A DNA stretch of 64,000 nt, taken from NCBI RefSeq assembly GCF_024204665.1, contig NZ_CP100355.1, positions 1,965,451-2,029,450 of the forward strand. Direction: 5' to 3'. The notes beneath the pieces were generated by a model. That model was not told the origin of the DNA, made no database searches, and was given only the letters and a program-made list of their open reading frames with translations. Below are positions 1 through 64,000 of this stretch, piece after piece (within the stretch, counting starts at the first letter, position 1; each line of letters begins with the position of its first letter). Position numbers and translations under genes: made by a program. The stretch comes from Natronosalvus rutilus (lineage in GTDB: Archaea > Halobacteriota > Halobacteria > Halobacteriales > Natrialbaceae).

Positions 1-1
1 C

Positions 2-538
2 AACAACACGAAACTCGGCGTCTGGTTCTTCCTGGCGTCGGACGTGGTCGTCTTCGGAGCGGCCATCGGCGCGTTCGTGTTCATGCGCATCCACATGGGG
101 TGGTCTGCCTGGGAGTTCGACGCGATCCCCATGGCCGGACTCGTCAACACCTACATCCTGTTGACCTCGAGTTTCACGGTCATCCTGGCGCTGGTGATGG
201 CCGAACGCGGGAACAAGAAGGGCCTGCTCACGACGATGAGCGTGACGGTCCTGCTCGGCCTGACGTTCATGGGCGTCAAGGGCTGGGAGTGGAGCCAGAA
301 GTTCTCTCACGGCGACTACTGGTTCAGCGGCCTCGAGTACTCGATCTATTACGTCACGACGGGCCTGCACGCCCTGCACGTGATCCTGGGGCTGCTCGTC
401 GCCGGCTTCATGATCTACCGCGTGGCCACGGTCGACGCCTACCTCGAGGATCACCGGCCGGTCGAGTACTTCGGGCTCTACTGGCACTTCGTCGACATCG
501 TTTGGGTGTTCCTGTTCCCGCTGTTCTACCTGATGTAG
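2..538 (+). CDS. haem-copper oxidase subunit III, 5'-truncated by window edge
   Basis: The reading frame is open from base 2 and ends with TAG at 536-538, so the start lies outside the window. The 178 visible residues hold about five hydrophobic helices. The segments NTKLGVWFFLASDVVVFG and GLHALHVILGLLVAGF, and the closing YWHFVDIVWVFLFPLFYL, are typical of cytochrome c oxidase subunit III. This is an integral membrane subunit that supports the proton-pumping core of terminal oxidases. The YWHFVD motif near the C-terminus is a family hallmark. The subunit type (aa3 or other) cannot be told because subunits I and II are not in the window. Confidence 0.9.
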   Translation, partial: NNTKLGVWFFLASDVVVFGAAIGAFVFMRIHMGWSAWEFDAIPMAGLVNTYILLTSSFTVILALVMAERGNKKGLLTTMSVTVLLGLTFMGVKGWEWSQKFSHGDYWFSGLEYSIYYVTTGLHALHVILGLLVAGFMIYRVATVDAYLEDHRPVEYFGLYWHFVDIVWVFLFPLFYLM

Positions 539-741
539 GCGGCGGGCGGGAGCCCCGACTGTTCTGTTTTCGCGTTCGAGGTGTTTTCAAGGTCCGTCCT
601 GTTTCGTCTTCAGATACCCTCGAGCGGTGCATTTCGCGGTCAATTCACGGAGAACTGCCTCGAGAAGCTACTCTCGACCGCGTACTCGAGGACCTGGCTC
701 GAGAATTCAGACTCGTCTGTCTTCGGTACTGCCGTCCAGCC

Positions 742-2031
742 CTACTTGGGCCGCGGCGTTGGCAACGACCGGTGCCGTCGCGGCGGAACCAGATAGTTCG
801 CCCGGCGTCGAACGGTCATGTACTGGAGGATTCCGTTGTTCGTCCGCGCGCCGATTGCCGACTGTTCGGCGACGTCGGTCCCGTTCATCGCCTCGCGCGT
901 TTTCACGAAGTCCTCGATGCGACGCTGGTGGGAGAGAAAGTGCAGGCCCGCCTCGTCGTCGTCCGTCGAGTTGAAGTCCCGACGAAGGATGATCGGTTCG
1001 TCGTTCTCGCGGGCACGCGCTGACTTCTGGGAGTGGCCCACGGTCCCGTACTCGCGGGCGTCCTCGAGCGTGTGCGCCGGGCAGTCGCCTAGCTGACTCG
1101 AGTCGCCGAGGTTGTCGCCCGCACCCTCGATTTTCCCCTCCTCAGCGTGGGCCGGGCAGAACATCTTTCGTTCGCGGATCGTTCGGCTGTCCTGTTCGTA
1201 CCACTGGTCGAGCGAGAGGCGAATGCGAGAAAGGTGCGTCGTGGTGCCCTCGGCGAACGGCCCCTCCTGGATTGTCACACGGTCCTCGGAGGCCTGGTTC
1301 TTTTTGAACCCGGATTTGAAGCCCATGAACATCGGAGCGTCCTCGGAGACGGGTTCGCTGTTGGGAATCCCGCGAACGCCGTCCTGATTTTCGGCGGGTA
1401 ATCCGGCCCCCGTGAACCCGGTTCTGCGTTCCTCGGCCTCGAGGACGCCCTCGAGCGTGGCCTCGACGTCGACGCCGTTGATCGACTCGAGTTCGCCGGT
1501 GAGCGCTTCTTCGGCGCTCAACACGACCGATCCGCGGTCACTGGCGAGGTGGAACATGGCGTCGTAGCTATCGAACTCGGGCGTCTCGATGGGTGCGAGC
1601 GCCGTCGGCTCGGGTAGGTCGACGTGCTCTGGCAGGGACTCGTCGAACCGGTCGAAGTAGGTGGGACCGTAGCCGACGGTGAACAGCAAGCCCTCGTTGC
1701 TCCGGGCGTAGGCTCGCTCGAGGGTTTCGAACGCCGTCTCGACCTGCGTGCGCTCTTCGTCGGTCGGACTGCCGCCGATGTACGAGAAGTGGAGGGTGAC
1801 GTGGTGTTCGGGGACGAGCGGGTTGCCGTGCTCGTCGGTCCGCTGGGCGGCCGTCCAGGCGTGCTGGCGCTCGGGGAGTTCCTCGAGGCCGCCGGCGTCG
1901 ACGCCTCGAGGCGGAGCGTCCGCATCTCCGCTCTCTCGATCCAGGCAGGCGGAGAGGGCGCTCGCACCGCCGATGGCGACGGCGCTACGGACGAAGGATC
2001 GGCGCGAAATCGTGCGCGACGAACGCGTCAT
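742..2031 (-). CDS. Tat-exported lipoprotein, DyP-type peroxidase-like
   Basis: The 429-residue product starts with a twin-arginine signal (SRRSFVRSA) followed by a lipobox ending LSAC with Cys29. This predicts Tat export and lipid anchoring outside the membrane. The body resembles dye-decolorizing peroxidases: MGFKSGF near residues 236-242 stands where DyP proteins have GFxDG, and GHSQKSAR (His333) followed by ILRRDF and LHFLSHQRRIEDF matches the region around the haem-ligand histidine. Two CPAH motifs (Cys292 and Cys317) lie in between and are not standard DyP features. Haem binding and peroxidase activity are inferred from the fold only. The gene runs toward the oxidase gene, and the 539-741 gap between them shows no gene. 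Confidence 0.65.
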   Translation of the reverse strand: MTRSSRTISRRSFVRSAVAIGGASALSACLDRESGDADAPPRGVDAGGLEELPERQHAWTAAQRTDEHGNPLVPEHHVTLHFSYIGGSPTDEERTQVETAFETLERAYARSNEGLLFTVGYGPTYFDRFDESLPEHVDLPEPTALAPIETPEFDSYDAMFHLASDRGSVVLSAEEALTGELESINGVDVEATLEGVLEAEERRTGFTGAGLPAENQDGVRGIPNSEPVSEDAPMFMGFKSGFKKNQASEDRVTIQEGPFAEGTTTHLSRIRLSLDQWYEQDSRTIRERKMFCPAHAEEGKIEGAGDNLGDSSQLGDCPAHTLEDAREYGTVGHSQKSARARENDEPIILRRDFNSTDDDEAGLHFLSHQRRIEDFVKTREAMNGTDVAEQSAIGARTNNGILQYMTVRRRANYLVPPRRHRSLPTPRPK

Positions 2032-2120
2032 ATTCGGCTCTCGGGACTACGCGGTAATGGGGGTTGTGGTGGGTCGCGTGACCGACAGGTGCTTTGCCAT
2101 TCGCCACGTTCGATGTTGCC

Positions 2121-2567
2121 ATGGAACAACTCGAGGTGTTCGAGACGATCGACGCCCCACCGGAGACCGTCTGGCAGGTCCTCCTCGAGTTCGACGCCTA
2201 TCCCGAGTGGAACCCGTTTCTCCGCTCCGTAGAGGGACTCCCCGTCGAAGGAGAGCGGCTGTCGATCCGCGTCCGGTTGCCGGGTGGCCGGACTAGAACG
2301 ATTCGAACGACGGTGCTCACCGTCGAGACGAACCGTCGGATCGTCTGGCTCGGCCGGCTAGGGGTCCCGTTCGCCTTCGATGGCTACCACGAGTTTCACC
2401 TCGAGCCGATCGACGGCGGACGACGGACGCGGCTGCTCCAGCGGGAGACGTTTCGAGGAGCGCTGGTACCGGTACTATTCCACCGACGTCGAATCGAACG
2501 GGGCTTCCGCGCGATGAACCGGGCGCTCAGGAACCGAGCGGAGCGCCGGGTTCGGGCGACCGTCTGA
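2121..2567 (+). CDS. SRPBCC-family lipid/ligand-binding protein
   Basis: This 148-residue protein begins MEQLEVFETIDAPPETVWQV and continues with EFDAYPEWNPFLRSVEG. This is the usual N-terminal strand, helix and W-N-P pattern of the SRPBCC (START/Bet v1-like) superfamily. A C-terminal helix follows FRGALVPVLF. The family binds hydrophobic ligands or acts in polyketide-type chemistry, but the ligand cannot be read from sequence. The ATG at 2121 is preferred over an in-frame ATG at 2094 because the conserved fold begins right at it. The protein has no signal peptide and is cytosolic. Confidence 0.8.
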   Translation: MEQLEVFETIDAPPETVWQVLLEFDAYPEWNPFLRSVEGLPVEGERLSIRVRLPGGRTRTIRTTVLTVETNRRIVWLGRLGVPFAFDGYHEFHLEPIDGGRRTRLLQRETFRGALVPVLFHRRRIERGFRAMNRALRNRAERRVRATV

Positions 2568-2616
2568 ACGTAGCTTCGAGAGGGTCGGCGCGCCGAAATC
2601 GAAACCTGATGACGGG

Positions 2617-3288
2617 TCAGGACGACGGGTCGAGCCGCGACAGCGCCTCCAGGGACGTGATCTCGTGGGTAGGCTCGCCGTCGTAGCCGAACTCGGTGAA
2701 GGTGTAGTCTTCGCGGTGAGGGCGACGAATGAACGCCGAGTCAATCTCGAGGGCCTCCGCGACCGCGACGTCGACCCAACTGTCGCCGACGTACAGCGGG
2801 TTCGCACATCCCAGGTCGCCGATCGCGCGCTTGAGGTAGTACGGCGTGGGTTTCTTTCGTCTGATGCCGTCGACAGTCGGCTCGCGGCCGTAGTACGGGT
2901 CGAACGCCTCGAGTTCGAAGTGGTCGACGATGTTCTCGATGGTCTCGTGCTGGTTGTTGCTCACGATGGCCATCGGGGCGTCGAGCGTCTCGAGCGTCGA
3001 CACGTCGTCGTAGAGCGTCTTGTTCCCGTTCAGGAGTTCCTCACGCTGGACCTCGATCGCCGCCCGTTCGCGGGCCGCCCAGAGTGATTCCGGCTCGAGG
3101 TCGTACCGATCGGTGACGGCCTCGAGTTCGTCGATCGTCGGGGAAATCAGGGTCTCGAGGTCGTCCTGGGCGGGGTCGTCGATGCCGTGGCGTTCGAACG
3201 CGAGGGTCATCGCTCGCGTGAGCGCCTCGTAGCTGGTCGGGGTCGTCAACACGCCGTCGTTGTCGAAGACGACTGCGTCGTATGCCAT
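2617..3288 (-). CDS. HAD-superfamily hydrolase
   Basis: This is a 223-residue haloacid-dehalogenase-type phosphatase. Motif I is FDNDGVLT at residues 8-15 (nucleophile Asp plus the +2 Asp), motif II is IVSNN with the Ser, motif III is the lysine in RRKKPTP, and motif IV is YVGDSWVDV. The helical cap between motifs I and II fits phosphoglycolate phosphatase-like C1-cap enzymes. The substrate is unknown. The catalytic set is complete. It is transcribed away from the DUF6735-type gene, with a repeat-bearing intergenic region between them. Confidence 0.85.
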   Translation of the reverse strand: MAYDAVVFDNDGVLTTPTSYEALTRAMTLAFERHGIDDPAQDDLETLISPTIDELEAVTDRYDLEPESLWAARERAAIEVQREELLNGNKTLYDDVSTLETLDAPMAIVSNNQHETIENIVDHFELEAFDPYYGREPTVDGIRRKKPTPYYLKRAIGDLGCANPLYVGDSWVDVAVAEALEIDSAFIRRPHREDYTFTEFGYDGEPTHEITSLEALSRLDPSS

Positions 3289-3344
3289 TCAGCGGAGATA
3301 GGGGGCGAGAGGGTTTTGGCCTTACGCCCGGTGGGCTCTGGGGT

Positions 3345-3424
3345 CGTCAAATCGTCAAATCGTCAGATCGTTGGATCGCTGGACCGTCGAATGGCTGGGT
3401 CGGCAGGCTGTTGGACCGGCGGGG
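3345..3424. repeat. decaying 8-bp tandem repeat, about ten units
   Basis: From 3345 the sequence can be cut into consecutive octamers: CGTCAAAT, CGTCAAAT, CGTCAGAT, CGTTGGAT, CGCTGGAC, CGTCGAAT, GGCTGGGT, CGGCAGGC, TGTTGGAC, CGGCGGGG. The first two are identical and the later ones drift. The period of 8 is not a multiple of three, so it is unlikely to be coding. It lies in the divergent gap (3289-3592) between the HAD gene and the interrupted DUF6735-type gene. No gene is seen in that gap. Confidence 0.6.
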
Positions 3425-3592
3425 TCGTCCAACCCTCGAGTCGTCGATACCCCGCTGACGACCCTCGAGTTCAAGTACCAGTCCGCGGCCAGAGGGTGGT
3501 GATGCACTCCCGTTCGCGTATCCGAGTCGTCCGTCGGGTCGTTGCTCGCCCCTCTCGACGGCCGATCCAGCAACACCGATCGAGGTGGCACG

Positions 3593-4147
3593 ATGGGGCA
3601 TTGAGCGCTCGTCGCCTACCGTCGCCCCGACCGACTCTACGACCTCCGGTACAGCCACTGGGGCGGCGACGAACTCAGCGTCCTCGAATCCCTCCCCGTC
3701 GACACGCCACTCGCAGGCGGGCGAATCGACTCCGACCTGCTCGCCGACTCCGTCGCCCTGGACAGCGTCCTCACCGACTACCTCGATCCCTGTGGATACG
3801 AGGCGCTGATTCTGGTTTCACCCGAGTACGAGATTCGCGCCTACCGCGTCTGCTGGCTTGAGTGGGGTGACGGCCGAGAACAGGGCCGGGGCGCACTCGT
3901 CGCCGTCGAACCGGGCGAGCGCGACCTTGCCGTCCGGACCTGGTTTCGCGCCACGAAGACCGCCCTCGCCGACGTCGTCGAGATGGGCGTCCTCTCGCGG
4001 CGGGCCGCCCAGTCGTACCTCGAGGCCCGAATCGCCGAGGACGAGAACGGCTACTTCTACACGTACGGAGACGCCGCCGACGTCGATGTGGACGACGGAC
4101 CGACGGATGCGTTCGACGCGTTTCTCGGTAGCGAGGGGCTCGAGTGA
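3593..4147 (+). pseudogene. DUF6735-like gene interrupted by an in-frame TGA at codon 4
   Basis: The ATG at 3593 is preceded by a good Shine-Dalgarno-like GAGGTG (3582-3587). It reads Met-Gly-His and then TGA (3602-3604). The same frame then runs open for 180 codons, beginning ALVAYRRPDRLYDLRYSHWG and ending LE-stop at 4145-4147. From memory, haloarchaeal DUF6735 proteins begin MGHRALVAYxRPD, so the stop stands exactly where CGA (Arg) is expected: one C-to-T change. No other frame disruption is seen. The first in-frame ATG after the stop is near codon 130, too late to give a full domain. It could be a recent nonsense mutation, a strain polymorphism or a sequencing error. The family function is unknown. 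Confidence 0.75.
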
Positions 4148-4207
4148 GTGTCTCGAGCGAACGACTCGGAACGTGCGAACCGCACAACTCGAAAAACTGA
4201 ATGCGAT

Positions 4208-5143
4208 TTACGCTTCGACGTAGTCGAACCACTCCTCGTACTCGTCGGTCCGGCGCTCGACGACGTCGAAGAACGTCTGCTGGATCTCCTCGGTGATCGG
4301 CCCGCGGGTTCCCTCGCCGATCGTAACGTTGTCGACGCGCTTGATCGGCGTCACCTCAGCGGCAGAGCCGGTGAAGAAGAGTTCGTCGGCCGTGTTGAGT
4401 TCGCCTCGCGAGATGGAGACGGTGTCGTGGACGGTGTAGCCCAGGTCGCGGGCGATCCGGATGACCGCGTTGCGGGTGATGCCGTCGAGGATCGACTCGG
4501 AGAGGCCGGGCGTGAAGATTTCGCCGTCCCGCACGAGGAAGATGTTCTCGCCGGGGCCCTCCGCGACGTTGCCCTCCTTGTTGAGGACGATGGCTTCGGC
4601 GAACCCGTTTCGGCGGGCCTCCTCGCCGGCCAGCAGGCTGTTGACGTACAGGCCAGTGGTCTTCGCATTCGTCGGAATCTGGCTCGAGGCGTGCTTGCGC
4701 CAGGAGGAGACTTTGACGTCGATGCCGTTCTCGATGGCGTCCTCACCGAGGTAGGCGCCCCAGGGCCAGACGGCGATGGTCGTCTTCGTCGGACAGTCCT
4801 GGGGGCTGACGCCGAGACTCTTGTAGCCGTAGTAGACGAGTGGACGGATGTAACACGACGAGAGATCCTGGCGGCGGATGAGTTCCTTCGTGGCTTCCGT
4901 CAGTTCCTCGTGGGAGTGGCCGATTTCCATCTCGTAGGGCTTGCAGGACTGGAAGAGGCGGTCGACGTGTTCCTCCCAGCGAAAGAGCGCGGGCCCGTTC
5001 TCGGTGTCGTAACAGCGCGCCCCCTCGAAGACGCCGGTCCCATAGTGGAGTCCGTGCGTGAGGACGTGGGTCTGTGCGTCCTCCCAGTCGACGAACTCGC
5101 CGTCCATCCAGATCGTGTCGACGTCCATCTCGTCAAATCCCAT
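4208..5143 (-). CDS. ilvE: branched-chain amino acid aminotransferase
   Basis: This is a class IV PLP aminotransferase of 311 residues, close to the usual BCAT length. It carries out the last step of Val/Leu/Ile synthesis, with glutamate as amino donor. Seen: HGLHYGTGVFEGARCY near residues 30-45, the PLP lysine at about residue 161 in IPTNAKTTGLYVNS, and NVAEGPGENIFLV plus ESILDGITR for phosphate and cofactor binding. A longer in-frame start at 5320 would add 59 non-conserved residues and run into the divergent epimerase gene. The ATG at 5143 (MGFDEMDVDTIWMDGEFVDW) matches where the fold begins. Confidence 0.92.
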   Translation of the reverse strand: MGFDEMDVDTIWMDGEFVDWEDAQTHVLTHGLHYGTGVFEGARCYDTENGPALFRWEEHVDRLFQSCKPYEMEIGHSHEELTEATKELIRRQDLSSCYIRPLVYYGYKSLGVSPQDCPTKTTIAVWPWGAYLGEDAIENGIDVKVSSWRKHASSQIPTNAKTTGLYVNSLLAGEEARRNGFAEAIVLNKEGNVAEGPGENIFLVRDGEIFTPGLSESILDGITRNAVIRIARDLGYTVHDTVSISRGELNTADELFFTGSAAEVTPIKRVDNVTIGEGTRGPITEEIQQTFFDVVERRTDEYEEWFDYVEA

Positions 5144-5307
5144 ACCCAGGGGGACGAAGCCCTTCGTAATGAACGTTGGCGATTGCTCGTGCGCCGTTCT
5201 CGAGTGTGGGTCGATTACACTCGAGTAACTCACACGTGTGACGGCCATCCGAGCGTCTCCCTCGCCGCCTCCGGCACCGTTTTGACCCTCTCGAGCGAGC
5301 GTCCGGT

Positions 5308-6297
5308 ATGGACACCGCACTCGTCATCGGCGGCACGCGATTCATCGGCCGCCACCTCGTCGACGACCTCCTCGCACACGACTACGACGTCACCCTCTTC
5401 AACCGCGGGAACCACGACGACCCCTTCGCCGAGGACGACCGGGTCGACCACGTTCAGGGGGACCGAACGAACGACTCGGCGCTCGAGGCCGCCGCGGCGG
5501 ACGTCGATCCGGACGCGGTCTTCGACTGCGTGGCCTACTACCCACGGGACGTGCGCGCGGCCACCGAGATCTTCGCCGACGTCGACGCCTACGTCTACAT
5601 CTCGAGCGGGGACGCCTACGGCCGCGAGGAGATTCCGAAGCGGGAGGACGAGACGCCGATGCGACCCTGCAGCCCCGACCAGGCGACCGACGAGTCGGAC
5701 GACACGTATGGCAATCGCAAGGCCGAGGGCGACCGCGCGGTCGTCGCCGCGGCCGACCGGGGGGTGAACACCATGTCCGTCCGGCCCTGCATCGTGTACG
5801 GCCCCCACGATTACACCGAGCGACTGGACTTCTGGCTCGACCGCGTCCTGGAGTACGACCGCGTGATCGTCCCCGGCGACGGCACCAACGTCTGGCACCG
5901 CGCCTACGTCGAGGACGTCGCCAGCGCCCTCCGGATCGTCGCCGAGCGGGGTGAGCCGGGCGAGTTCTACAACGTCGGCGACCGCCGGATCGTCACGCTC
6001 GAGGAGATGGTCGATCTGATCGCCGACACCGCAGATAGGGACGTCGAGGTCGTCCACGCCGGCCCGCGCGAACTCGAGGCCGGCGGCCTCTCGACGGACG
6101 ACTACGTCCTCTACCGCGACTACCCGCACGTCCTCTCGACCGCGAAACTCGCCGCCCTCGGCTGGGAGTCGACCCCACTCGAGGAGGCGATGGCGCGGAC
6201 GCTCGAGGAACACGAGGCGAGCGACCGGGACGGGAGCGAGTACGATCCCGGACGGGACGCCGAAGAACGGGTGCTTGGGATTCTCGATACGCTCTAA
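5308..6297 (+). CDS. NAD-dependent epimerase/dehydratase (extended SDR)
   Basis: This 329-residue SDR protein begins MDTALVIGGTRFIGRHLV, a GxxxxxG Rossmann nucleotide-binding loop in the atypical GGTRFxG form. It also shows FDCVAYYPRDV, YISSGDAYG, a downstream YGNRKAEGD, which supplies the Tyr-xxx-Lys pair, and VRPCIVYGPHDYTERLDFWLDR. The GGTRFIG form is shared with chloroplast RNA-binding/NDP-sugar epimerase-like and isoflavone-reductase-type members, so the substrate is not certain. It stands alone, divergent from ilvE, about 9 kb from the sugar cluster. Confidence 0.82.
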   Translation: MDTALVIGGTRFIGRHLVDDLLAHDYDVTLFNRGNHDDPFAEDDRVDHVQGDRTNDSALEAAAADVDPDAVFDCVAYYPRDVRAATEIFADVDAYVYISSGDAYGREEIPKREDETPMRPCSPDQATDESDDTYGNRKAEGDRAVVAAADRGVNTMSVRPCIVYGPHDYTERLDFWLDRVLEYDRVIVPGDGTNVWHRAYVEDVASALRIVAERGEPGEFYNVGDRRIVTLEEMVDLIADTADRDVEVVHAGPRELEAGGLSTDDYVLYRDYPHVLSTAKLAALGWESTPLEEAMARTLEEHEASDRDGSEYDPGRDAEERVLGILDTL

Positions 6298-6331
6298 ACG
6301 GGGACCGGGTCAGCGAACGAGCCAATGGCGG

Positions 6332-6685
6332 TTAGCCGTCTCGCTCGAGCCGTTCCCGCCGTCGTTCGAACTCGTCGTCGGAGAGGTCGCCGCGGGCGTA
6401 TCGCTCGCGAAGAACCGAGAGCGATCGGTCGTCACTGCCGTTCGTTCCGCGGTCGACCATCGAGTAGACGAGGAAGAGGGGGATGGCGATCAGGGCGCCC
6501 ATCCAGAGAAGCCCCCAGAGACCCATTGCTCCACCGAAGAGCCCCCATCCGTCTCCCATCATTCCACCCCAGGTGCTCTCGCCGCCGTGGGCGGCGACCG
6601 ACTCGGTCGCTCCGACGAACAATGGGATCGCGAGCATCGCTGTTTGGCGACCAGTACGTCCGACGGTTTCGATTCGTGGTGTCAT
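6332..6685 (-). CDS. membrane protein with Met/Gly-rich segment and SHOCT tail
   Basis: This small protein has 117 residues. An N-terminal helix or signal-like segment (residues 15-32) is followed by HGGESTWGGMMGDGWGLFGG, rich in Met, Gly and Trp. A second transmembrane helix spans about residues 58-76. The last 30 residues (LRERYARGDLSDDEFERRRE) are a SHOCT domain, a short helical pair common at the ends of bacterial and archaeal membrane proteins. The Met-rich stretch would face outside the cell, as in the two neighbouring metal-module proteins. The role is unknown; a link to copper or silver handling is inferred from the neighbours. Confidence 0.75.
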   Translation of the reverse strand: MTPRIETVGRTGRQTAMLAIPLFVGATESVAAHGGESTWGGMMGDGWGLFGGAMGLWGLLWMGALIAIPLFLVYSMVDRGTNGSDDRSLSVLRERYARGDLSDDEFERRRERLERDG

Positions 6686-6730
6686 GTTGTATTCACTTGT
6701 TTTGGTAGTTGCGGGGATCGGATCTGACGG

Positions 6731-7063
6731 TTAGCACCCGTTCCCCTGGCCGTGTACCTGTCCGTCGTCGTGGGTACCGGCCATGTGCTGGTTCATATCG
6801 TCGATACTACCGCTTGCGTGTGAGTCCATGCCAGTTCCATGCGTGCCGGTTTCGTGCATGCCAGCTCCGTGTGATCCCGCGTGGTCGCCATCGCCGTTCA
6901 CGTGACCGATCATCCAGGCGATCCAATCGGCTCCATCGGTTTCTGTAGCCGTGTCGTTTCCAGCTGTGTCGTTGCCATGTGCGCCGACCAGCGGCACGGC
7001 GACTGCGAGTCCGACGACTGCAATCGCGACGAGTAGCCAGCGTCCGAGCGTGGTAGATATCAT
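6731..7063 (-). CDS. secreted or anchored His/Met-rich protein, putative metal binder
   Basis: This protein has 110 residues. A Sec-type signal or anchor (residues 8-28, ending VPLVGAHG) is followed by a low-complexity region with about a dozen His and six Met, for example HGAGMHETGTHGTGMDSH (residues 65-82), and a final Cys. His-xx-Met and Met-His pairs of this sort are typical of periplasmic copper or silver binders, but no named family is recognised. It is cotranscribable with the SHOCT protein (45 nt gap). The upstream region carries a dyad and direct repeats described separately. Confidence 0.7.
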   Translation of the reverse strand: MISTTLGRWLLVAIAVVGLAVAVPLVGAHGNDTAGNDTATETDGADWIAWMIGHVNGDGDHAGSHGAGMHETGTHGTGMDSHASGSIDDMNQHMAGTHDDGQVHGQGNGC

Positions 7064-7129
7064 GGTCGATCTCCTCAGTTACTCGTAGACCGGACCAGGG
7101 GTTATCGACGAGGGTGTGAACACACGCAG

Positions 7130-7189
7130 GAGAACGTCCGAGAACGTTTATGGTGCGATCTAATCGTTTCTTGCGAACGAGATCGTTCG
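7130..7189. promoter_or_regulatory. candidate operator/promoter upstream of the His/Met-rich gene
   Basis: A perfect 7-bp inverted repeat with a 2-bp spacer, CGAACGA-GA-TCGTTCG, lies at 7174-7189. Two direct copies of GAGAACGT are at 7130-7137 and 7140-7147. On the minus strand the sequence at 7145-7152 reads CCATAAAC, a plausible TATA element for the gene starting at 7063. The dyad would sit just upstream of it, where an archaeal activator commonly binds. The rest of the 7064-7355 gap shows no gene. Which regulator binds is not known. Confidence 0.4.
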
Positions 7190-7355
7190 TACGTGCCGAA
7201 TTTGGCCATCGAACGGCTACCGAGACGCTGACCGGAGCTGATCGCTGACAACTACGTTCGGGAGCACCTCTCGAGTCACTCTCACCCTCACCCGCAATCT
7301 GGCTGCCTGGGAACCGTCGCTGAACGGGTTGGACAGCGGCGTCGATAAACGACGT

Positions 7356-7955
7356 TCAGCCGGGGCGATTCGGCTCCTGACCCAGGTCGTCGCTGGGATA
7401 AATGCGATAGGTTCGGCCTTGCCGTTCCCGATACAACAGCCCCCGTTTCTCGAGGGCGTTCACGGTCTGGCTCACCTTGCTCTTCGAGAAGTTCGATCGG
7501 TCACGCAGTTCGATTTGCGTGATACCAGGGGATTCGAGTACCGGGGCGAGCACCCGCCGCTCGTCCTCCGGGAGGAGGTCCAGCACGCGGGCTCGAGGCG
7601 CTGATTCCGCGTTACCTGCCGTATTCGCGGTGTTCGGCTGTACGTTCGCGTTCGGCGGGTCTTCGACCGTCGAGGCGGCAGGCTCCGTCGTATTCGTCGG
7701 GAACCGAGCGCTGGTTTCGGCGGGCGACTGACTCTCGCGGACGACGAGATAGAGGCCACCGACGGCGACCGAGACGAAGAGCGCCCCGAGCAGCGGCCAC
7801 AGCGCCCCCAATCCAGAGGGGGACCCCATCATCGATCCCATCATCTGACCGTGAACGCGCTGTTGCTGGTAGAGTTGCCAGCTCAGCGCGCCACCGACGA
7901 CGAGAACGGCGGCGAGGGCGAGTCCGACTACGAGGTCGACGCGGCGTCGATCCAT
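7356..7955 (-). CDS. membrane-anchored winged-helix regulator with Met-rich external loop
   Basis: This protein has 199 residues counting from the ATG at 7955; an in-frame GTG three codons upstream is possible. The cytosolic N-terminus MDRRRVD is followed by TM1 (about 8-26), a short loop with RVHGQMMGSMMGSPSG (about 33-48), TM2 (about 52-73), a Pro/Asn/Thr linker, and a winged helix at about 125-185 (EDERRVLAPVLESPGITQIE, then SKSKVSQTVNALEKRGLLYR and a wing ending RTYRIYP). The wHTH resembles the DUF7343/MarR-like domains of haloarchaea. The positive N-terminus puts the loop outside and the DNA-binding domain inside. Its place between a His/Met-rich protein and a CopB-like ATPase suggests metal sensing; this is inference. 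Confidence 0.78.
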   Translation of the reverse strand: MDRRRVDLVVGLALAAVLVVGGALSWQLYQQQRVHGQMMGSMMGSPSGLGALWPLLGALFVSVAVGGLYLVVRESQSPAETSARFPTNTTEPAASTVEDPPNANVQPNTANTAGNAESAPRARVLDLLPEDERRVLAPVLESPGITQIELRDRSNFSKSKVSQTVNALEKRGLLYRERQGRTYRIYPSDDLGQEPNRPG

Positions 7956-8255
7956 CAGGCCCACCTCGAGTCGTCACGGTACTCGCTCATGGGTACTCGT
8001 TAGCGAGGCTCCCTGGTACCAGTTTTGATTCGGTCGCGCATCACTGCCTGGATGGGGACAGTCGGCAACTGCGACCGAGTAGAGCCGGTCGGCGAATCAG
8101 ACGGGTGCCGGTGGCCCGCGGACACCACCGACCAGAGAAGGAAACAGCGTCTGGTTCGCGGGGGAGGGCGCTGTCCGTCTCGAGTTCGCCGGTCACGATC
8201 ACCCGCCGACCGGACGTAGACTCTTCACACGTGACAGCGTATACTGACCTATCGC

Positions 8256-10676
8256 ATGGACGACCACAGAGACACCTCCGACGAGGGCGAGTCCGAAAGC
8301 GACCACCGCGGTCACGAGCCCTCTGCGGGCCACCGGCGGTCTGGTGAGGATGACCATTCGGACTCCCACGATCACTCGGACGACCAATTAGAGGGCGACC
8401 GAGTAGAACAGTCCATGCTCGAGGATGAAGCCGAAGACGCCGACGAGGCGAGACGCGAGGTCGGCGAGCGAGACGAACACGGTACGGGTCACGGGGATGC
8501 TGACCGACACGGCGAGCACGGCGATGACGGTGGTCACGACGATCACCAGGACGGCCACGGGGGCGGCGGCCACGACCACGGCGGCATGCACGAGGGCCAC
8601 GAGCAAATGTTCCGCCGGCGATTCTTCGTCTCGACGCTGCTTTCGATCCCCGTTCTCCTGTACAGCGAGACCCTGCAATCGTGGCTCGGCTTCTCGGTTC
8701 CGGCGTTTCCCGGAAGCGAGTGGATCAATCCCGTATTCGCAGTGATCGTCTTCGCCTACGGTGGCGTTCCCTTCCTTCGAATGGCCGTGCCCGAACTCGA
8801 GGACCGATCGCCAGGGATGATGACGCTCATCTCGATGGCGATTACCGTCGCGTTCGTCTACAGCCTGGCGAGCGTCGTCTTCCCCACCCAGTCGGCGTTC
8901 TTCTGGGAACTGGTGACGCTGATCGACATCATGTTGCTCGGTCACTGGATCGAGATGCGATCGGTTCGTCGCGCCTCGAGCGCGCTCGACGAGTTAGCGA
9001 AACTGCTCCCGGACACCGCAGAGCGCATCACCGAGGACGGTGACACTGAGGAGGTCCCCGTCAGCGACCTGTCGGAGGGCGACCTCGTACTCGTCCGTCC
9101 CGGGGCGAACGTCCCCGCCGACGGCGTCGTCGAGGGGGGCGACTCGGACGTGAACGAGTCGATGATCACCGGCGAGTCGAAACCGGTTTCGAAGGACCCG
9201 GGCGACGAGGTGATTGGCGGCACGATCAACGGCGACGGGAGCCTTCGCGTTCGGATCAGCGCGACGGGCGAGGAGACGACCCTGGCGGGGATCATGCGTC
9301 TCGTGGAGGAAGCCCAGCAGAGCGAGTCTCGAACACAGATGCTCGCCGACAGGGCAGCGGGCTGGTTGTTCTACGTCGCTCTCGCTTCAGCCGCAGTGAC
9401 CGCCGTCGCCTGGACCGCCGCCATGCAGTTCAACGCCACGGTCATCGAGCGCGTGGTGACCGTCCTGGTGATCGCCTGTCCGCACGCCCTCGGACTCGCC
9501 ATTCCACTCGTCGTCGCGATCAACACGTCCCTCGCCGCGCGCAATGGGATGTTAATCCGGGACCGAATCGCCATGGAACGAGCGCGGGACCTGGATACCA
9601 TCGTCTTCGACAAGACGGGGACGCTCACGGCGGGCGAACAGGGCGTCGTCGACGTCGCGACAGTCGACCGCGTGGACGAGGACGAGGCGCTCGCGCTGGC
9701 CGCCGCCGTCGAGAGCGATTCCGAGCACATGATCGCCCAGGCAATGCGCGAGGCCGCGGCCGACCGCGGTCTGAAGCCACCGAACGTCTCGGACTTCGAA
9801 GCGCTCAAGGGTCGCGGGGTGCGCGCAACCGTCGACGGCGGCGCGCTCTACGTCGGCGGACCGAACCTCTTGTCCTACCTCGAGGCCGAAGTCCCCCCGG
9901 AACTGGCGGAGTTCGCGGATCGGTCCGGAGAAAACGCACGAACGGTCGTCTACCTCGTTCGCGAGGGCAAGCGTGACGGCGACTCGAGCGCCCAGGCGAA
10001 CACAGTGGTAGGTGCCGATCAGGAGCCAGGTATCGACCAGGCAAGACCAATCGCCGCCTTCGCCCTCGCGGACGTGATCCGCGAGGAGAGCTACCGGGTC
10101 GTCGACGCGCTCCACGACCTCGGCATCGAGGTGGCGATGCTGACCGGCGACAGCGAGGACGTCGCCGTGGCCGTCGCAGACGAACTCGGCATTGAGACGG
10201 TCTTCGCCGAGGTGCTGCCCGAGGACAAGGACGAGAAGGTGACCGAACTGCAGGACCAGGACAAACTGGTGGCGATGGTCGGCGACGGCGTCAACGACGC
10301 CCCGGCTCTGACCCGCGCCGACGTCGGGATCGCGATCGGATCGGGAACCGACGTCGCCGTCCAGTCGGCGGACATCGTTCTCGTGCAGAATAACCCGATG
10401 GACGTAGCCCGACTCGTCAAACTGAGCCGCGCGAGTTACCGGAAGATGCAGGAGAACCTCGTCTGGGCGGCGGGGTACAACGTCTTCGCGATTCCGCTCG
10501 CGGCCGGCGTTCTCGCGCCGATTGGGATCCTCCTCTCCCCTGCCATCGGCGCCCTGCTCATGTCGCTCAGCACCGTGATCGTCGCGATTAACGCGCAGTT
10601 ACTCCGGCGAGTGGATCTTTCGATTCCGCAGTTGTCCGGTTTGTCCCCGCCGCAAAAAGCACAACCCACGAGATGA
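8256..10676 (+). CDS. P1B-type (CPH, CopB-like) heavy-metal ATPase
   Basis: This 806-residue heavy-metal exporter has a very His/Asp-rich N-terminal tail (residues 1-118, about 20 His) instead of a Cys-type metal-binding domain. Seen: TGES (305-308, actuator), the intramembrane CPH motif at 408-410, DKTGT with phospho-Asp452, [12 protein letters not shown], and [14 protein letters not shown] marks the P1B-3/CopB group, reported to move Cu or Ag out of the cell. The usual SEHP of the nucleotide-binding domain reads SEHM (His491-Met492). It is divergent from the membrane regulator, and the 7956-8255 gap holds paired GGTACTCG sites (7979-7986, 7992-7999) and the palindrome CTGGTACCAG (8013-8022) but no gene. 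Confidence 0.92.
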
Positions 10677-10778
10677 GTCTAGCCGGTCTCGTCCGACGTA
10701 CCATCGAGAGACAATTCGAACGCTCTCCTCGAGGTCCCTCGCCTCGAGAGGCTGGCACCGCTCGATCGACGGGAACGC

Positions 10779-10786
10779 CTTTATAT
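10779..10786 (+). promoter_or_regulatory. TATA box for glycerol-1-phosphate dehydrogenase
   Basis: The sequence CTTTATAT lies about 26 nt before the ATG at 10809, with a pyrimidine-rich stretch after it. This spacing would place transcription start at or within a few bases of the ATG, so the message is probably leaderless, which is common in haloarchaea. Confidence 0.6.
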
Positions 10787-10808
10787 CGTTCCCCTCCTCC
10801 TCTCACCT

Positions 10809-11870
10809 ATGTTCGAGAAGTCGACGTGGATCCGCCTCCCGCGGAACGTCGTCGTCGGCCACGACGTCCTCGCCGAGACCGTGAGCGTCGTCGACGACCT
10901 TCACCTCGAGGGGCGGCCGCTGCTCGTCACGAGCCCAACGCCGCGGAAACTCGCGGCCGAACCGATCGCCGCCGACTTCGAGGAGCGCGGTATCGAACCC
11001 GCCATCGTCACCGTCGAGGAGGCGAGTTTCGAGGCCGTAGAGTCGGTCATCGACGCTGCCGAGGAGGTGGATGCCTCGTACCTGATCGGCGTCGGCGGCG
11101 GGAAGGCCATCGACATCGCCAAGATGGCCACCGACCACCTCGACACCGGCTTCCTCTCGGTGCCGACGGCCGCGAGTCACGACGGCATCGTCAGCAACCG
11201 CGGCTCGGTCCCGGACGGCAACACGCGCCACAGCGTCGCCGCCGAACCGCCGCTCGCCGTGGTCGCCGACACCGGGATTCTGGCGAACGCACCCTGGGAA
11301 CTGACGACCGCGGGCTGTGCCGACATCATCTCCAACTACACCGCGGTGATGGACTGGCGACTCGCCCACCGACTCAAGAACGTCGAGTACTCCGAGTATG
11401 CGGCCGCCCTCGCGGAGATGACCGCCGAAATTCTGGTGGGTAACGCCGACATGATCCGCCCCGGCCTCGAGGAGTCCGCCTGGATCGTCACCAAGGCGCT
11501 CATGTCCTCGGGGGTGGCGATGTCCATCGCGAGTTCCTCCCGGCCGGCCAGCGGCGCCGAGCACCTCTTCTCCCACCAGCTGGATCGCCTCGCGCCCGGC
11601 GCAGCCCTCCACGGCCACCAGGTCGGCGTCGGGTCGATCATGACGGCCTACCTGCACGAGGGCGAGTCGGGCATCTGGACGGAGATTCGAGACGCGCTGG
11701 CGAGCATCGACGCGCCGACCACGGCCGCCGATCTCGGCATCGACGACGAAACCGTGATCGAGGCGCTGACGACCTGTCACGCCATCCGCGACCGGTACAC
11801 GATTCTGGGCGACGGGATGGACGAGCGGGCCGCTCGAGAGGTTGCGGTGAAGACGGGCGTTATCGGCTGA
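10809..11870 (+). CDS. egsA: sn-glycerol-1-phosphate dehydrogenase
   Basis: This 353-residue enzyme reduces dihydroxyacetone phosphate to sn-glycerol-1-phosphate, the backbone of archaeal ether lipids, using NAD(P)H in the cytosol. Seen: a leading segment KSTWIRLPRNVVVGHDVL, the dinucleotide loop GVGGGKAIDIAKMAT, and the metal/substrate segment PTAASHDGIVSNRGSV, followed by the conserved LFSHQLDRL and HGHQVGVGSIM (zinc-ligand histidines). All are standard for the iron-alcohol-dehydrogenase-like EgsA/AraM family. Length is as expected. The ATG is fixed by the TATA box just upstream. Confidence 0.93.
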   Translation: MFEKSTWIRLPRNVVVGHDVLAETVSVVDDLHLEGRPLLVTSPTPRKLAAEPIAADFEERGIEPAIVTVEEASFEAVESVIDAAEEVDASYLIGVGGGKAIDIAKMATDHLDTGFLSVPTAASHDGIVSNRGSVPDGNTRHSVAAEPPLAVVADTGILANAPWELTTAGCADIISNYTAVMDWRLAHRLKNVEYSEYAAALAEMTAEILVGNADMIRPGLEESAWIVTKALMSSGVAMSIASSSRPASGAEHLFSHQLDRLAPGAALHGHQVGVGSIMTAYLHEGESGIWTEIRDALASIDAPTTAADLGIDDETVIEALTTCHAIRDRYTILGDGMDERAAREVAVKTGVIG

Positions 11871-11895
11871 ATTGATGTCGCCGGCTGAACGTACA

Positions 11896-12948
11896 TCACC
11901 CGTCGACGCGAACCAGCCCGACGCCGGTGGCCGACACGTACGTCGCGCCGATTCCCCCGAGACCGACGTGTACCCAGTAGGTACACAGCCGGTAGAGCAG
12001 CGCAGCGGCCGTCGCAACGTCGCCCGAGATGGCGGTTGTCGCGACCAGTAGCCCGGCCAGGAACACCTCGACACCGCCCATCCCGCCCGGGAGCGGGACC
12101 ACGGCTGCCACCGTCGACAGCGGCACACAGAGAAGCGCAACCGCGAACGGGGCGTCGACGCCGAGGGCGACTAGCGAGAGGAACAGAGCGAGGGCGTTGA
12201 AGATCCAGCTCGCCAGCGCGACCGTCACCGCCCCCATCAGGACCGACCGATCCGCCGCGATGTCGTCGATCGTCGAGAGGAACCCACGGACGCGGGTTCG
12301 AACGGCAGCGCGCTCGACACCGGGCACTCTGGCCAGCGCCCCCTCGAGCCGAGCGGTAATCTCGAACAGGATCGGCCGCGCGACGCCGCCGCGGGTGACT
12401 GAGACGACCGAGGCGGCGACGAGAACGGCTGCGAACAGCGCCCCCAGGAGGCCGGTCCTCAGACGGTTCGACGGGAGCGACCCGGCGGTCACGCTCGAGG
12501 AGACGTCGATGGAGCCGTTCGCAATTACCCCGACGAGTCCAACGACGGCTACGACGACGGACGTGAGGAAGACGAGTACCTCGGCCACGCTGACGACAGC
12601 GGCGTTGTCCTCGAACGGCGACTCGGACGATCCCGCGAGCAGGTACGCGGTCACGGCGACGCCGACGGACTGTCCCCACGGCACGACGCTCCGGGAGAAG
12701 TACCCTGCCAGGAACGCGCCGACGAACGCGGTTCCGTCGGCCGATCCCTCGATCGGATCGAGCAGTCGGTAAACGATCAGGGCGCGGAGCGCGAGCATCG
12801 TCGCTCCGGCGACCGCACCACCGGTGACGAGAATCGGATTAGCACGACGGATACTCGAGACCACGGCCTCCCAGCCGGCACTGTATACCAGTATCCCCGT
12901 GATCAGGAGTGCGACGGCGAAGCCGGCGACCACCCGTAATCGGCGCAT
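11896..12948 (-). CDS. UPF0104/LPG-synthase-like multi-pass membrane protein
   Basis: This 350-residue protein has about eight hydrophobic helices. It matches the lysylphosphatidylglycerol synthase transmembrane domain family: YFSRSVVPWGQSVG near residues 88-101 and VPLPGGMGGVEVFLAGLL near 290-307 are the family's signature loops. Archaeal members are widespread, and their substrate is unknown; some relatives flip or modify lipids. It converges with egsA (25 nt gap), so it is in its own transcription unit. Confidence 0.83.
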   Translation of the reverse strand: MRRLRVVAGFAVALLITGILVYSAGWEAVVSSIRRANPILVTGGAVAGATMLALRALIVYRLLDPIEGSADGTAFVGAFLAGYFSRSVVPWGQSVGVAVTAYLLAGSSESPFEDNAAVVSVAEVLVFLTSVVVAVVGLVGVIANGSIDVSSSVTAGSLPSNRLRTGLLGALFAAVLVAASVVSVTRGGVARPILFEITARLEGALARVPGVERAAVRTRVRGFLSTIDDIAADRSVLMGAVTVALASWIFNALALFLSLVALGVDAPFAVALLCVPLSTVAAVVPLPGGMGGVEVFLAGLLVATTAISGDVATAAALLYRLCTYWVHVGLGGIGATYVSATGVGLVRVDG

Positions 12949-13049
12949 CTGCCGGGAGCAACGACACTCGTTGACTTGAACGTACTGTCGGGGAACGGAA
13001 CGTTCACTGTTCGGTATTCGGCGCGACCGTCTTGGCCAGTGGACCGCAA

Positions 13050-14900
13050 TCAGACGTGCTCCTCGAGGAACTCGGCGATCGCCGAGTAGGCCTCGATCCG
13101 GTTCTCGAGCTTGCTGAAGCCGTGGCCCTCGTCCTCGAAGATGAGCTTTCGGACGGGGACGCCCTGCTCGCGGGCCTCCTCGACGATCTGTTCGGCCTCG
13201 CCGACGGGCACGCGGGGGTCGTTCTCGCCGTGGAGGACGAACAGCGGCGCCTCGATGGCGTCGACGGTGTTGATCGGGGAGATCGACTCGAGGAACTCGC
13301 GATCCTCGGCCAGCGAGCCGTACTCGGCCTCGCGGAGCTTCCGGCGCCAGTCACCCGTGTTCTCGAGGAAGGTGACGAAGTTGGCGATGCCGACGACGTC
13401 GACCCCGGCGGCCCAGAGCTCCGGATACTCGGTGATCGAGGCCAGTACCATGAACCCGCCGTAGGAGCCGCCCATGGCGACGACGCGGTCGGGGTCGATC
13501 GCTTCGTGGCCGACTAGCCACTCGACGCAAGCCGCGACGTCGGCGACGGAGTCCATCCGCTTTTCGACGTCGTCCAGGCTGGCGTACTCGCTCCCGTACC
13601 CCGAAGAGCCCCGGACGTTGGGTTCGAAGTAGGCGTACCCCCGGTTCAGGAAGTACTGCTTGACGCTCGAGAACGAGGGCCGGCGCTGGCTCTCGGGACC
13701 GCCGTGGATGTCGACGATGACGGGGTAGCCGTCGGCGGCGGTTCCGTTCCCATCCCTTACGTCCTCGAGCGACTCCGCCGACCCCGCCGGGAGCGTCAGG
13801 AATCCGGGCACCTCGAGGCCGTCGAAGCTCTCGACGTGAGCGAGTTCCGAGGACCGGAAGGTCTCGGGCGGGATGCCTGCCGTGGGGGCGAGCGTCCACT
13901 GCTCGCTCTCGCCGGATTCGACGTCGACGACGAAGACGTTCGCGTTGACCGCGTCGCCGGTCGTCGAGCAGGCGAAGACTTCGGCGTCCGGGCCGAAGCT
14001 CACGCCGCCCGAGAGCCCGCCCGGCAGGTCGGGTTCGGGGAACGTCTCGAACGCCGTCGGGTCGCCGGCCGCGAGTTCGCCCGCGGTGAGCTCTGTGTAG
14101 CCCTCGACGTTTCTCGAGTAGACGAATCGGCCGGTCTCGTCGTCCAGGGCGAGGCCGTCGACGTTCCATCTATCTCCCTCGACCATCGTTTCGATCTTGA
14201 GGGTCTCGAGGTCGAGGTAGGCGAGCACGAGCGTGTCGGTCTCCTCGTCGGTCACGAGGTAGAGTCCCTCGCCATCGGGTGCCCAGGAGGCGTTCTGGTA
14301 GCGGACGTCCCCTTCGTGGGGCGTGAGGTGGGCCATCGCTCCAGTCTCGACCTCGAGGCTGTAGAGGTCCTGGTCGAAGTTCGAGTAGGCTTGCGAGACC
14401 AACAGTCGGGAATCGTCGGGACTCCAGCCGCCGACCGTGAGCCAGCCGTCGCCCTCGGCGACGAGCTCGGCGTCATCGCCGATGTCCGCTCGGTTCTGGA
14501 CGTACACGTCGAAGACGCTCTCCTCGCGGCGGTTCGAGGTGAATGCGAATCGTTCGCCGTCGTGGCTCCAGCCGCCCCAGCGGTGTTTCGCCGCAGGCAT
14601 CCCGGTCAGGTTCGTGATCTCGCCCGTCTCGGCGTCGAGTCGGTACAGTTGCGCGCGCTCGTTGCCGCCCTCGTCCATACCGAACGCCAGCTCCGGGCGT
14701 TCGGGCGACCAGGAGGCAAAGGTCACCCGCTCGTCGTAGAACGTTCGCTGTTCGGGCCACGCCTGTGCCTCCTCGAGCGTCCAGACCTGGGGCGTCCCGG
14801 TGGTGTTCATCAGAAATGCCAGTCGGTCGCCCGCCGGGCCGAGGGAGGCGCCGTAGGCGCTTCGAATATTGAGATAGCGCTCGATGTCGTACGTTCCCAT
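13050..14900 (-). CDS. S9-family prolyl oligopeptidase-type serine peptidase
   Basis: This protein has 616 residues. The N-terminal two thirds form a WD40/TolB-like propeller with repeated segments such as FASWSPERPELAF and NASWAPDGEGLYLV. The C-terminal third is an alpha/beta hydrolase: DIHGGPESQ (oxyanion region), then GGSYGGF with nucleophile Ser479, ENDPRVP with Asp561, and DEGHGF with His593. The triad is complete. The family cleaves short peptides or acyl-peptides (acylaminoacyl-peptidase group). There is no signal peptide, so it is cytosolic. Confidence 0.9.
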   Translation of the reverse strand: MGTYDIERYLNIRSAYGASLGPAGDRLAFLMNTTGTPQVWTLEEAQAWPEQRTFYDERVTFASWSPERPELAFGMDEGGNERAQLYRLDAETGEITNLTGMPAAKHRWGGWSHDGERFAFTSNRREESVFDVYVQNRADIGDDAELVAEGDGWLTVGGWSPDDSRLLVSQAYSNFDQDLYSLEVETGAMAHLTPHEGDVRYQNASWAPDGEGLYLVTDEETDTLVLAYLDLETLKIETMVEGDRWNVDGLALDDETGRFVYSRNVEGYTELTAGELAAGDPTAFETFPEPDLPGGLSGGVSFGPDAEVFACSTTGDAVNANVFVVDVESGESEQWTLAPTAGIPPETFRSSELAHVESFDGLEVPGFLTLPAGSAESLEDVRDGNGTAADGYPVIVDIHGGPESQRRPSFSSVKQYFLNRGYAYFEPNVRGSSGYGSEYASLDDVEKRMDSVADVAACVEWLVGHEAIDPDRVVAMGGSYGGFMVLASITEYPELWAAGVDVVGIANFVTFLENTGDWRRKLREAEYGSLAEDREFLESISPINTVDAIEAPLFVLHGENDPRVPVGEAEQIVEEAREQGVPVRKLIFEDEGHGFSKLENRIEAYSAIAEFLEEHV

Positions 14901-15433
14901 GGCTCACCAGTCTCGATTCGAAATGGTAACGGTTTCGACTCGGTCCCTCGAGTGCCAGGACTGACCTGCGTGCTCGGTCCCATCCAGTCCCGGCATTGTG
15001 TCCTCGACGAAACCGGTCAGTCGATGCTTTCCAGGACGAAGGGCACTCAAGCTGGGCCATCGTTGCTCGACCCTATGGGGATAAATTCGTATTACCGGGT
15101 CCACGACTGTTCGCTCGCGGTTCCGGTGTTTTAGTGCTGAACGGGGAGAGTCGAACAGCGTCCGTCGATATGGGTGAAACAGCGAGGTTAGAAACCGTTA
15201 CTCGCACTCGAGATGTGGTGAGACGGCAACCGTCGCTGGCGGCGGTGTTCACCCGTTTCTGTGAATCGATGAGGGCGTGAAATCGTCGTCAAGCAACGAC
15301 GTCGTTCCCGACGAGTGGGGTCCGTCGCTCCGCTGGCTACACAGCGGTTGCAGGGCTCGGGCCGTGAATTAACGGCTGTAACGGTCGCGGTCCCTTTTGA
15401 GAGCGTGTGTTCATCCGAGGTTAGGGGTTAAGA
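14901..15433. other. intergenic region before the sugar operon, candidate operator
   Basis: No convincing gene is seen in these 533 bp. Near the operon start there is an imperfect palindrome CCGTGAATTAACGG (15362-15375), about 59 nt before the first ATG, overlapping two TAACGG direct copies. A perfect 12-bp palindrome AACGACGTCGTT lies at 15295-15306. A weak TATA-like CTTTTGAGA at about 15393-15401 would suit the start at 15434. These could control the eight-gene cluster, but short palindromes arise by chance in GC-rich DNA. Confidence 0.3.
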
Positions 15434-16009
15434 ATGAGAGACAACGAATTGCTGAGCGGATCAACCGAAGGGCTGTCGATTGGATATGAGTACGACGACG
15501 ATACGCGATCGCCGGTCATCGGCGCCGATCCGACGATCAGGGCGGGGTCGATTATCTACGATGACGTCGTGATCGGCGACCGATTCAGCACCGGTCACTA
15601 CGCGCTGATTCGCGAGCGAACCCGAATTGGCGACGACGTACTCGTCGGGACGAACGCGACTATAGACGGGACGTCGACCGTCGGTTCGAACGTGAGCATG
15701 CAGACCGGCGTCTACGTACCTGCGGAGACTACCATCGGAGACCACGTTTTTCTCGGTCCGAACGCCGTCCTGACGAACGATCCCTATCCACTCCGTCGGG
15801 AGGGCGACCTCGAGGGCCCGACTCTCGAGGATCACGTCTCGATCGGGGCGAACGCGACCGTCCTCCCCGGCGTGACCGTCGGGCGAGGCTCGTTCGTCGC
15901 CGCGGGTGCGGTCGTCTCGGCGGACGTCCCCGAGGAGACGCTGGCCGTCGGCGTGCCGGCGAGACACGAACCACTTCCGCCGTCGCTTCGAGGGGGGAAC
16001 GCTGCATGA
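15434..16009 (+). CDS. left-handed beta-helix acyltransferase (WbpD/WlbB-like)
   Basis: This 191-residue protein is built of hexapeptide repeats ([LIV]GxxxxR/N type), for example VVIGDRFSTGHYALIRERTR and TTIGDHVFLGPNAVLTNDPY, ending TLAVGVPARH. This is the trimeric left-handed beta-helix fold of sugar O- and N-acyltransferases. The FLGPNAVLTND motif is close to that of WbpD/WlbB, which acetylate the 3-amino group of UDP-2-acetamido-3-amino uronic acids. Its place next to a Gfo/Idh/MocA oxidoreductase and UDP-sugar dehydrogenases supports that role, though the acyl donor and sugar are inferred. It is the first gene of the operon. Confidence 0.82.
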   Translation: MRDNELLSGSTEGLSIGYEYDDDTRSPVIGADPTIRAGSIIYDDVVIGDRFSTGHYALIRERTRIGDDVLVGTNATIDGTSTVGSNVSMQTGVYVPAETTIGDHVFLGPNAVLTNDPYPLRREGDLEGPTLEDHVSIGANATVLPGVTVGRGSFVAAGAVVSADVPEETLAVGVPARHEPLPPSLRGGNAA

Positions 16010-16048
16010 TCGCCGTCGTCGCGTTCGCCAGGGAGGTGAGCGTCGCGT

Positions 16049-17038
16049 ATGCAAACTGAACGACGGATAGACGTCGGCGTAATCGGCGTCGGCTCGATGG
16101 GGAGACAGCACGCGCGCGTCTACGCCGGGCTGCCGGAAGCGAATCTGGTCGGCGTCTTCGACGTGGACGACGAACGCGCCGCTCGCGTCGCCGGCGAACA
16201 CGGCGCGGCTGCGATGGACCTGGAGTCGCTCCTCGCGTCGGTCGACGCCGCCTCGATCGCCGTCCCGACAGTGCATCACTACGACGTCGCCGTGCAGTGT
16301 CTGGAGGCGGACGTCGCGATGCTCATCGAGAAACCCCTCGTCACGAATCTCGAGGAGGGGCGACGGCTCCGTTCGAGAACGAACCGCGCCGACGTGCCGG
16401 TACAGGTCGGTCACGTCGAACGGTTCAACCCGGCCGTGGTGACGCTCCGCAAGATCGTCGAGGATCTCTCGATCATCAGTATACACACAGAACGGCTCGG
16501 GCCACCGCCGAACCGGCGAATCGACGACAGCGCCGTCCTCGACCTGATGATCCACGATATCGACGTCGTGCTCTCGTTGCTTGACGAGTCGCCGACGAGC
16601 GTCAAGAGCACCGGCGTAAACGACAATCGCCACGCGTCGGCGTTGCTCGAGTTCGACTCCGGGATCATGGCGTCGCTCACCGCCAGTCGACTCACCCAGC
16701 GGAAAGTCCGTCGCCTCACCGTGACCGCCAGGGAGTGTCTCGTCGAACTCGATTACATCGCTCAATCAATCGCGATTCACCGCAACTCGATTCCCAAGTA
16801 CGCTGAACGCGACGGCAACGTTCGATTCCAGCACGAGAGCGTCGTCGAACGGCCGCAGGTGCCGAACGAGGAACCGCTGCGGAACGAACTCGAGGCGTTC
16901 GTCCAGGCCGTCGCGTCGAACGAGACGCCGACCGTGACCATCGACGACGGACTGGCCGCGCTCGAGTTGACCCACCAGATCGAAGCCCAGGCCATGGGCG
17001 ACCGATCTGACCTCGGAGTGAGGGTGGCAGATGACTGA
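16049..17038 (+). CDS. Gfo/Idh/MocA-family oxidoreductase (WbpB-like candidate)
   Basis: This is a 329-residue NAD(P)-dependent sugar oxidoreductase. The N-terminal Rossmann domain begins DVGVIGVGSMGRQHARVY. The EKP motif is seen in AMLIEKPLVTNLEEG, followed by VGHVERFNPAVV and a DLMIHDIDVVLSL segment with the family's HD pair. In WbpA-B-E-D-I pathways the WbpB homologue oxidises C3 of UDP-GlcNAcA before amination. Its position between a WbpD-like acyltransferase and UDP-sugar dehydrogenases fits. It overlaps the next gene by 8 nt. Confidence 0.85.
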   Translation: MQTERRIDVGVIGVGSMGRQHARVYAGLPEANLVGVFDVDDERAARVAGEHGAAAMDLESLLASVDAASIAVPTVHHYDVAVQCLEADVAMLIEKPLVTNLEEGRRLRSRTNRADVPVQVGHVERFNPAVVTLRKIVEDLSIISIHTERLGPPPNRRIDDSAVLDLMIHDIDVVLSLLDESPTSVKSTGVNDNRHASALLEFDSGIMASLTASRLTQRKVRRLTVTARECLVELDYIAQSIAIHRNSIPKYAERDGNVRFQHESVVERPQVPNEEPLRNELEAFVQAVASNETPTVTIDDGLAALELTHQIEAQAMGDRSDLGVRVADD

Positions 17039-18626
17039 TCGACGATCGATCGCCGAGGGTGACGGACTCGAGGTCGCCGACACTGACAGATTTGAGGCCA
17101 CTGATACCGACGGCGGGTCGGTCGATGGGGCCGGCGGACTTGAGGTCACCGAGGCCGACGACGGAACAGTCGGCCGTGCAGACGACCGTGACTCGTCGAC
17201 GGAATCCACAGCGGCCAGCACCCGACCGTACGGAACCGGCCGCTCGAGCGAACGACTGCGTCGGGCGTTCGTCTCGGGGTCGGTCCCGGTGGCCGTCTAC
17301 GGACTCGGAAAGATGGGACTCCCCCTCGCCGCAGTGTTCGCCGAGACGACCGACAATGTCCTCGGCGTCGATATCGACCCCAACGTCGTGGCAACGATTC
17401 AGGCCGGAGACTGTCACGTCAAACGGGAACCCGGCCTGGACGAGCTGGTTGCCGAACGAGTGTCCGCCGGCGCGCTCGAGGCGACGACGAACCCCCGCGA
17501 GGCTGCGAGGCGATGCTCGGTTCACGTCGTCATCGTGCCGACGCCGATCACGGACGAGCGAGCGCCCGACCTCTCGATCCTCGACGCCGCGATCGAGGCG
17601 ATCGGCACCGGACTGGACCCGGGCGACCTGGTGCTCGTCGAGTGTACCGTTCCACCCCGGACGACCAGCGATCGGGTACTTCCGGCGCTCGAGGCGACGT
17701 CGGGACTCTCCCGTGGGTCGTTCGGCGTGGCCTTTTGCCCCGAACGGACGTCCTCGGGACGGGCCCTCGAGGACATCCGCGGTGCGTACCCGAAGGTCGT
17801 CGGAGGCGTCGACGCGGAGAGCACCGCGGCCGCGCGAGCGATCTACGAAACCATCAACGACGAGGGCGTGATTACGGTCTCCGACGCGACCACCGCCGAG
17901 TGCGTCAAGGTCTTCGAGGGACTGTACCGCGACGTCAACATTGCGCTCGCGAACGAACTCGCGACGTTCACCGACGAGTTTGGAATCGACGTCCGCGAGG
18001 CAATCGACGTCGCGAACACCCAGCCCTACTGTGACATCCACGAACCGGGACCCGGTGTCGGTGGCCACTGCATCCCGTTCTACCCGTACTTCGTGATCGC
18101 TCCGTTCGAGACCGACGCCCCGTTGCTCGAGACCGCTCGAGCGGTCAACGACTCGATGCCGGCGTTCACGGTCGCAAAACTGCGCGACGGCCTCGAGGCC
18201 GAGGGGACGGCGCTGTCGGACGCGACGGTACTGGTGCTCGGACTCACCTATCGACCTGGTGTCGAAGAGATCAGGGCCTCGCCGTCGATCGACATCGCCG
18301 CCGAACTCGCTTCGGCCGGCGCGACGGTCTACGGCGTCGATCCGATGCTCGAGTCGGACGACCTCGAAGCGTTCGATCTCGAGGCGATTTCGCTCGAGGC
18401 GGCGTGTGACCTCCCGATCGACGGCGTGATTCTCGTCACACCGCACGAGGAGTTCGACGAGATTCGGTGGGCTGACCTGGGAACGGACCGTGAAGACGAA
18501 CCCAGTGCTCATAGAGACCACCGTCCGGTCGTCGTCGACGGTCGCGGAACCGTCGCTGGCCCGATCGGTTCGCGGGTATACGAAATCGGTGGCGGGGTTC
18601 GCGAAGAGCAGGGGTGGGATTCGTGA
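17031..18626 (+). CDS. UDP-sugar 6-dehydrogenase (WecC/WbpA group), long N-terminal extension
   Basis: The product has 531 residues. The first ~85 are low-complexity, rich in Asp, Gly and Thr, with loose repeats (GLEVADTD, GLEVTEAD). The catalytic part starts near PVAVYGLGKMGLPLA and has VIVPTPITDERAPDLS, CPERTSSGRALEDI, and the active-site cysteine at about 347 in GPGVGGHCIPFYPYF. The usual IPVDP after the Cys is IPFYP here. The family oxidises UDP-HexNAc to the uronic acid with NAD. The extension is unusual; a later start is not supported by an obvious ATG. It overlaps both neighbours, showing translational coupling. Confidence 0.88.
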   Translation: MTDRRSIAEGDGLEVADTDRFEATDTDGGSVDGAGGLEVTEADDGTVGRADDRDSSTESTAASTRPYGTGRSSERLRRAFVSGSVPVAVYGLGKMGLPLAAVFAETTDNVLGVDIDPNVVATIQAGDCHVKREPGLDELVAERVSAGALEATTNPREAARRCSVHVVIVPTPITDERAPDLSILDAAIEAIGTGLDPGDLVLVECTVPPRTTSDRVLPALEATSGLSRGSFGVAFCPERTSSGRALEDIRGAYPKVVGGVDAESTAAARAIYETINDEGVITVSDATTAECVKVFEGLYRDVNIALANELATFTDEFGIDVREAIDVANTQPYCDIHEPGPGVGGHCIPFYPYFVIAPFETDAPLLETARAVNDSMPAFTVAKLRDGLEAEGTALSDATVLVLGLTYRPGVEEIRASPSIDIAAELASAGATVYGVDPMLESDDLEAFDLEAISLEAACDLPIDGVILVTPHEEFDEIRWADLGTDREDEPSAHRDHRPVVVDGRGTVAGPIGSRVYEIGGGVREEQGWDS

Positions 18627-19939
18627 GCAATACCGCGAACGCGAGCACTGCTTTCACTCCATCTGCCAACCGGATCTGCGTCGTCGGACTCGGCTACGTC
18701 GGACTCCCGCTCGCGTGCGAGTTCGACAGCGTCGGCTACGACGTCCGCGGCTACGACGTCGATACGGACAAAATTCGAACGCTCGAGCGTGGAATCGATC
18801 CGACGGGCGACGTCAGCGATCGATCGATCGCCGAGAGCTCGATACAGTTTACGACCGACCCGAGCGTGATATCGACGGCCGACTACGTCGTCGTCGCGGT
18901 GCCGACCCCGGTCGACGAACTCGAGAAGCCTGACCTCAGCCTGGTCGAACGGGCAGGGGAGACGGTCGGCGAACACCTCACCGAGGGGACGACCGTCGTC
19001 CTCGAGTCGACGGTGTATCCGGGGGCGACTCGCGAGATCTTCGTTCCGGCACTCGAGCGGGGCTCGAGTATGACGGCGGGCGAGGAATTCGGGGTCGGCT
19101 ATTCGCCCGAACGAATCGTCCCGGGTGACGACGACCACGGTCTGCGCCACGTCGTCAAGATCGTGAGCGGATTGACTGAAGGGTCGCGGGCGAATCTCGT
19201 CGACCTCTACGGATCGATCGTCAACGCGGGCGTCCACGAGGCGCCGACGATCGAAACCGCCGAAGCCGCGAAGTGCGTCGAGAATACGCAGCGCGACGTT
19301 AACATCGCGCTGGTGAACGAACTCGCGGTGGCGTGTACGCACCTTGGGATCGACACACAGGCCGTGCTCGACGCGGCGAAGACGAAGTGGAACTTTCACG
19401 ACTACCGACCCGGCCTCGTCGGCGGCCACTGTATTCCGGTCGATCCGTTCTACCTCGTCTACGAGAGCGAACGAAACGGGTTCAAGCTCGAACTCGTTCA
19501 AACCGCGCGCGAGATCAACGACTACGTTCCAACCCACGTCGGAGAGATGACTGTAAAGACCCTGAACGACGCCGAGAACGTACTCAAGCACAGTACCGTC
19601 TTGATCCTCGGATTGACCTACAAGCCGAACGTGGCGGACCTCAGGTCGTCGATCGGCGGTGTGATCGACTATCTCCGCGAGTACGGCATCTCGGTCGTCG
19701 GGTACGACCCGTACGCGGCCGACGCCGAGATCCGAGAGCGCTTCGGTATCGACGTCGTTCCCGAACCGTCCGGGGATGGGATCGATGCCGTCGTGATCGG
19801 AACGCCCCACGACGCCTTCGACGAACTCGATGTCGGAGGGCTACTCGCCGAGATGAACGAGAATCCCGTCCTCGTCGACGTCGACGGGATGTTCGAGGAT
19901 CGGGTGGGCGAACACGATTGTCGCTACTGGAGGTTGTAA
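18623..19939 (+). CDS. second UDP-sugar 6-dehydrogenase (WbpA/WecC/Ugd group)
   Basis: The product has about 438 residues. The chosen GTG at 18623 overlaps the upstream stop as GTGA; an in-frame GTG at 18614 is also possible. Rossmann loop: RICVVGLGYVGLPLACEFD. Others: VAVPTPVDELEKPDLS, SPERIVPGDDDHGLRHVVKI, AAKCVENTQRDVNIALVNEL, and the catalytic Cys at about 270 in GLVGGHCIPVDPFYLVY. This copy keeps the standard IPVDP. With UDP-GlcNAc or UDP-ManNAc as substrate it would give the N-acetylated uronic acid. It is a tandem paralogue of the previous gene, but the two are clearly diverged. Confidence 0.88.
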   Translation: MSNTANASTAFTPSANRICVVGLGYVGLPLACEFDSVGYDVRGYDVDTDKIRTLERGIDPTGDVSDRSIAESSIQFTTDPSVISTADYVVVAVPTPVDELEKPDLSLVERAGETVGEHLTEGTTVVLESTVYPGATREIFVPALERGSSMTAGEEFGVGYSPERIVPGDDDHGLRHVVKIVSGLTEGSRANLVDLYGSIVNAGVHEAPTIETAEAAKCVENTQRDVNIALVNELAVACTHLGIDTQAVLDAAKTKWNFHDYRPGLVGGHCIPVDPFYLVYESERNGFKLELVQTAREINDYVPTHVGEMTVKTLNDAENVLKHSTVLILGLTYKPNVADLRSSIGGVIDYLREYGISVVGYDPYAADAEIRERFGIDVVPEPSGDGIDAVVIGTPHDAFDELDVGGLLAEMNENPVLVDVDGMFEDRVGEHDCRYWRL

Positions 19940-21012
19940 TGTACCGGGATCACTCCGTCGCCGCCGTCGTTCCGGCGTACAACGAGGAACGATTCATCGG
20001 CGACGTCGTCAGAGAGATGCCTCCGTTCGTCGACCGACTGTACGTCGTGAACGACTGTTCCACGGACAGTACGTGGGAGGCAATTCTCGAGGCGGCGCAG
20101 ACGGACGCACGCCGCCGGATCGATCGGGAGGGGGCGGTTGCGGACCGGGTCGAACGAATTCGACCCGACGGTGGAGAGAACCCCGCGCTTGCAGCGAGAG
20201 CAACCGTTCACGAGCCGATCGGTCGCGTCGTACCGATCGATCACCGTGAGAATCGCGGTGCCGGCGGCGCGATCAAGACCGGCTATCTGGCGGCGCGGGC
20301 CGGACGACTCGACATCGTCGTCACCGTCGACGGCGACGGTCAGATGGATCTCGACGCGATGCCGAAGCTCCTCGATCCGATCGTCGACGGAGTCGCGGAC
20401 TACGCGAAGGGGAATCGACTGCTCGCACCCGATCACCAGCGATCGATGCCGCGGTTCCGACTGTTCGGCAACGCACTTCTCTCGTTACTGACGAAAATCG
20501 CATCGGGATACTGGAAGCTGAGCGACCCCCAGAACGGTTACACCGCCATCTCGAGGGACGCACTGGAGGCGGTCGACCTCGAGTCGATGTACGAGTACTA
20601 CGGCTACTGCAACGACCTCCTCGTGAAGCTGAACGCCAGAAGTACCCGTGTCGCCGATGTTTCGATTCCCGCGGTCTACGGCGACGAGAAGTCGAGCATC
20701 GTCTACTCGACGTACGTCCGGAATGTCTCGGGAATGCTCCTTCGGAACTTCCTCTGGCGGCTCGAAACTCGGTACCTGCGGTTCGACTTCCACCCGGTCG
20801 TCCTATTCTACCTCTTCGGTGCTGGCGCGTCCGCGCTCGGATCACTCGGCGTGCTCTGGTCGTTCCTCTCCCGCGGCCGATCCGGAGAATCGCTGTTCGT
20901 TCGCGTCCTCGCGAGCACCCAGCTGTTTCTCGTCGGCTGGTTGTTCCTGCTGTTCGCGATGGTGTTCGACATGCAGGAAAACGAAGACCGTGAGGTGGTG
21001 ATTCACGAATGA
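19939..21012 (+). CDS. family 2 glycosyltransferase with C-terminal membrane helices (DPM1-like)
   Basis: This 357-residue protein has a GT-A domain: SVAAVVPAYNEERFIGDVV, YVVNDCSTDST, the DxD-type site in VTVDGDGQMDLDAMPKL, and LSDPQNGYTAISRDAL. Two hydrophobic helices at about 285-310 and 320-345 anchor it in the membrane. This layout is like dolichol-phosphate sugar synthases and the Agl glycosyltransferases of haloarchaeal N-glycosylation. It probably adds the first or second sugar to a lipid carrier on the cytosolic face. The ATG at 19939 overlaps the upstream stop (TAATG). Confidence 0.85.
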   Translation: MYRDHSVAAVVPAYNEERFIGDVVREMPPFVDRLYVVNDCSTDSTWEAILEAAQTDARRRIDREGAVADRVERIRPDGGENPALAARATVHEPIGRVVPIDHRENRGAGGAIKTGYLAARAGRLDIVVTVDGDGQMDLDAMPKLLDPIVDGVADYAKGNRLLAPDHQRSMPRFRLFGNALLSLLTKIASGYWKLSDPQNGYTAISRDALEAVDLESMYEYYGYCNDLLVKLNARSTRVADVSIPAVYGDEKSSIVYSTYVRNVSGMLLRNFLWRLETRYLRFDFHPVVLFYLFGAGASALGSLGVLWSFLSRGRSGESLFVRVLASTQLFLVGWLFLLFAMVFDMQENEDREVVIHE

Positions 21013-22100
21013 CGGCGACCGTCCTGTTCGACGTCGGCCATCCGGCACACGTTCACCTGTTCAAACACGCTATTCGAGAACTCGAGGATCTCGGCCACGA
21101 CACGCACGTGTTCTCCCGGGAAAAGGACCTCACGGTCACGCTCCTCGACCGGTACGGGATCGACCACACTCTGCTCTCACGGAAGCGATCGAGCGTGGCC
21201 GGACTGTTTCTCGAACTCCTCGAGCGCGAGATTCGAACCCTCCGGGCTATGCGGCGAGTCGATCCGGACGTAGTCGTCAGTTCACCGATGCCGCCGGCCG
21301 CCCACGCCGCACGAGTTACCGGGACGCCGATGATCGTCTTCGACGACAGCGAGGTCGCCACGTTGCAGGCACGGCTGACGCATCCGTTCGCGACCAAAAT
21401 CTGTACGCCGGTAAACTACGGTCGTGACCTCGGTGCGAAACAGGAGCGGTACGCGGGGTATCACGAACTCGCGTACCTCCATCCGAATCGGTTTGAACCA
21501 GATCCCGACCGACTCAGAGCCGTCGGCGTCGATCCGCACGAGCACTACTCGGTCTGTCGATTCGTCTCCTGGAGTGCCAACCACGACACCGGCAATCGCG
21601 GGTTCTCCCCCGAGGGAAAACGCGAACTGCTTTCGATCCTCTCCGAGGAGGGACGGACGTACGTCACCAGCGAGGATCCGCTTTCGCCGGAGTTCGAGCC
21701 CTATCGTCTCCCTGTCCCGCCGGAGTTGATTCACGATCTGCTCTACTACGCCGATCTCTACGTCGGCGACTCCCAGACGATGGCGACGGAGGCGGCCATC
21801 TTGGGGACGCCGGCGATCCGATCGAACTCGTTCGTCGGCGATGACGACATGAGCAACTTCGTGGAACTCGAGTCCACGTACGGCCTCCTCTCCTCTCTAT
21901 CCGACGAACGGGAGACGCTGGCGCTCGCTCGCGACCTCTCGACCGATCCCGACGCCAAAGCGCGTTGGAGGCAAAAGCGACGGCGACTCCTCGACGACAA
22001 GATCGACGTCACTGCCTATCTCCTCGACACTATCCTCAAGACGGCGGGCGAACCGCGTCGGAAACCTGGGATCGATCTCGAGACGGAGGCTGGTCGATGA
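21009..22100 (+). CDS. DUF354 protein, UDP-GlcNAc 2-epimerase/GT-B-like
   Basis: This 363-residue protein begins ATVLFDVGHPAHVHLFKHAI and continues RELEDLGHDTHVFSREKDLT, the start of the DUF354 family. Its GT-B-like fold is related to UDP-GlcNAc 2-epimerases and MurG. ELIHDLLYYADLYVGDSQTM and AAILGTPAIRSNSF match the nucleotide-sugar-binding C-terminal half. DUF354 genes are commonly found in archaeal surface-sugar clusters; a transferase or epimerase role is likely but unproven. It overlaps both neighbours by 4 nt (ATGA). Confidence 0.85.
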   Translation: MTATVLFDVGHPAHVHLFKHAIRELEDLGHDTHVFSREKDLTVTLLDRYGIDHTLLSRKRSSVAGLFLELLEREIRTLRAMRRVDPDVVVSSPMPPAAHAARVTGTPMIVFDDSEVATLQARLTHPFATKICTPVNYGRDLGAKQERYAGYHELAYLHPNRFEPDPDRLRAVGVDPHEHYSVCRFVSWSANHDTGNRGFSPEGKRELLSILSEEGRTYVTSEDPLSPEFEPYRLPVPPELIHDLLYYADLYVGDSQTMATEAAILGTPAIRSNSFVGDDDMSNFVELESTYGLLSSLSDERETLALARDLSTDPDAKARWRQKRRRLLDDKIDVTAYLLDTILKTAGEPRRKPGIDLETEAGR

Positions 22101-23161
22101 AGGTACTCACCGTCGTCGGTGCTCGTCCACAGTTCGTGAAGGCGTCGGCCGTTTCGCGTGCGCTGAACGCGGCCGGCCACAACGAGCAACTCGTTCACAC
22201 CGGTCAACACTACGACGCGGAACTCTCGGACGTCTTCTTCAAGGAACTCGAGATTCCCGACCCCGCCTTCGAACTGGGGGTCGGTTCGGCATCTCACGGC
22301 GCACAGACGGCGGCGATGATCGACGGCCTCGAACCAGTCGTTGCCGAGGTCGAACCGGACGTAATCGTCCTCTATGGTGACACGAACTCGACGCTCGCCG
22401 GAGCGATCGTCGGTTCGAAGGTCGATGCGACGGTCGCTCACGTCGAGGCCGGTCTGCGGAGTTTCACCGATATGCCCGAGGAAGTGAACCGACGACTGAC
22501 GGATCACGCGGCTGACCTGCTGTTCGCGCCGACGGCGGGAGCGGTTACGAACCTCGCCGCCGAAGGCCTCGAAGAGGGCGTCTACCGGAGCGGCGACGTT
22601 ATGTACGACGTGCTCTTGCGGGTCGTCGACCGCTCTACTGGGTGGTCGAAAATCCTCGAGCGACTCGAGGTGACGCCTGGAAACTACGTCCTGGCGACCG
22701 TCCACCGCGAGCGAAACACGGACGATCCGTCCCGACTGCGATCGATCGTCGACGCTCTCTCGACGTCGTCGCTGCCGGTCGTATTCCCGGCACACCCCCG
22801 AACGATCGACCGACTCGAGCGCAACGATCTCCTCGAGCGAGCGAGACGCGAACTGCACCTCACCGAGCCGGTTGGATACCTCGATTTCGTCCAGTTACTC
22901 GACGCCGCCGACCGCGTCGTGACCGACTCGGGCGGCGTCCAGAAGGAAGCGTTCTTCCTCGATACCCCCTGTGTCACGCTCCGGGAGGAGACCGAGTGGG
23001 CCGAGACGCTCGAGTGTGGCTGGAACGAACTCGTCGGCACGGATCGACGAGCGATCGAACGTGCCCTGGAACGGGAACGCTCCCTCGAGGACAAGCCCTC
23101 GCCGTACGGCGACGGGCGAGCGGCCGAATCCATCGTCGAGGTGCTCGAGCGTGCTCGATGA
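22097..23161 (+). CDS. wecB: UDP-N-acetylglucosamine 2-epimerase, non-hydrolysing
   Basis: This is a 354-residue WecB/WbpI-type epimerase. Seen: MKVLTVVGARPQFVKASAV, HTGQHYDAELSDVFF, VLYGDTNSTLAGAIV, HVEAGLRSFTDMPEEVNRRL, ATVHRERNTDD and VTDSGGVQKEAFFLD. These are the standard motifs, with the catalytic Asp, Glu and His residues in place. It interconverts UDP-GlcNAc and UDP-ManNAc (or the 2,3-diacetamido uronic forms in Wbp pathways). The ATG at 22097 overlaps the DUF354 stop as ATGA. A GTG-started gene overlaps its 3' end. Confidence 0.92.
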   Translation: MKVLTVVGARPQFVKASAVSRALNAAGHNEQLVHTGQHYDAELSDVFFKELEIPDPAFELGVGSASHGAQTAAMIDGLEPVVAEVEPDVIVLYGDTNSTLAGAIVGSKVDATVAHVEAGLRSFTDMPEEVNRRLTDHAADLLFAPTAGAVTNLAAEGLEEGVYRSGDVMYDVLLRVVDRSTGWSKILERLEVTPGNYVLATVHRERNTDDPSRLRSIVDALSTSSLPVVFPAHPRTIDRLERNDLLERARRELHLTEPVGYLDFVQLLDAADRVVTDSGGVQKEAFFLDTPCVTLREETEWAETLECGWNELVGTDRRAIERALERERSLEDKPSPYGDGRAAESIVEVLERAR

Positions 23162-24050
23162 CCACGCGTTCGCGGTCTGTCTCACCCACGACGTCGACCG
23201 TCCGTACAAAACGTACCAGGCGCCGTACTACGCTCTCGTGAACCGCGACCTGTCGCAACTGCGGTCGCTGTTCTCGAGGGAGCGACCGTACTGGCAGTTT
23301 GAGGAGATAATGGCTCTCGAGGACGACCTCGGCGTCAGGTCGACGTTCTTCTTTCTGAACGAGCAGAGCCTGTTCCGCGACAAATCGCCGCGAGAGTGGC
23401 TGCGGCCGGCCAACTGGAAACTCTTCGTGGGCCGATACGAGATTACGGATCCGGCGATCGTCGACGTAATTCGCGAGCTCGATGCCGGCGGGTGGGAAGT
23501 CGGATTGCACGGTTCTTACGAGTCTCCTGACGATCCGGTTCGGTTGAGAGAGGAGAAGTCGCAGTTGGAACGAGTCCTGGGTCACGAAATCACCGGTGGG
23601 AGGCAGCACTATCTCCGACTGGCCCGGCCGGATACGTGGGAGATTCACCGAGAACTCGGGTTACGGTACGACGCCAGTCTCGGTTCGACAGACGAGGTCG
23701 GCTTTCGCCACGGGTACGGTCTTTTGCGCCCCTTCGACGACGAGTTCGCGGTCTTCCCGCTCACCGCGATGGAAGTCGCGCTTCTGGGGCCGGAAACGGA
23801 CCTCGAGTCGGCCCGGGAACGAGGCTACGACCTGTTCCGTGAGGCCGAGCGAAACGACGCCGTCGCCACGTTGCTATGGCACCCGAGATTTTTCAACGAG
23901 GACGAATTCAGTGGGTATCGCCAGTTGTACGTCGACCTCGTCGAGTACGCCCAGGAGCGCAACGCCTGGGTCGGCTCCTGTGCGGAGTTTCTCCGGCGCG
24001 TCGACGGATCGAGAGAATTGGAGCGAAAGCCAGTTCGAGAGCGCCCGTAG
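23151..24050 (+). CDS. polysaccharide deacetylase-like (NodB-fold) protein
   Basis: The 299-residue product starts at GTG 23151, which overlaps the wecB stop by 11 nt. The start gives VLDDHAFAVCLTHDVDRPYK, where the THDVD motif is the metal-binding Asp pair of the CE4/NodB fold. LGVRSTFFFLNEQ, GWEVGLHGSYESPDDP (His and downstream glycan loop) and GGRQHYLRLARPDTW follow as family-like blocks. Similar proteins occur in haloarchaeal EPS clusters. Activity on an N-acetylated sugar is likely but the substrate is unknown. It is the last gene of the overlapping run that begins at 15434. Confidence 0.8.
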   Translation: MLDDHAFAVCLTHDVDRPYKTYQAPYYALVNRDLSQLRSLFSRERPYWQFEEIMALEDDLGVRSTFFFLNEQSLFRDKSPREWLRPANWKLFVGRYEITDPAIVDVIRELDAGGWEVGLHGSYESPDDPVRLREEKSQLERVLGHEITGGRQHYLRLARPDTWEIHRELGLRYDASLGSTDEVGFRHGYGLLRPFDDEFAVFPLTAMEVALLGPETDLESARERGYDLFREAERNDAVATLLWHPRFFNEDEFSGYRQLYVDLVEYAQERNAWVGSCAEFLRRVDGSRELERKPVRERP

Positions 24051-24057
24051 CCTCCAG

Positions 24058-24213
24058 ATGCGGCGTACTAATGACATTCAAATATACCACAAGGCCGTCG
24101 ATCTGATCGGGTTCTACGTGAACGCTCTGATCCGTACGGTCCCGGATGCGGTGGCATTCGCCAATCTCGAGGGAACGGTATACGCCCACTATGAGATGAT
24201 CGACTATTCTTGA
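24058..24213 (+). CDS. possible small ORF or remnant, 51 residues
   Basis: An ORF opens at ATG 24058, 8 nt after the deacetylase-like stop, and ends TGA at 24211-24213. The predicted product contains AVDLIGFYVNALIRTVPDAV. Third-position GC is moderately high in the middle, as in real genes here, but no family is recognised and no ribosome-binding site is evident. It may be a small operon member or a fragment of a lost gene. Confidence 0.3.
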   Translation: MRRTNDIQIYHKAVDLIGFYVNALIRTVPDAVAFANLEGTVYAHYEMIDYS

Positions 24214-24216
24214 ACC

Positions 24217-24239
24217 TGCGGTTACTGTTGGTGACCGCA
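24217..24239. terminator. hairpin between convergent genes, possible terminator
   Basis: TGCGGTTAC, a TGTTG loop and GTGACCGCA form a 9-bp stem with one G-T wobble. It lies between the plus-strand sugar operon and the minus-strand PL14-like gene. On the plus strand it is followed by an A-rich run rather than a T-run, so if it is a terminator it is not the classical form. Confidence 0.35.
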
Positions 24240-24328
24240 AAAATCGTTAAATCGCTATCAACCCACGATGAGCCGTTCTGACCGGTATCGGCCGTGGCCC
24301 GACCGAATTCGATGTCCTGAAGCGCCGC

Positions 24329-26371
24329 CTAGAGATCGGCGACGGCGACTTCCTCGCCGTTCCACTCGAGCCAGAAGGCGGGGTCGGCGTCGGAATCAGC
24401 GTTTTCGGCCTCGAAGGTGACGATGTCACCCTCGACGACGAAGCCGTCTCCCCAGCCGTTCCCGGTCAGCCCCTCGACCTCGTAGTACCCGGTCTCGTAG
24501 TAGGTGATGGTGTCGTTGTCGTTCGCCGAGACGGGGTTTCCGGAGGGCGACGTCTCGAGGTCGGTGACGGTGACGGGACCGTTGGCGACGAATCGATAGC
24601 GCACCCGATCTGCTCCCGGTTCGGTCAGGATTGCGAACTCGGCCGGTTCCGGATCGGTGTCTTCGTTCCCACCGGTCAGGTCGGCGACGGCGACTTCCTC
24701 GCCGTTCCACTCGAGCCAGAAGGCGGGGTCGGCGTCGGAATCGGCGTTCTCGGCTTCGAAGGTGACGACGTCACCTTCGACGACGAAGCCGTCACCCCAG
24801 CCGTTGCCCGTCAAACCATCGACCTCGTAGGTGCCATCCTCGCGCTCGGTGATCGTGTCGTTGCCGTTCGCCGAGACGGAATTGCCGGAGGGCGAGGTGC
24901 CGAGGTCGGCGGTCGAGACGGGGCCGTTGGCAACGAACCGGTAACGGACGCGGTCGGCACCGGGTTCCGTCAGAATCGCCAGTTCGTTCTCGCTCTTGGA
25001 ATCGTCTTCTGTTCCTTCTTCATCGTCACCGACCAGGTCGGCGACGGCGACTTCTTCGCCGTTCCACTCGAGCCAGAAGGCGGGGTCGGCGTCGGAATCG
25101 GCGTTCTCGGCCTCGAAAGCGACGATTTCGCCGTCTACGGCGAAACCATCGCCCCAGCCGTTGCCCGTCAATCCTTCGACCTCGTAGGTGCCGTCCTCGC
25201 GTTCGGTGATCGTGTCGTTGCCGTTCGCCGAAACAGAATTGCCGGAGGGCGAGGTGCCGAGGTCGGCGGTCGAAACGGGGCCGTCGGCGACGAACCGGTA
25301 GCGCACGCGGTCGGCACCGGCTTCTGTCAGGATCGCCAGTTCGTTTTGGTCCCCGGTATCGTCTGTCTCCTTCTCTTCGTCTCCACCGTCACCGCTCTCT
25401 CCACCGTCGTAGTTCAGCCAGTCTTCGCGGGTTCCGTTGACCAGCATCACGTGGTCGTCGAAATAAATCGTGTGCGGATCGTTGTCCTGGTAGAGGTCGT
25501 ACCCGAGCGGACCCGCGTATTCAATCCCGTTTCCGTCGGCGGACCGCCACGCGAGATTTTCCCGCTCGTAGGCGAGTTCGTCGTTCACCCACGCACGGAA
25601 GACGCCGTCGTTGTTCATCGACCCGCTCGAGGTGTACGTATTCAGCTTCTGGTAAGTTTCAACCTTCACCCACTCGTTCATCGGCATCTGGACCCGGTTG
25701 CCGTACTCGATGTACGGGGTCGTGCTGTCGGTGAGTCGAGCGTCGTAGGAGTAGACGAAGAACGTGTACGTGTCGGGGTGGTCGTGGTTCTCCCGACGGG
25801 TGAAGCCGACCCGGACCGACCACCCGTCTTCGCCCGTGAACGGCGGCGGCGTGACGAAGTTTCCGCTGTCCTGGTCTCCCTCACTCCGTAGCCCAGCCCA
25901 GAAGATCCGCATCGTGTTGTTCTCCGAGAGCCACATCCCGTTCGGGTGGACGTAGAACCGCTGATACAGCTCGTCGACGTCCGCGCCGTAATGGTCGTCG
26001 AACGGGTACACCGTGTTCGCGCTCATCTGGTCGCCGTCGAGGTAGTGTGCGCAACTCGTGTCTCCCGTTCGAGAGATGTTTGACGTGATGTCGGGGCTCG
26101 TACTCGAGCGCTGGTTCCACACGTCGTAGACGTCACCCAGGCCATTGTACGATGACGACGGATCGTAGTACTGGTCGTAATCGATCTCGATCAGATCCTG
26201 GTCGTGAGAATCGGCCGCGGCGGTGCCCGAACTCAGGAGTGCCCCACCGGCGATCGCGGTCGAACCGAGTACCTTGAGATACGTTCTGCGTTCGATGTCG
26301 TTCGCCGTCCCGTTCTCTTTGCCGCTTTCCAGTGTGCTATCGATTGCTCGTTTCGAGCGCTCACGTGCCAT
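24329..26371 (-). CDS. Tat-exported PL14-like protein with three C-terminal repeats
   Basis: This protein has 680 residues. Tat signal: ERRTYLKVLGSTAIAGGALL (29-48). Residues about 60-315 resemble the jelly-roll of polysaccharide lyase family 14: ELYQRFYVHPNGMWL, RIFWAGLRS, DGWSVRVGFTRR, MPMNEWVKVETYQKLNT, DGVFRAWVNDELAYER and YFDDHVMLVNG. An acidic linker leads to three near-identical domains of about 105 residues (from 343, 462 and about 579), each beginning ELAILTE.GADRVRYRF and ending FWLEWNGEEVAVADL. The repeats are not a family I can name; they may bind glycan or the cell surface. A smaller paralogue lies upstream on the same strand. Lyase activity is inferred from fold only. Confidence 0.75.
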   Translation of the reverse strand: MARERSKRAIDSTLESGKENGTANDIERRTYLKVLGSTAIAGGALLSSGTAAADSHDQDLIEIDYDQYYDPSSSYNGLGDVYDVWNQRSSTSPDITSNISRTGDTSCAHYLDGDQMSANTVYPFDDHYGADVDELYQRFYVHPNGMWLSENNTMRIFWAGLRSEGDQDSGNFVTPPPFTGEDGWSVRVGFTRRENHDHPDTYTFFVYSYDARLTDSTTPYIEYGNRVQMPMNEWVKVETYQKLNTYTSSGSMNNDGVFRAWVNDELAYERENLAWRSADGNGIEYAGPLGYDLYQDNDPHTIYFDDHVMLVNGTREDWLNYDGGESGDGGDEEKETDDTGDQNELAILTEAGADRVRYRFVADGPVSTADLGTSPSGNSVSANGNDTITEREDGTYEVEGLTGNGWGDGFAVDGEIVAFEAENADSDADPAFWLEWNGEEVAVADLVGDDEEGTEDDSKSENELAILTEPGADRVRYRFVANGPVSTADLGTSPSGNSVSANGNDTITEREDGTYEVDGLTGNGWGDGFVVEGDVVTFEAENADSDADPAFWLEWNGEEVAVADLTGGNEDTDPEPAEFAILTEPGADRVRYRFVANGPVTVTDLETSPSGNPVSANDNDTITYYETGYYEVEGLTGNGWGDGFVVEGDIVTFEAENADSDADPAFWLEWNGEEVAVADL
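24332..25345 (-). repeat. three tandem ~345-bp coding repeats
   Basis: The 3' half of the PL14-like gene consists of three copies of a unit about 310 bp long, spaced about 344 and 356 bp apart, joined by short acidic linkers. Long blocks are identical at the DNA level, including the stretch coding EWNGEEVAVADL and the one coding NGWGDGF. This points to recent duplication or gene conversion. The third (C-terminal) copy is the most diverged, with TVTDLETSPSGNPVSANDND in place of STADLGTSPSGNSVSANGND. Confidence 0.8.
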
Positions 26372-26673
26372 GCAACTTGACTAGCCAACTATGCTGACCT
26401 CAACGCTCTCATGAACATATCGGAACTTTATACGTCGATGAGTTACTGTCAGGTTGGCTGTAGTATCCTCGTCTAACCTCGGAAAACGATACCCGTACTC
26501 GAGATACACGAATCGGTAAGAGAGGGTATTCAGTACCGTTAGACTCGATTCACGGGTCAGATAGTAGTAAATCGCCTGCGAATCAGAGCAATCGCTCGAG
26601 TGAAAACATCGACACGTACGCCCGTTCGCCGATTCTATTGGCGCGCAATCGAATCGAACGCCGCTTGCGGACG
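26372..26673 (-). promoter_or_regulatory. promoter region of the repeat-bearing PL14-like gene
   Basis: No gene is seen in these 302 bp. On the minus strand GTATAAAG (plus coordinates 26426-26433) is a good TATA box about 55 nt before the ATG at 26371, giving a short untranslated leader. The region is AT-richer than its surroundings. Confidence 0.45.
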
Positions 26674-27639
26674 TCAGGACTGCGTAGGCGGTACAATATT
26701 TTCGGGAATTCCGCCGACAACGATGTGATGATCGTCGAAGTAAACGGTCTCACCGTTCTGATTCGACCCCCACCAGTAGCCGTAGGGGCCGGCCTCCTCG
26801 ATACCCTGTCCTGGAACGCTGGTCCAGCGGTAGTCGGTTCGCTCGAACGCCAGTTCGCCGTTCACCCAGACGCGGATTTCGCCGTCGGCGTTCGCCTGAC
26901 CTCCTTCAACCGTATTCAGCACCTGGTGACACCGGATGTCGTTCCACTCGTTCATCCGAACATCCGTTTCAGTGACGTTCAATTCGGGGACCGGGTTGAC
27001 CTGGTCCATGTGGTAGACGTAGACGAAGAGCGGGTACTCGTCGGGATGGTTGTGAGATCCACGTCGGGCGTACCCCAGTCGGACCGACCACCCGTCCTTG
27101 CCGTTCGGGATATCTTCCTGGGTCGTCCCGCCCGACGACGTCGGTCCGTTCCGAAGTCCTGCCCAGAAGAACCGGAAGGTCCCCCTGTCCGCCAGTGTCA
27201 TTCCGTTCGGGTGGAATCGAAATCGCTGGTACGTCTCGTCTACGACGCCGCCGTGATTGGCGTCGAACGAGTAGACCGTATTGGCCGTCATCTGGTTCCC
27301 CTGGAAGTGGTGTGCGAGACACCGGTCCCCGGGTTCTGGCTGACCGGCTGTGATCTCCGGATCGGCCCCCGAGCGGTGATTCCACACGCGATAGACGTCT
27401 TCCAGGCCGTTGTACCTCGATGAGGCATCGTAGCTCCCGCCATAATCGATGTCGATGAACTCGAGGTCGGTCGCCTTCGGGTCGCCCGCCTCCCCTCGAA
27501 CTGCGCTCGAGAACAACGCACCCGTCGCCGTTGCTCCGAGCAGTGAGAGATACGAGCGTCGGCCGAGCGTGCGCCGTTTCGTTCGCCGCGTATCGCCACG
27601 GGGCTCGTCGCCGGAAACATCAGATTGCTTGCCTCGCAT
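26674..27639 (-). CDS. Tat-exported PL14-like protein, short paralogue
   Basis: The 321-residue protein has a long basic N-region and a Tat signal (GRRSYLSLLGATATGALF, about residues 26-43). The rest aligns along its length with the PL14-like part of the neighbouring 680-residue protein: DVYRVWNHRSG, ETYQRFRFHPNGMTL, FRFFWAGLRN, KDGWSVRLGYARRG, MNEWNDIRCHQVLNT, GEIRVWVNGELAFER and YFDDHHIVVGG. It lacks the three C-terminal repeats. The two genes are a tandem duplication. It is predicted to act outside the cell on an acidic polysaccharide, but catalytic residues cannot be assigned with confidence. Confidence 0.75.
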   Translation of the reverse strand: MRGKQSDVSGDEPRGDTRRTKRRTLGRRSYLSLLGATATGALFSSAVRGEAGDPKATDLEFIDIDYGGSYDASSRYNGLEDVYRVWNHRSGADPEITAGQPEPGDRCLAHHFQGNQMTANTVYSFDANHGGVVDETYQRFRFHPNGMTLADRGTFRFFWAGLRNGPTSSGGTTQEDIPNGKDGWSVRLGYARRGSHNHPDEYPLFVYVYHMDQVNPVPELNVTETDVRMNEWNDIRCHQVLNTVEGGQANADGEIRVWVNGELAFERTDYRWTSVPGQGIEEAGPYGYWWGSNQNGETVYFDDHHIVVGGIPENIVPPTQS

Positions 27640-27978
27640 ACAAAACCGAGGAAGTAACCTTCAGTTATCAACCTTGTCGTGTGAAAATCGTACATTTATC
27701 TCATAAATCGGAATTTTAATTTCCACTTCAAAAGACACTCGAGCTCAGAGAATATACTGGCAGTCAGAAGAGGTAAACCGACCGATCTGACCTTCGGAGC
27801 GAACCCTGGAAGAGCGACGTTCGCGTATTCGGTTCGTGATCGTGACGGTTTTGCTTGTTGCTACGCCGGTCAATCACGCAGTCAGTGAAGCGACTCGAAC
27901 GGGAAAACAGGCGTTACCGAACGCAATGATCGAGTACCACCGGTTGGCTTTTCACGGAGGGTGGTGGTTACGAACCCT
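27640..27978. other. AT-rich divergent intergenic region
   Basis: This gap separates the minus-strand short PL14-like gene from the plus-strand ATP-grasp gene and holds no convincing gene. The part 27685-27730 is clearly AT-rich and contains ATAAATGTA on the minus strand (plus 27692-27706 region), a plausible TATA for the gene starting at 27639. A GGAGG sequence lies at 27956-27960, just before a possible GTG start of the ATP-grasp gene. Confidence 0.4.
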
Positions 27979-29214
27979 ATGTGTGCCGATCCGACGGTCC
28001 TCCTCCTCGATGGGGATTACCCGACAGCGCTGACCGTCGCGAGGGAACTCTCCGAGGATCTCGGTGCGACGATCGTCGGCGTTGGAACGACGCGATACAG
28101 CCGACTGCTCCGGTCGAGATACTGCGACGAGAAAATCCTCGCCCCTCCGCCGGAGAGCGAAGGATACGCCGACGCCCTCGAGTCTGCGGTTCGAACCCAT
28201 CGCCCGGACTTCGTCTTGCCGGTCGGGTACCAATCGACGGTCGCAGTCGACCGACTTCGGTCGATCCTTCCCTCCTCCGTTTCCACCTCTCTCCCCTCGA
28301 GCGAGTCGCTCCGTACTGGTGCCGACAAGTCCGCCGTCCTCGACCGTGCGGCCCGTCTCGGAATCGACGTTCCGACGGAGTACTCGAGCGTCGTCGAGCG
28401 AATCGACGCGAACGGGCGGCCGAGGAGTGCATTCGACCAACTGAACTTCCCCGTCTTTCTCAAGGCCAGACACGAATCCGGCGGTGGCGAGACGACCGCT
28501 CGAGTCGACGACCCTGCTCGCTTCTGGCGGACTTACGACCGCATTGTGGCGGTCGCTCCGGACGGGGACGTACTCGTCCAGGAGCTAATCGAGGGGACGG
28601 GGTCGACCTACGGAGTCGGCGTCCTCTGTTCGGACAACGACGTCGTGCTCAGGTTCAGTCACGAGGAACTTCAGTCCGTTCCTCGATGGGGCGGAAGTGG
28701 GACGCATCTTCGAACCTACCGAAACCCCTCTCTCGAGGCGCAGGCGACGGACTTGTTACAGGATCTGGGGTGGCACGGAATCGCACTCGTCGAGTTCAAG
28801 CGCCGTCCCAATGGGTCGTTCGTGCTCATGGAGGTGAACCCAAAGTTCTGGGCATCGTACGCACTGGCAAGCGAGCGTGGCTACCGATTCGCCTCGACGA
28901 TGATCGCGGCCGCTCTCGACTTAGACGTCGATCTCCCCGTCAGGTCTATCGGAACGGTCGACGAGATGGTATTTCCGCTTCGAGAACTCCAGTACTGCGT
29001 TCGGCAACCGACCCGGAACGAAATCTCGACCGCTCTCAGGACGGTACTGACCCCAGGGGCGAAGTGGAGTCTCGACTGGACCGACCCTGTCGCCTGGCTG
29101 ATGCCACCTGTCGCCGCGATGGAACGGGTACCCGACGTAGAGTCTCGAGTCGAGGCGGCCGTCGGGGCCGTAACCGGCCGTCAATCTCAGAACGTGGGAG
29201 AGGATCGACGATGA
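27979..29214 (+). CDS. ATP-grasp carboxylate-amine ligase-type protein (first of two)
   Basis: The product has 411 residues from ATG 27979; an in-frame GTG at 27961 is an alternative. The N-terminal pre-ATP-grasp part begins TVLLLDGDYPTALTVARELS. ATP-binding lysine segment: FPVFLKARHESGGGETT; then VLVQELIEGTGSTYGVGVL and the Mg-binding VLMEVNPKFWASYALA. This family (biotin carboxylase/D-Ala-D-Ala ligase fold) joins a carboxylate to an amine via acyl-phosphate. Relatives in sugar clusters are mostly unassigned. A second such gene lies at 40343-41545. It may attach an amino acid to a glycan or carrier; this is inference. Confidence 0.82.
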   Translation: MCADPTVLLLDGDYPTALTVARELSEDLGATIVGVGTTRYSRLLRSRYCDEKILAPPPESEGYADALESAVRTHRPDFVLPVGYQSTVAVDRLRSILPSSVSTSLPSSESLRTGADKSAVLDRAARLGIDVPTEYSSVVERIDANGRPRSAFDQLNFPVFLKARHESGGGETTARVDDPARFWRTYDRIVAVAPDGDVLVQELIEGTGSTYGVGVLCSDNDVVLRFSHEELQSVPRWGGSGTHLRTYRNPSLEAQATDLLQDLGWHGIALVEFKRRPNGSFVLMEVNPKFWASYALASERGYRFASTMIAAALDLDVDLPVRSIGTVDEMVFPLRELQYCVRQPTRNEISTALRTVLTPGAKWSLDWTDPVAWLMPPVAAMERVPDVESRVEAAVGAVTGRQSQNVGEDRR

Positions 29215-29438
29215 TAGGCTTCAGTGGGAACCGAATCGACAATGACGGGTGTCAGCGAGTTGACCGTGGACCCTGCGCTGGTTGCTCCAGCCAGGACGAC
29301 AGCCGGGCCGCACGTCTCGAGCGTACTTCCAATGAGCTATTCGTCCGGTATTGCGAGCGGTTTTCGAGCGTGCCTCGAGAAGAGTCAACTGGCCAACGAT
29401 CATTGAGAGGCGGACAGAAGGAGCGTGGTGATGCATGA
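29211..29438 (+). CDS. possible 75-residue coupled ORF
   Basis: ATG 29211 overlaps the ATP-grasp stop as ATGA, and its TGA at 29436-29438 overlaps the next start as ATGA. This is the pattern of tightly coupled operon genes. The product has Cys14, Cys23 and Cys26 (CQRVDRGPCAGC) and is not clearly acidic. However, third-position GC is only about 55%, below nearby genes, and another frame (29224-29406) looks no worse. No family is recognised, so it may be spacer that happens to be open. Confidence 0.3.
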   Translation: MIGFSGNRIDNDGCQRVDRGPCAGCSSQDDSRAARLERTSNELFVRYCERFSSVPREESTGQRSLRGGQKERGDA

Positions 29439-31264
29439 GGACGATGTTCGACCATGCCTACCTCGTTTCGAAGGTTTTTCTGATTCCCCTCGCCGCCCTG
29501 GGCGTCGCTGGTCCATTCGTCGTCGGCCGCGTGAACCTCTCGATCTTGGGACTCTACCTGGCCCTGCCGATGACGCTGGCCGTCGTCGTACTGTGGCGTG
29601 GGGGGAAGCGTCACTACCGAGAGCCGGTCGGGTGGATCGCCGTCGACTGGCGAGTGTTCTCCATCGTTTTTCACCTCGTCGTCTCGAGCCTCGTCGTCTC
29701 GCTTGCGATTTACGACGTCCGTCCTCTCGCGTTCTTCGTCGGACTCGCCGTCCTGTACGGACTGATCATCGTGTTGATCTGGTTGCCCAGCCTCGGCTCC
29801 GGTCGCACGCCGATCTGTTTGTACCACATGGTCGTCGCCTTCGCGCTCACCGTGTTCAGCGTGACGTTGAAGTACGACTTTTTTATCGGGAACACAGATT
29901 TGATCGTCCACGTCTCGCTGATCGATTCGCTCGTCGAAACCGGTGCGCCAGTGTCGTTAGAATTGTACGAACCGTTCCAGCTGTGGCACGTGTACGCGGC
30001 GACGACGCACCAGCTGCTGGGCGGATACCTGACGACCCACCGAACGGTGTACGTACTCAGCGGGGTGCTGTTTGGAGCCGGCATCCTCGCAGCGTATGGA
30101 TTCGGACGACGGGTCACGCTGAACGAACGAGTAGCGCTCCTGACGGCGCTGTTCACGATATTCCATCCGTTCTACACCTTCTACGGAATGTACTCGATTC
30201 CGCGGAGCGTCACCTCGATCGTCTTTCTCGCGCTCCTCGTCACCCTTCTCGGCCGGACGGCCCCTGGCATGCGCCTCGCTGGCCTGGTGTTTCTCGTCGC
30301 GATCGTCGTCTACCACCCCGTCTCTATCCCGTTCGTGTTCATCATCATGACGATCGTCTACGCGGTCGAACGAATCGTCAGGCGCTCGTCTGCGGTCGGG
30401 GCCCAACCGCCGACCGTCGACTCCTTCACGATGGTAACCACGGGGGTGATGACGCTCACCTACTGGCTGTACGCGGCCGAACCCCTGGTCGAAACGATCA
30501 TCGGAGCACTGACGAGCGCCGCATCGGGTTCTCGAACCGAACCGCCACCGCAGGGGGTCGTCGCCAGTCCGTGGGCGGAGGTCGCAAACTACGTCCCGTA
30601 CTCGTTTTTTATCTTCTTCATGCTCCTCGGTGCGCTGCTGTGGCTCCGGGACGACACCCGCGAGTGGATCGCGGCCGGTGTCATCGGCATTTCCGCGCTC
30701 CTACTCGTGCCCCTCTCCGTCCCGGGGCCCACCCTTCTCCTCGAGGGCCTCGCCGGGATCAACATTAATCGGTTCGTCCACTACACGTACATGTTCTTCG
30801 CGCTGACGGGGGCCATCGGCGCGTATCGGCTGTTCTCACGAGGCGGATTCAAATACTTCGTCGTTCTCGTGCTTCTGCTATCGCTCTTCGGCTTCACTGC
30901 AGTCTCCAACGACTTTGTCGCGAGGGACAACCCCGCCGTCGAGCGTCCGTTCTATACCTACTACCTGACCGAGCAGGAACGCCAGTCGTACGAGGATATC
31001 GACGCGATGTACGACGGGCTGATCGAAACCGATAGGCCGTCGTGTCGATACGTGGGCGAAATGCTCGACGCCGAGTGCGTCGTGGTCGACGCTGGTGCGG
31101 AGGACGCGATGTTCGCGGAAGCAGAGAGCGTACTGGTACGAGACGGCGAACTCGAGCGCCGTCCGTTGCAGTTCACGGCGTACGTCGACGAGGAGATTCC
31201 GCTCGAGAACCTGGCAGAGCGTAACCGTGTGTACGACTCCGGTTCGGTCACGTTCTACCGGTAG
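29435..31264 (+). CDS. multi-pass membrane protein, GT-C-like or polymerase-like
   Basis: The 609-residue protein has about twelve hydrophobic helices up to residue ~480 and a soluble C-terminal domain of about 120 residues. The first large external loop contains FIGNTDLIVHVSLIDSLVE, which resembles the acidic-His loop of GT-C transferases such as GT39/PMT or Agl-type proteins. It could be a lipid-linked-sugar glycosyltransferase or a Wzy-type polymerase; sequence alone does not decide. It lies between an ATP-grasp gene and an exported beta-helix protein in the glycan locus. Confidence 0.65.
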   Translation: MRTMFDHAYLVSKVFLIPLAALGVAGPFVVGRVNLSILGLYLALPMTLAVVVLWRGGKRHYREPVGWIAVDWRVFSIVFHLVVSSLVVSLAIYDVRPLAFFVGLAVLYGLIIVLIWLPSLGSGRTPICLYHMVVAFALTVFSVTLKYDFFIGNTDLIVHVSLIDSLVETGAPVSLELYEPFQLWHVYAATTHQLLGGYLTTHRTVYVLSGVLFGAGILAAYGFGRRVTLNERVALLTALFTIFHPFYTFYGMYSIPRSVTSIVFLALLVTLLGRTAPGMRLAGLVFLVAIVVYHPVSIPFVFIIMTIVYAVERIVRRSSAVGAQPPTVDSFTMVTTGVMTLTYWLYAAEPLVETIIGALTSAASGSRTEPPPQGVVASPWAEVANYVPYSFFIFFMLLGALLWLRDDTREWIAAGVIGISALLLVPLSVPGPTLLLEGLAGININRFVHYTYMFFALTGAIGAYRLFSRGGFKYFVVLVLLLSLFGFTAVSNDFVARDNPAVERPFYTYYLTEQERQSYEDIDAMYDGLIETDRPSCRYVGEMLDAECVVVDAGAEDAMFAEAESVLVRDGELERRPLQFTAYVDEEIPLENLAERNRVYDSGSVTFYR

Positions 31265-31335
31265 TACGACTCTCTCGTCTCGATGAGCGACAAACAGCGT
31301 CCCTTTCCGCCTCGAGGCACGACGACGCTGGCCGC

Positions 31336-32895
31336 TCACTCGACCGTCCAGGAGTACCAGTCCCCGTTTCGATAGATCGAGAGTCGCTCTGCGTCTGAAT
31401 CCGTGTCCGTCCAGGCGACGACGGCGCCCTCACGCCCGTGTTCGTGCCAGTCGCCATCGTCGGCCGGATTCGACGATCCGTTGTCACCGAGTCCATTGAC
31501 GACCGTTCGAACGTCCGTCGAAATCTCCCCCTGGACGTTGTCGACGGCAACGTCCGGGACGTCGACCTCCAGTACGACATCTTGGCGGTCGGTTTCGAGG
31601 GTGACGTCACGGACGACCCCGCCCCTGCCCGATTCGAAACGAATTGGCCGCACGGACTCGTATCGACCGCCGATCACGCGACAGTTCTGTGCGCTCCCGT
31701 TGAATCGTATCGGATACACGTCGCCGGTGAGCGTACACGAGCAGTCGAGGAACGCCGTTTCATCCCTGGCGACGATGATCGCATCCTCCGTAGCGCTGGA
31801 ATTCTTTTCACCGAAGAACGTACAGTCTCGAAACGTTACCAGGCCGTCGCCGCCCTCGCCGTTCTCGTTGACGACCGCGATCCGTCGGTCCGCGTCCGAT
31901 CCCAACCGGGAGCCGGTTATCGTCACCGACCTGCCGGAAGACGCGACCTCGAGCACCGACCGCGACCCCTCGGCGTCGTTGTACCCGTAGCAGTTCTCGA
32001 GACGGCAGTCGCCGTCTCGAAGCCAGTAGCCGCGGGCGTCGGACAACTCGGAATCGCGAACCCAGACGGCGCTGTCGCGAACGACACCGCCGATTCGAAT
32101 GTTCGAGATGTCGTTATCGATAGCTGTACAGTTCTCGACGACGACCGACCCGTTCGAACAGTAGAATCCGTTGTCGGCGCAGTTTCGAGCCAGGCTGTGC
32201 GTGATCGTTGCGACCGCGTTGTCGGTCGCCTCGACGTACACGCCGGCACCTGGCCCCCCGTTGACGACGCAATCGTAAATCTGTCCGCGGCAGTCTTCCA
32301 TCCCGATCAGTTCGATCATGCGACGCCCGCTCGTCGGCCTGCCCACTGTCATGATGTGCTCGAAAATCACGTCTCCGGTCGCGTACGAGACGACGGCCGA
32401 GCCTGCAACGCCGTCCTCTTCCTCGACGTTCCGGAAATCGAACTCGAAGCCGCCGATGTATACGTTGTGTCCACTGTACGACCGGGACGGACCAAGCGCG
32501 AACACCTTGGAATCGTAGACACCAACCCCTTCGAACGTCGAGGACGGTTCGATCGTTGCGTTGTAGCCGAGCAACCCGAAGTCTCGAAACGAGTCGTGCT
32601 CGAATCCAGCGTCCATCCGGTACGTCCCGGGTGGAAAGAGTACGAGGAGTTCGTCGCCGCCTTCCTCGGCGAGAATTTCCTCCAGAACTGGCGTGACGTC
32701 GTCTTCGCCGGTTGGGTCCGCTCCATAGTTGACGACGTCGACGTGTCGCCAGTGATCCGCGAGCGTCGCCTCGTTGGTGTCGGGGGCCGGTACGTTCCCG
32801 TCTTCGTCTATATCTGCACCCTGGCTGGACAACATGTAGCCAGTGATTGTCGGTGGGAGGCCACCAATTGCCGTCAGGTACTTCCGGCGGTCCAT
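31336..32895 (-). CDS. Tat-exported right-handed beta-helix protein
   Basis: The product has 519 residues from ATG 32895; an upstream in-frame start at 32943 would add 16 residues that do not fit a signal. The N-terminus MDRRKYLTAIGGLPPTITGY looks like a Tat signal. Then VVNYGADPTGEDDVTPVLEE and LLVLFPPGTYRMD are the classical opening of pectate-lyase-3/beta-helix proteins, and the body has repeated short strands (VENCTAIDNDISNIRIGG, RLENCYGYNDAEGS). Such proteins bind or cut polysaccharide outside the cell. No catalytic residues are assigned. It faces away from the FemAB-like gene. Confidence 0.78.
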   Translation of the reverse strand: MDRRKYLTAIGGLPPTITGYMLSSQGADIDEDGNVPAPDTNEATLADHWRHVDVVNYGADPTGEDDVTPVLEEILAEEGGDELLVLFPPGTYRMDAGFEHDSFRDFGLLGYNATIEPSSTFEGVGVYDSKVFALGPSRSYSGHNVYIGGFEFDFRNVEEEDGVAGSAVVSYATGDVIFEHIMTVGRPTSGRRMIELIGMEDCRGQIYDCVVNGGPGAGVYVEATDNAVATITHSLARNCADNGFYCSNGSVVVENCTAIDNDISNIRIGGVVRDSAVWVRDSELSDARGYWLRDGDCRLENCYGYNDAEGSRSVLEVASSGRSVTITGSRLGSDADRRIAVVNENGEGGDGLVTFRDCTFFGEKNSSATEDAIIVARDETAFLDCSCTLTGDVYPIRFNGSAQNCRVIGGRYESVRPIRFESGRGGVVRDVTLETDRQDVVLEVDVPDVAVDNVQGEISTDVRTVVNGLGDNGSSNPADDGDWHEHGREGAVVAWTDTDSDAERLSIYRNGDWYSWTVE

Positions 32896-33203
32896 ACGTG
32901 GCGAGAGACCACGTGTGGAGGGATACCAATTTCTCAGAAGCATGCCTATATGACCAGTTCAATTTGATATTTCGCCTGAGTATCCGTCGTTGGCAGCATT
33001 CTCTGGTAAGAGTGCCAGCCCGATTTGCGAACGGACGAACGGCGAGTGGCCGCCACCTGAACCAGGGCTGCGAGGATGGAGACACGCCTCCGACGCTGGA
33101 GTAATATCGCATTCCGGTCCCGTACCAGTAGGATAACAAAGGCCATCTCAGACGCACGTATCGACAGTTCGGCCAGTGCTGTCCGGTCTCGAGGATACTA
33201 GAG
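32896..33203. other. divergent intergenic region, no gene seen
   Basis: These 308 bp lie between the minus-strand beta-helix gene and the plus-strand FemAB-like gene. On the minus strand a CATATAGG sequence near 32943-32950 is a possible TATA element for the beta-helix gene. Small open frames here have no protein-like composition. Confidence 0.35.
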
Positions 33204-34244
33204 ATGAGTATCAGAATATCGGTATTGAACCCCGCCGATCGAGAATCGTGGAACGAATACGTCGACCGGTCGCCGCAAGGATCGGTCTTCCATCGGTACG
33301 ACGCGCTCAGAACACAGGCGACGTACTCGGACGCCAGACTGTACCCGCTCGTTGGATACAAGGGCCAGGAACCAATCGGAATCTTTCCCATATTTGAAAG
33401 CCACAAAGGTCCAGTCACGTTCGCCTTCTCCCCACCACACGGGTTACACGTCCCTATTCTCGGGCCCGCATTGCTCAACATGGACCAACTCAAGCAACGC
33501 AAGCGCGAGAAGCGACACAGTCGGTTCATCGACGGGTGTCTCGAGTGGATCGACCGCGAACTCGAGCCCAGGTACACCTCGATTCGAACGTCCTGGCGGT
33601 ACGACGACGTCCGACCGTTCAAGTGGAACGGTTTCGACGTCCACCCGAGTTACACCTACGTCGTCGACCTCGACACCGACGAAGAGACGTTGATCCGTCG
33701 ATTCAGTCGAACGACGCGTCGAACGATCCGAAACCATCTCGACGACGAGTACACCGTGACGGTCGGCGGCGTCGACGAGGCCAGGTGGATCATGGAGCAG
33801 GTGGTCAGCCGATTCGAAGAGCAAGGGAAGACCGCAACAATGTCGCCGTCGTTCGTAGCCGAACTCTACGAACGGCTTCCCGACGGTGTCGTGAACCCGT
33901 ACGTGCTTTCCGTCGACGGAGACCCCGTCACCGGTACGATTCTCCTCGTGGACGGGGAGACGGCTCACCGATGGCAAGGTGGAACGAAGCCCGGGACGTC
34001 TCTTCCAGCGAACGAACTCCTCGAGTGGCGGATGCTCACCGACTCCATGGAACGCGGTGTCAGTGATTACGAACTCGTCGACGCCAACATCCCACGAATT
34101 AACGCATGGAAGTCGAAGTACAATCCGAACGTCCGGACGTACTATACGATGTATCGGTCCGGTCGGGGAATGGCCGCCGCCGTTCAGCTGTATCTCAGGC
34201 TTCGGGATCGAAACGAACTCGTCACGAAACTCGCACCAGGCTGA
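33204..34244 (+). CDS. FemAB/GNAT-like acyl or aminoacyl transferase (first of two)
   Basis: This 346-residue protein begins ISVLNPADRESWNEYVDRSP and has QGSVFHRYDALR, the usual start of the FemAB-like/Acetyltransf_6 family. The C-terminal half has DGDPVTGTILLVDGETAHRW and LLEWRMLTDSMERGVSDYEL, matching the second GNAT lobe. FemX proteins move amino acids from tRNA onto peptidoglycan precursors; archaeal members in sugar clusters may acylate or aminoacylate glycans. It is paired with a related gene at 35940-37040, with a flippase between. Confidence 0.8.
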   Translation: MSIRISVLNPADRESWNEYVDRSPQGSVFHRYDALRTQATYSDARLYPLVGYKGQEPIGIFPIFESHKGPVTFAFSPPHGLHVPILGPALLNMDQLKQRKREKRHSRFIDGCLEWIDRELEPRYTSIRTSWRYDDVRPFKWNGFDVHPSYTYVVDLDTDEETLIRRFSRTTRRTIRNHLDDEYTVTVGGVDEARWIMEQVVSRFEEQGKTATMSPSFVAELYERLPDGVVNPYVLSVDGDPVTGTILLVDGETAHRWQGGTKPGTSLPANELLEWRMLTDSMERGVSDYELVDANIPRINAWKSKYNPNVRTYYTMYRSGRGMAAAVQLYLRLRDRNELVTKLAPG

Positions 34245-34356
34245 GAAAACGGTTCTCGAGTCAGCCGCTCAATTCGAGCCGCAAATAGATTTGAGTCGTT
34301 CGGAAGCCGAACGTAGCCTCCAGCGATCGGATGTACGACGCGTCGGCCTATTCACG

Positions 34357-35883
34357 TCATTCGTGGCGGGTCGGAATCCGCTCGATCAGTTCGAGCAACT
34401 GACGTTCGACCGTTTTCGGCAGCGCAGTCGCGCTAGCAATCTCCTCGAGGTCGTCACTCGTGATCGCACCGGTCATGATTGAGGCGACGGCGAACACGAT
34501 CGCACCGAACGGCGGGACGATCACGAGGGAGAGGATCGACGAGTCGATCGTCCACGAAACGAGAAAGATCGACGTTGCCGATACGATGATCGTGACGAAC
34601 GTAGCCCCCCAGCGGATGCCCGCGAGCGGTCGGTACCCCATCCGTCGAGCGATGGCCGTCTGGAACACGACGAGGCTTCCGTAGCCGATCGACGTCGCGA
34701 TGGCGGCCCCGATCATTCCGTAGCCCGGAATCAACAGCAGGTTCAACAGTACATTGATCAGCGAACTGGCACCAGTCGCGACGAGGAGCGGACGAAGCGA
34801 TCGCCTGGCCTGGTTGATGGCGAGGGACGGTCTCGCGACCGCGAACCCGAGCACCCCCGGAAGCAGCAACAACAGGGGCGTGATCGCCGGTCGAAACGAC
34901 TCACCCAGGTAGAGCGGAACGAAGTCGGCTGCCAGCGCAGCGAGGCCGAGTACCAGCAACGTCGTAAACAGGAACACGTACCGCGTAACGATTTGTGATT
35001 GTTGCTCGATAGCGTCGATGTCCCCACGCTCCCAGAGGTGCGAGACACGCTGTAAGAGCGCGTACTGAACGGCGATCGGTGCGAACCACAGGACTTCGGC
35101 GATCACCAGCGCGCCTTTGTAGTATCCCACGAATTCGTCGGACAACCAGACCTGGAGCAAGAGCACGTCGACGTGGTACAGGGACGTCAAAAAGAGGAAG
35201 AAACCGATCGTGCTCGCGGTGTAGGTGAGAATCTGTCGTTTCGGAAGGTCCACACCGCTTGAGAAGAAGGCCTGGCGAACGGGCAACAGACGGCTGACGA
35301 TTGCCAATCCGAACACGATGGTGAACGCACTGGAGACGATGGATCCGAGCAATACGCCCTCGACGCCGTATCCATGGTAGACGAACGTGATCGCGAACGC
35401 GACGAATAGCGTCTCCTTGACTACTTTTAGCGGTTCCGAGCGAGACTCCAATTGGAGTCCCATGAGCGTCCACAGGACGTGCGTCGCCAGCTGGTTGAAA
35501 ACGAGGTACGCGGCAAGCACGTAGAAGAGTGACGTAAACGCCGGTCCGAACGTGGATGCTGCGAGACCCGTGTACGCCGCCAGAGAGAATAGCGTAGCGG
35601 CGAGGAGCCCGATGAAGAACACCGCTCTGAACACGTACCCGAAGATGGCGGCTTGCCACGCCGCGTCCGACCGCTCGGAGATATACTTTCGAACCGTATC
35701 GCCCGTTCCCGAGACCAGAACGATTCCGACGACGGAATAGACGGATAGGACGAGCGCGTACCGACCGTACTCGACCGGTCCGAGGAGCCGAACGAGAACC
35801 GGTGTGAACCCCACTCCGAGGAGTAAGATGTACGCCTTCGAAACGATGATCGAGACGACCGCGGATGAAAATGAATTGCGCAT
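34357..35883 (-). CDS. oligosaccharide flippase (Wzx/MATE-like)
   Basis: The 508-residue protein has 12-14 hydrophobic helices. It begins SFSSAVVSIIVSKAYILLLG and LVRLLGPVEYGRYALVLSVY, the standard N-terminal motif of the polysaccharide biosynthesis/flippase family, which moves lipid-linked oligosaccharides across the membrane. It is translated in the same direction as the FemAB-like gene upstream (57 nt gap), so the two may be cotranscribed. It converges with the first FemAB gene. Confidence 0.88.
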   Translation of the reverse strand: MRNSFSSAVVSIIVSKAYILLLGVGFTPVLVRLLGPVEYGRYALVLSVYSVVGIVLVSGTGDTVRKYISERSDAAWQAAIFGYVFRAVFFIGLLAATLFSLAAYTGLAASTFGPAFTSLFYVLAAYLVFNQLATHVLWTLMGLQLESRSEPLKVVKETLFVAFAITFVYHGYGVEGVLLGSIVSSAFTIVFGLAIVSRLLPVRQAFFSSGVDLPKRQILTYTASTIGFFLFLTSLYHVDVLLLQVWLSDEFVGYYKGALVIAEVLWFAPIAVQYALLQRVSHLWERGDIDAIEQQSQIVTRYVFLFTTLLVLGLAALAADFVPLYLGESFRPAITPLLLLLPGVLGFAVARPSLAINQARRSLRPLLVATGASSLINVLLNLLLIPGYGMIGAAIATSIGYGSLVVFQTAIARRMGYRPLAGIRWGATFVTIIVSATSIFLVSWTIDSSILSLVIVPPFGAIVFAVASIMTGAITSDDLEEIASATALPKTVERQLLELIERIPTRHE

Positions 35884-35939
35884 GGTTCAGACTGGAGCGT
35901 GCGTTCGTCCCGGTGACCGCGTGCTACTCGGAAGTCTGA

Positions 35940-37040
35940 TCACGAGAAAACCTGACCAACAACTCTCGATTTGATTTCCGCCGTTCTTTCTCGAAGGGTC
36001 TCGGGGGTATCCGGCGTCGAGGACGTAACCCACCGGTGAGCGACACGTCCGCCGTTCAGCGCCGCCAGGGCGACCTGTGGATAGCCCCGTTCCCACGTGA
36101 GGCTGGGGGCCGCGCGGGTAGCGAAGCGTTCCTTGAATCGAAACAGTCCATTTCGAAAGTCGGGCTCCGTTCCGCGGAAGTTGTACGTCTCGTAGCCATT
36201 GTCGATGGCCCACTTGATGGCGTGTTCGTGGATCAACTCCGACGCGTTGTGCTCGAAGTGATCCTCCGTAACGCCCGAACAGAGGTAGTGAAGCATCGAC
36301 CGTTCGTCGTCCAGCACGAACACCATCAGTCCACGTCGCGCTCCATCGATGTGGAGCGAGAATACCTTGATCCGTTCGGGGAAGTTGCGGAGTTCGAGAA
36401 AGAACGCTCGAGTCAATCGAGCGCCGCCGACGCGTTCCGCGACGTCGGTATAATTCGAATGCATCTCACTGAGGACTGCTCTGGTCAGTTCTTCTTCGAC
36501 GACCTCCCCGTCGTGATCGTGTCCTCGCCTGATCGCCCGTCGCCTCGAGCTATCCATCTCCGCGAGGAGGGCGTCCCAGTCGCGCGACGTATCGAGGAGC
36601 ATGTCACAGTTAGTAATTCGCAGGCTGTACCCGTGTTCCAGAAAGCTATCGTGGTATCGAACGTAGGACGAATCGACGTTGCTGATCTGATGGAAGCGAA
36701 CCGGCCCGTCACAGAGGCGGGCCGTCGATTCGAGTATCAGCTCGAGCGCGGTTTCCTCGTCGCCCATGGCGATCGGACCTCCCGAGCCCGGTCTAATACT
36801 GTTGAGGCGTCGAACCGGGATTGACCCAATCGAACCGACGAAGTTTGGAGAAATCGCGATGGGATTGCCCTTCTTTTTGACGAGTAGATGACGTGACTCT
36901 AGCGGTTGGCCCCGTTCGACTGCTCGAAGCCAGCCGTAACGATGGAAGACGCTTCCCAGATCGGCCTGCTCAACGACGTGGTTCCACTGGTTTCGATCGG
37001 CCTGTTCGATACTGTCGAGTCGCGTTACAGTGAGGGACAT
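35940..37040 (-). CDS. FemAB/GNAT-like acyl or aminoacyl transferase (second of two)
   Basis: The 366-residue protein begins LTVTRLDSIEQADRNQWNHV and ADLGSVFHRYGWLRAVERG, the same pattern as the gene at 33204-34244. It has SSRRRAIRRG and, near the end, HYLCSGVTEDHFEHNASELI followed by HEHAIKWAIDNGYETYNFRG, a typical FemAB-like C-terminal lobe. The similarity shows an old duplication rather than a recent one. Transfer of an amino acid or acyl group to a cell-surface glycan is inferred. Confidence 0.8.
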   Translation of the reverse strand: MSLTVTRLDSIEQADRNQWNHVVEQADLGSVFHRYGWLRAVERGQPLESRHLLVKKKGNPIAISPNFVGSIGSIPVRRLNSIRPGSGGPIAMGDEETALELILESTARLCDGPVRFHQISNVDSSYVRYHDSFLEHGYSLRITNCDMLLDTSRDWDALLAEMDSSRRRAIRRGHDHDGEVVEEELTRAVLSEMHSNYTDVAERVGGARLTRAFFLELRNFPERIKVFSLHIDGARRGLMVFVLDDERSMLHYLCSGVTEDHFEHNASELIHEHAIKWAIDNGYETYNFRGTEPDFRNGLFRFKERFATRAAPSLTWERGYPQVALAALNGGRVAHRWVTSSTPDTPETLRERTAEIKSRVVGQVFS

Positions 37041-37571
37041 AGGGCTTCGTTACGGTCGATCAACAGCCCACGGGGAGGCAGAAATAACTTCGTCCGAATC
37101 CTCAGAGTAGTGTGACGTTTTCGACCGTGGCTCGAGGATGAATCGAATCCTGCGACGGCGAAACTCCCATCGGTCCTCTCGAGTCGAACCGAGTAGTACT
37201 CGTCTGCCCCGATATCGTTGGTCCTCGTTTCGATGGTTCCGTTCGCACCTGACCGACGATGTCGATCGCGATTTCGGATCACCGCTATCTGGTTGAGATA
37301 GACGTCTCGGATCGTGTGGAATTCCTGACTACCGAAGAGGTCGGTATACCGTTTCAGATACACTGTGAACGGCATCGATCCGGGTGACAGACGCGCCTCA
37401 CATCTGTTCTGCAGCCAGTACCCGATCACTACATTCAGGTCACGGATCAATGAGCGGGGATACGGCTTACAGACGGTGGGGCGAACGTATTTCAATCGTG
37501 GATTACTCGAGAAACGCCACGAATACGGTCGCTATAGTTTTTACCGCGTTGCTCGTTCGGTCCGTCCACAG
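37041..37571. other. intergenic region, no confident gene
   Basis: A minus-strand frame is open from 37495 to 37025 and overlaps the FemAB-like start by 16 nt, but its third-position GC is about 58%, below real genes here, and no family is recognised. It could be an eroded gene. CTATAGTTTTTA at about 37532-37543 on the plus strand is a good TATA candidate for the small membrane gene starting at 37572. Confidence 0.4.
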
Positions 37572-37841
37572 ATGAGACCGCACCGAATGCGGTTCGTCCT
37601 CGTTCAGTGTTCATGGTTGCTGGGAACGGTACTCGTGCTCTCGGTGACCGGACTCTTCACTTACGGCCTGTTTATTCTGTTCTCCGCACTCGGCGTCGCC
37701 ATCTTGACGAACCTGCTCACTATGTCACACGTGCAGCCGCGATGGGTCGATCGACCACGAATCCTCACCAAGGTCTTGCTGGCGGGCGCCGCAGCGGTGC
37801 TCTGCTACCGTTTCGTCACCCTGTTCGTCCTGTCGCCATAG
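37572..37841 (+). CDS. small three-helix membrane protein
   Basis: This 89-residue protein has three hydrophobic helices (about 6-28, 30-45 and 63-86). The start at ATG 37572 suits the TATA element about 35 nt upstream. It ends CYRFVTLFVLSP. Similar small membrane proteins are common in haloarchaea, but their role is unknown. The second ATG (37587) could also be used. Confidence 0.6.
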   Translation: MRPHRMRFVLVQCSWLLGTVLVLSVTGLFTYGLFILFSALGVAILTNLLTMSHVQPRWVDRPRILTKVLLAGAAAVLCYRFVTLFVLSP

Positions 37842-37979
37842 CCAGTGCTCCGTCACGCGTTAATCGATGAGACGAACGGGACACGAATATCGGTTCGTCT
37901 CACCACTTCAGATTCGACACGACACCAGTTCACCGGTGGCAGCCGGGATATCAGCGACAGCCTTTGTTTCGAACGACGC

Positions 37980-38846
37980 CTACCGATACTCGAGGACCCA
38001 CGTTCCGTCGTTGGATAGCGCGGTGGCCTCGAACGAGATCCGGCGGTCGAGACCCACTGCGAGACCCACTGCGAGGAAGGAGGCGACCGGGTGGTCGAAC
38101 TGATCCAGAGGGCCGAAGACGCTCCCCGAAATAGTGATCGTGACAACTCTTTCGTCCGGTCGCACGGTCGCGTCGGCGTCCGTGACGAACTCGAAACGGC
38201 GTTTGAGTGAATCGGTCAACTGTTCGACCAGTAATTCCGGGGAGGTTGCGACCGGTTCGTCCAGTGCCCGCTCGAACTCCCGGAACAGCGTTGCCCCGGT
38301 CGGCTCGAGGACGAGTCCACGTTCCCCCGAGTCGACGATAGAGAATCCAGCCGCATCTTGGACGCCGCCGTCGACGGCGGCCGGGACGAATAGCCGAGCC
38401 TCGGATTCGACACCGTCCGGGTTCGGCACGTAAATTCGCTCGGTATTCGAACCGAACGTCGCTGTGATCGCCTCGAGGTTGGTCGCACACGTCTTGTACA
38501 CCTCGGCCCCATCTCTGGCCTCGATCGATCGCGTCCCCGTCACTCCGTACGTTAGAACGCTGGCGAACAACCCGATCCCGCCGAGCGAGAAGAGGACTTC
38601 ACGACCCGCCGATACGACGAACCCGGCGGCGAAACAGAACACACCGATGGCGACGAATCCCGCTATCGTGAGTCGCTCGCGTGTCGTTCGAGTGGCGACG
38701 GGGAACTGTACCGTCCGATCACGAACGACGGAGGTTCCGGCACCATTGGCTGGAGCAGTTCCTCCTTCGAAAGCCCGCTTTTCACCGCCCTGATCGAACG
38801 CAGCGGATGACGCATCCGGCGTGCTATCGTACTCTTCCGGGCTCAT
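37980..38846 (-). CDS. uncharacterised haloarchaeal membrane protein
   Basis: The product has 288 residues from ATG 38846; an upstream in-frame start at 38972 is less likely. A polar N-terminus is followed by two adjacent transmembrane helices (about residues 62-80 and 85-105), then a cytosolic or external domain with IEARDGAEVYKTCATNLEAI and ERGLVLEPTGATLFREFERA and LEPTGATLF-like segments. Similar proteins accompany surface-sugar clusters, but I cannot name a family with confidence. It is divergent from the DUF1616 gene. Confidence 0.6.
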   Translation of the reverse strand: MSPEEYDSTPDASSAAFDQGGEKRAFEGGTAPANGAGTSVVRDRTVQFPVATRTTRERLTIAGFVAIGVFCFAAGFVVSAGREVLFSLGGIGLFASVLTYGVTGTRSIEARDGAEVYKTCATNLEAITATFGSNTERIYVPNPDGVESEARLFVPAAVDGGVQDAAGFSIVDSGERGLVLEPTGATLFREFERALDEPVATSPELLVEQLTDSLKRRFEFVTDADATVRPDERVVTITISGSVFGPLDQFDHPVASFLAVGLAVGLDRRISFEATALSNDGTWVLEYR

Positions 38847-39238
38847 GTGGGGGTACTCAAGCGAGACGTCGGTTCGTTCGGATGGGAGGTTTCGTCGACG
38901 CACCACCGTGCCTTCTGAAGCCAGCGAGGGTCGGATAGGCGTCGAGGGCACGAACCAGCTTCGTCCCGCCACCGAGGGACGTGCGAGCGATCGTGGCCGT
39001 CTGTGGGGGTCGTCACAGTGTCTCTTCCCAAACTACCGAGGACCACTGCTTTAAATTGCTGGTCGTCAATCACGGTTTACCTGTCGTTGACGGGTCTAAA
39101 CGGACGATTTCTTGCAGTGAGGCCGCGGCCATATCGCGCATTACGACAGCGTTTGGTGGTCCAACTATCATCGGGCCCAGACAGTCCGGACAACCGTCCA
39201 TCCGATTTTAATCGCGGTTCGTGAAAGACACAGAGAGG
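38847..39238. promoter_or_regulatory. divergent promoter region
   Basis: No gene is seen. On the plus strand TTTTAAT at 39206-39212 is about 30 nt before the ATG at 39239, which implies a leaderless DUF1616 message and argues against an upstream in-frame GTG at 39221. On the minus strand an AATTTAAAG element near 39050 could serve the gene starting at 38846, though it is some 200 nt away. Confidence 0.45.
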
Positions 39239-40255
39239 ATGATCCGCTCCCTCGTCAGACCGCACGTTCGTCGACTACCAGTGGACCTGACGGTAATCCT
39301 CTCTCTGACGGCCCTGACGAACGTCGTCGTGCTGGCCCCGGTGATACGTGAAACGCCCCTTCGCGTTCCGATCGGCCTCGTCTTCATCTTCGTCGCTCCA
39401 GGATACGCGCTGATTGCTCTCGTGTTCCCGGAGCGCGGGCCAGTAGACCGGTTCGACGATGCCAGTGGCAAAGTTCAGTCACCGACGACCATTCTTGAAC
39501 GCCCCCGGTCGTGGTGGGGAACGATCGACGGCCCGGAACGCATCGCGTTTTCAATCGCTTCGAGTGCCATTATCGTTCCGGTGATCGGTTTCATCCTGAT
39601 CACTGCGCAGGGGACGTTCCGATTTGGACCGACGTTCGTCGCCGTCTCGGCCGTTACCGTCGCCCTCACGGTCGGTGCAATCTGGAGACGCCTGGCACTC
39701 CCGCCGGACGATCGGTTTCGAGTTCCATATGGCGAGTGGACGGGCACCCTTCGTGCGGCGGTGTTCGATCCCGACTCTCGGGGTTCAGCGATCTTGAACG
39801 TCGCACTGGTCTGTACGATATTGCTCGTGATCGCGAGCGTTGGATACGCCGCCACGGCACTCCCACAGGACGACGAGTACTCCACGATTTACGTTCTCTC
39901 CGAGGACGATGCGGATTCGGTACTCGAGATCCCGCCAGGAGAGAGCCAGGAAGTCGTCGTGGGGGTCGACAACCACGAACGACGTACGACGACGTACACG
40001 GTCGTCGTCGTCGAACAGGAGATGGACGTCTCGGAAAACGAAACCCGTGTCGTGGACCAGCGAGAACTCGAGCGGTTCGAGATGACGACCGATCACGGCG
40101 AGACGTGGCGTCTCGCTCACGACGTCGAGCCGACCACGAACGGCGAGGTGCGCATCGTCTGGTTGCTGTACGTCGACGGCGACGCTCCTGCGGAGCCGTC
40201 GATCGAGTCCGCACCATACCGGGTGCACCTGTGGGTCGAGGAAGGCGATTCGTGA
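39239..40255 (+). CDS. DUF1616 membrane protein
   Basis: The product has 338 residues. Four hydrophobic helices lie in the first 200 residues, with LTVILSLTALTNVVVLAPVI and VPIGLVFIFVAPGYALIALV followed by FPERGPVDR, the opening of the DUF1616 family. The C-terminal part is an external beta-rich domain (PPGESQEVVVGVDNHERRTT, VRIVWLLYVDGD). DUF1616 proteins are frequent in archaeal glycosylation or exopolysaccharide clusters; the function is unknown. Confidence 0.85.
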   Translation: MIRSLVRPHVRRLPVDLTVILSLTALTNVVVLAPVIRETPLRVPIGLVFIFVAPGYALIALVFPERGPVDRFDDASGKVQSPTTILERPRSWWGTIDGPERIAFSIASSAIIVPVIGFILITAQGTFRFGPTFVAVSAVTVALTVGAIWRRLALPPDDRFRVPYGEWTGTLRAAVFDPDSRGSAILNVALVCTILLVIASVGYAATALPQDDEYSTIYVLSEDDADSVLEIPPGESQEVVVGVDNHERRTTTYTVVVVEQEMDVSENETRVVDQRELERFEMTTDHGETWRLAHDVEPTTNGEVRIVWLLYVDGDAPAEPSIESAPYRVHLWVEEGDS

Positions 40256-40342
40256 GTATTCGTGATGGAGAAACGGCGAACCCGTTGCCCACTTCGACTC
40301 CTCTCTACCTGCTTTGGCTCCTTCCTACCCCACTTCAACTCC

Positions 40343-41545
40343 CTACCCGATCCTGTTCTGGAGAACCCGTCGGAGTTCGCGCGAGAACGGAACGGGATCG
40401 TCGAGTCGAAAGACGTCGAAGTGAGGCGTCCGGACGCACGACTCGAGAATGTCTCGTGCCATAGCCAGGACCGGGGGTCGGTCGACGAGTATCGGCTTGT
40501 CTCGTCGAAGACTGAGCAGGTAGTGTGCTTCGCCGTAGAGGTAGTGACTCCTGACGCCACGTTCGTACCTCGTGTCGATCGACGAGCCACGGCCGAGCGC
40601 CTGCTGCCAGTAGTACGCCGGGAAGTCGGCGCCCGCCCGGACCGCACAGGGGAGCGATTGCCAGAACCGGGGGTTGATCTCGAGCAGTTTGTACTCGCCG
40701 GTGGTGACGTCTTTGGCGTACTCGATGCACGCGATACCGTGCCAGTCGAGGCTATCCAGTAGCGTCCGGCCGACCGCCTCCAGTTCTGGATCGTGTATGG
40801 ATTCCCGATAGACGCCGCCACCGCCGGTGTAGGACGTCCCGCGGATCTGTCGGTGCTGGAACGTCGCAACCGCCTCGCCCTGGTCGTACAGCGCGCCGAA
40901 CACGTACTGGTCGTCGTGTTGAATGTACTCCTGGACGATCGGTTCGTGTCGCATACCGGAGCGAATCGTCGCTTTGTCGGGTTCGTCTCCGGGTTTGACG
41001 TAGACGACGTCCTTTTCGACCGCGGACGTATCCGAGGCGAGCGACGGAGTGAGTTCCGCGGTGAGAAGATTGTACCTGGATTTGATGACGAACGCGTCGT
41101 CCCACCGGTCGACCTCGTCAAGACATCGCGTTTCGGGAACCGGAACGCCGGCCTCGCGAGCGGCGTCGAAGAGTTTCGTCCGGTCGTTGACGACTTCGAG
41201 CGCCTCGGTCGGCGGTGCGATCACTGACGCGTATCGTTCGAACTCGTCTCGGTAGGTCGCGAACACGTACGGATCGGCCGGGCGGAGCGGGAGGATCGTT
41301 CGGACGTCCGGTCGAGCGGCGATTCCCTTCAGTGCGTCTTTGTACGCGACGAGGTCGTCGTCGGGGGAACAGATCTGGATCTGTTCGTCACAGAATCGCG
41401 ATCCGCCAGCGGGAACGTCTTCGTGTTCCGAGGCGACGACCGTGTGGACCCCGCGGTCGGCGAGCGAGCGAACGCACGTGTAGCAGGCGGGGTTGAATTT
41501 CGCGGGGAGCAGGACCGCTCCCCGGCCGGACGCGTCGGTGACCAT
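40343..41545 (-). CDS. ATP-grasp carboxylate-amine ligase-type protein (second of two)
   Basis: The product has 400 residues. N-terminal part: RGAVLLPAKFNPACYTCVRS, then the ATP-binding segment DAFVIKSRYNLLTAEL and the metal-binding LLEINPRFWQSLPCAVRAGA. It shares the overall plan and the E-[IV]-NP-[RK]-FW motif with the ligase at 27979-29214, so the two are paralogues. The family forms amide or related bonds with ATP. The reaction here is unknown. Confidence 0.82.
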   Translation of the reverse strand: MVTDASGRGAVLLPAKFNPACYTCVRSLADRGVHTVVASEHEDVPAGGSRFCDEQIQICSPDDDLVAYKDALKGIAARPDVRTILPLRPADPYVFATYRDEFERYASVIAPPTEALEVVNDRTKLFDAAREAGVPVPETRCLDEVDRWDDAFVIKSRYNLLTAELTPSLASDTSAVEKDVVYVKPGDEPDKATIRSGMRHEPIVQEYIQHDDQYVFGALYDQGEAVATFQHRQIRGTSYTGGGGVYRESIHDPELEAVGRTLLDSLDWHGIACIEYAKDVTTGEYKLLEINPRFWQSLPCAVRAGADFPAYYWQQALGRGSSIDTRYERGVRSHYLYGEAHYLLSLRRDKPILVDRPPVLAMARDILESCVRTPHFDVFRLDDPVPFSRELRRVLQNRIG

Positions 41546-41863
41546 TGGGACGAGCGAGAGGGTGCAACGGTATTAACGGCGACAACTGTTCGTCTACGTA
41601 ATTACGTGTTTCTGTCGTCTCTCGCGAGCGCGTGGTCGGACGTCGATTTCGTCCTAGTGGAGAATAAAGAGGTGCCGTCGACGCGTCCGGTAGACGGTCC
41701 CACGTCACCGCGGGAGGTGGCGGACCACCGCTCTCGTTTCGCCGCGGGGACGTGACGAGTCACCTCCCCCGCTTCGCTGCGAGGTCGTGACTGACCATCT
41801 CGAGCGAGGGCGGCATTCCAAATGCCCTATATTTTTACCCCCTCGCTGGCATCTACAGCGTAG
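41546..41863 (+). promoter_or_regulatory. promoter region of the GT4 gene
   Basis: No gene is seen in these 318 bp. CTATATTTTTA at 41827-41837 is a strong TATA box about 30 nt before the ATG at 41864, giving a nearly leaderless message. Confidence 0.55.
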
Positions 41864-42946
41864 ATGCGAATCGCGTTCGTCTCCTTCGAAACCGCCCACC
41901 ACCGAGAGACGGAGACGAACGAACGGTTCCGGACCGTTCTCGAACTCCTCACCGACCGCGGCCACGACATCCACGTCTGCTGTGCCCAGTTCTGGCCAGG
42001 CGAGGCGTCTACGCTCGAGCGAGACGAGATCACCTACCACGGCGTCTCGACCGGCCTCGAGGCACGCCAATCGTTCCTGCTTCGCCTCCCGTTCGTCCTC
42101 CGATCGATCGGCCCGGACGTGATTCACGCGAGCGCCGATCCCACGGGCCAGGTGCGAGCGGCCAACTGGGGGGCGACGCTGGCTCGAGCCCCGCTGGTCC
42201 TCGAATGGTACGGTGCGGGGATCGGCGTCGACGGCGCCGTCGGCATCCCGGACGACCGCGGCCATCGCTACGCGGCCAGGAACGCGGACCACATCGTCAC
42301 ACCGTCGCGGATGGTCCGGACCTGGGTCAGAGAGCGGGGCGCGTCGGGCGACCGGGTCGACGTCGTCCCGAACCCGATCGACGTCGAGCGGATCGAGGCG
42401 ACGCCGCCGGGCGACTGGGTCGACGTGGTCTACGCCCGGCGGCTCGACGAGGGGGCGAACCTCGAGAGCCTGCTCCTGGGGCTCGCGGAACTCCGGGACC
42501 GCAACTGGCACACGCTCGTCCTCGGGGACGGCCCGCAGCGAGGGATGTACGAGCAACTCGCGCGGGACCTGCGGATCGACGACCGGGTGACCTTCGCCGG
42601 GGAGACGAGTCGGGACGAGCGCATCGCGGCCTACCGGAGCGCACACGTCTTCGCCCAGACCGCCACCGAGTGCGTCTTCCCGACCGAGTTCGCCTGGGCG
42701 CTCGGTGCGGGCTGTGTCGGCATCGTTGAGTACCACGCCGACTCCGCGGCCCACGAACTCGTCGAGGGCTGGGAACGGGGCTTCCGGACCACGAGTGAGC
42801 AGGAACTCGCCGACGCCATCCTCGAGGCTGGCGACCTCGAGCACCGGACCTACGACGAGTCGTTCGCGGACCTGGATCGAGAGGCGGTGCTGGAGACGTA
42901 TCTCGAGACCTATCGGGAGCTCCAGGACGCACGCGGCCTGCTCTAG
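41864..42946 (+). CDS. family 4 glycosyltransferase
   Basis: This is a 360-residue GT-B enzyme. N-terminal: MRIAFVSFETAHHRETETNE. C-terminal donor-binding part: DVVPNPIDVERIEATPPGDW, AYRSAHVFAQTATECVFPTE and FAWALGAGCVGIVEYHADSA, with the family's E-x7-E-type region. It would add a sugar to a growing glycan in the cytosol. It is the rightmost clear member of the glycan locus, followed by a sensor kinase. Confidence 0.87.
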   Translation: MRIAFVSFETAHHRETETNERFRTVLELLTDRGHDIHVCCAQFWPGEASTLERDEITYHGVSTGLEARQSFLLRLPFVLRSIGPDVIHASADPTGQVRAANWGATLARAPLVLEWYGAGIGVDGAVGIPDDRGHRYAARNADHIVTPSRMVRTWVRERGASGDRVDVVPNPIDVERIEATPPGDWVDVVYARRLDEGANLESLLLGLAELRDRNWHTLVLGDGPQRGMYEQLARDLRIDDRVTFAGETSRDERIAAYRSAHVFAQTATECVFPTEFAWALGAGCVGIVEYHADSAAHELVEGWERGFRTTSEQELADAILEAGDLEHRTYDESFADLDREAVLETYLETYRELQDARGLL

Positions 42947-42957
42947 TTGGGTAGTGA

Positions 42958-43018
42958 GATCGTCTGCCGGGGTCCCATCCAACCCAGTGGTGATCGTCTG
43001 CCGAGGCTCTTATCCAAC
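42958..43018. repeat. imperfect direct repeat upstream of histidine kinase
   Basis: GATCGTCTGCCGGGGTCCCA plus TCCAAC (42958-42983) is repeated as GATCGTCTGCCGAGGCTCTT plus ATCCAAC (42992-43018), period 34 with one indel. The second copy contains CTCTTATCC, a possible TATA box about 27 nt before the ATG at 43039. The layout suits a regulator-binding site overlapping the promoter. Confidence 0.5.
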
Positions 43019-43038
43019 TCGATGCCCTGTAGCCGATA

Positions 43039-45294
43039 ATGAATGAGCGAGCCGAGGACGTCGACGCGAGGTTCTGGGACAGCGAAGACGGCCTCAAAGC
43101 CCGCCAGCGCTGTCGATCGCTGGTGAACGCGATTGACGACGGGATCACGGTCGTCGACGCCGCCGGCGAGGTGACGTTCGAGAATGAGCGTGCCGGGGAC
43201 CTCCTCGAGCGGCCCCGAGACGTTCTCGTCTTCGCTGACGATGCTCGCTGGAATTTCGTCGACGAGGCCGGCGAACGGCTCGAGCCAGGCGACTCCCCGT
43301 TCGATCGCGTTCGCGCTCGACAGACCCCGATCTCTGATCAGATTGTCGGCCTCCGTCGCCCCTCCGGAGCGTGCACGTGGCTGTCGGTCGACGGCGCGCC
43401 ACATTGGAACGAGAACGACGAGTTCGACGGCGCCGTCTTCGTGTTCGAGGACGTCACCGACCAACACAACGCGGAGAGCGAAGTCGAGGAGATCCTCGGA
43501 CGGGTAACCGACGCGTTCTACGCCCTCGACGAGGACTTCCGGTTCACCCACGTCAACAACCGGGCCGAAGAGTTGCTCCAGGCGACCGAGGACGAACTGC
43601 TCGGCGAAGTGCTGTGGGAGCTGTATCCGGAGGCTGCCGAAATCGACGACGTGTGGAACGCCTTTCAGGCGGCGATGGAAACTCAGGAATCCCAGGGGTA
43701 CGAACTCTACTACGATCCACTGGAGTTCTGGGTCGAAGCGACAATCTACCCCTCGGAGACCGGCGTGTCGGTGTACTTCCGGGACGTCACCGAGCGCAAG
43801 GAGCGCGAGCAGTACCTGGAGGCAGCCAAGACGCAACTCGAGGCCGCGACCGAAGCCGGCGCCGTCGGTACCTGGGAGTGGCACGTCCTCGAGGATTCGT
43901 TCGTCACCGGCGCCTCCTTCGCGCGAACGTTCGGTGTCGATCCGGAAGCCGCTCGTGAGGGCGTCCCGCTCGACCGAATACTGTCGTCGATCCACGAAGA
44001 CGATCGCGACCGCGTCGCTGCGGAAATCGAGTCGGCCGTCGAGCACTGCGGGACGTACGAGGCGGAGTATCGCGTCTGGAACGCCGACGACGAACTTCGG
44101 TGGGTCGTCGCCCGCGGTCACGTCGAGTGCGACGAAGACGGCAACGCCGAGCGGTTCCCCGGCGCACTCACCGATATCACCGAACGCAAGCGAGCTGAAC
44201 TTGAGGTCGAAAAACAGTCGAGAGAACTCGAGACGCTGTTTCAGGTCCTGCCCGTCGGCGCCGTGGTCGCGAACGCGGACGGATCGCTGCGTAGAGCGAA
44301 CGACACGGCCAGGGACATCTGGGGCGGCGATGTCTTCGACGCCGAATCCGTCGAGGAGTACGAGAAGTACCCTGCGGTGTGGTCGGACTCGGGCGAGCCG
44401 GTCGGGCCCGAGGACTGGACGATGTATCAGGTGCTCCAGGGCGAGGAAGTCACGGAGCCGAACGTCTACGAGATCGACGCGTTCGACGGCGAACAGCGAA
44501 TCATCATGGAACACGGCAAGCCGGTACGAGACGAGCGCGGAAATGTGAGCCGCGCCGTCGTAACGCTCACCGACATCACCGAACGCCGGGCGTACCAGCG
44601 AAAACTCAAGGAGTCGAACGAACGACTCGAGCAGTTCGCCTACGCCGCCAGCCACGACCTTCAGGAGCCGCTTCGCATGGTCACGAGCTATCTCCAATTG
44701 CTCGAACGCCGGTATAGCGACGTCTTCGACGACGATGGACAGGAGTTCCTTGAATTCGCCGTCGACGGCGCCGAGCGGATGCGCGAGATGATCGACGGAC
44801 TCCTTGAGTACTCGCGCGTCGACACGCGCGGCGACCCGTTCGAACCGGTCGACCTGGACGACGTGCTCGAAGACGTTCGGGAGGACCTCACGGTGCGGAT
44901 CAACGAGAGCGACGCCGAGATCGCGACCGACGACCTGCCCCGTGTGAACGGCGACGCCAGCCAGTTACGACAGCTGTTCCAGAACCTCCTGACGAACGCG
45001 ATCGAGTACCGAGGTGACGAGCCACCGCAGATCGACGCCTCCGCCGAGCGAGCGGGCGACCACTGGGTGCTTTCGGTTCGCGACGAGGGGGTCGGGATCG
45101 ATCGGGAGGATGCAGAGCGTATTTTCGAGGTGTTCCAGCGGCTGCACACCCACGAGGAACATCCGGGTACAGGCATCGGGCTCGCATTGTGTGAGCGCAT
45201 CGTCGAACGCCACGGCGGCGAGATCTGGGTTGAGTCAGCGCCTGACGAGGGAGCGACGTTCTCGTTTACGCTTCCCGCGGTTCGTGCGGAGTGA
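43039..45294 (+). CDS. soluble PAS-domain sensor histidine kinase
   Basis: This 751-residue protein has no transmembrane segment. Four PAS-type domains lie at about 24-140, 150-255, 260-385 and 395-515, each ending in a PAC-like FEDVTDQ or LTDITER segment. The H-box has His539 in YAASHDLQEPLRMV. Then NLLTNAIEYRGDEPP (N-box), VRDEGVGIDRE (G1) and GTGIGLALCERIV (G2) form the HATPase. It is a cytosolic kinase for internal signals; the response regulator is not adjacent. Confidence 0.92.
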   Translation: MNERAEDVDARFWDSEDGLKARQRCRSLVNAIDDGITVVDAAGEVTFENERAGDLLERPRDVLVFADDARWNFVDEAGERLEPGDSPFDRVRARQTPISDQIVGLRRPSGACTWLSVDGAPHWNENDEFDGAVFVFEDVTDQHNAESEVEEILGRVTDAFYALDEDFRFTHVNNRAEELLQATEDELLGEVLWELYPEAAEIDDVWNAFQAAMETQESQGYELYYDPLEFWVEATIYPSETGVSVYFRDVTERKEREQYLEAAKTQLEAATEAGAVGTWEWHVLEDSFVTGASFARTFGVDPEAAREGVPLDRILSSIHEDDRDRVAAEIESAVEHCGTYEAEYRVWNADDELRWVVARGHVECDEDGNAERFPGALTDITERKRAELEVEKQSRELETLFQVLPVGAVVANADGSLRRANDTARDIWGGDVFDAESVEEYEKYPAVWSDSGEPVGPEDWTMYQVLQGEEVTEPNVYEIDAFDGEQRIIMEHGKPVRDERGNVSRAVVTLTDITERRAYQRKLKESNERLEQFAYAASHDLQEPLRMVTSYLQLLERRYSDVFDDDGQEFLEFAVDGAERMREMIDGLLEYSRVDTRGDPFEPVDLDDVLEDVREDLTVRINESDAEIATDDLPRVNGDASQLRQLFQNLLTNAIEYRGDEPPQIDASAERAGDHWVLSVRDEGVGIDREDAERIFEVFQRLHTHEEHPGTGIGLALCERIVERHGGEIWVESAPDEGATFSFTLPAVRAE

Positions 45295-45320
45295 TCGCTG
45301 GGTGGATCGATTCCGGATCT

Positions 45321-45392
45321 GATTCAGTATCTGAGCCCGGTTCCAATTCAGTTTCTGCCCCCGATCCCGATTCAGTTTCGGTCCCAGTTCTA
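45321..45392. repeat. 24-bp tandem repeat, three copies
   Basis: GATTCAGTATCTGAGCCCGG plus TTCC, AATTCAGTTTCTGCCCCCGA plus TCCC, and GATTCAGTTTCGGTCCCAGT plus TCTA follow one another, with a partial fourth. It lies between the convergent kinase and folCP genes, with no coding role seen. Confidence 0.6.
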
Positions 45393-45412
45393 ATTCCACC
45401 CCGATCCCACGA

Positions 45413-47929
45413 TCAGGGCTCGCCACTCGAGACGCCGCCGCGAGTCGCCAGCGCCGTCTTCATCGCCACGACGTTCTCTGGGACGTCGTGGACGCGGACG
45501 ACGTCTGCGCCGCGGTCGACTGCGAGGGACGTCGCCGCGATCGTCGGCTCGAGGCGCTCGCCGTGGGCACGATCGACACGCTCGAACATCGACTTGTGCG
45601 AGTGGCCGACGAGAATCGGGCAGCCGAAGGTGCGAAGCTCCTCGAGTCGGTCCAGGAGTTCGAAGCTCTCGTCGGGCGTCTTCGCGAAGCCGAGTCCGGG
45701 ATCGATGAGGATCTGGTCGCGCTCGAGGCCGGCTTTCTCCGCCAGCAACACGCGCTCGGTGAGTTGCTCGATGACGTCCTCGACGACGTCGTCGTACTGG
45801 ACGTTACGATCAGGGACGACCGGTGCGTCGATGCTGTGCATGAGGACGACGGGGGCGTCGTACTCGGCGGCGACGAAGCGCATCTCGGGGTCGGCCAGCC
45901 CGGAGACGTCGTTCACGACGTCCGCGCCGGCCTCGAGGGCGGCCTCGGCGACGGCGGCCCGACGGGTGTCGACTGAGAGGAGGGCGTCCACGCCCTCGTC
46001 ACCGTTCCCGTCCCCATCTCCACCTCTGTCCCCACCCCCAGCCAGCCGTTCGATCACGGGCACGACGCGATCGATTTCGTCGTCGACCGAGACGGGGTCG
46101 GCACCGGGGCGGGTCGACTCCCCGCCCACGTCGACGATTTCGGCGCCGGCGTCGACCATGCGCTCGGCGCGGGCGAGGGCGTCCTCGAGGGTGTCGTATC
46201 GGCCGCCGTCGTGGAAGCTATCGGGGGTTACGTTCAGGATGCCCATGATACAGGGACCGGTCTCCCAGGGGTAATTCGTCCCCGCGGGCCCGTTTGCAGG
46301 GGCGTCGAGCTCGAGGGTCGTCCGCAGGTCGCGGGCGATGGATGCCAGGCCGTCCGACCGGTCGGCGAGCGTCTCGGTCAGGCGGTCGAACTGGGCGAGC
46401 GTCCCCATCAGGACGGCCTCGACCGGATCGTCCCCGGACCGGACGCGCGAGAGCGAACACTCCCCGCCGACTCGCACGAGTTCCCGTTCGATCGTGCTCG
46501 CCCCGTCGCGGGGCAGGGCCATCGTGACGACGCGGTGGACGCCGCTCTCGGTCACGTCGGTGATCGTCGCCGCGTCGACGTCTGCGTGTTCGAGCACGTT
46601 ACGGGCGTCGTTCCGGTCGCGAACTCGCTTCGGGACGGCCGTTCGCGTCCACCGACGACGGGCCTCGGCGATGGCGAACAGCGACCCGGTGACGAGGACG
46701 CAGTCGCCCGGCTCCGCCGCCTCGAGTGCCGCGTTCAGGGCGTCCAGGACCGCCGGTTCGGTGTCGACCAACGGAGCGCCGGCGTTCGCGAAGACCCGCG
46801 CGAGCACGTCGGCGTCCTCGGCGCGCTCGAGGCTCGGTTCGCAGGCGGTGACTCGGTCGGGAGTCGGTAGCGCCGCGGCCATCTCGCGGTGGTCCTTGTC
46901 GTGCATCGCGCCGATGACGAGGTGGAGGTCGTCGTATTCGAACGAGGCGAGCGTTTCGGCGAGTCGCTCACAGGCCCCCGGGTTGTGAGCACCGTCCAGG
47001 ACGACCAGAGGGTCGGTCCCCATGACCTCGAACCGGCCCGGCCAGTGGGCGTTTCGAAGGCCGCGCTCGAGGTCGCGCGTCGAGACGTCGGCGACCTGCC
47101 GGGCCAGCGCGGCGGCGATGCCGGCGTTTTCGGCCTGGTGGGCGCCCAGTACCGGGAGGCGGGCGTCGACGGCCCAGTCCTCGCCGTCGATCGAGACGGC
47201 GGCCTCGGCGTGGTTCGTTCGGCCTCCGTAGCGAACGGTGACGTCGGGTCGGTCGGTCGGTTCACCCTCATCCTCGAGAGCGCCGACCGTCACCACCTCA
47301 CCCGCGACCGACCGCACCGTCTCGAGGGCCGTCCCGGTCGTGGCGGTGACCAGCGGCGCGTCCGCAGGGGCGACCTGGGCCTTGTCCGCGGCGATCTCCT
47401 CGATCGTGTCACCGATGATCCCCGTGTGCTCGAGGCTGACGCTCGTGACCGCGCTGGCGACGGGGTCGACCACGCTGGTGGCGTCGTAGCGGCCGCCGAT
47501 GCCGACCTCGAGGACGGCGACGTCGACGTCTTTCCGACCGAAGTGCCAGCACGCGAGGGTCGTCATCGCCTCGAAGAACGTCGGCGAGGCGCCCTCGGAA
47601 GCCTGGGCGGTCAGGTATTCGCCAGTGCGCTCGCCGAACTCCCGAACGGCAGCCTTCGGAATCTTTCGCCCGTCGACGCGAACCCGCTCGCGGAGGTCCT
47701 CGAGGTGTGGGGACGTGAAGAGCCCCACCGTCAACCCCGCCTCGCGGAGGACCGACTCGAGCATTCGCGCCGTACTGCCCTTTCCGTTCGACCCGGCGAT
47801 CTGTACGAACGAGACGCCCTCGTGTGGGTCCCCGAGGTGCTCGAGGAACGCCCGGGTCGACTCCGTGCCCGGACTGGGACGGAATCGACGAAGGCCGACG
47901 AGGAGGTCCGCCGCCTCGTGGTATTCCAT
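45413..47929 (-). CDS. folCP: FolC-FolP fusion: folylpolyglutamate synthase/dihydropteroate synthase
   Basis: The product has 838 residues. The N-terminal ~420 residues are folylpolyglutamate synthase (Mur ligase type): QIAGSNGKGSTARMLE P-loop, then VGIGGRYDATSVVDP and LEHTGIIGDTIEEIA. A linker of about 130 residues follows. The last ~280 are dihydropteroate synthase: CIMGILNVTPDSFHDGGRYD, EIVDVGGESTRPGA, VNDVSGL, DPGLGFAKTPDES and VGHSHKSM. This fusion is known from haloarchaea. It makes dihydropteroate from pABA and adds glutamates to folate. ATG 47929 is chosen over a GTG nine bases upstream. Confidence 0.93.
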   Translation of the reverse strand: MEYHEAADLLVGLRRFRPSPGTESTRAFLEHLGDPHEGVSFVQIAGSNGKGSTARMLESVLREAGLTVGLFTSPHLEDLRERVRVDGRKIPKAAVREFGERTGEYLTAQASEGASPTFFEAMTTLACWHFGRKDVDVAVLEVGIGGRYDATSVVDPVASAVTSVSLEHTGIIGDTIEEIAADKAQVAPADAPLVTATTGTALETVRSVAGEVVTVGALEDEGEPTDRPDVTVRYGGRTNHAEAAVSIDGEDWAVDARLPVLGAHQAENAGIAAALARQVADVSTRDLERGLRNAHWPGRFEVMGTDPLVVLDGAHNPGACERLAETLASFEYDDLHLVIGAMHDKDHREMAAALPTPDRVTACEPSLERAEDADVLARVFANAGAPLVDTEPAVLDALNAALEAAEPGDCVLVTGSLFAIAEARRRWTRTAVPKRVRDRNDARNVLEHADVDAATITDVTESGVHRVVTMALPRDGASTIERELVRVGGECSLSRVRSGDDPVEAVLMGTLAQFDRLTETLADRSDGLASIARDLRTTLELDAPANGPAGTNYPWETGPCIMGILNVTPDSFHDGGRYDTLEDALARAERMVDAGAEIVDVGGESTRPGADPVSVDDEIDRVVPVIERLAGGGDRGGDGDGNGDEGVDALLSVDTRRAAVAEAALEAGADVVNDVSGLADPEMRFVAAEYDAPVVLMHSIDAPVVPDRNVQYDDVVEDVIEQLTERVLLAEKAGLERDQILIDPGLGFAKTPDESFELLDRLEELRTFGCPILVGHSHKSMFERVDRAHGERLEPTIAATSLAVDRGADVVRVHDVPENVVAMKTALATRGGVSSGEP

Positions 47930-48155
47930 ACGCGTCACTCAGAGCGCGGCCGCTTTAGGGTGTCGGACCTCGGTGAGCGGAGACTCGAGAGGTGGTGCGT
48001 TTCGAAATCAGTGGTGGCGCGATAAGTGGTGGCACGCGTAGATGTCGTATTCGAAGCGATAGCCCCGTACCGATTCCATTACTACACTTTTTATAGCTTT
48101 GACCCTCTCGACTCCCACGCGCGGTTCAGCTTCGATACCGCGAGTCGAACGGACG

Positions 48156-48392
48156 TCAAACTCCGCCGTGACCGTTCGGCGGCCGCAACACCATGCCGTC
48201 GAGCATCGCCACGAGACCCACCATACTGGCCATCACGAGCGCGGTCTCGAGTGTGATGTCGGCCAACATACTTGCCACAGCGGTGGCCAGGAAGGCGAGC
48301 GGGATAATCGCGAGATGCAGGTCGTAGCGGTCGAAGTCGGTCTCGAGGTCGAATCGGGGATCAGTTGGCGTATCGATGCCTCTCGTCGTCAT
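48156..48392 (-). CDS. small two-helix membrane protein
   Basis: This 78-residue protein begins MTTRGIDTPTDPRFDLETDF. Hydrophobic helices lie at about 27-45 and 50-67. It ends PPNGHGGV. It is conserved-looking but of unknown function; the length and layout match small haloarchaeal membrane proteins. A longer start at 48704 gives a low-complexity N-terminus that mirrors the glycine-rich gene on the other strand, so the shorter start is chosen. Confidence 0.6.
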   Translation of the reverse strand: MTTRGIDTPTDPRFDLETDFDRYDLHLAIIPLAFLATAVASMLADITLETALVMASMVGLVAMLDGMVLRPPNGHGGV

Positions 48393-48609
48393 TGCGATCA
48401 CCGGTAGACGGTACGGGGTCGCTCGCCAAATTTGTTTTGATAATCCCGGCGATAACCGGGAACCTGCCGTAGGAGTGGCGGTGACTCGTCGAACGCGACG
48501 AGACGTGAGATGTCCTTCGAGAGTCGTCGCTTGGCTCTCTCGCACGCTCGTCGTCGCTGCTAAATGGGGCGAGCAATACGGTAATAATCCGGCGGGCGTC
48601 TGTATCGCT

Positions 48610-48780
48610 ATGGGAATCGAAACGGATGGCGACGAGTCGAAACTGGGCGTGGGAATTGCGGTGGGCGTCGGAATGGGGGTATCTATTGGCGTGGCAATGG
48701 ACAATATCGGTGCGGGGATCGCTATCGGCGTCGGAATCGGCGTTGCGCTCGGAGTCGCGTGGAGCGAGCTCGACGACTAG
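48610..48780 (+). CDS. glycine-zipper microprotein
   Basis: This 56-residue product begins MGIETDGDESKLGVGIAVGV. The middle is an almost pure Gly/Ile/Val/Ala alternation with GxGxG steps (GIAIGVGIGVALGV), ending in acidic WSELDD. Glycine-zipper peptides of this kind insert in membranes. A TATA-like GGTAATAAT lies about 25-30 nt before the ATG. Function unknown. Confidence 0.6.
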   Translation: MGIETDGDESKLGVGIAVGVGMGVSIGVAMDNIGAGIAIGVGIGVALGVAWSELDD

Positions 48781-48841
48781 TCGACGAACGGCCGTCCACG
48801 TGCACAGGCAAACGTGACCACGAGGGAGTGCGTTCTGTACG

Positions 48842-49939
48842 TTATTCCGCCCGGGAAGACCCTCTGTTCTGGCTCTCGAGAATCGCTCGAGCGTCCGCCT
48901 CGATTCGGTCCATCACGGCGCGTTCGCTCCCGTCGGGCACCTCGAGGTGTTCGAAGTCGTTCATGATTCGGACCATCGCGACCAGTTCGTAGAGCGGTTC
49001 GGGGGTCGAAACCGCCTCCGCTCGATTCGTTCTTGCCGTTCGATACCCCGACAGCATCGCCTCGCGGACGAGGGGGCGACGATCCGACACGTCGGGTAGC
49101 CCCGCCAGGAAGGCGCCGCTGTAGAGGTAGGCGGCGAACTCGAAATCGAACGCCGCAGGGACGGCGAGGGTGTAACCCCAGTCGAGCATCGCGGTGATCT
49201 CGCCCGTCTCGGAGTCGACGAGGAGGTTGTGCAATCCGTGGTCGTTGCGGCCCAGAACGGGATCGAACGGTCCTTCCACCGCCAGCGCGTCGATTCTCGC
49301 CTCGAGCCACCGGGTCAGGTCGGACGTGAGCGTCGAAAACCGGGAGTCGGCGTGTCGCTCGAGTTCGCGGTCGACGTACGCCCGCAGAAACTCCGACCAG
49401 GTCGTCCGCGGATTGCCGACCGTCAGGGTCGACAGCTCGCACTCGGGCCGCCCGCCGACCAGGTCGGGCCCGTCGCGGCGGACGTGGCCGAACCGCTCGA
49501 CCGCCGGCACCGCGTGTAACTCGGCCAGGTACTCGCCGGTCTCCCGCGCAAGCCGCGAGAGGGGGTCATCCTCGAGGTAGCACACGTCTTCGTAGGGGAG
49601 CGCCTCACCGGGCAGCGCCTCCATCAGGTAACACGGTGCGGGGAGCGTCTCGTGGTCGTCCACGACTCCGAGTACTTCGGGGACCGGGATCGACGTGTGG
49701 GCGTCGAGTACGGCTTGGACGCGCGCCTCGTCGGAGATTCCCCACGGCTGCCCGTCGGGAGAACACTTCAAGAACAGACTCCGTGATCCATCGTCGTCGG
49801 CGACCTCGAGCCGGTAGACCGAACAGAAGCCGCGTTCGACGGCAGTTGTGTCTCGAACCTCGAGCGCCGGGTCGATCGTCCGGACAATCGTGTCGACGGC
49901 TGACGCCGACAGCGCTCGGGCTTCGGGAACGTCGTCCAT
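48842..49939 (-). CDS. APH/phosphotransferase-family kinase
   Basis: This 365-residue protein is of the aminoglycoside phosphotransferase/choline kinase fold. Seen: RSLFLKCSPDGQPWGIS (ATP-binding Lys), PCYLMEALPGEALPYE, the Brenner-type loop VLGRNDHGLHNLLVDSETGE with catalytic Asp, and ITAMLDWGYTLAVPAAFDFE (metal-binding DWG in place of DFG). The substrate may be a small alcohol or sugar; resistance cannot be inferred. Confidence 0.83.
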   Translation of the reverse strand: MDDVPEARALSASAVDTIVRTIDPALEVRDTTAVERGFCSVYRLEVADDDGSRSLFLKCSPDGQPWGISDEARVQAVLDAHTSIPVPEVLGVVDDHETLPAPCYLMEALPGEALPYEDVCYLEDDPLSRLARETGEYLAELHAVPAVERFGHVRRDGPDLVGGRPECELSTLTVGNPRTTWSEFLRAYVDRELERHADSRFSTLTSDLTRWLEARIDALAVEGPFDPVLGRNDHGLHNLLVDSETGEITAMLDWGYTLAVPAAFDFEFAAYLYSGAFLAGLPDVSDRRPLVREAMLSGYRTARTNRAEAVSTPEPLYELVAMVRIMNDFEHLEVPDGSERAVMDRIEADARAILESQNRGSSRAE

Positions 49940-50013
49940 AGCCCGGATACCGAATCGTTCGACAGAATTCTTTCGGTGGTGTGTGACTTCTCACCAGGGT
50001 GGGGCCGGCCCGA

Positions 50014-53000
50014 TCAGCCGCCCCAGTTCGCCACCCGCTGTGGCCGGTCGGTCACGGCCGCCACGTCGAGGTCGCCGTCGAATCCCTCGAGCGCCTCGAG
50101 GTACGCGTGGGCGCTCGCCTCGGTCGAGAGGTACGGGACGTCCTCCTCGACGGCCATCTCGAGAGCGTCGCGGTCGTCGCTGACGACGAAGTCGACCTCG
50201 CCCTTCATGATCGCAGCGGGGACGTCCTCGAACTCGGCGACGTCGAAGAACTGCTCGAAGCCGTCGACCGCGAGGTCGATCACGGCGGTCCCCTCGCTGA
50301 CGGCGTTGCCGGCAGCCTGCTGCCCCTTCCAGTAGGCCGTCGCGAAGTCGCTCGCGGTGCCCATCACTTCACCGGTCGACTTCATCTCCGGGCCGAGGCG
50401 CGGGTCGCTTCCCGGCAGGCGGTCGAACGGCAGGACGACTTCCTTGATCGACGTGTGTTCGGGGATCCGCTCGTCGACGCCTTGCTCCGCGAGCGACTCG
50501 CCGGCCATCACCTTCGCGGCGAGTTTGGCGATCGGGACGCCGGTCGCCTTCGAGACGAACGGAACGGTGCGCGAGGAACGGGGATTGGCCTCGAGGACGT
50601 ACACCTCGGTCGGCTCGTCCGTCCCGACGCCGGTGACCGCCAGCTGAACGTTCAGCAGGCCGACGGTCTCGAGTGCGGTCGCAATCTCCTCAGTGACCTC
50701 GCGTACGCGAGCCATCGTCTCGTCGTCGAGCGAGCGCGGCGGGATCGCACACGCGGAGTCGCCTGAGTGAACGCCGGCGCTCTCGACGTGTTCCATCACA
50801 CCGCCGATCACGATGTCCTCGCCGTCCGAGACGGCGTCGACGTCGAGTTCGACCGCGTCTTCGAGGAACTGATCGATCAGGATCGGCTTGTCGGGGCTCA
50901 CCCGGACGGCCTCCTCGATGTAGGTCTCGAGTTCGTCGTCGCTGTGGACGACCTGCATCGCGCGGCCGCCGAGGACGTAGGACGGACGGACGAGGACCGG
51001 GTAGCCCAGGTCGTGGGCGAGGTCGAACGCCTCGTCGCGGCTGTAGGCGGCGCCACCCTCGGGCTGGGCGATGCCCAGGTCGTCCATGAGCTGGTTGAAC
51101 CGGTCGCGGTCTTCCGCGAGGTCCATCGCTTCGACGCTGGTGCCCATCACCGAACAATCGAGGCCGCGGCGCTCGAGTTCGGCCTCGAGCGGTTCCCCGA
51201 TGTCGACGGATGTCTGCCCGCCGAACTGGACCATGACGCCGTCAGCACCGGTCGTTTCGACCACGTCGGCGACCTCCTCGGCGGTGATCGGCTCGAAGAA
51301 CAGGCCGTCGCTGGTGTCGTAGTCCGTCGAGACGGTCTCGGGGTTGTTGTTGACGACGTGGGCGTCGATGCCCAGTTCCCGCAGAGCGCGCACCGCGTGG
51401 ACGGCGCAGTAGTCGAACTCGACGCCCTGCCCGATGCGGATGGGGCCGCCGCCGACGACCACGACGCTCTCGACGTCGGTGTCGACCTGGACCTCGTCGT
51501 GGGCGATGGGCGAGGGACCCGACTCGAGGGCGTCACGCGCCGAGTAGTAGTACGGCGTCGAGGCGGCGAACTCGCCGGCGCAGGTGTCGACCTGCTTGAA
51601 GGTGCGCTCGGGGGCGGCGGACTCGACCGCGCCCACGTCGGCGCCAGCGCGGGCCGCGACCTGCTGGTTCGTGAAGCCGAGTTCGGCGGCCTCAGTGAAG
51701 TCGCCCTCGGAAGCGGCGACCGAGGCTTCCGCAATGTTCTCGAATCGCTCGACGTACCACTCGTAGATGCCCGTCAGGTCGCAAACGTCCTGGACGGTGT
51801 AGCCGCGTTCGAACGCCTCGAAGATGGCGTAGGGGCGGTCGGGCGTCGGCGTCTCGAGGTAGTCGGCCTCGAGTTCCTCGTCGGAAACGTCGGCCCAGTC
51901 GACGGCGGGGTCGTACTCCGAGGAGCGAAGCGCCTTCAACAGACTTTCCTCGAAGGTACGGCCGATTGCCATCGCCTCGCCAGTCGACTTCATTGCCGTG
52001 CCGAGTTCGAAGTCGACGTCGTCGAACTTGTCCTTGGGCCAGCGGGGGACCTTCGTCACGACGTAGTCGATCGCTGGCTCGAACGCCGCGGTCGTCTGGC
52101 CAGTGATCTCGTTTTCGATCTCGTGGAGCCGTTTGCCCAGCGCGACTTTCGCGGTCACGCGGGCGATGGGGTAGCCCGTCGCCTTCGAGGCGAGCGCCGA
52201 CGAGCGAGAGACGCGGGGATTCACCTCGACGACCCGGTACTCGCCGCCTGGCGTGCCGTCGTCGTGCCAGGCGAACTGGATGTTACACCCGCCCTGGATA
52301 CCGAGTTCGCGGATGACGTCGAGCGCCGCGGTACGCATCTCCTGGTGGCCGTCGTCGGGGATGACCTGCGAGGGCGTGACGACTGTTGACTCGCCGGTGT
52401 GGATGCCCATCGGGTCGAGGTTCTCCATGTTGCAGATGATGATACACGAGTCGTCGGCGTCGCGCATCACCTCGTACTCGAGTTCGACCCAGCCGGCGAT
52501 CGATTCCGTGATGAGGACTTCGTTGTTCCGCGAGAGGCGGAGTCCTTTCCGCACGCGAGCGAGGAGTTCGTCCATCTCCTCGACGACGCCCGATCCGGAG
52601 CCGCCCAGTGTGTAGGTCGTCCGGGCGATGACCGGGAGGCCGCCGACGGCGTCGACGGCGTCCTCGACGCGTTCGCGAAGGTCCTCGTCCGTGATTTCGG
52701 TGACCGACTCGCCCGAATCCAGCGAGATGGTCGTCGACCGCGGCACTGGCTGGCCGATGCCCTCCATGCGCTGGCGGAAGAGGTCGCGGTCCTCCGTGGC
52801 GTAGATGGTGTCGAGGGGGGTTCCCATGATCTCGACGTCGTACTTCTCGAGGACGCCTTCCTCGGCGAGTTCGGCCGTGACGTTCAGTCCCGTCTGGCCG
52901 CCGAGGCCGGCGATGACGCCGTCCGGGCGCTCTTTCCGGATGATCTCGGCGATAGCGTCGGTCGTGATCGGCTCGAGGTAGACCCGGTCGGCCATCTCCG

Positions 53001-53184
53001 GATCGGTCATGATCGTCGCCGGGTTCGAGTTGACGAGCACGACGCGCGCGCCTTCCTCCTGGAGGGCCCGGCAGGCTTGCGCGCCTGAGTAGTCGAATTC
53101 GGCGGCCTGTCCGATCTGAATCGGCCCGCTGCCGATGAGCAGGATCGTGCGTCCGTCGTCCCCGGTATCGTGGTCGGTGCTCAT
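50014..53184 (-). CDS. carB: carbamoyl-phosphate synthase large subunit
   Basis: The 1056-residue product has the usual two homologous halves. Seen: ILLIGSGPIQIGQAAEFDYS near the N-terminus and VVVGGGPIRIGQGVEFDYCA in the second half, ATP-grasp pieces LPVIARTTYTLGGSGSGVV and YPVLVRPSYVLGGRAMQVV, and a C-terminal MGS-like allosteric domain from about residue 930. It makes carbamoyl phosphate for arginine and pyrimidine synthesis. ATG 53184 gives MSTDHDTGDDGRTILLIGSG; an upstream start at 53301 would add 39 unrelated residues. carA is not adjacent in this window. Confidence 0.94.
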   Translation of the reverse strand: MSTDHDTGDDGRTILLIGSGPIQIGQAAEFDYSGAQACRALQEEGARVVLVNSNPATIMTDPEMADRVYLEPITTDAIAEIIRKERPDGVIAGLGGQTGLNVTAELAEEGVLEKYDVEIMGTPLDTIYATEDRDLFRQRMEGIGQPVPRSTTISLDSGESVTEITDEDLRERVEDAVDAVGGLPVIARTTYTLGGSGSGVVEEMDELLARVRKGLRLSRNNEVLITESIAGWVELEYEVMRDADDSCIIICNMENLDPMGIHTGESTVVTPSQVIPDDGHQEMRTAALDVIRELGIQGGCNIQFAWHDDGTPGGEYRVVEVNPRVSRSSALASKATGYPIARVTAKVALGKRLHEIENEITGQTTAAFEPAIDYVVTKVPRWPKDKFDDVDFELGTAMKSTGEAMAIGRTFEESLLKALRSSEYDPAVDWADVSDEELEADYLETPTPDRPYAIFEAFERGYTVQDVCDLTGIYEWYVERFENIAEASVAASEGDFTEAAELGFTNQQVAARAGADVGAVESAAPERTFKQVDTCAGEFAASTPYYYSARDALESGPSPIAHDEVQVDTDVESVVVVGGGPIRIGQGVEFDYCAVHAVRALRELGIDAHVVNNNPETVSTDYDTSDGLFFEPITAEEVADVVETTGADGVMVQFGGQTSVDIGEPLEAELERRGLDCSVMGTSVEAMDLAEDRDRFNQLMDDLGIAQPEGGAAYSRDEAFDLAHDLGYPVLVRPSYVLGGRAMQVVHSDDELETYIEEAVRVSPDKPILIDQFLEDAVELDVDAVSDGEDIVIGGVMEHVESAGVHSGDSACAIPPRSLDDETMARVREVTEEIATALETVGLLNVQLAVTGVGTDEPTEVYVLEANPRSSRTVPFVSKATGVPIAKLAAKVMAGESLAEQGVDERIPEHTSIKEVVLPFDRLPGSDPRLGPEMKSTGEVMGTASDFATAYWKGQQAAGNAVSEGTAVIDLAVDGFEQFFDVAEFEDVPAAIMKGEVDFVVSDDRDALEMAVEEDVPYLSTEASAHAYLEALEGFDGDLDVAAVTDRPQRVANWGG

Positions 53185-53209
53185 TCGTTGTCCGTCCGAA
53201 GTGTGTACA

Positions 53210-53324
53210 TCGTAATAAGCGCCACGAAATAGTGCGATTCTCGAAATAGAATTTCGAATTTCGTACGACCGACCCGTCACACCCGGTCGCCGAGGCCGCA
53301 CAAACGGCCGAACGCCTTATAGGA
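53210..53324. promoter_or_regulatory. divergent promoters of carB and a sensor kinase
   Basis: On the minus strand CTTATTAC (plus 53211-53218) lies about 30 nt before the carB ATG at 53184. On the plus strand TTATAGGA (53317-53324) lies about 30 nt before the kinase ATG at 53351. Both spacings fit near-leaderless transcripts. Confidence 0.5.
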
Positions 53325-53350
53325 ATACCGCCTCATTTATCTCCAACTAC

Positions 53351-56173
53351 ATGTCTGGTGGTAGTGGTGGTGAGCAGCGAGCGTTCGATGGTGGGTCGCT
53401 CGTATACGTCGACCCGACCGACCGAGCGCCGCGAGTCGTCGACGCCCTCGAGTCGTCGTGTCCAGGACTGTCCGTTCACAGGGCCGAGATGGCTGCGGAC
53501 GCGGTTCGAGCGCTTGGCAATCGCTCTGTCGACGGCGTAGTGACCGTCGACCGACTCCCCGATTCCGACGGACTCGCGCTCGTCGAAACGATCCGTCGAA
53601 CCCACTCCACCCTTCCGATCGTGCTGTACGCCCGTCACGGCTCCGAAGAACTCGCGAGTCGCGCGATCGACACGGATGTGACGGCGTACGTCCCCGCCAC
53701 TCGCGACGGGCTCGACGGCCCCGACAACCCCGAGGACGCCACCGAACGCCTGTGTGACCGCATCGAATGCATCCTGGCCGAGAGTGGCGGCGACCGATTT
53801 CGCCGAGTTGACGCGATGCACGACGTCGCTCTCGAGTTCGAAACCTGCCACGACCCCGAAACCGTCTACCGGCTCGCGGTCGAGGCGATGATTCACGTCC
53901 TCGAGAGCGACGACAGCGCACTCTACGTCGAGGAAGGGGGCGTGTTGCGGCCGGCGGCCGCCGACGGCGCCATCGTCTCCGAACTCACCGAGACGTTCGA
54001 ACCCGACCAGGGGGTCGTCGGGCGAACCTACCGGTCCGGCGAATCGTCCCTCGACCTCGACATCGGCTCCGACGGCGACGCCGATCCCGTTGATGACGAG
54101 CTTCGCTCCGGGCTCAGCGTGCCCGTCGGGTCCTTCGGCGTGCTCCAGGCCACCTCGCGCGACCCGGCGGCGTTCACCGAGCGCGACCGCACGCTGGCGG
54201 AACTACTCGCGGCCCACGTCTCCGCGGCGATCTCGCGCATTCGATCGGAACGGGCCGTCCGTCGCGAACGTGATCGGTTCGGCGCGCTGTTCGAGAACGT
54301 CCCCGACGGCGTCGTCGTCGTCAGCGAATCGGGACTGGACCGGATCGTCGCCGTCAACCCCGGGTTCGAGCGCCTGTTCGGTTACGAGACGGACGAGATC
54401 GAAGGCGAGATCCTCGACGAATTGTTGCTTCCGGCGGGCGAAGACGTCGTCCCGATCTACGATGCGGTTGGCCTGGGAGAAGTCGTCACCGAGGAGGTCA
54501 CGCGACTCACGGCCGACGGCCCGCGAGAGTTCCTCCTCAGGGGGTTCGCCGTCGAACTCGACGGCATCGTCTACGAGTACATCATCTACACCGACGTCAC
54601 CGAACGAAAACGACGCGAACGGGAACTCGAGGAGTATCGGACGCTCGTCGAGACGGTCGGCGATCCCATGTACGTCCTCGACGCGGACGGGACCGTGGCG
54701 GTGGCAAACGACGCGATGGCCGAGGCGATCGGCCGATCCCGGCAAGCGGTCGTCGGCGCTCCCGCTCGCTCGTTCATGCCAGAACCGGCACTCGAACGGG
54801 GAAAACGGGAGCTTCGGGGAATTCTCCGGGAAGACCGACAATGGGGAACGTTCGAGTTCGAATACACCGACGCCAACGATCAGAACCACGTCGCCGAAGC
54901 GAACGTCGCCCCGCTGGTTGACGACGGCGACCTCGTCGGCAACGTCGGCGTTATACGCGACATCGGTGCGCGAAAAGAGCGCGAACAACGGATTCGCGCG
55001 CTCCACGACGGCACCCGACGGCTGATGGCCGCGGAGAACGCTAAGCAGGTAGCGACCGTCGGCTGTGCGCTCGCGACCGACATCCTCGAGTATTCGCTCA
55101 CCGGCGTCTACCGGTACGACCCGGAGGTCGACGCCCTCATTCCGGAGGCGATATCGGACGACGCCGCCAGCCTCCTCGGCGAGCCGCCCGTCATCGAACG
55201 CGATGGTGGACTGGCCTGGACGGCGTTCGAAGCGGGCGATCCAATCGCTCACGGTGACGTCCGGGACGAAGACGGCGTACGAAATCCCGAGACGTCGATT
55301 CGAAGCGAGGCCCACCTTCCCCTGGGAGAGCACGGCATCCTCCTCGTCTCCTCGACCGAACGAAACGACTTCGAGGAGGAATCGCTCGCGCTCGCGAACA
55401 TACTCGCTGCGAACGTCGAGGCCGCCCTCGAGCGCGCCGAGCGAGAGAGCGAACTCGAGCGCCGTCGTCGAGAACTCGAGCGTCAGAACGAGCGCTTAGA
55501 GGAGTTCGCGGGAACGGTCTCACACGACCTCAGAAACCCGCTCACGCTCGCGACCGGCCACATCGACATGCTCGCCGCCGAACGAGACGAGGAGTGGCGC
55601 GACCACCTCAGCGAAGTCCACTGGGCGCTCGAGCGGATGGACGACATCATCGACGACGTGCTCGTGCTCGCTCGCAGCGGGCGAGAACTCACCGACACCG
55701 AGTCAATCTCCCTCGAGACAGTGGTTCGTCGGGCCAGCCGAACGGTCGATCCAGCGCTCGACCTCGACGTCGACGGCTCACTTCCGGCCGTGACGGGCGA
55801 GGAGACGCGACTGCTCGCGCTGTTCGAGAACCTGTTTCGAAACGCCCTCGAGCACGTCGGGTCCGACGTCTCGCTCACGGTGGGTTCGTCCGACGACGGC
55901 TTCTACGTGGCCGACGACGGGCCGGGAATCCCGCCGGACGAACGGGAGGCAGTCCTCGAGTCCGGCTACACGACCCATCCAGAGGGAACGGGGTTCGGGC
56001 TGGCGATCGTGACGGAAGTCGTGAATGCTCACGGCTGGGAGATCGCGGTGACGGAGAGCGAGGCTGGCGGCGCTCGATTCGACGTTTCGCTCGGAGAAGA
56101 TGGGAGAGGTGTCGATGGCAATGGCGACGGCAACAGGGATGAAGAACGAGTGACACAGATCGATACGGAGTAG
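53351..56173 (+). CDS. hybrid-type sensor histidine kinase with receiver-like, GAF and PAS domains
   Basis: The protein has 940 residues and is soluble. Domains: receiver-like (15-115), GAF (about 150-310), PAS (about 315-430), PAS (about 430-555), GAF (about 560-700), then HisKA with His725 in AGTVSHDLRNPLTLATGHID, FENLFRNALEHVGSD (N-box), and VADDGPGIPPDEREAV with GTGFGLAIVTEVV. In the receiver-like part the site four residues before the Pro of VDGVVTVDRLPDSDG is Val, not Asp, so it may not be phosphorylated. The output partner is unknown. Confidence 0.9.
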   Translation: MSGGSGGEQRAFDGGSLVYVDPTDRAPRVVDALESSCPGLSVHRAEMAADAVRALGNRSVDGVVTVDRLPDSDGLALVETIRRTHSTLPIVLYARHGSEELASRAIDTDVTAYVPATRDGLDGPDNPEDATERLCDRIECILAESGGDRFRRVDAMHDVALEFETCHDPETVYRLAVEAMIHVLESDDSALYVEEGGVLRPAAADGAIVSELTETFEPDQGVVGRTYRSGESSLDLDIGSDGDADPVDDELRSGLSVPVGSFGVLQATSRDPAAFTERDRTLAELLAAHVSAAISRIRSERAVRRERDRFGALFENVPDGVVVVSESGLDRIVAVNPGFERLFGYETDEIEGEILDELLLPAGEDVVPIYDAVGLGEVVTEEVTRLTADGPREFLLRGFAVELDGIVYEYIIYTDVTERKRRERELEEYRTLVETVGDPMYVLDADGTVAVANDAMAEAIGRSRQAVVGAPARSFMPEPALERGKRELRGILREDRQWGTFEFEYTDANDQNHVAEANVAPLVDDGDLVGNVGVIRDIGARKEREQRIRALHDGTRRLMAAENAKQVATVGCALATDILEYSLTGVYRYDPEVDALIPEAISDDAASLLGEPPVIERDGGLAWTAFEAGDPIAHGDVRDEDGVRNPETSIRSEAHLPLGEHGILLVSSTERNDFEEESLALANILAANVEAALERAERESELERRRRELERQNERLEEFAGTVSHDLRNPLTLATGHIDMLAAERDEEWRDHLSEVHWALERMDDIIDDVLVLARSGRELTDTESISLETVVRRASRTVDPALDLDVDGSLPAVTGEETRLLALFENLFRNALEHVGSDVSLTVGSSDDGFYVADDGPGIPPDEREAVLESGYTTHPEGTGFGLAIVTEVVNAHGWEIAVTESEAGGARFDVSLGEDGRGVDGNGDGNRDEERVTQIDTE

Positions 56174-56248
56174 GCCTCGTTTCGTCGAGCCACGGTGACT
56201 CGAGCGCGAAGGGCTATAGGGCCGTTCACGGTGCCACCATGCTCGTAC

Positions 56249-56842
56249 TCAGCTATCTCGTTCGGATGGATCGCTCGCTGGCGGAGCTACCCCGAGACGG
56301 CCTTCGACGAACGCGGCCACGTCGGCCGCGAACGACTCGACCTCGTGCCAGTCCGTGAACTCGACGTCCCCGGACTCGTCCGCCGGCGGCACGTCGGGGA
56401 TCGTCCGCCCCGCAATCTGTTTCATCAGTAGTCGTTTGAGGAAGCCGTACTCCGAGTACCGGAGTGCGCCACCGAAGAGGCCGACTCGATCCGGATGCCA
56501 TCCAGTAGTTTCGACGAATTCGTCGACGTACCCTGCCGCCTGCGTCCGCCCCTCCTCGGAAGCAGACGAGAGTGACACCTGGAAGAACGCAGTCGGCTTC
56601 GCCGCAAGCACCGCTCTCCACGACCGGACGAACTCGGTGACCGCTTCCTGGTGTGTCCCGGCGTGGATCGATGCCCCAACGAGCACCGCGTCGAAGTCCT
56701 CTACCTCGAGGTCCGGTTCGGTCTCGGCTGCGTCGACGACCGTGGTCTCGTGGCCGCGCTCGGCGATTTTCTCGCCGATTCGCCTCGCGACAGCTGCCGT
56801 CTGTCCTTCACCGGTTCCGTACAGTATCAGAAACGAGGCCAC
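56249..56842 (-). CDS. flavodoxin-like protein, HemG-type protoporphyrinogen oxidase candidate
   Basis: This is a 197-residue flavodoxin-fold protein. FMN phosphate loop: ILYGTGEGQTAAVARRIGEK; then FDAVLVGASIHAGTHQEAVT and LFGGALRYSEYGFLKRLLMK, which resembles HemG, the menaquinone-dependent protoporphyrinogen oxidase. Its use in haem synthesis is inferred; it may be another FMN oxidoreductase. Confidence 0.75.
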   Translation of the reverse strand: MASFLILYGTGEGQTAAVARRIGEKIAERGHETTVVDAAETEPDLEVEDFDAVLVGASIHAGTHQEAVTEFVRSWRAVLAAKPTAFFQVSLSSASEEGRTQAAGYVDEFVETTGWHPDRVGLFGGALRYSEYGFLKRLLMKQIAGRTIPDVPPADESGDVEFTDWHEVESFAADVAAFVEGRLGVAPPASDPSERDS

Positions 56843-56928
56843 GGTAGATCACCGCTCCTAGTACACCTTCGACGTCAATAAAACGGTGACCTGGACACGA
56901 AACGTCTCGGCGAAAATGGACGCCGGCG

Positions 56929-57468
56929 TCACACCGGCGCGTCGTACTCGCTCTCGAAGTCCCGCACGTCACGGTACTGATCGACGAACGACTCGACGTC
57001 GAACTCGAGCATCTGCGTCTCGAACTCGGTGATTGCGTCGCCATCGTCGGCGTGGCTGATCGCGTGTTCCATCAACTCGACGATCAGTTCGACGACGACG
57101 ACGTGGAGTCGCCGGGCCTCGAAGTCGGTCACCCACAGGAGCGTGTACCCCACGGCGCCGTCCTCCGATGCGTCGTGGACGACCACCTCATCGGGAAACT
57201 CCTCCATGACGATGCCGAGCAGGTGGGGCGTGCCGAACTCGTCGAAGTCGTCGGCTGTGTCGACGGTCTCCTGGAGGACCGCGACGAGCGACTCGGGGAC
57301 GAACCGCGAGGGCGGGTGGACGTCGGTGACCACGGCGTGGCGATCACCGCACGAACAGCTGTACTCGCGCATGCCGAGGTCGATCTCGTGCGGGTCGAGC
57401 GACTCTCCGCAGGGTAGCTCGAGGCGGCTGGTGTCGTCGCCCGGAACGCGAGGCGCGGGGTCGGCCAT
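56929..57468 (-). CDS. DUF5815-like conserved haloarchaeal protein
   Basis: This 179-residue acidic cytosolic protein has SLDPHEIDLGMREYSCSCGD with a Cys-x-Cys pair, VTDVHPPSRFVPESLVAVLQ, and a long acidic C-terminal stretch. It resembles proteins I know as DUF5815, widely conserved in Halobacteria; the family assignment is from memory. CSCG may bind metal. Function unknown. Confidence 0.65.
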   Translation of the reverse strand: MADPAPRVPGDDTSRLELPCGESLDPHEIDLGMREYSCSCGDRHAVVTDVHPPSRFVPESLVAVLQETVDTADDFDEFGTPHLLGIVMEEFPDEVVVHDASEDGAVGYTLLWVTDFEARRLHVVVVELIVELMEHAISHADDGDAITEFETQMLEFDVESFVDQYRDVRDFESEYDAPV

Positions 57469-57529
57469 CGACGGGGTTTGGGCCGGTGTCCTGATAAGGA
57501 CGACGACTCGAGGCGACCCCGCGTCGAGC

Positions 57530-58381
57530 CTACGGCAGGAGTTCGTCGTCGATGCCCGCCCACTTTTCGTCCTCCTCGGCGCGGCGAGCCTCGAGCTGGT
57601 CGAATCCGCTCGCGAGTAGAGCCAGCGCGAAGAGCCAGGCCAGCGAGCCGAACGCGACGTTCGCGAGTTCGCCCGCGACAGGCGCCGACTCGAGGGCGGC
57701 GAGGGCGACGGTGCCGAGCGAACTCACGGTGAGGAAGCTCATGACGATGACGACGAGGAGGGCGAAGACGCGAAGCCAGGAGCCGCGGGTCAGCTCGACG
57801 CTCCGGCGGGCCGCGTCGATCGGTCCGATTCGCTCGATCGCGAGGTACGGGTGGGTAAACGCGAGGACCGTGGCGGCGACGAGTCCGGGGACGACGAACA
57901 GCGCGAGGCCGAGTCCTACCACCAGTGACCCGCCGAACGCGACGACGACCGCCGAGAGCGTCGTTCGGCCGAGTTCGTCGTTCCACGCCGGTTGCTCGGC
58001 CGACGCGGGCTCCATCTCGGCCTCGACCTCATCCCTGACGGCGTCTGCCCGCCTCCGCGTGTGCGCCGCCTGGTCAGAGAGCACCCGAAACGCGACCATC
58101 GAGAGCGCGACGAACGCCACCAGCATGGCGAGCCAAAGTGCCGTCGCCACCCCGACCGAGAGGTCGACGGCGAGGGGAAACTCATCGGGGAGCGTCTCGA
58201 ACCCCGGGACGAACAGCTCTTCTTCCTCGATGAGCGCCCGCTGGGCCTCGAGCTGGCTCTGGAGGCCGACCAGCATCAGCGCCTGGATGACGACCAGCCC
58301 ACCGAGCACTGTCACGGCGCGGCGGTCGCTGATGCGCTCGAACGCTTCGTCGATAGCCGTCAGTACCGAGAGCTGGGCCAT
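57530..58381 (-). CDS. haloarchaeal multi-pass membrane protein
   Basis: The product has 283 residues from ATG 58381; an upstream in-frame start would add 24 polar residues. About six hydrophobic helices are spaced with charged loops (HTRRRADAVRDEVEAEME). Its stop is at 57530 and its start lies 2 nt from the stop of the next gene, which is upstream on the same strand, so the pair is cotranscribed. Function unknown. Confidence 0.7.
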   Translation of the reverse strand: MAQLSVLTAIDEAFERISDRRAVTVLGGLVVIQALMLVGLQSQLEAQRALIEEEELFVPGFETLPDEFPLAVDLSVGVATALWLAMLVAFVALSMVAFRVLSDQAAHTRRRADAVRDEVEAEMEPASAEQPAWNDELGRTTLSAVVVAFGGSLVVGLGLALFVVPGLVAATVLAFTHPYLAIERIGPIDAARRSVELTRGSWLRVFALLVVIVMSFLTVSSLGTVALAALESAPVAGELANVAFGSLAWLFALALLASGFDQLEARRAEEDEKWAGIDDELLP

Positions 58382-58383
58382 GC

Positions 58384-58794
58384 TCAGGGCCAATCGTCGC
58401 GAATCGCCTCGTCCGGATCGTCGGCTTCCTTCGGCTCGGTCGCCAGCGTCCACTCGGCCGACTCCGCGGCGTCCTCGACGTGGAGGAACTCCCAGCCGAC
58501 CTCGTGGGCGAGGGCCTCGTCGTCGTCGCCGACACCGACGAAGACGTGTCGCTCGGTGTCAAACTGGCGTTTGACGCTCTCGAGGCTCTCAGCCTTGCCG
58601 CGCGGGCCGGAGAAGAAGTCCTGTCGGACCCGGTTCTTCCGGGTGAAGTTCGTCACCACGTACGTCGGCTCTTCGGAGACGACGCCGACGTAGGAACTCC
58701 AGCCCCGGGCGTCGTCGAAGACGGCCTCCGGCGAGGCGAGCATCTGCAGGGCCTCGAGTTCGAACGCGAGCGTCATGTCGCTTCCGCCGTTCAT
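58384..58794 (-). CDS. DUF7124-like conserved haloarchaeal protein
   Basis: The product has 136 residues from ATG 58794: MNGGSDMTLAFELEALQMLA, then GWSSYVGVVSEEPTYVVTNF and RQDFFSGPRGKAESLESVKR. It matches a small family conserved in Halobacteria that I know as DUF7124 (from memory). A GTG upstream and ATG 58776 are alternatives. It is the first gene of the pair with the membrane protein. Function unknown. Confidence 0.7.
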   Translation of the reverse strand: MNGGSDMTLAFELEALQMLASPEAVFDDARGWSSYVGVVSEEPTYVVTNFTRKNRVRQDFFSGPRGKAESLESVKRQFDTERHVFVGVGDDDEALAHEVGWEFLHVEDAAESAEWTLATEPKEADDPDEAIRDDWP

Positions 58795-58947
58795 GTCGCC
58801 TAGATTGCGCCGCACTCCGGAAAACCGCTTCGATACGCCCGGCGGCTGGCCGATGGCACACCGGCCAGAGACTGATCGACGACCCAGCCGCAGGTGGGGT
58901 GGTTCGACGCCCTGGGACCGGCGACCTGGAACTGGGACGAATCGAGG

Positions 58948-59175
58948 TCAGTCGTAACTCACGTAGAAGTAGCCGGTGTGAATAATCACGTCACCATCGG
59001 CCAGTTCCATGTCCTCGCGGACGGCAGTCGAACCGGCTTCCACGACCTCGAGGAACCGGGTCAGTGCCTCCTCGCTCAGCTGATCGACGTGGCGAACCCG
59101 TGACGACGTCGGGATCGAGTCGGTTCGCCGGAGAGTCACCGTCCGATGGAGGGATTCAGTGTCACTGGAGGACAT
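58948..59175 (-). CDS. small conserved-looking haloarchaeal protein
   Basis: This 75-residue acidic protein from ATG 59175 begins MSSSDTESLHRTVTLRRTDS and ends DGDVIIHTGYFYVSYD. A longer start at 59235 adds a hydrophobic-poor N-terminus and is less likely. No family is named with confidence. Confidence 0.6.
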   Translation of the reverse strand: MSSSDTESLHRTVTLRRTDSIPTSSRVRHVDQLSEEALTRFLEVVEAGSTAVREDMELADGDVIIHTGYFYVSYD

Positions 59176-59442
59176 GTTCCAGGATACCAATTGACACGGT
59201 CGCTCATAAACGTTCGGTTCCAGGAAGAATCGCACAGAACAATATGTTCATCCACCGACGATTCGTTTCGCGTACCAGCAACTCGATGCACTCACCAATG
59301 ATCCGATAGTGGACGAAGAGAGTCGTTCGACCCCGGACGCGAACTCGCTCCAGTCACTTCCCATCGCAGTGCAGCAATCGGCGACGAGTGACCTTCTCGA
59401 GCGTGAACAGAACTAAACGGCCGACTCGAGTCCCTCGAGGAA

Positions 59443-61515
59443 TCAACTGGCCTGCGCGCTCGCTGTCGCCGTGGTCGCTCGCGGAAACTGGAGTCGAACG
59501 ATGCTCCCTCGTGGCTCGTTCTCGGCGAACTCGACGTCTCCGCCGGATCGGGCGACGACCCAGTTTACGAGCCACAACCCGAGTCCGCTGGCGTGCTCCA
59601 GCGACGTCTCCCGTCCGGCAGTCAGCACCTCCTGTTCGACCGCCGGAATGCCCGGCCCGTCGTCGGCGATGATCACGTCGACGGTCGTCTCCGTTTGGTC
59701 GACGGTGACCTCGATCGACGGGGTCGACCGATCGCTGTGCTCGACCGCATTCTTGAGGACGTTGTCGATCGCCGAGGAGTACAGGGGATTTACCAGGGCG
59801 AGTGCCTTTTCATTATCGTCGACGTCGACGTCGATGTCAACGTCGACAGTGACGGCCGCGTCGTCGTACCTCCGCTGCAATCGCTCGGTTGCCGCATCGA
59901 CTGCGGCCGCCATGTCGACCGTGCGATGGTCCGCTTCTCCGTGTAACACCATGTCGACGTCTCGCGCCAGTTCGCTGAGCTCAGCGAGTGCCGTCGCTTT
60001 CTCCTCGATCGTTTCGAGGTACGATTCGCCATCGGCGTCGACGTGATCCTCGAGTAGACCCGCGTAGCCCGTGATGACGTTCACGTTGTTTTTGACGTCG
60101 TGTCTGAGTACGCGATTGAGTACCTGCAGTCGTTGTTCGTAAATCCGCTCGCCGGTGACGTCCGTCCCGGTCACGACGAACTCGCCGGCCCCGTCGAACA
60201 GCGGTTCGATCATCGTCCTGAACAGGCTCCAGGTCCCGTCGACGTGTCGAACGCGATGCTGGACCGAACCGGTCCTGGACTGTTCACGGACCTGGCTCCG
60301 TAACTCGCGGACGTCTTCGCGGTCGTCCGGATGGACGTACTCGAGGAGCGAGCGTCCGACTAACCGCGCCGGCTCGTAACCGAGCACCCGCGTGATCGAC
60401 GGGCTCGCGTAACGAAGCGTCCAGCTTTCGTCGACGGTCGCGACCACGTTCGGTGACTTTTCGATCATACTCTGGTACCGTCGCTCGAGCGTTTCCTCGT
60501 CGGTTACGTCCTCGAACAGGAGGACGGTGGCGACGGTTCCTCCAGGTGCCACTCCCAGCGCAGATACCTCAAGTCGTTTCGCTCCCTCGCTCGTTTCGAC
60601 CGTTACGCGCGCGTCCTCGGATTCGTTCTCGACGACCGAGGCGACCTCCGGATACGCTTCGAACGCGTCAACGAACGTGGTTCCGAGTATTCGATCACCG
60701 AACAGCGACCGTGCGGGGTCGTTGGCGTCGATAACGGTATTTTCGTCCGAGAGGACGACGACGCCTTCCGCCAGGTTCTCGAACACCACGTCCCGGGCGA
60801 CCGGCGAGATTTCGAACAGCCGGTGGCTGAACAGCGCCCAGGCGACGAGCAGTGTCGTGAACAGGAACGCGACCGGCGTGAGATCGAAAAACAGCGGCGT
60901 GATCCAGCCGGCCATGCCGACGATAGTGGCGACGGCCGGGACGATTCCCGCGAGTAACAGGAGTATCGCCTGCCGACGGACCGGCCCGGCCTGGCGCCGG
61001 ATCGTTCGCCAGAGCAGCACGTACGTTACGATGTTGATCGCGTAAGAGTACGCCTGCACGAACAGGAAGAACGCCCCCGGCGTGAACGTGAGCAAATAGA
61101 GCCCATCGACGAATTCGACGGTCGGCTCGAGATACAGAAACTGGTCCGCCCTGCCACTCAACACGACCAGGAGCGTCGCCGTCGGTATCGCGGCGAGCAT
61201 GGCGAACCGTCTCCCACGAGCCCACCGATCGTGCCCCGTGTAGACGAGAATGAATAGCGGCCACGAGAGCATCATCAGTGCGACGCCGACCCAGACGAAT
61301 CGATTCAAGACTAGTTTGGCCGACACTGTCGTCACCGAAACCTGGAGTGCGTAGGCCAGCGACCACCAGACGGTCGCGGTAGCGATGCCGAAAAAGGCCA
61401 CGGCGACGGCGTCGTCTCGTCGGTAGTAGTTCCGAAAGACGTACACCGCGAACCCAAACGAAACGAGCGCGGTAACACCGAGAAGCGCCGTCCACAGTGA
61501 TACGTGCCATTCCAT
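59443..61515 (-). CDS. 7TM-PAS-PAS membrane sensor histidine kinase
   Basis: The product has 690 residues. Seven hydrophobic helices lie in residues 1-215, typical of the histidine kinase N-terminal 7TM domain of haloarchaea. PAS domains lie at about 225-335 and 340-455. The H-box has His472 in NRVLRHDVKNNVNVITGYAG; DNVLKNAVEHSDRSTPS, IIADDGPGIPAVEQEV and GLGLWLVNWVVARSGGDVEF make the HATPase. This is a membrane sensor of unknown signal. Confidence 0.9.
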   Translation of the reverse strand: MEWHVSLWTALLGVTALVSFGFAVYVFRNYYRRDDAVAVAFFGIATATVWWSLAYALQVSVTTVSAKLVLNRFVWVGVALMMLSWPLFILVYTGHDRWARGRRFAMLAAIPTATLLVVLSGRADQFLYLEPTVEFVDGLYLLTFTPGAFFLFVQAYSYAINIVTYVLLWRTIRRQAGPVRRQAILLLLAGIVPAVATIVGMAGWITPLFFDLTPVAFLFTTLLVAWALFSHRLFEISPVARDVVFENLAEGVVVLSDENTVIDANDPARSLFGDRILGTTFVDAFEAYPEVASVVENESEDARVTVETSEGAKRLEVSALGVAPGGTVATVLLFEDVTDEETLERRYQSMIEKSPNVVATVDESWTLRYASPSITRVLGYEPARLVGRSLLEYVHPDDREDVRELRSQVREQSRTGSVQHRVRHVDGTWSLFRTMIEPLFDGAGEFVVTGTDVTGERIYEQRLQVLNRVLRHDVKNNVNVITGYAGLLEDHVDADGESYLETIEEKATALAELSELARDVDMVLHGEADHRTVDMAAAVDAATERLQRRYDDAAVTVDVDIDVDVDDNEKALALVNPLYSSAIDNVLKNAVEHSDRSTPSIEVTVDQTETTVDVIIADDGPGIPAVEQEVLTAGRETSLEHASGLGLWLVNWVVARSGGDVEFAENEPRGSIVRLQFPRATTATASAQAS

Positions 61516-61788
61516 GAGTTGTCTTTCACTGCTTCCCGGCGCGAGTCTCTACGCATTCTTCTGTGAGTTCGGACGTTATCCGTGTTGTGGCTCCGTTCGA
61601 GCTATTAGTTCAATGATTGATGCGTTACCAGAACGTCGTTTGATACTCGATTACAGGTGGGAAAATGCGCATCGAACGAGGTGCAATCCGCTGTTGATCG
61701 CTTCGTTTGGTCTGGAACCAACTGATGTGGGTGGCGGCGCTCGTACAAGCTTAGAAAATTCTACGACTCCCGAACGGGAAGCCGTCGT

Positions 61789-62046
61789 ATGAAGCCAAAG
61801 ACGAGGCGGAGACTGTTTTATTCTGGAGTCCTCCTCGTCCTCATCAGTCCACTATTCTTCTGGTCAACGTGTAGTGATGTGGAATACGGGCCTGGCGGGC
61901 AGCTGGGTGGCTACGAACTCGAGGGAGTTACTGGCCAGATAGCCACCTATTCGCCTGACGGCGGGGTCAATACGTGTATCGCTGGGCTAGAGCCAGTGTA
62001 TCTCCCGCACGGAGTCGCTATGATACTAACTTGCTTCGTCCGTTAA
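61789..62046 (+). CDS. small membrane protein, function unknown
   Basis: The 85-residue product begins MKPKTRRRLFYSGVLLVLIS, a positive N-terminus with a transmembrane helix (about 9-27), then SDVEYGPGGQLGGYELEGVT and a second hydrophobic end. The end is abrupt, so it may be a truncated longer protein. The surrounding region is AT-richer than the rest of the window. Confidence 0.5.
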   Translation: MKPKTRRRLFYSGVLLVLISPLFFWSTCSDVEYGPGGQLGGYELEGVTGQIATYSPDGGVNTCIAGLEPVYLPHGVAMILTCFVR

Positions 62047-62327
62047 CTGATCGCTCTATACTGCGAAACCACTACTTCTGGTTTGTTGACTTGCATCTTG
62101 TGAAACAGTTGCGCCGTTCTATCTTGCAGTACCTCGACAAACTACTGAGTTGTTGTCAGAGGTGTAGTGGGAGAGACAGAGGTTCGATTCATCGCAACGA
62201 GTTGTTGTTGGCAATCGTTGCCCGAACCGGTCAACGAGGGTGAATTCGACATGTGAAATAGTTGCAAATAGAATAACTCAGTCATAATAACTGGATAGTA
62301 AAGGGACTCAGTGATGGTGACAGGGGT
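62047..62327. other. AT-rich intergenic region with a 14-bp direct repeat
   Basis: TGTGAAACAGTTGC at 62099-62112 recurs as TGTGAAATAGTTGC at 62252-62265. GGCAA-TCG-TTGCC forms a small hairpin near 62209-62221. No gene is seen. ATAATAAC at about 62284-62291 could be the TATA box of the propeller gene that starts at 62328. Confidence 0.4.
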
Positions 62328-63944
62328 ATGCACGATGTGCATCGCCGTTCGGTCCTTGCAGCAGGTGCAGCGCTTTCGACAGGAATTGGACTCGCCTCGA
62401 GTGGGGTAGGCGCGTCCGACGTCGATGGGGACCTCCCCGACCCGTCGCTGGTCCCCAATCCGGAGATGGACGAAGACTGGGCGTCGCACCGTGGTGACGC
62501 CGGCCACGCCAGGTTCATCGAGGACGGGTACGAGTTCGACGGCGACTCGCTCGAGGTCGCCTGGTCCGTCGACCAGACGGGCTCCATCGAAATCGGTGAC
62601 GACAACGTGTACACGACGGCGGTCGCCGACGACACCGTGTACACGACGACGACGGACGGGGTCATCGCCCTCGACGCGGCAGATGGCTCGCTCCTCTGGG
62701 AGAACACCGATATCGACGCGCACAGTCCCGCGGTAGTCGGTGAGACGGTGTATCTCAACGGCGGCGAGATTGTAGCGCTCAATCGAGACGATGGCAGCGT
62801 CCGCTGGGAGAGCACGCTCGGTGCCGAGGAGTGGACGGGAAACCACACGGTAGCGTACGACAGCGTCTTCGCCGTCGTCGACGGCACTCTGTACGCGCTC
62901 GAGGCTGACGACGGGTCGGTCCGATGGCAAAAAGACACGGCCGTCGTCGAGTCGAGCGAAGGTGACGAACAGGAGTCCGGATTTATCACCGGGACCGCCG
63001 CAGCGAACGGCGTCGTCTACGCCGGTACGGAGGACGGCACTCTCGCGTTCGATCACACGACTGGAGAGACCGTCTGGCAGAACTGGCGAGGGTACTATAG
63101 CTACAACTCAGGACACGATATCTACGCGACTGAGAAGGCGGTTCTCGCCGAGTTGTCGGGGGAGGAAAACCCCCTCTACGATGCACAAACTGGAGAGTTG
63201 CTGAACCATGTCTCGTCGCGTTCCGGACGGGCGCTCAGCAACGAATCCGCGATCGGAGGAGACGATAATGGCTACGGCAGTTACTCGGTCCACGGCGACG
63301 AGTACGACTGGAGTATCGACGTCACGTACACCTACGGGGAGGCCGTTTTCAGTGGCGAGACCGTCTACGTCTACTTTGAGGTGGACGGCCACAACTACGG
63401 AGACCGGGATTACGATCAGAAACTCGTCGCGCTCGACAAACGCGACGGGAGCGAGAAGTGGACGCTCTCGAAAGACGACGCACCGGTCGGACACATTCGG
63501 GCGATCAGCGGCAAGACGATATACGTCGAACACGAAGAGGAACTCTTCGCGCTTCGAGAACAGACGGACGACGAAGACGACTCCGCCGACGAGGGAGACG
63601 GAACCGACGACGAGCAAGATGACGCAGACGACGGCGACAACACCGACGACACCGGTGACGAGGAGACGTCGGACGAAGATGAGGAGTCTGGCGACGGCGA
63701 CAGCTGCGAAGTTCCCGGCGACGAAAACGACGACGGCGAGAACACGACCGGATCCGACGACGACGACGAGAACGCAACCGACTCCGACGACGGAGACGAT
63801 GGGGCTACCGAGTCCGAAGAACGCACCTACCAGACCGACGCAGACGAGTCACCCGGCTTTACGACCGGCGCAGGAATCTTCAGCGGACTCCTCGGCCTCG
63901 AGTGGCTGCGCCGGCAGTCGAATACGGACGAACCGGACGAGTAA
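62328..63944 (+). CDS. Tat-exported PQQ-like beta-propeller with PGF-CTERM-like tail
   Basis: The product has 538 residues. Tat signal: HRRSVLAAGAALSTGIGLAS (5-24). Blades of the PQQ-repeat type follow: TDGVIALDAADGSLLWE, GGEIVALNRDDGSVRWE, VDGTLYALEADDGSVRW and TEDGTLAFDHTTGETVWQ. A very acidic low-complexity linker leads to SPGFTTGAGIFSGLLGLEWL and a basic end, a PGF-CTERM-type archaeosortase sorting tail (a variant of the usual PGF). It would be cut and lipid-anchored outside the cell. Ligand unknown. Confidence 0.85.
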   Translation: MHDVHRRSVLAAGAALSTGIGLASSGVGASDVDGDLPDPSLVPNPEMDEDWASHRGDAGHARFIEDGYEFDGDSLEVAWSVDQTGSIEIGDDNVYTTAVADDTVYTTTTDGVIALDAADGSLLWENTDIDAHSPAVVGETVYLNGGEIVALNRDDGSVRWESTLGAEEWTGNHTVAYDSVFAVVDGTLYALEADDGSVRWQKDTAVVESSEGDEQESGFITGTAAANGVVYAGTEDGTLAFDHTTGETVWQNWRGYYSYNSGHDIYATEKAVLAELSGEENPLYDAQTGELLNHVSSRSGRALSNESAIGGDDNGYGSYSVHGDEYDWSIDVTYTYGEAVFSGETVYVYFEVDGHNYGDRDYDQKLVALDKRDGSEKWTLSKDDAPVGHIRAISGKTIYVEHEEELFALREQTDDEDDSADEGDGTDDEQDDADDGDNTDDTGDEETSDEDEESGDGDSCEVPGDENDDGENTTGSDDDDENATDSDDGDDGATESEERTYQTDADESPGFTTGAGIFSGLLGLEWLRRQSNTDEPDE

Positions 63945-64000
63945 CAGGAGTTGTCGAGTGCGGTGAATCTCGACGAGAGTCGGTAGAACCCGACGAACTC

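Follow-up and report, generated by a model that had tools for sequence, protein, structure and literature searches.

A candidate locus for an acidic surface glycan bearing amino acids in Natronosalvus rutilus

The genome of Natronosalvus rutilus contains a region in which two ATP-grasp ligases and two FemAB-like transferases are encoded among genes for the synthesis and export of a glycan. We give an even chance to the interpretation that this region produces and exports an acidic surface glycan that is rich in amino-uronic sugars and bears amino acids or short groups joined by amide bonds. Gene content, protein folds, catalytic residues and conserved linkage form the basis of this interpretation.

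Composition of the locus

The window that was analysed is a 64-kb stretch of the N. rutilus genome, and the two ATP-grasp and two FemAB-like genes span 13.6 kb of it. The features of the locus are as follows.

15434..16009, + strand: hexapeptide acyltransferase, WbpD-like (PF00132, 1.6e-26)
16049..17038, + strand: Gfo/Idh/MocA oxidoreductase, WbpB-like (PF01408, 2e-24)
17031..18626, + strand: UDP-sugar 6-dehydrogenase 1 (PF03721, 5.2e-39)
18614..19939, + strand: UDP-sugar 6-dehydrogenase 2 (PF03721, 2.6e-35)
19333..21012, + strand: GT2 glycosyltransferase reading frame (PF00535, 7.2e-18); true start probably further in
21009..22100, + strand: DUF354 protein, glycosyltransferase-like (PF04007, 1e-10)
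21965..23161, + strand: UDP-GlcNAc 2-epimerase (PF02350, 2.9e-99); true start probably further in
22971..24050, + strand: polysaccharide-deacetylase-like protein; true start probably further in
24329..26371, - strand: secreted paralogue of the next protein, with C-terminal repeats (from its translation; the two cluster)
26674..27639, - strand: secreted protein with very weak polysaccharide-lyase similarity (PF14099, 0.015, under the cut-off)
27979..29214, + strand: ATP-grasp ligase A, ATPgA (PF02786 above cut-off, catalytic residues, fold)
29435..31264, + strand: integral membrane protein, about 13 transmembrane (TM) segments by count
31336..32943, - strand: beta-helix protein, pectate-lyase type (PF12708, 1.8e-9)
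33204..34244, + strand: FemAB-like double-GNAT transferase 1, FemA1 (Acetyltransf_6, 8.5e-15)
34357..35883, - strand: oligosaccharide flippase (PF01943, Polysacc_synt, 1.1e-11; 12 hydrophobic segments, about 12 TM)
35940..37040, - strand: FemAB-like double-GNAT transferase 2, FemA2 (FemAB, 1.8e-10; FemX by profile and fold)
37980..38972, - strand: protein that has two hydrophobic segments and is a conserved part of the locus (orthologues in relatives)
39221..40255, + strand: DUF1616 membrane protein (PF07760, 1.3e-84)
40343..41545, - strand: ATP-grasp ligase B, ATPgB (conserved catalytic residues, carboxylate-amine ligase relatives)
41864..42946, + strand: GT4 glycosyltransferase (PF13579, 3.4e-18)

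An earlier note on this DNA had placed the two ATP-grasp genes, the two FemAB-like genes and a flippase between the FemAB pair, and we find all five where it put them. The flippase adjoins FemA2 on the same strand and has the family assignment and the approximate TM count of a Wzx-type protein. The 13-TM protein at 29435, for which no Pfam family was found, is conserved near ATPgA and FemA2 in relatives and is a possible polymerase or GT-C type enzyme. The deacetylase-like protein is 60% identical to a RefSeq polysaccharide deacetylase of Haloferax mediterranei, and homologues of the secreted protein at 26674..27639 flank ATPgA in Natronococcus. The DegT aminotransferase that is expected for the synthesis of diacetamido-uronic acids is absent from the window; full-length DegT aminotransferases are present elsewhere in the genome. 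Orthologues of ATPgA, ATPgB, FemA1, FemA2 and the flippase in Natronosalvus caseinilyticus are 91-94% identical. We rejected mis-annotation or decay as an account of the four genes because the orthologues and the catalytic residues are intact.

The ligases and the transferases

Both ATP-grasp proteins look active from their sequences, with the catalytic residues kept in each. The ATPgA reading frame opens at 27961 and we prefer the ATG at 27979 as its start because the orthologues favour that position. This protein passes the Pfam CPSase_L_D2 model (PF02786; 26.1 bits against a cut-off of 19.8), has a predicted biotin carboxylase/CPS fold and keeps K168, Q207-E208, E278, E291 and N293 invariant among 17 orthologues. 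ATPgB falls under the Pfam cut-offs (23.0 against 29.1 and 18.9 against 23.2), yet it retains the ATP-grasp catalytic residues (invariant K155, Q205-E206, E275, E289 and N291); it is 27.7% identical to ATPgA across 278 amino acids, and its relatives carry the RefSeq name carboxylate-amine ligase. Profiles were required to place these proteins, since phmmer searches of the PDB with single ATP-grasp sequences gave almost no matches. Both are closer to CPS/biotin carboxylase and to PRK12767-type proteins than to TupA, a family for which Pfam scans (E 0.01) gave no match to either.

The closest solved relatives of FemA1 and FemA2 are aminoacyl-tRNA-dependent transferases, judging by sequence profiles and, for FemA2, a structural model; this agrees with the statement of the earlier note that FemAB relatives transfer amino acids. 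FemA2 scores above the curated FemAB (PF02388) cut-off (40.6 bits against 24), and its profile finds FemX (2.8e-9) and an aminoacyl-tRNA-dependent peptide synthase (3.3e-6) as the top PDB matches. Its AlphaFold (AF2) model (pLDDT 87) has a predicted double-GNAT fold that Foldseek matches to FemX (1.8e-16, probability 1.00, TM 0.63/0.68), to Sbb17/Sba18 (about 1.5e-14) and to S. aureus FemX, FemA and MprF. In the FemA2 alignment, R211 of FemX lies opposite a leucine and Y215 opposite a phenylalanine, so that the acceptor site for UDP-MurNAc-peptide, to which we take these two residues to belong (Arg211 presumably contacting UDP-MurNAc), is not kept, a difference to be expected where murein is absent. 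Given this leucine and a host that has no murein, the acceptor of FemA2 must differ from UDP-MurNAc-peptide. FemA2 K303, invariant in 20 sequences, aligns with FemX Lys305, which PMC12945691 describes as catalytic, and the invariant F302 aligns with FemX F304. The FemA1 profile has the S. aureus lipid II:glycine glycyltransferase as its top match (6e-9); FemA1 itself passes Acetyltransf_6 (55.6 bits against 22) but fails FemAB (16.2 against 24), and this failure counts against the amino acid interpretation.

Double-GNAT proteins may also take acyl-CoA. It is possible, although we give it a distinctly smaller chance than amino acid decoration, that the Fem-like proteins are acyl-CoA-dependent N-acyltransferases of amino sugars (adding acetyl, hydroxybutyryl or similar groups) and that the ATP-grasps attach no more than ammonia or a simple amine to the uronic acids, leaving a glycan that is free of amino acids. 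The much better score of FemA1 on Acetyltransf_6 than on FemAB and the RefSeq name of its family, GNAT N-acetyltransferase, are in keeping with this, as are the N-acetyl groups, and not amino acids, on solved haloarchaeal exopolysaccharides, the AsnB-like amidotransferases within or next to such genes, and the amidation of GlcA with serinol or ethanolamine in Campylobacter jejuni (PMC11800379). On the other hand, aminoacyl-tRNA enzymes, and not acetyltransferases, head the solved matches of both Fem profiles, all aligned FemA2 sequences keep the catalytic lysine of FemX, and a dedicated acyltransferase, the hexapeptide protein, is already encoded in the locus.

Linkage in other haloarchaea

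ATP-grasp and FemAB genes are linked above chance. The 4.3-Mb genome of N. rutilus holds just 5 places that match Acetyltransf_6, and its ATP-grasp genes of the ATPgA/ATPgB type number 3, yet two of each fall within the 13.6 kb. Across 273 related genomes, at least 22 Fem places among the matches listed have an ATP-grasp gene within 10 kb, where random placement predicts 1.4, a comparison among genomes related by descent whose P value is a rough guide. The linkage is also seen in the ATPgA-FemA2 pair, which is conserved across genomes and occurs in two contexts: with a flippase in Natronococcus, Halovivax and Natronosalvus (FemA2 and the flippase being adjacent in the first two as well), and as a stand-alone pair. 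The spacing of the two genes is about 2-8 kb (10 sampled genomes plus Halovivax, Natronococcus, Natronosalvus, Natrialba and Natrarchaeobius) and their divergences are correlated (r=0.77, 0/2000 permutations). The earlier note had proposed a search for the same four genes in other haloarchaea; ATP-grasp and FemAB do co-occur repeatedly, but the strict set of ATPgA, ATPgB, FemA1 and FemA2 was seen only in the two Natronosalvus genomes. A commoner unit combines FemAB, a polysaccharide deacetylase, diacetamido-uronate genes, a flippase and DUF1616, frequently with an ATP-grasp, and loci of this kind are found in H. mediterranei, Haloprofundus, Halorussus and probable Halococcus. The H. mediterranei locus lies on a plasmid (NZ_CP039140.1, 343341-377105) and includes two FemAB genes, the deacetylase and an ATP-grasp. 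Some ATP-grasp loci lack FemAB and some FemAB loci lack an ATP-grasp, both being points against the amino acid pathway.

In its stand-alone form, which occurs in Natrialba, Natrarchaeobius and relatives, the pair lies beside seryl-tRNA synthetase, with no glycan genes nearby, and is accompanied by c6, an alpha/alpha-barrel gene. This arrangement, together with the FemA2 matches to MprF-type lipid aminoacyltransferases, could mean that ATPgA and FemA2 are a free-standing amide-forming pair, acting on a small molecule, lipid or protein, that was merely recruited to a glycan locus. We think this unlikely: the c6 family has weak glycosidase/lyase similarity and also occurs within glycan loci of H. 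mediterranei and Halalkalicoccus, next to FemAB and a deacetylase, and the pair accompanies a flippase in three genera. A search for c6 in the genome of the window, run without a positive control, gave no match. Least likely of all is that unrelated surface-glycan genes have gathered in shared genomic islands and that the four enzymes serve different polymers, for although GC content dips in the region (0.57-0.62 against about 0.65) in an island-like manner and the FemA1 and ATPgB families have numerous copies elsewhere, the two contexts and correlated divergences of ATPgA and FemA2, and the adjacency of FemA2 and the flippase, speak against it.

A possible pathway and its known counterparts

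For the amino acid interpretation we infer the substrates, the aminoacyl donor, the order of the steps and the amino acids in the product. The UDP-sugar dehydrogenases, the Gfo/Idh oxidoreductase, the hexapeptide acyltransferase and the 2-epimerase would supply nucleotide-linked (di)acetamido-uronic acids, and the deacetylase-like protein would expose a free amino group on the sugar. Both FemAB-like enzymes may then take an amino acid from aminoacyl-tRNA and attach it to the acidic glycan at this group, a step modelled on FemX, which acts on a peptidoglycan precursor, and on the streptothricin enzymes, which act on an amino sugar. The ATP-grasps would spend ATP on another amide bond, in which a uronic carboxylate is most likely joined to an amine or an amino acid. 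These decorations would precede export of the lipid-linked unit by the flippase, with polymerisation possibly by the 13-TM protein.

The solved exopolysaccharide of H. mediterranei consists of GlcNAcA/Man/GlcNAcA-3-sulfate and is free of amino acids (PMC3191746). This weighs against the exported, amino-acid-bearing glycan that the earlier note proposed and that the Fem relatives, the active-looking ATP-grasps and the export setting favour. The known polymer may stem from another cluster, because it also lacks the diacetamido-uronic acids that the H. mediterranei locus should make. Gene deletion is routine in that species. The FemAB proteins, deacetylase, ATP-grasp and flippase of this locus type are testable candidates there, as they are in probable Halococcus. 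If the pathway is correct, aminoacyl-tRNA-dependent transferases decorate surface glycans in archaea that have no peptidoglycan.

The wall polymer of Natronococcus occultus is reportedly a polyglutamine glycoconjugate. That polymer (Niemetz et al. 1997, cited in PMC9943897) and the N-glycyl-glucosamine of the Halococcus morrhuae wall (Steber and Schleifer 1979, cited in PMC4187196) contradict the view of the earlier note that an amino-acid-bearing glycan is not established for haloarchaea. In our literature search we found no paper linking FemAB, ATP-grasp and exopolysaccharide, and none assigning genes to the amino acids of haloarchaeal wall polysaccharides. What is new here is the candidate genes, including two FemAB genes next to a deacetylase in several probable Halococcus genomes, where FemAB, deacetylase and flippase share one locus; no ATP-grasp lies within the stretch taken. 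A FemAB gene on a Halococcus dombrowskii plasmid lies outside any glycan locus.

Among bacterial systems, the FemABX enzymes (Weissella FemX, S. aureus FemA/FemX) resemble FemA2 in the predicted double-GNAT fold, the profile match and the F304-K305 motif, but they differ in the Arg211 position and in serving a murein that the archaeal host lacks. The XrtA/PEP-CTERM-associated FemAB family (TIGR03019) of bacterial exopolysaccharide loci is the top NCBIfam match of FemA2 (2.9e-11), which nevertheless falls far under its cut-off (43 against 260 bits). The streptothricin-type FemX-like synthases (Sbb17, Sba18 and Orf11 of BD-12) match FemA2 by Foldseek and profile. With Gly-tRNA as its donor, Orf11 aminoacylates streptothrisamine, which PMC12945691 describes as an amino sugar intermediate. 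Synthases of this type act on a free antibiotic intermediate in Streptomyces, whereas the setting here is a glycan export locus. The ATP-grasp amidoligase domain of C. jejuni Cj1438 amidates the GlcA carboxylate in the capsule (PMC11800379), and here too an ATP-grasp gene accompanies genes for a polysaccharide and its uronic acids; Cj1438 is TupA-like, unlike ATPgA and ATPgB, a difference judged via the family alone. The H. morrhuae wall contains a haloarchaeal polysaccharide in which an amino sugar carries an amino acid through an amide bond (PMC4187196), and there the product is known. A bolder proposal, which we regard as doubtful, is that a tRNA route (the paired FemAB proteins) and an ATP route (the ATP-grasps) together furnish an amino-uronic polymer of haloarchaea with short peptides or amide cross-links, with the FemAB branch making the N-glycyl-glucosamine bridges of Halococcus; such a structure would be a separately evolved functional counterpart of the interpeptide bridge of peptidoglycan.

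Composition of the glycan locus

The window (G000:C1:1965451-2029450) belongs to a 4.3 Mb genome and contains all five genes claimed in an earlier note: two for ATP-grasp proteins (ATPgA, ATPgB), two for FemAB-like transferases (FemA1, FemA2) and one for a flippase. Its genus is Natronosalvus (Natrialbaceae), since plasmids identify two congeners as Natronosalvus caseinilyticus (G237) and N. amylolyticus (G100). The ATG at 27979, where that note began ATPgA, is the favoured start because the orthologues begin at the same point. The flippase and FemA2 genes are neighbours on the minus strand with a 56-base gap.

Genes of the locus (window coordinates)
15434, plus: hexapeptide acyltransferase, upstream side
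16049, plus: Gfo/Idh oxidoreductase, upstream side
17031 and 18614, plus: two UDP-sugar dehydrogenases, upstream side
19333, plus: GT2, upstream side
21009, plus: DUF354, upstream side
21965, plus: UDP-GlcNAc 2-epimerase, upstream side
22971, plus: polysaccharide-deacetylase-like, 60% identity to a Haloferax mediterranei protein that RefSeq names polysaccharide deacetylase
24329 and 26674 (span 24329-27639): two secreted paralogues, polysaccharide-lyase similarity very weak
27979-29214, plus: ATPgA
31336: beta-helix protein, pectate-lyase type
33204-34244, plus: FemA1
34357-35883, minus: flippase
35940-37040, minus: FemA2
39221: DUF1616, downstream side
40343-41545, minus: ATPgB
41864: GT4, downstream side

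The secreted paralogues may act on the polymer as lyases or bind it; towards the C-terminal end of the larger one a repeat of about 75 aa occurs three times, and similar proteins flank ATPgA in Natronococcus. A multi-PAS histidine kinase (43039-45294) lies directly downstream of the locus, and outside it is a membrane protein (11896-12948) with a lysylphosphatidylglycerol synthase TM region (PF03706, 1.6e-28). The GC content is 0.57-0.62 at 26001-40000 against about 0.65 around it, resembling an acquired island.

Together with a DegT enzyme, the acyltransferase, Gfo/Idh oxidoreductase, dehydrogenase and 2-epimerase make up a Wbp-type pathway to 2,3-diacetamido-uronic acids. No DegT gene was found within the window; one lies between the acyltransferase and Gfo/Idh genes in a relative (G055), and full-length DegT genes are present elsewhere in the host genome. 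Sugars of this type are known from the exopolysaccharide of Haloferax denitrificans (PMC3191746).

The ATP-grasp and FemAB-like proteins

ATPgA and ATPgB share 27.7% identity over 278 residues, and orthologue alignments show the catalytic Lys, Glu and Asn of ATP-grasp enzymes to be invariant in both families; the fold of ATPgA resembles that of biotin carboxylase and carbamoyl phosphate synthase. When a FemA2 profile built from 20 sequences was searched against the PDB, the top match was Weissella FemX (2.8e-9), followed by an aminoacyl-tRNA-dependent peptide synthase (3.3e-6). The AlphaFold model of FemA2 (pLDDT 87) matched FemX (1.8e-16), Sbb17/Sba18 (about 1.5e-14), S. aureus FemX and FemA, and then MprF. 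FemX Lys305, a residue to which catalysis is ascribed (PMC12945691), and F304 correspond to K303 and F302 of FemA2, both invariant. In the profile alignment a leucine replaces FemX Arg211, a UDP-MurNAc contact, so the acceptor differs from that of FemX. FemA1 is more distant, falling under the Pfam FemAB cut-off and sharing only 22.5% identity with FemA2; its profile best matches a lipid II:glycine glycyltransferase (6e-9). FemAB-like proteins could in principle use acyl-CoA, a point against tRNA-dependent transfer.

Linkage in related genomes

A survey of 273 genomes from the order found ATPgA orthologues (at least 46% identity) in 17, the window's own included; they stand well apart from a broad cloud of paralogues at 35% identity or less; relatives of FemA2, FemA1 and ATPgB occur in 72, 171 and 133. 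The earlier note raised the question whether its four-gene set co-occurs in other haloarchaeal genomes. The ATPgA-FemA2 pair does recur, spaced by about 2-8 kb in 10 further genomes of those sampled, but the strict set was seen only in G000 and in Natronosalvus caseinilyticus (G237). Distances of the two proteins are correlated (r=0.77; 0/2000 permutations), as would be expected if they were inherited jointly, though the common history of the species contributes to this as well. ATP-grasp genes lie within 10 kb of 22 Fem genes against 1.4 expected, an indicative figure since it concerns related genomes and the places listed.

The pair has two contexts among the named loci. In Natronococcus jeotgali, N. 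pandeyae, Natronococcus sp., Halovivax and Natronosalvus hydrolyticus it sits in a glycan locus, with a flippase and a 29435-type membrane protein, and in several such loci a FemA1 relative is close by. In Natrialba and Natrarchaeobius it forms a stand-alone cassette with an intervening alpha/alpha-barrel gene (c6) beside seryl-tRNA synthetase (L069 4294-11095, L072, L078), and no glycan genes were found in those stretches. This neighbour is suggestive of a tRNA-dependent enzyme, although the synteny may be due to chance.

Loci of similar kind are found more widely. Haloferax mediterranei pHME505 (343341-377105) carries two FemAB-like genes, c6, deacetylase, 2-epimerase, dehydrogenase, Gfo/Idh, DegT, acyltransferase, DUF354, AsnB-like, flippase-like, DUF1616 and GT2 genes, and an ATP-grasp protein 52% identical to ATPgB. 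An asparagine-synthase-like amidotransferase is encoded in the Haloferax mediterranei locus (L086 21425-23287) and directly before an ATP-grasp gene in Haloterrigena salifodinae (L103 2525-5636). Halorussus limi has two FemAB genes, ATP-grasp, flippase and DUF1616 inside 18 kb. Two genomes of Halorussus type, G130 and G136, have clusters in which two ATP-grasp genes are interspersed with two or three FemAB genes; a flippase gene is either part of the cluster or adjacent to it. A 48 kb plasmid of Haloprofundus salinisoli (L101) holds a compact, near-complete locus (ATP-grasp, diacetamido-uronate genes, deacetylase, FemAB, two flippases); the whole trait may therefore be mobile.

A candidate for a known wall sugar

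The earlier note took amino acids on a haloarchaeal glycan to be new. This needs correction: N-glycyl-glucosamine has been known in Halococcus walls since 1979 (Steber and Schleifer 1979, as cited in PMC4187196, the only paper that our literature search on it found). A 2026 Halococcus genome paper does not mention FemAB or glycosyltransferases. The top matches (60-71% identity) to a FemAB protein encoded on a Halococcus dombrowskii plasmid come from one genome group (f6 g25), whose pst genes are closest to those of the same plasmid (in several about 80% over kilobases, against about 70% for outgroups) and one of whose contigs best matches Halococcus plasmids (84-91%). These comparisons make it fairly certain, though not beyond doubt, that the group is Halococcus. 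Six of these probable Halococcus genomes share a locus (L104-L111) of FemA1, phosphatase-like, acyltransferase, DegT, Gfo/Idh, dehydrogenase and GT2 genes, to which flippase, 2-epimerase and deacetylase are mostly added where the stretch extends far enough. The second FemAB gene is in the same stretch in three of the six (L104, L105, L111) and about 10 kb off in G093; it is on a different contig in G105 (beside a deacetylase) and in G061, and about 465 kb off in G053, which shows that linkage of the two is not universal. Within these stretches no ATP-grasp gene was present; G061 has two about 44 kb off. Synthesis of N-glycyl-glucosamine would call for deacetylation and then the action of a FemAB enzyme, which makes this locus a candidate for it. 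The main interest of our findings lies here, in candidate genes for a wall feature that is known chemically but is genetically an orphan.

The reading of the earlier note, a glycan carrying amino acids, is supported in part: folds, residues and gene linkage are observed, while donor, acceptor, order and product are what we infer from them. Nucleotide (amino)uronic acids would be synthesised and then built up on a lipid carrier, an amine would be freed by deacetylation, amino acids would be loaded from tRNA by the FemAB enzymes, further amides would be formed at carboxylates by the ATP-grasp enzymes, and the unit would be flipped outward. The solved exopolysaccharide of Haloferax mediterranei contains no amino acid (PMC3191746), which counts against the proposal. 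It also lacks the diacetamido-uronic acids that the pHME505 locus should yield, and this polymer may therefore not be the product of that locus; coordinates of the exopolysaccharide cluster were not found in the literature searched.

Both enzyme kinds have precedents. Campylobacter jejuni Cj1438, an ATP-grasp enzyme from a polysaccharide locus, acts on a uronic acid (PMC11800379). The streptothricin enzyme Orf11 is Gly-tRNA-dependent and glycylates streptothrisamine (PMC12945691), a reaction termed aminoacylation of an amino sugar in the title of a work cited there. The locus is a variant use of already known kinds of enzyme.
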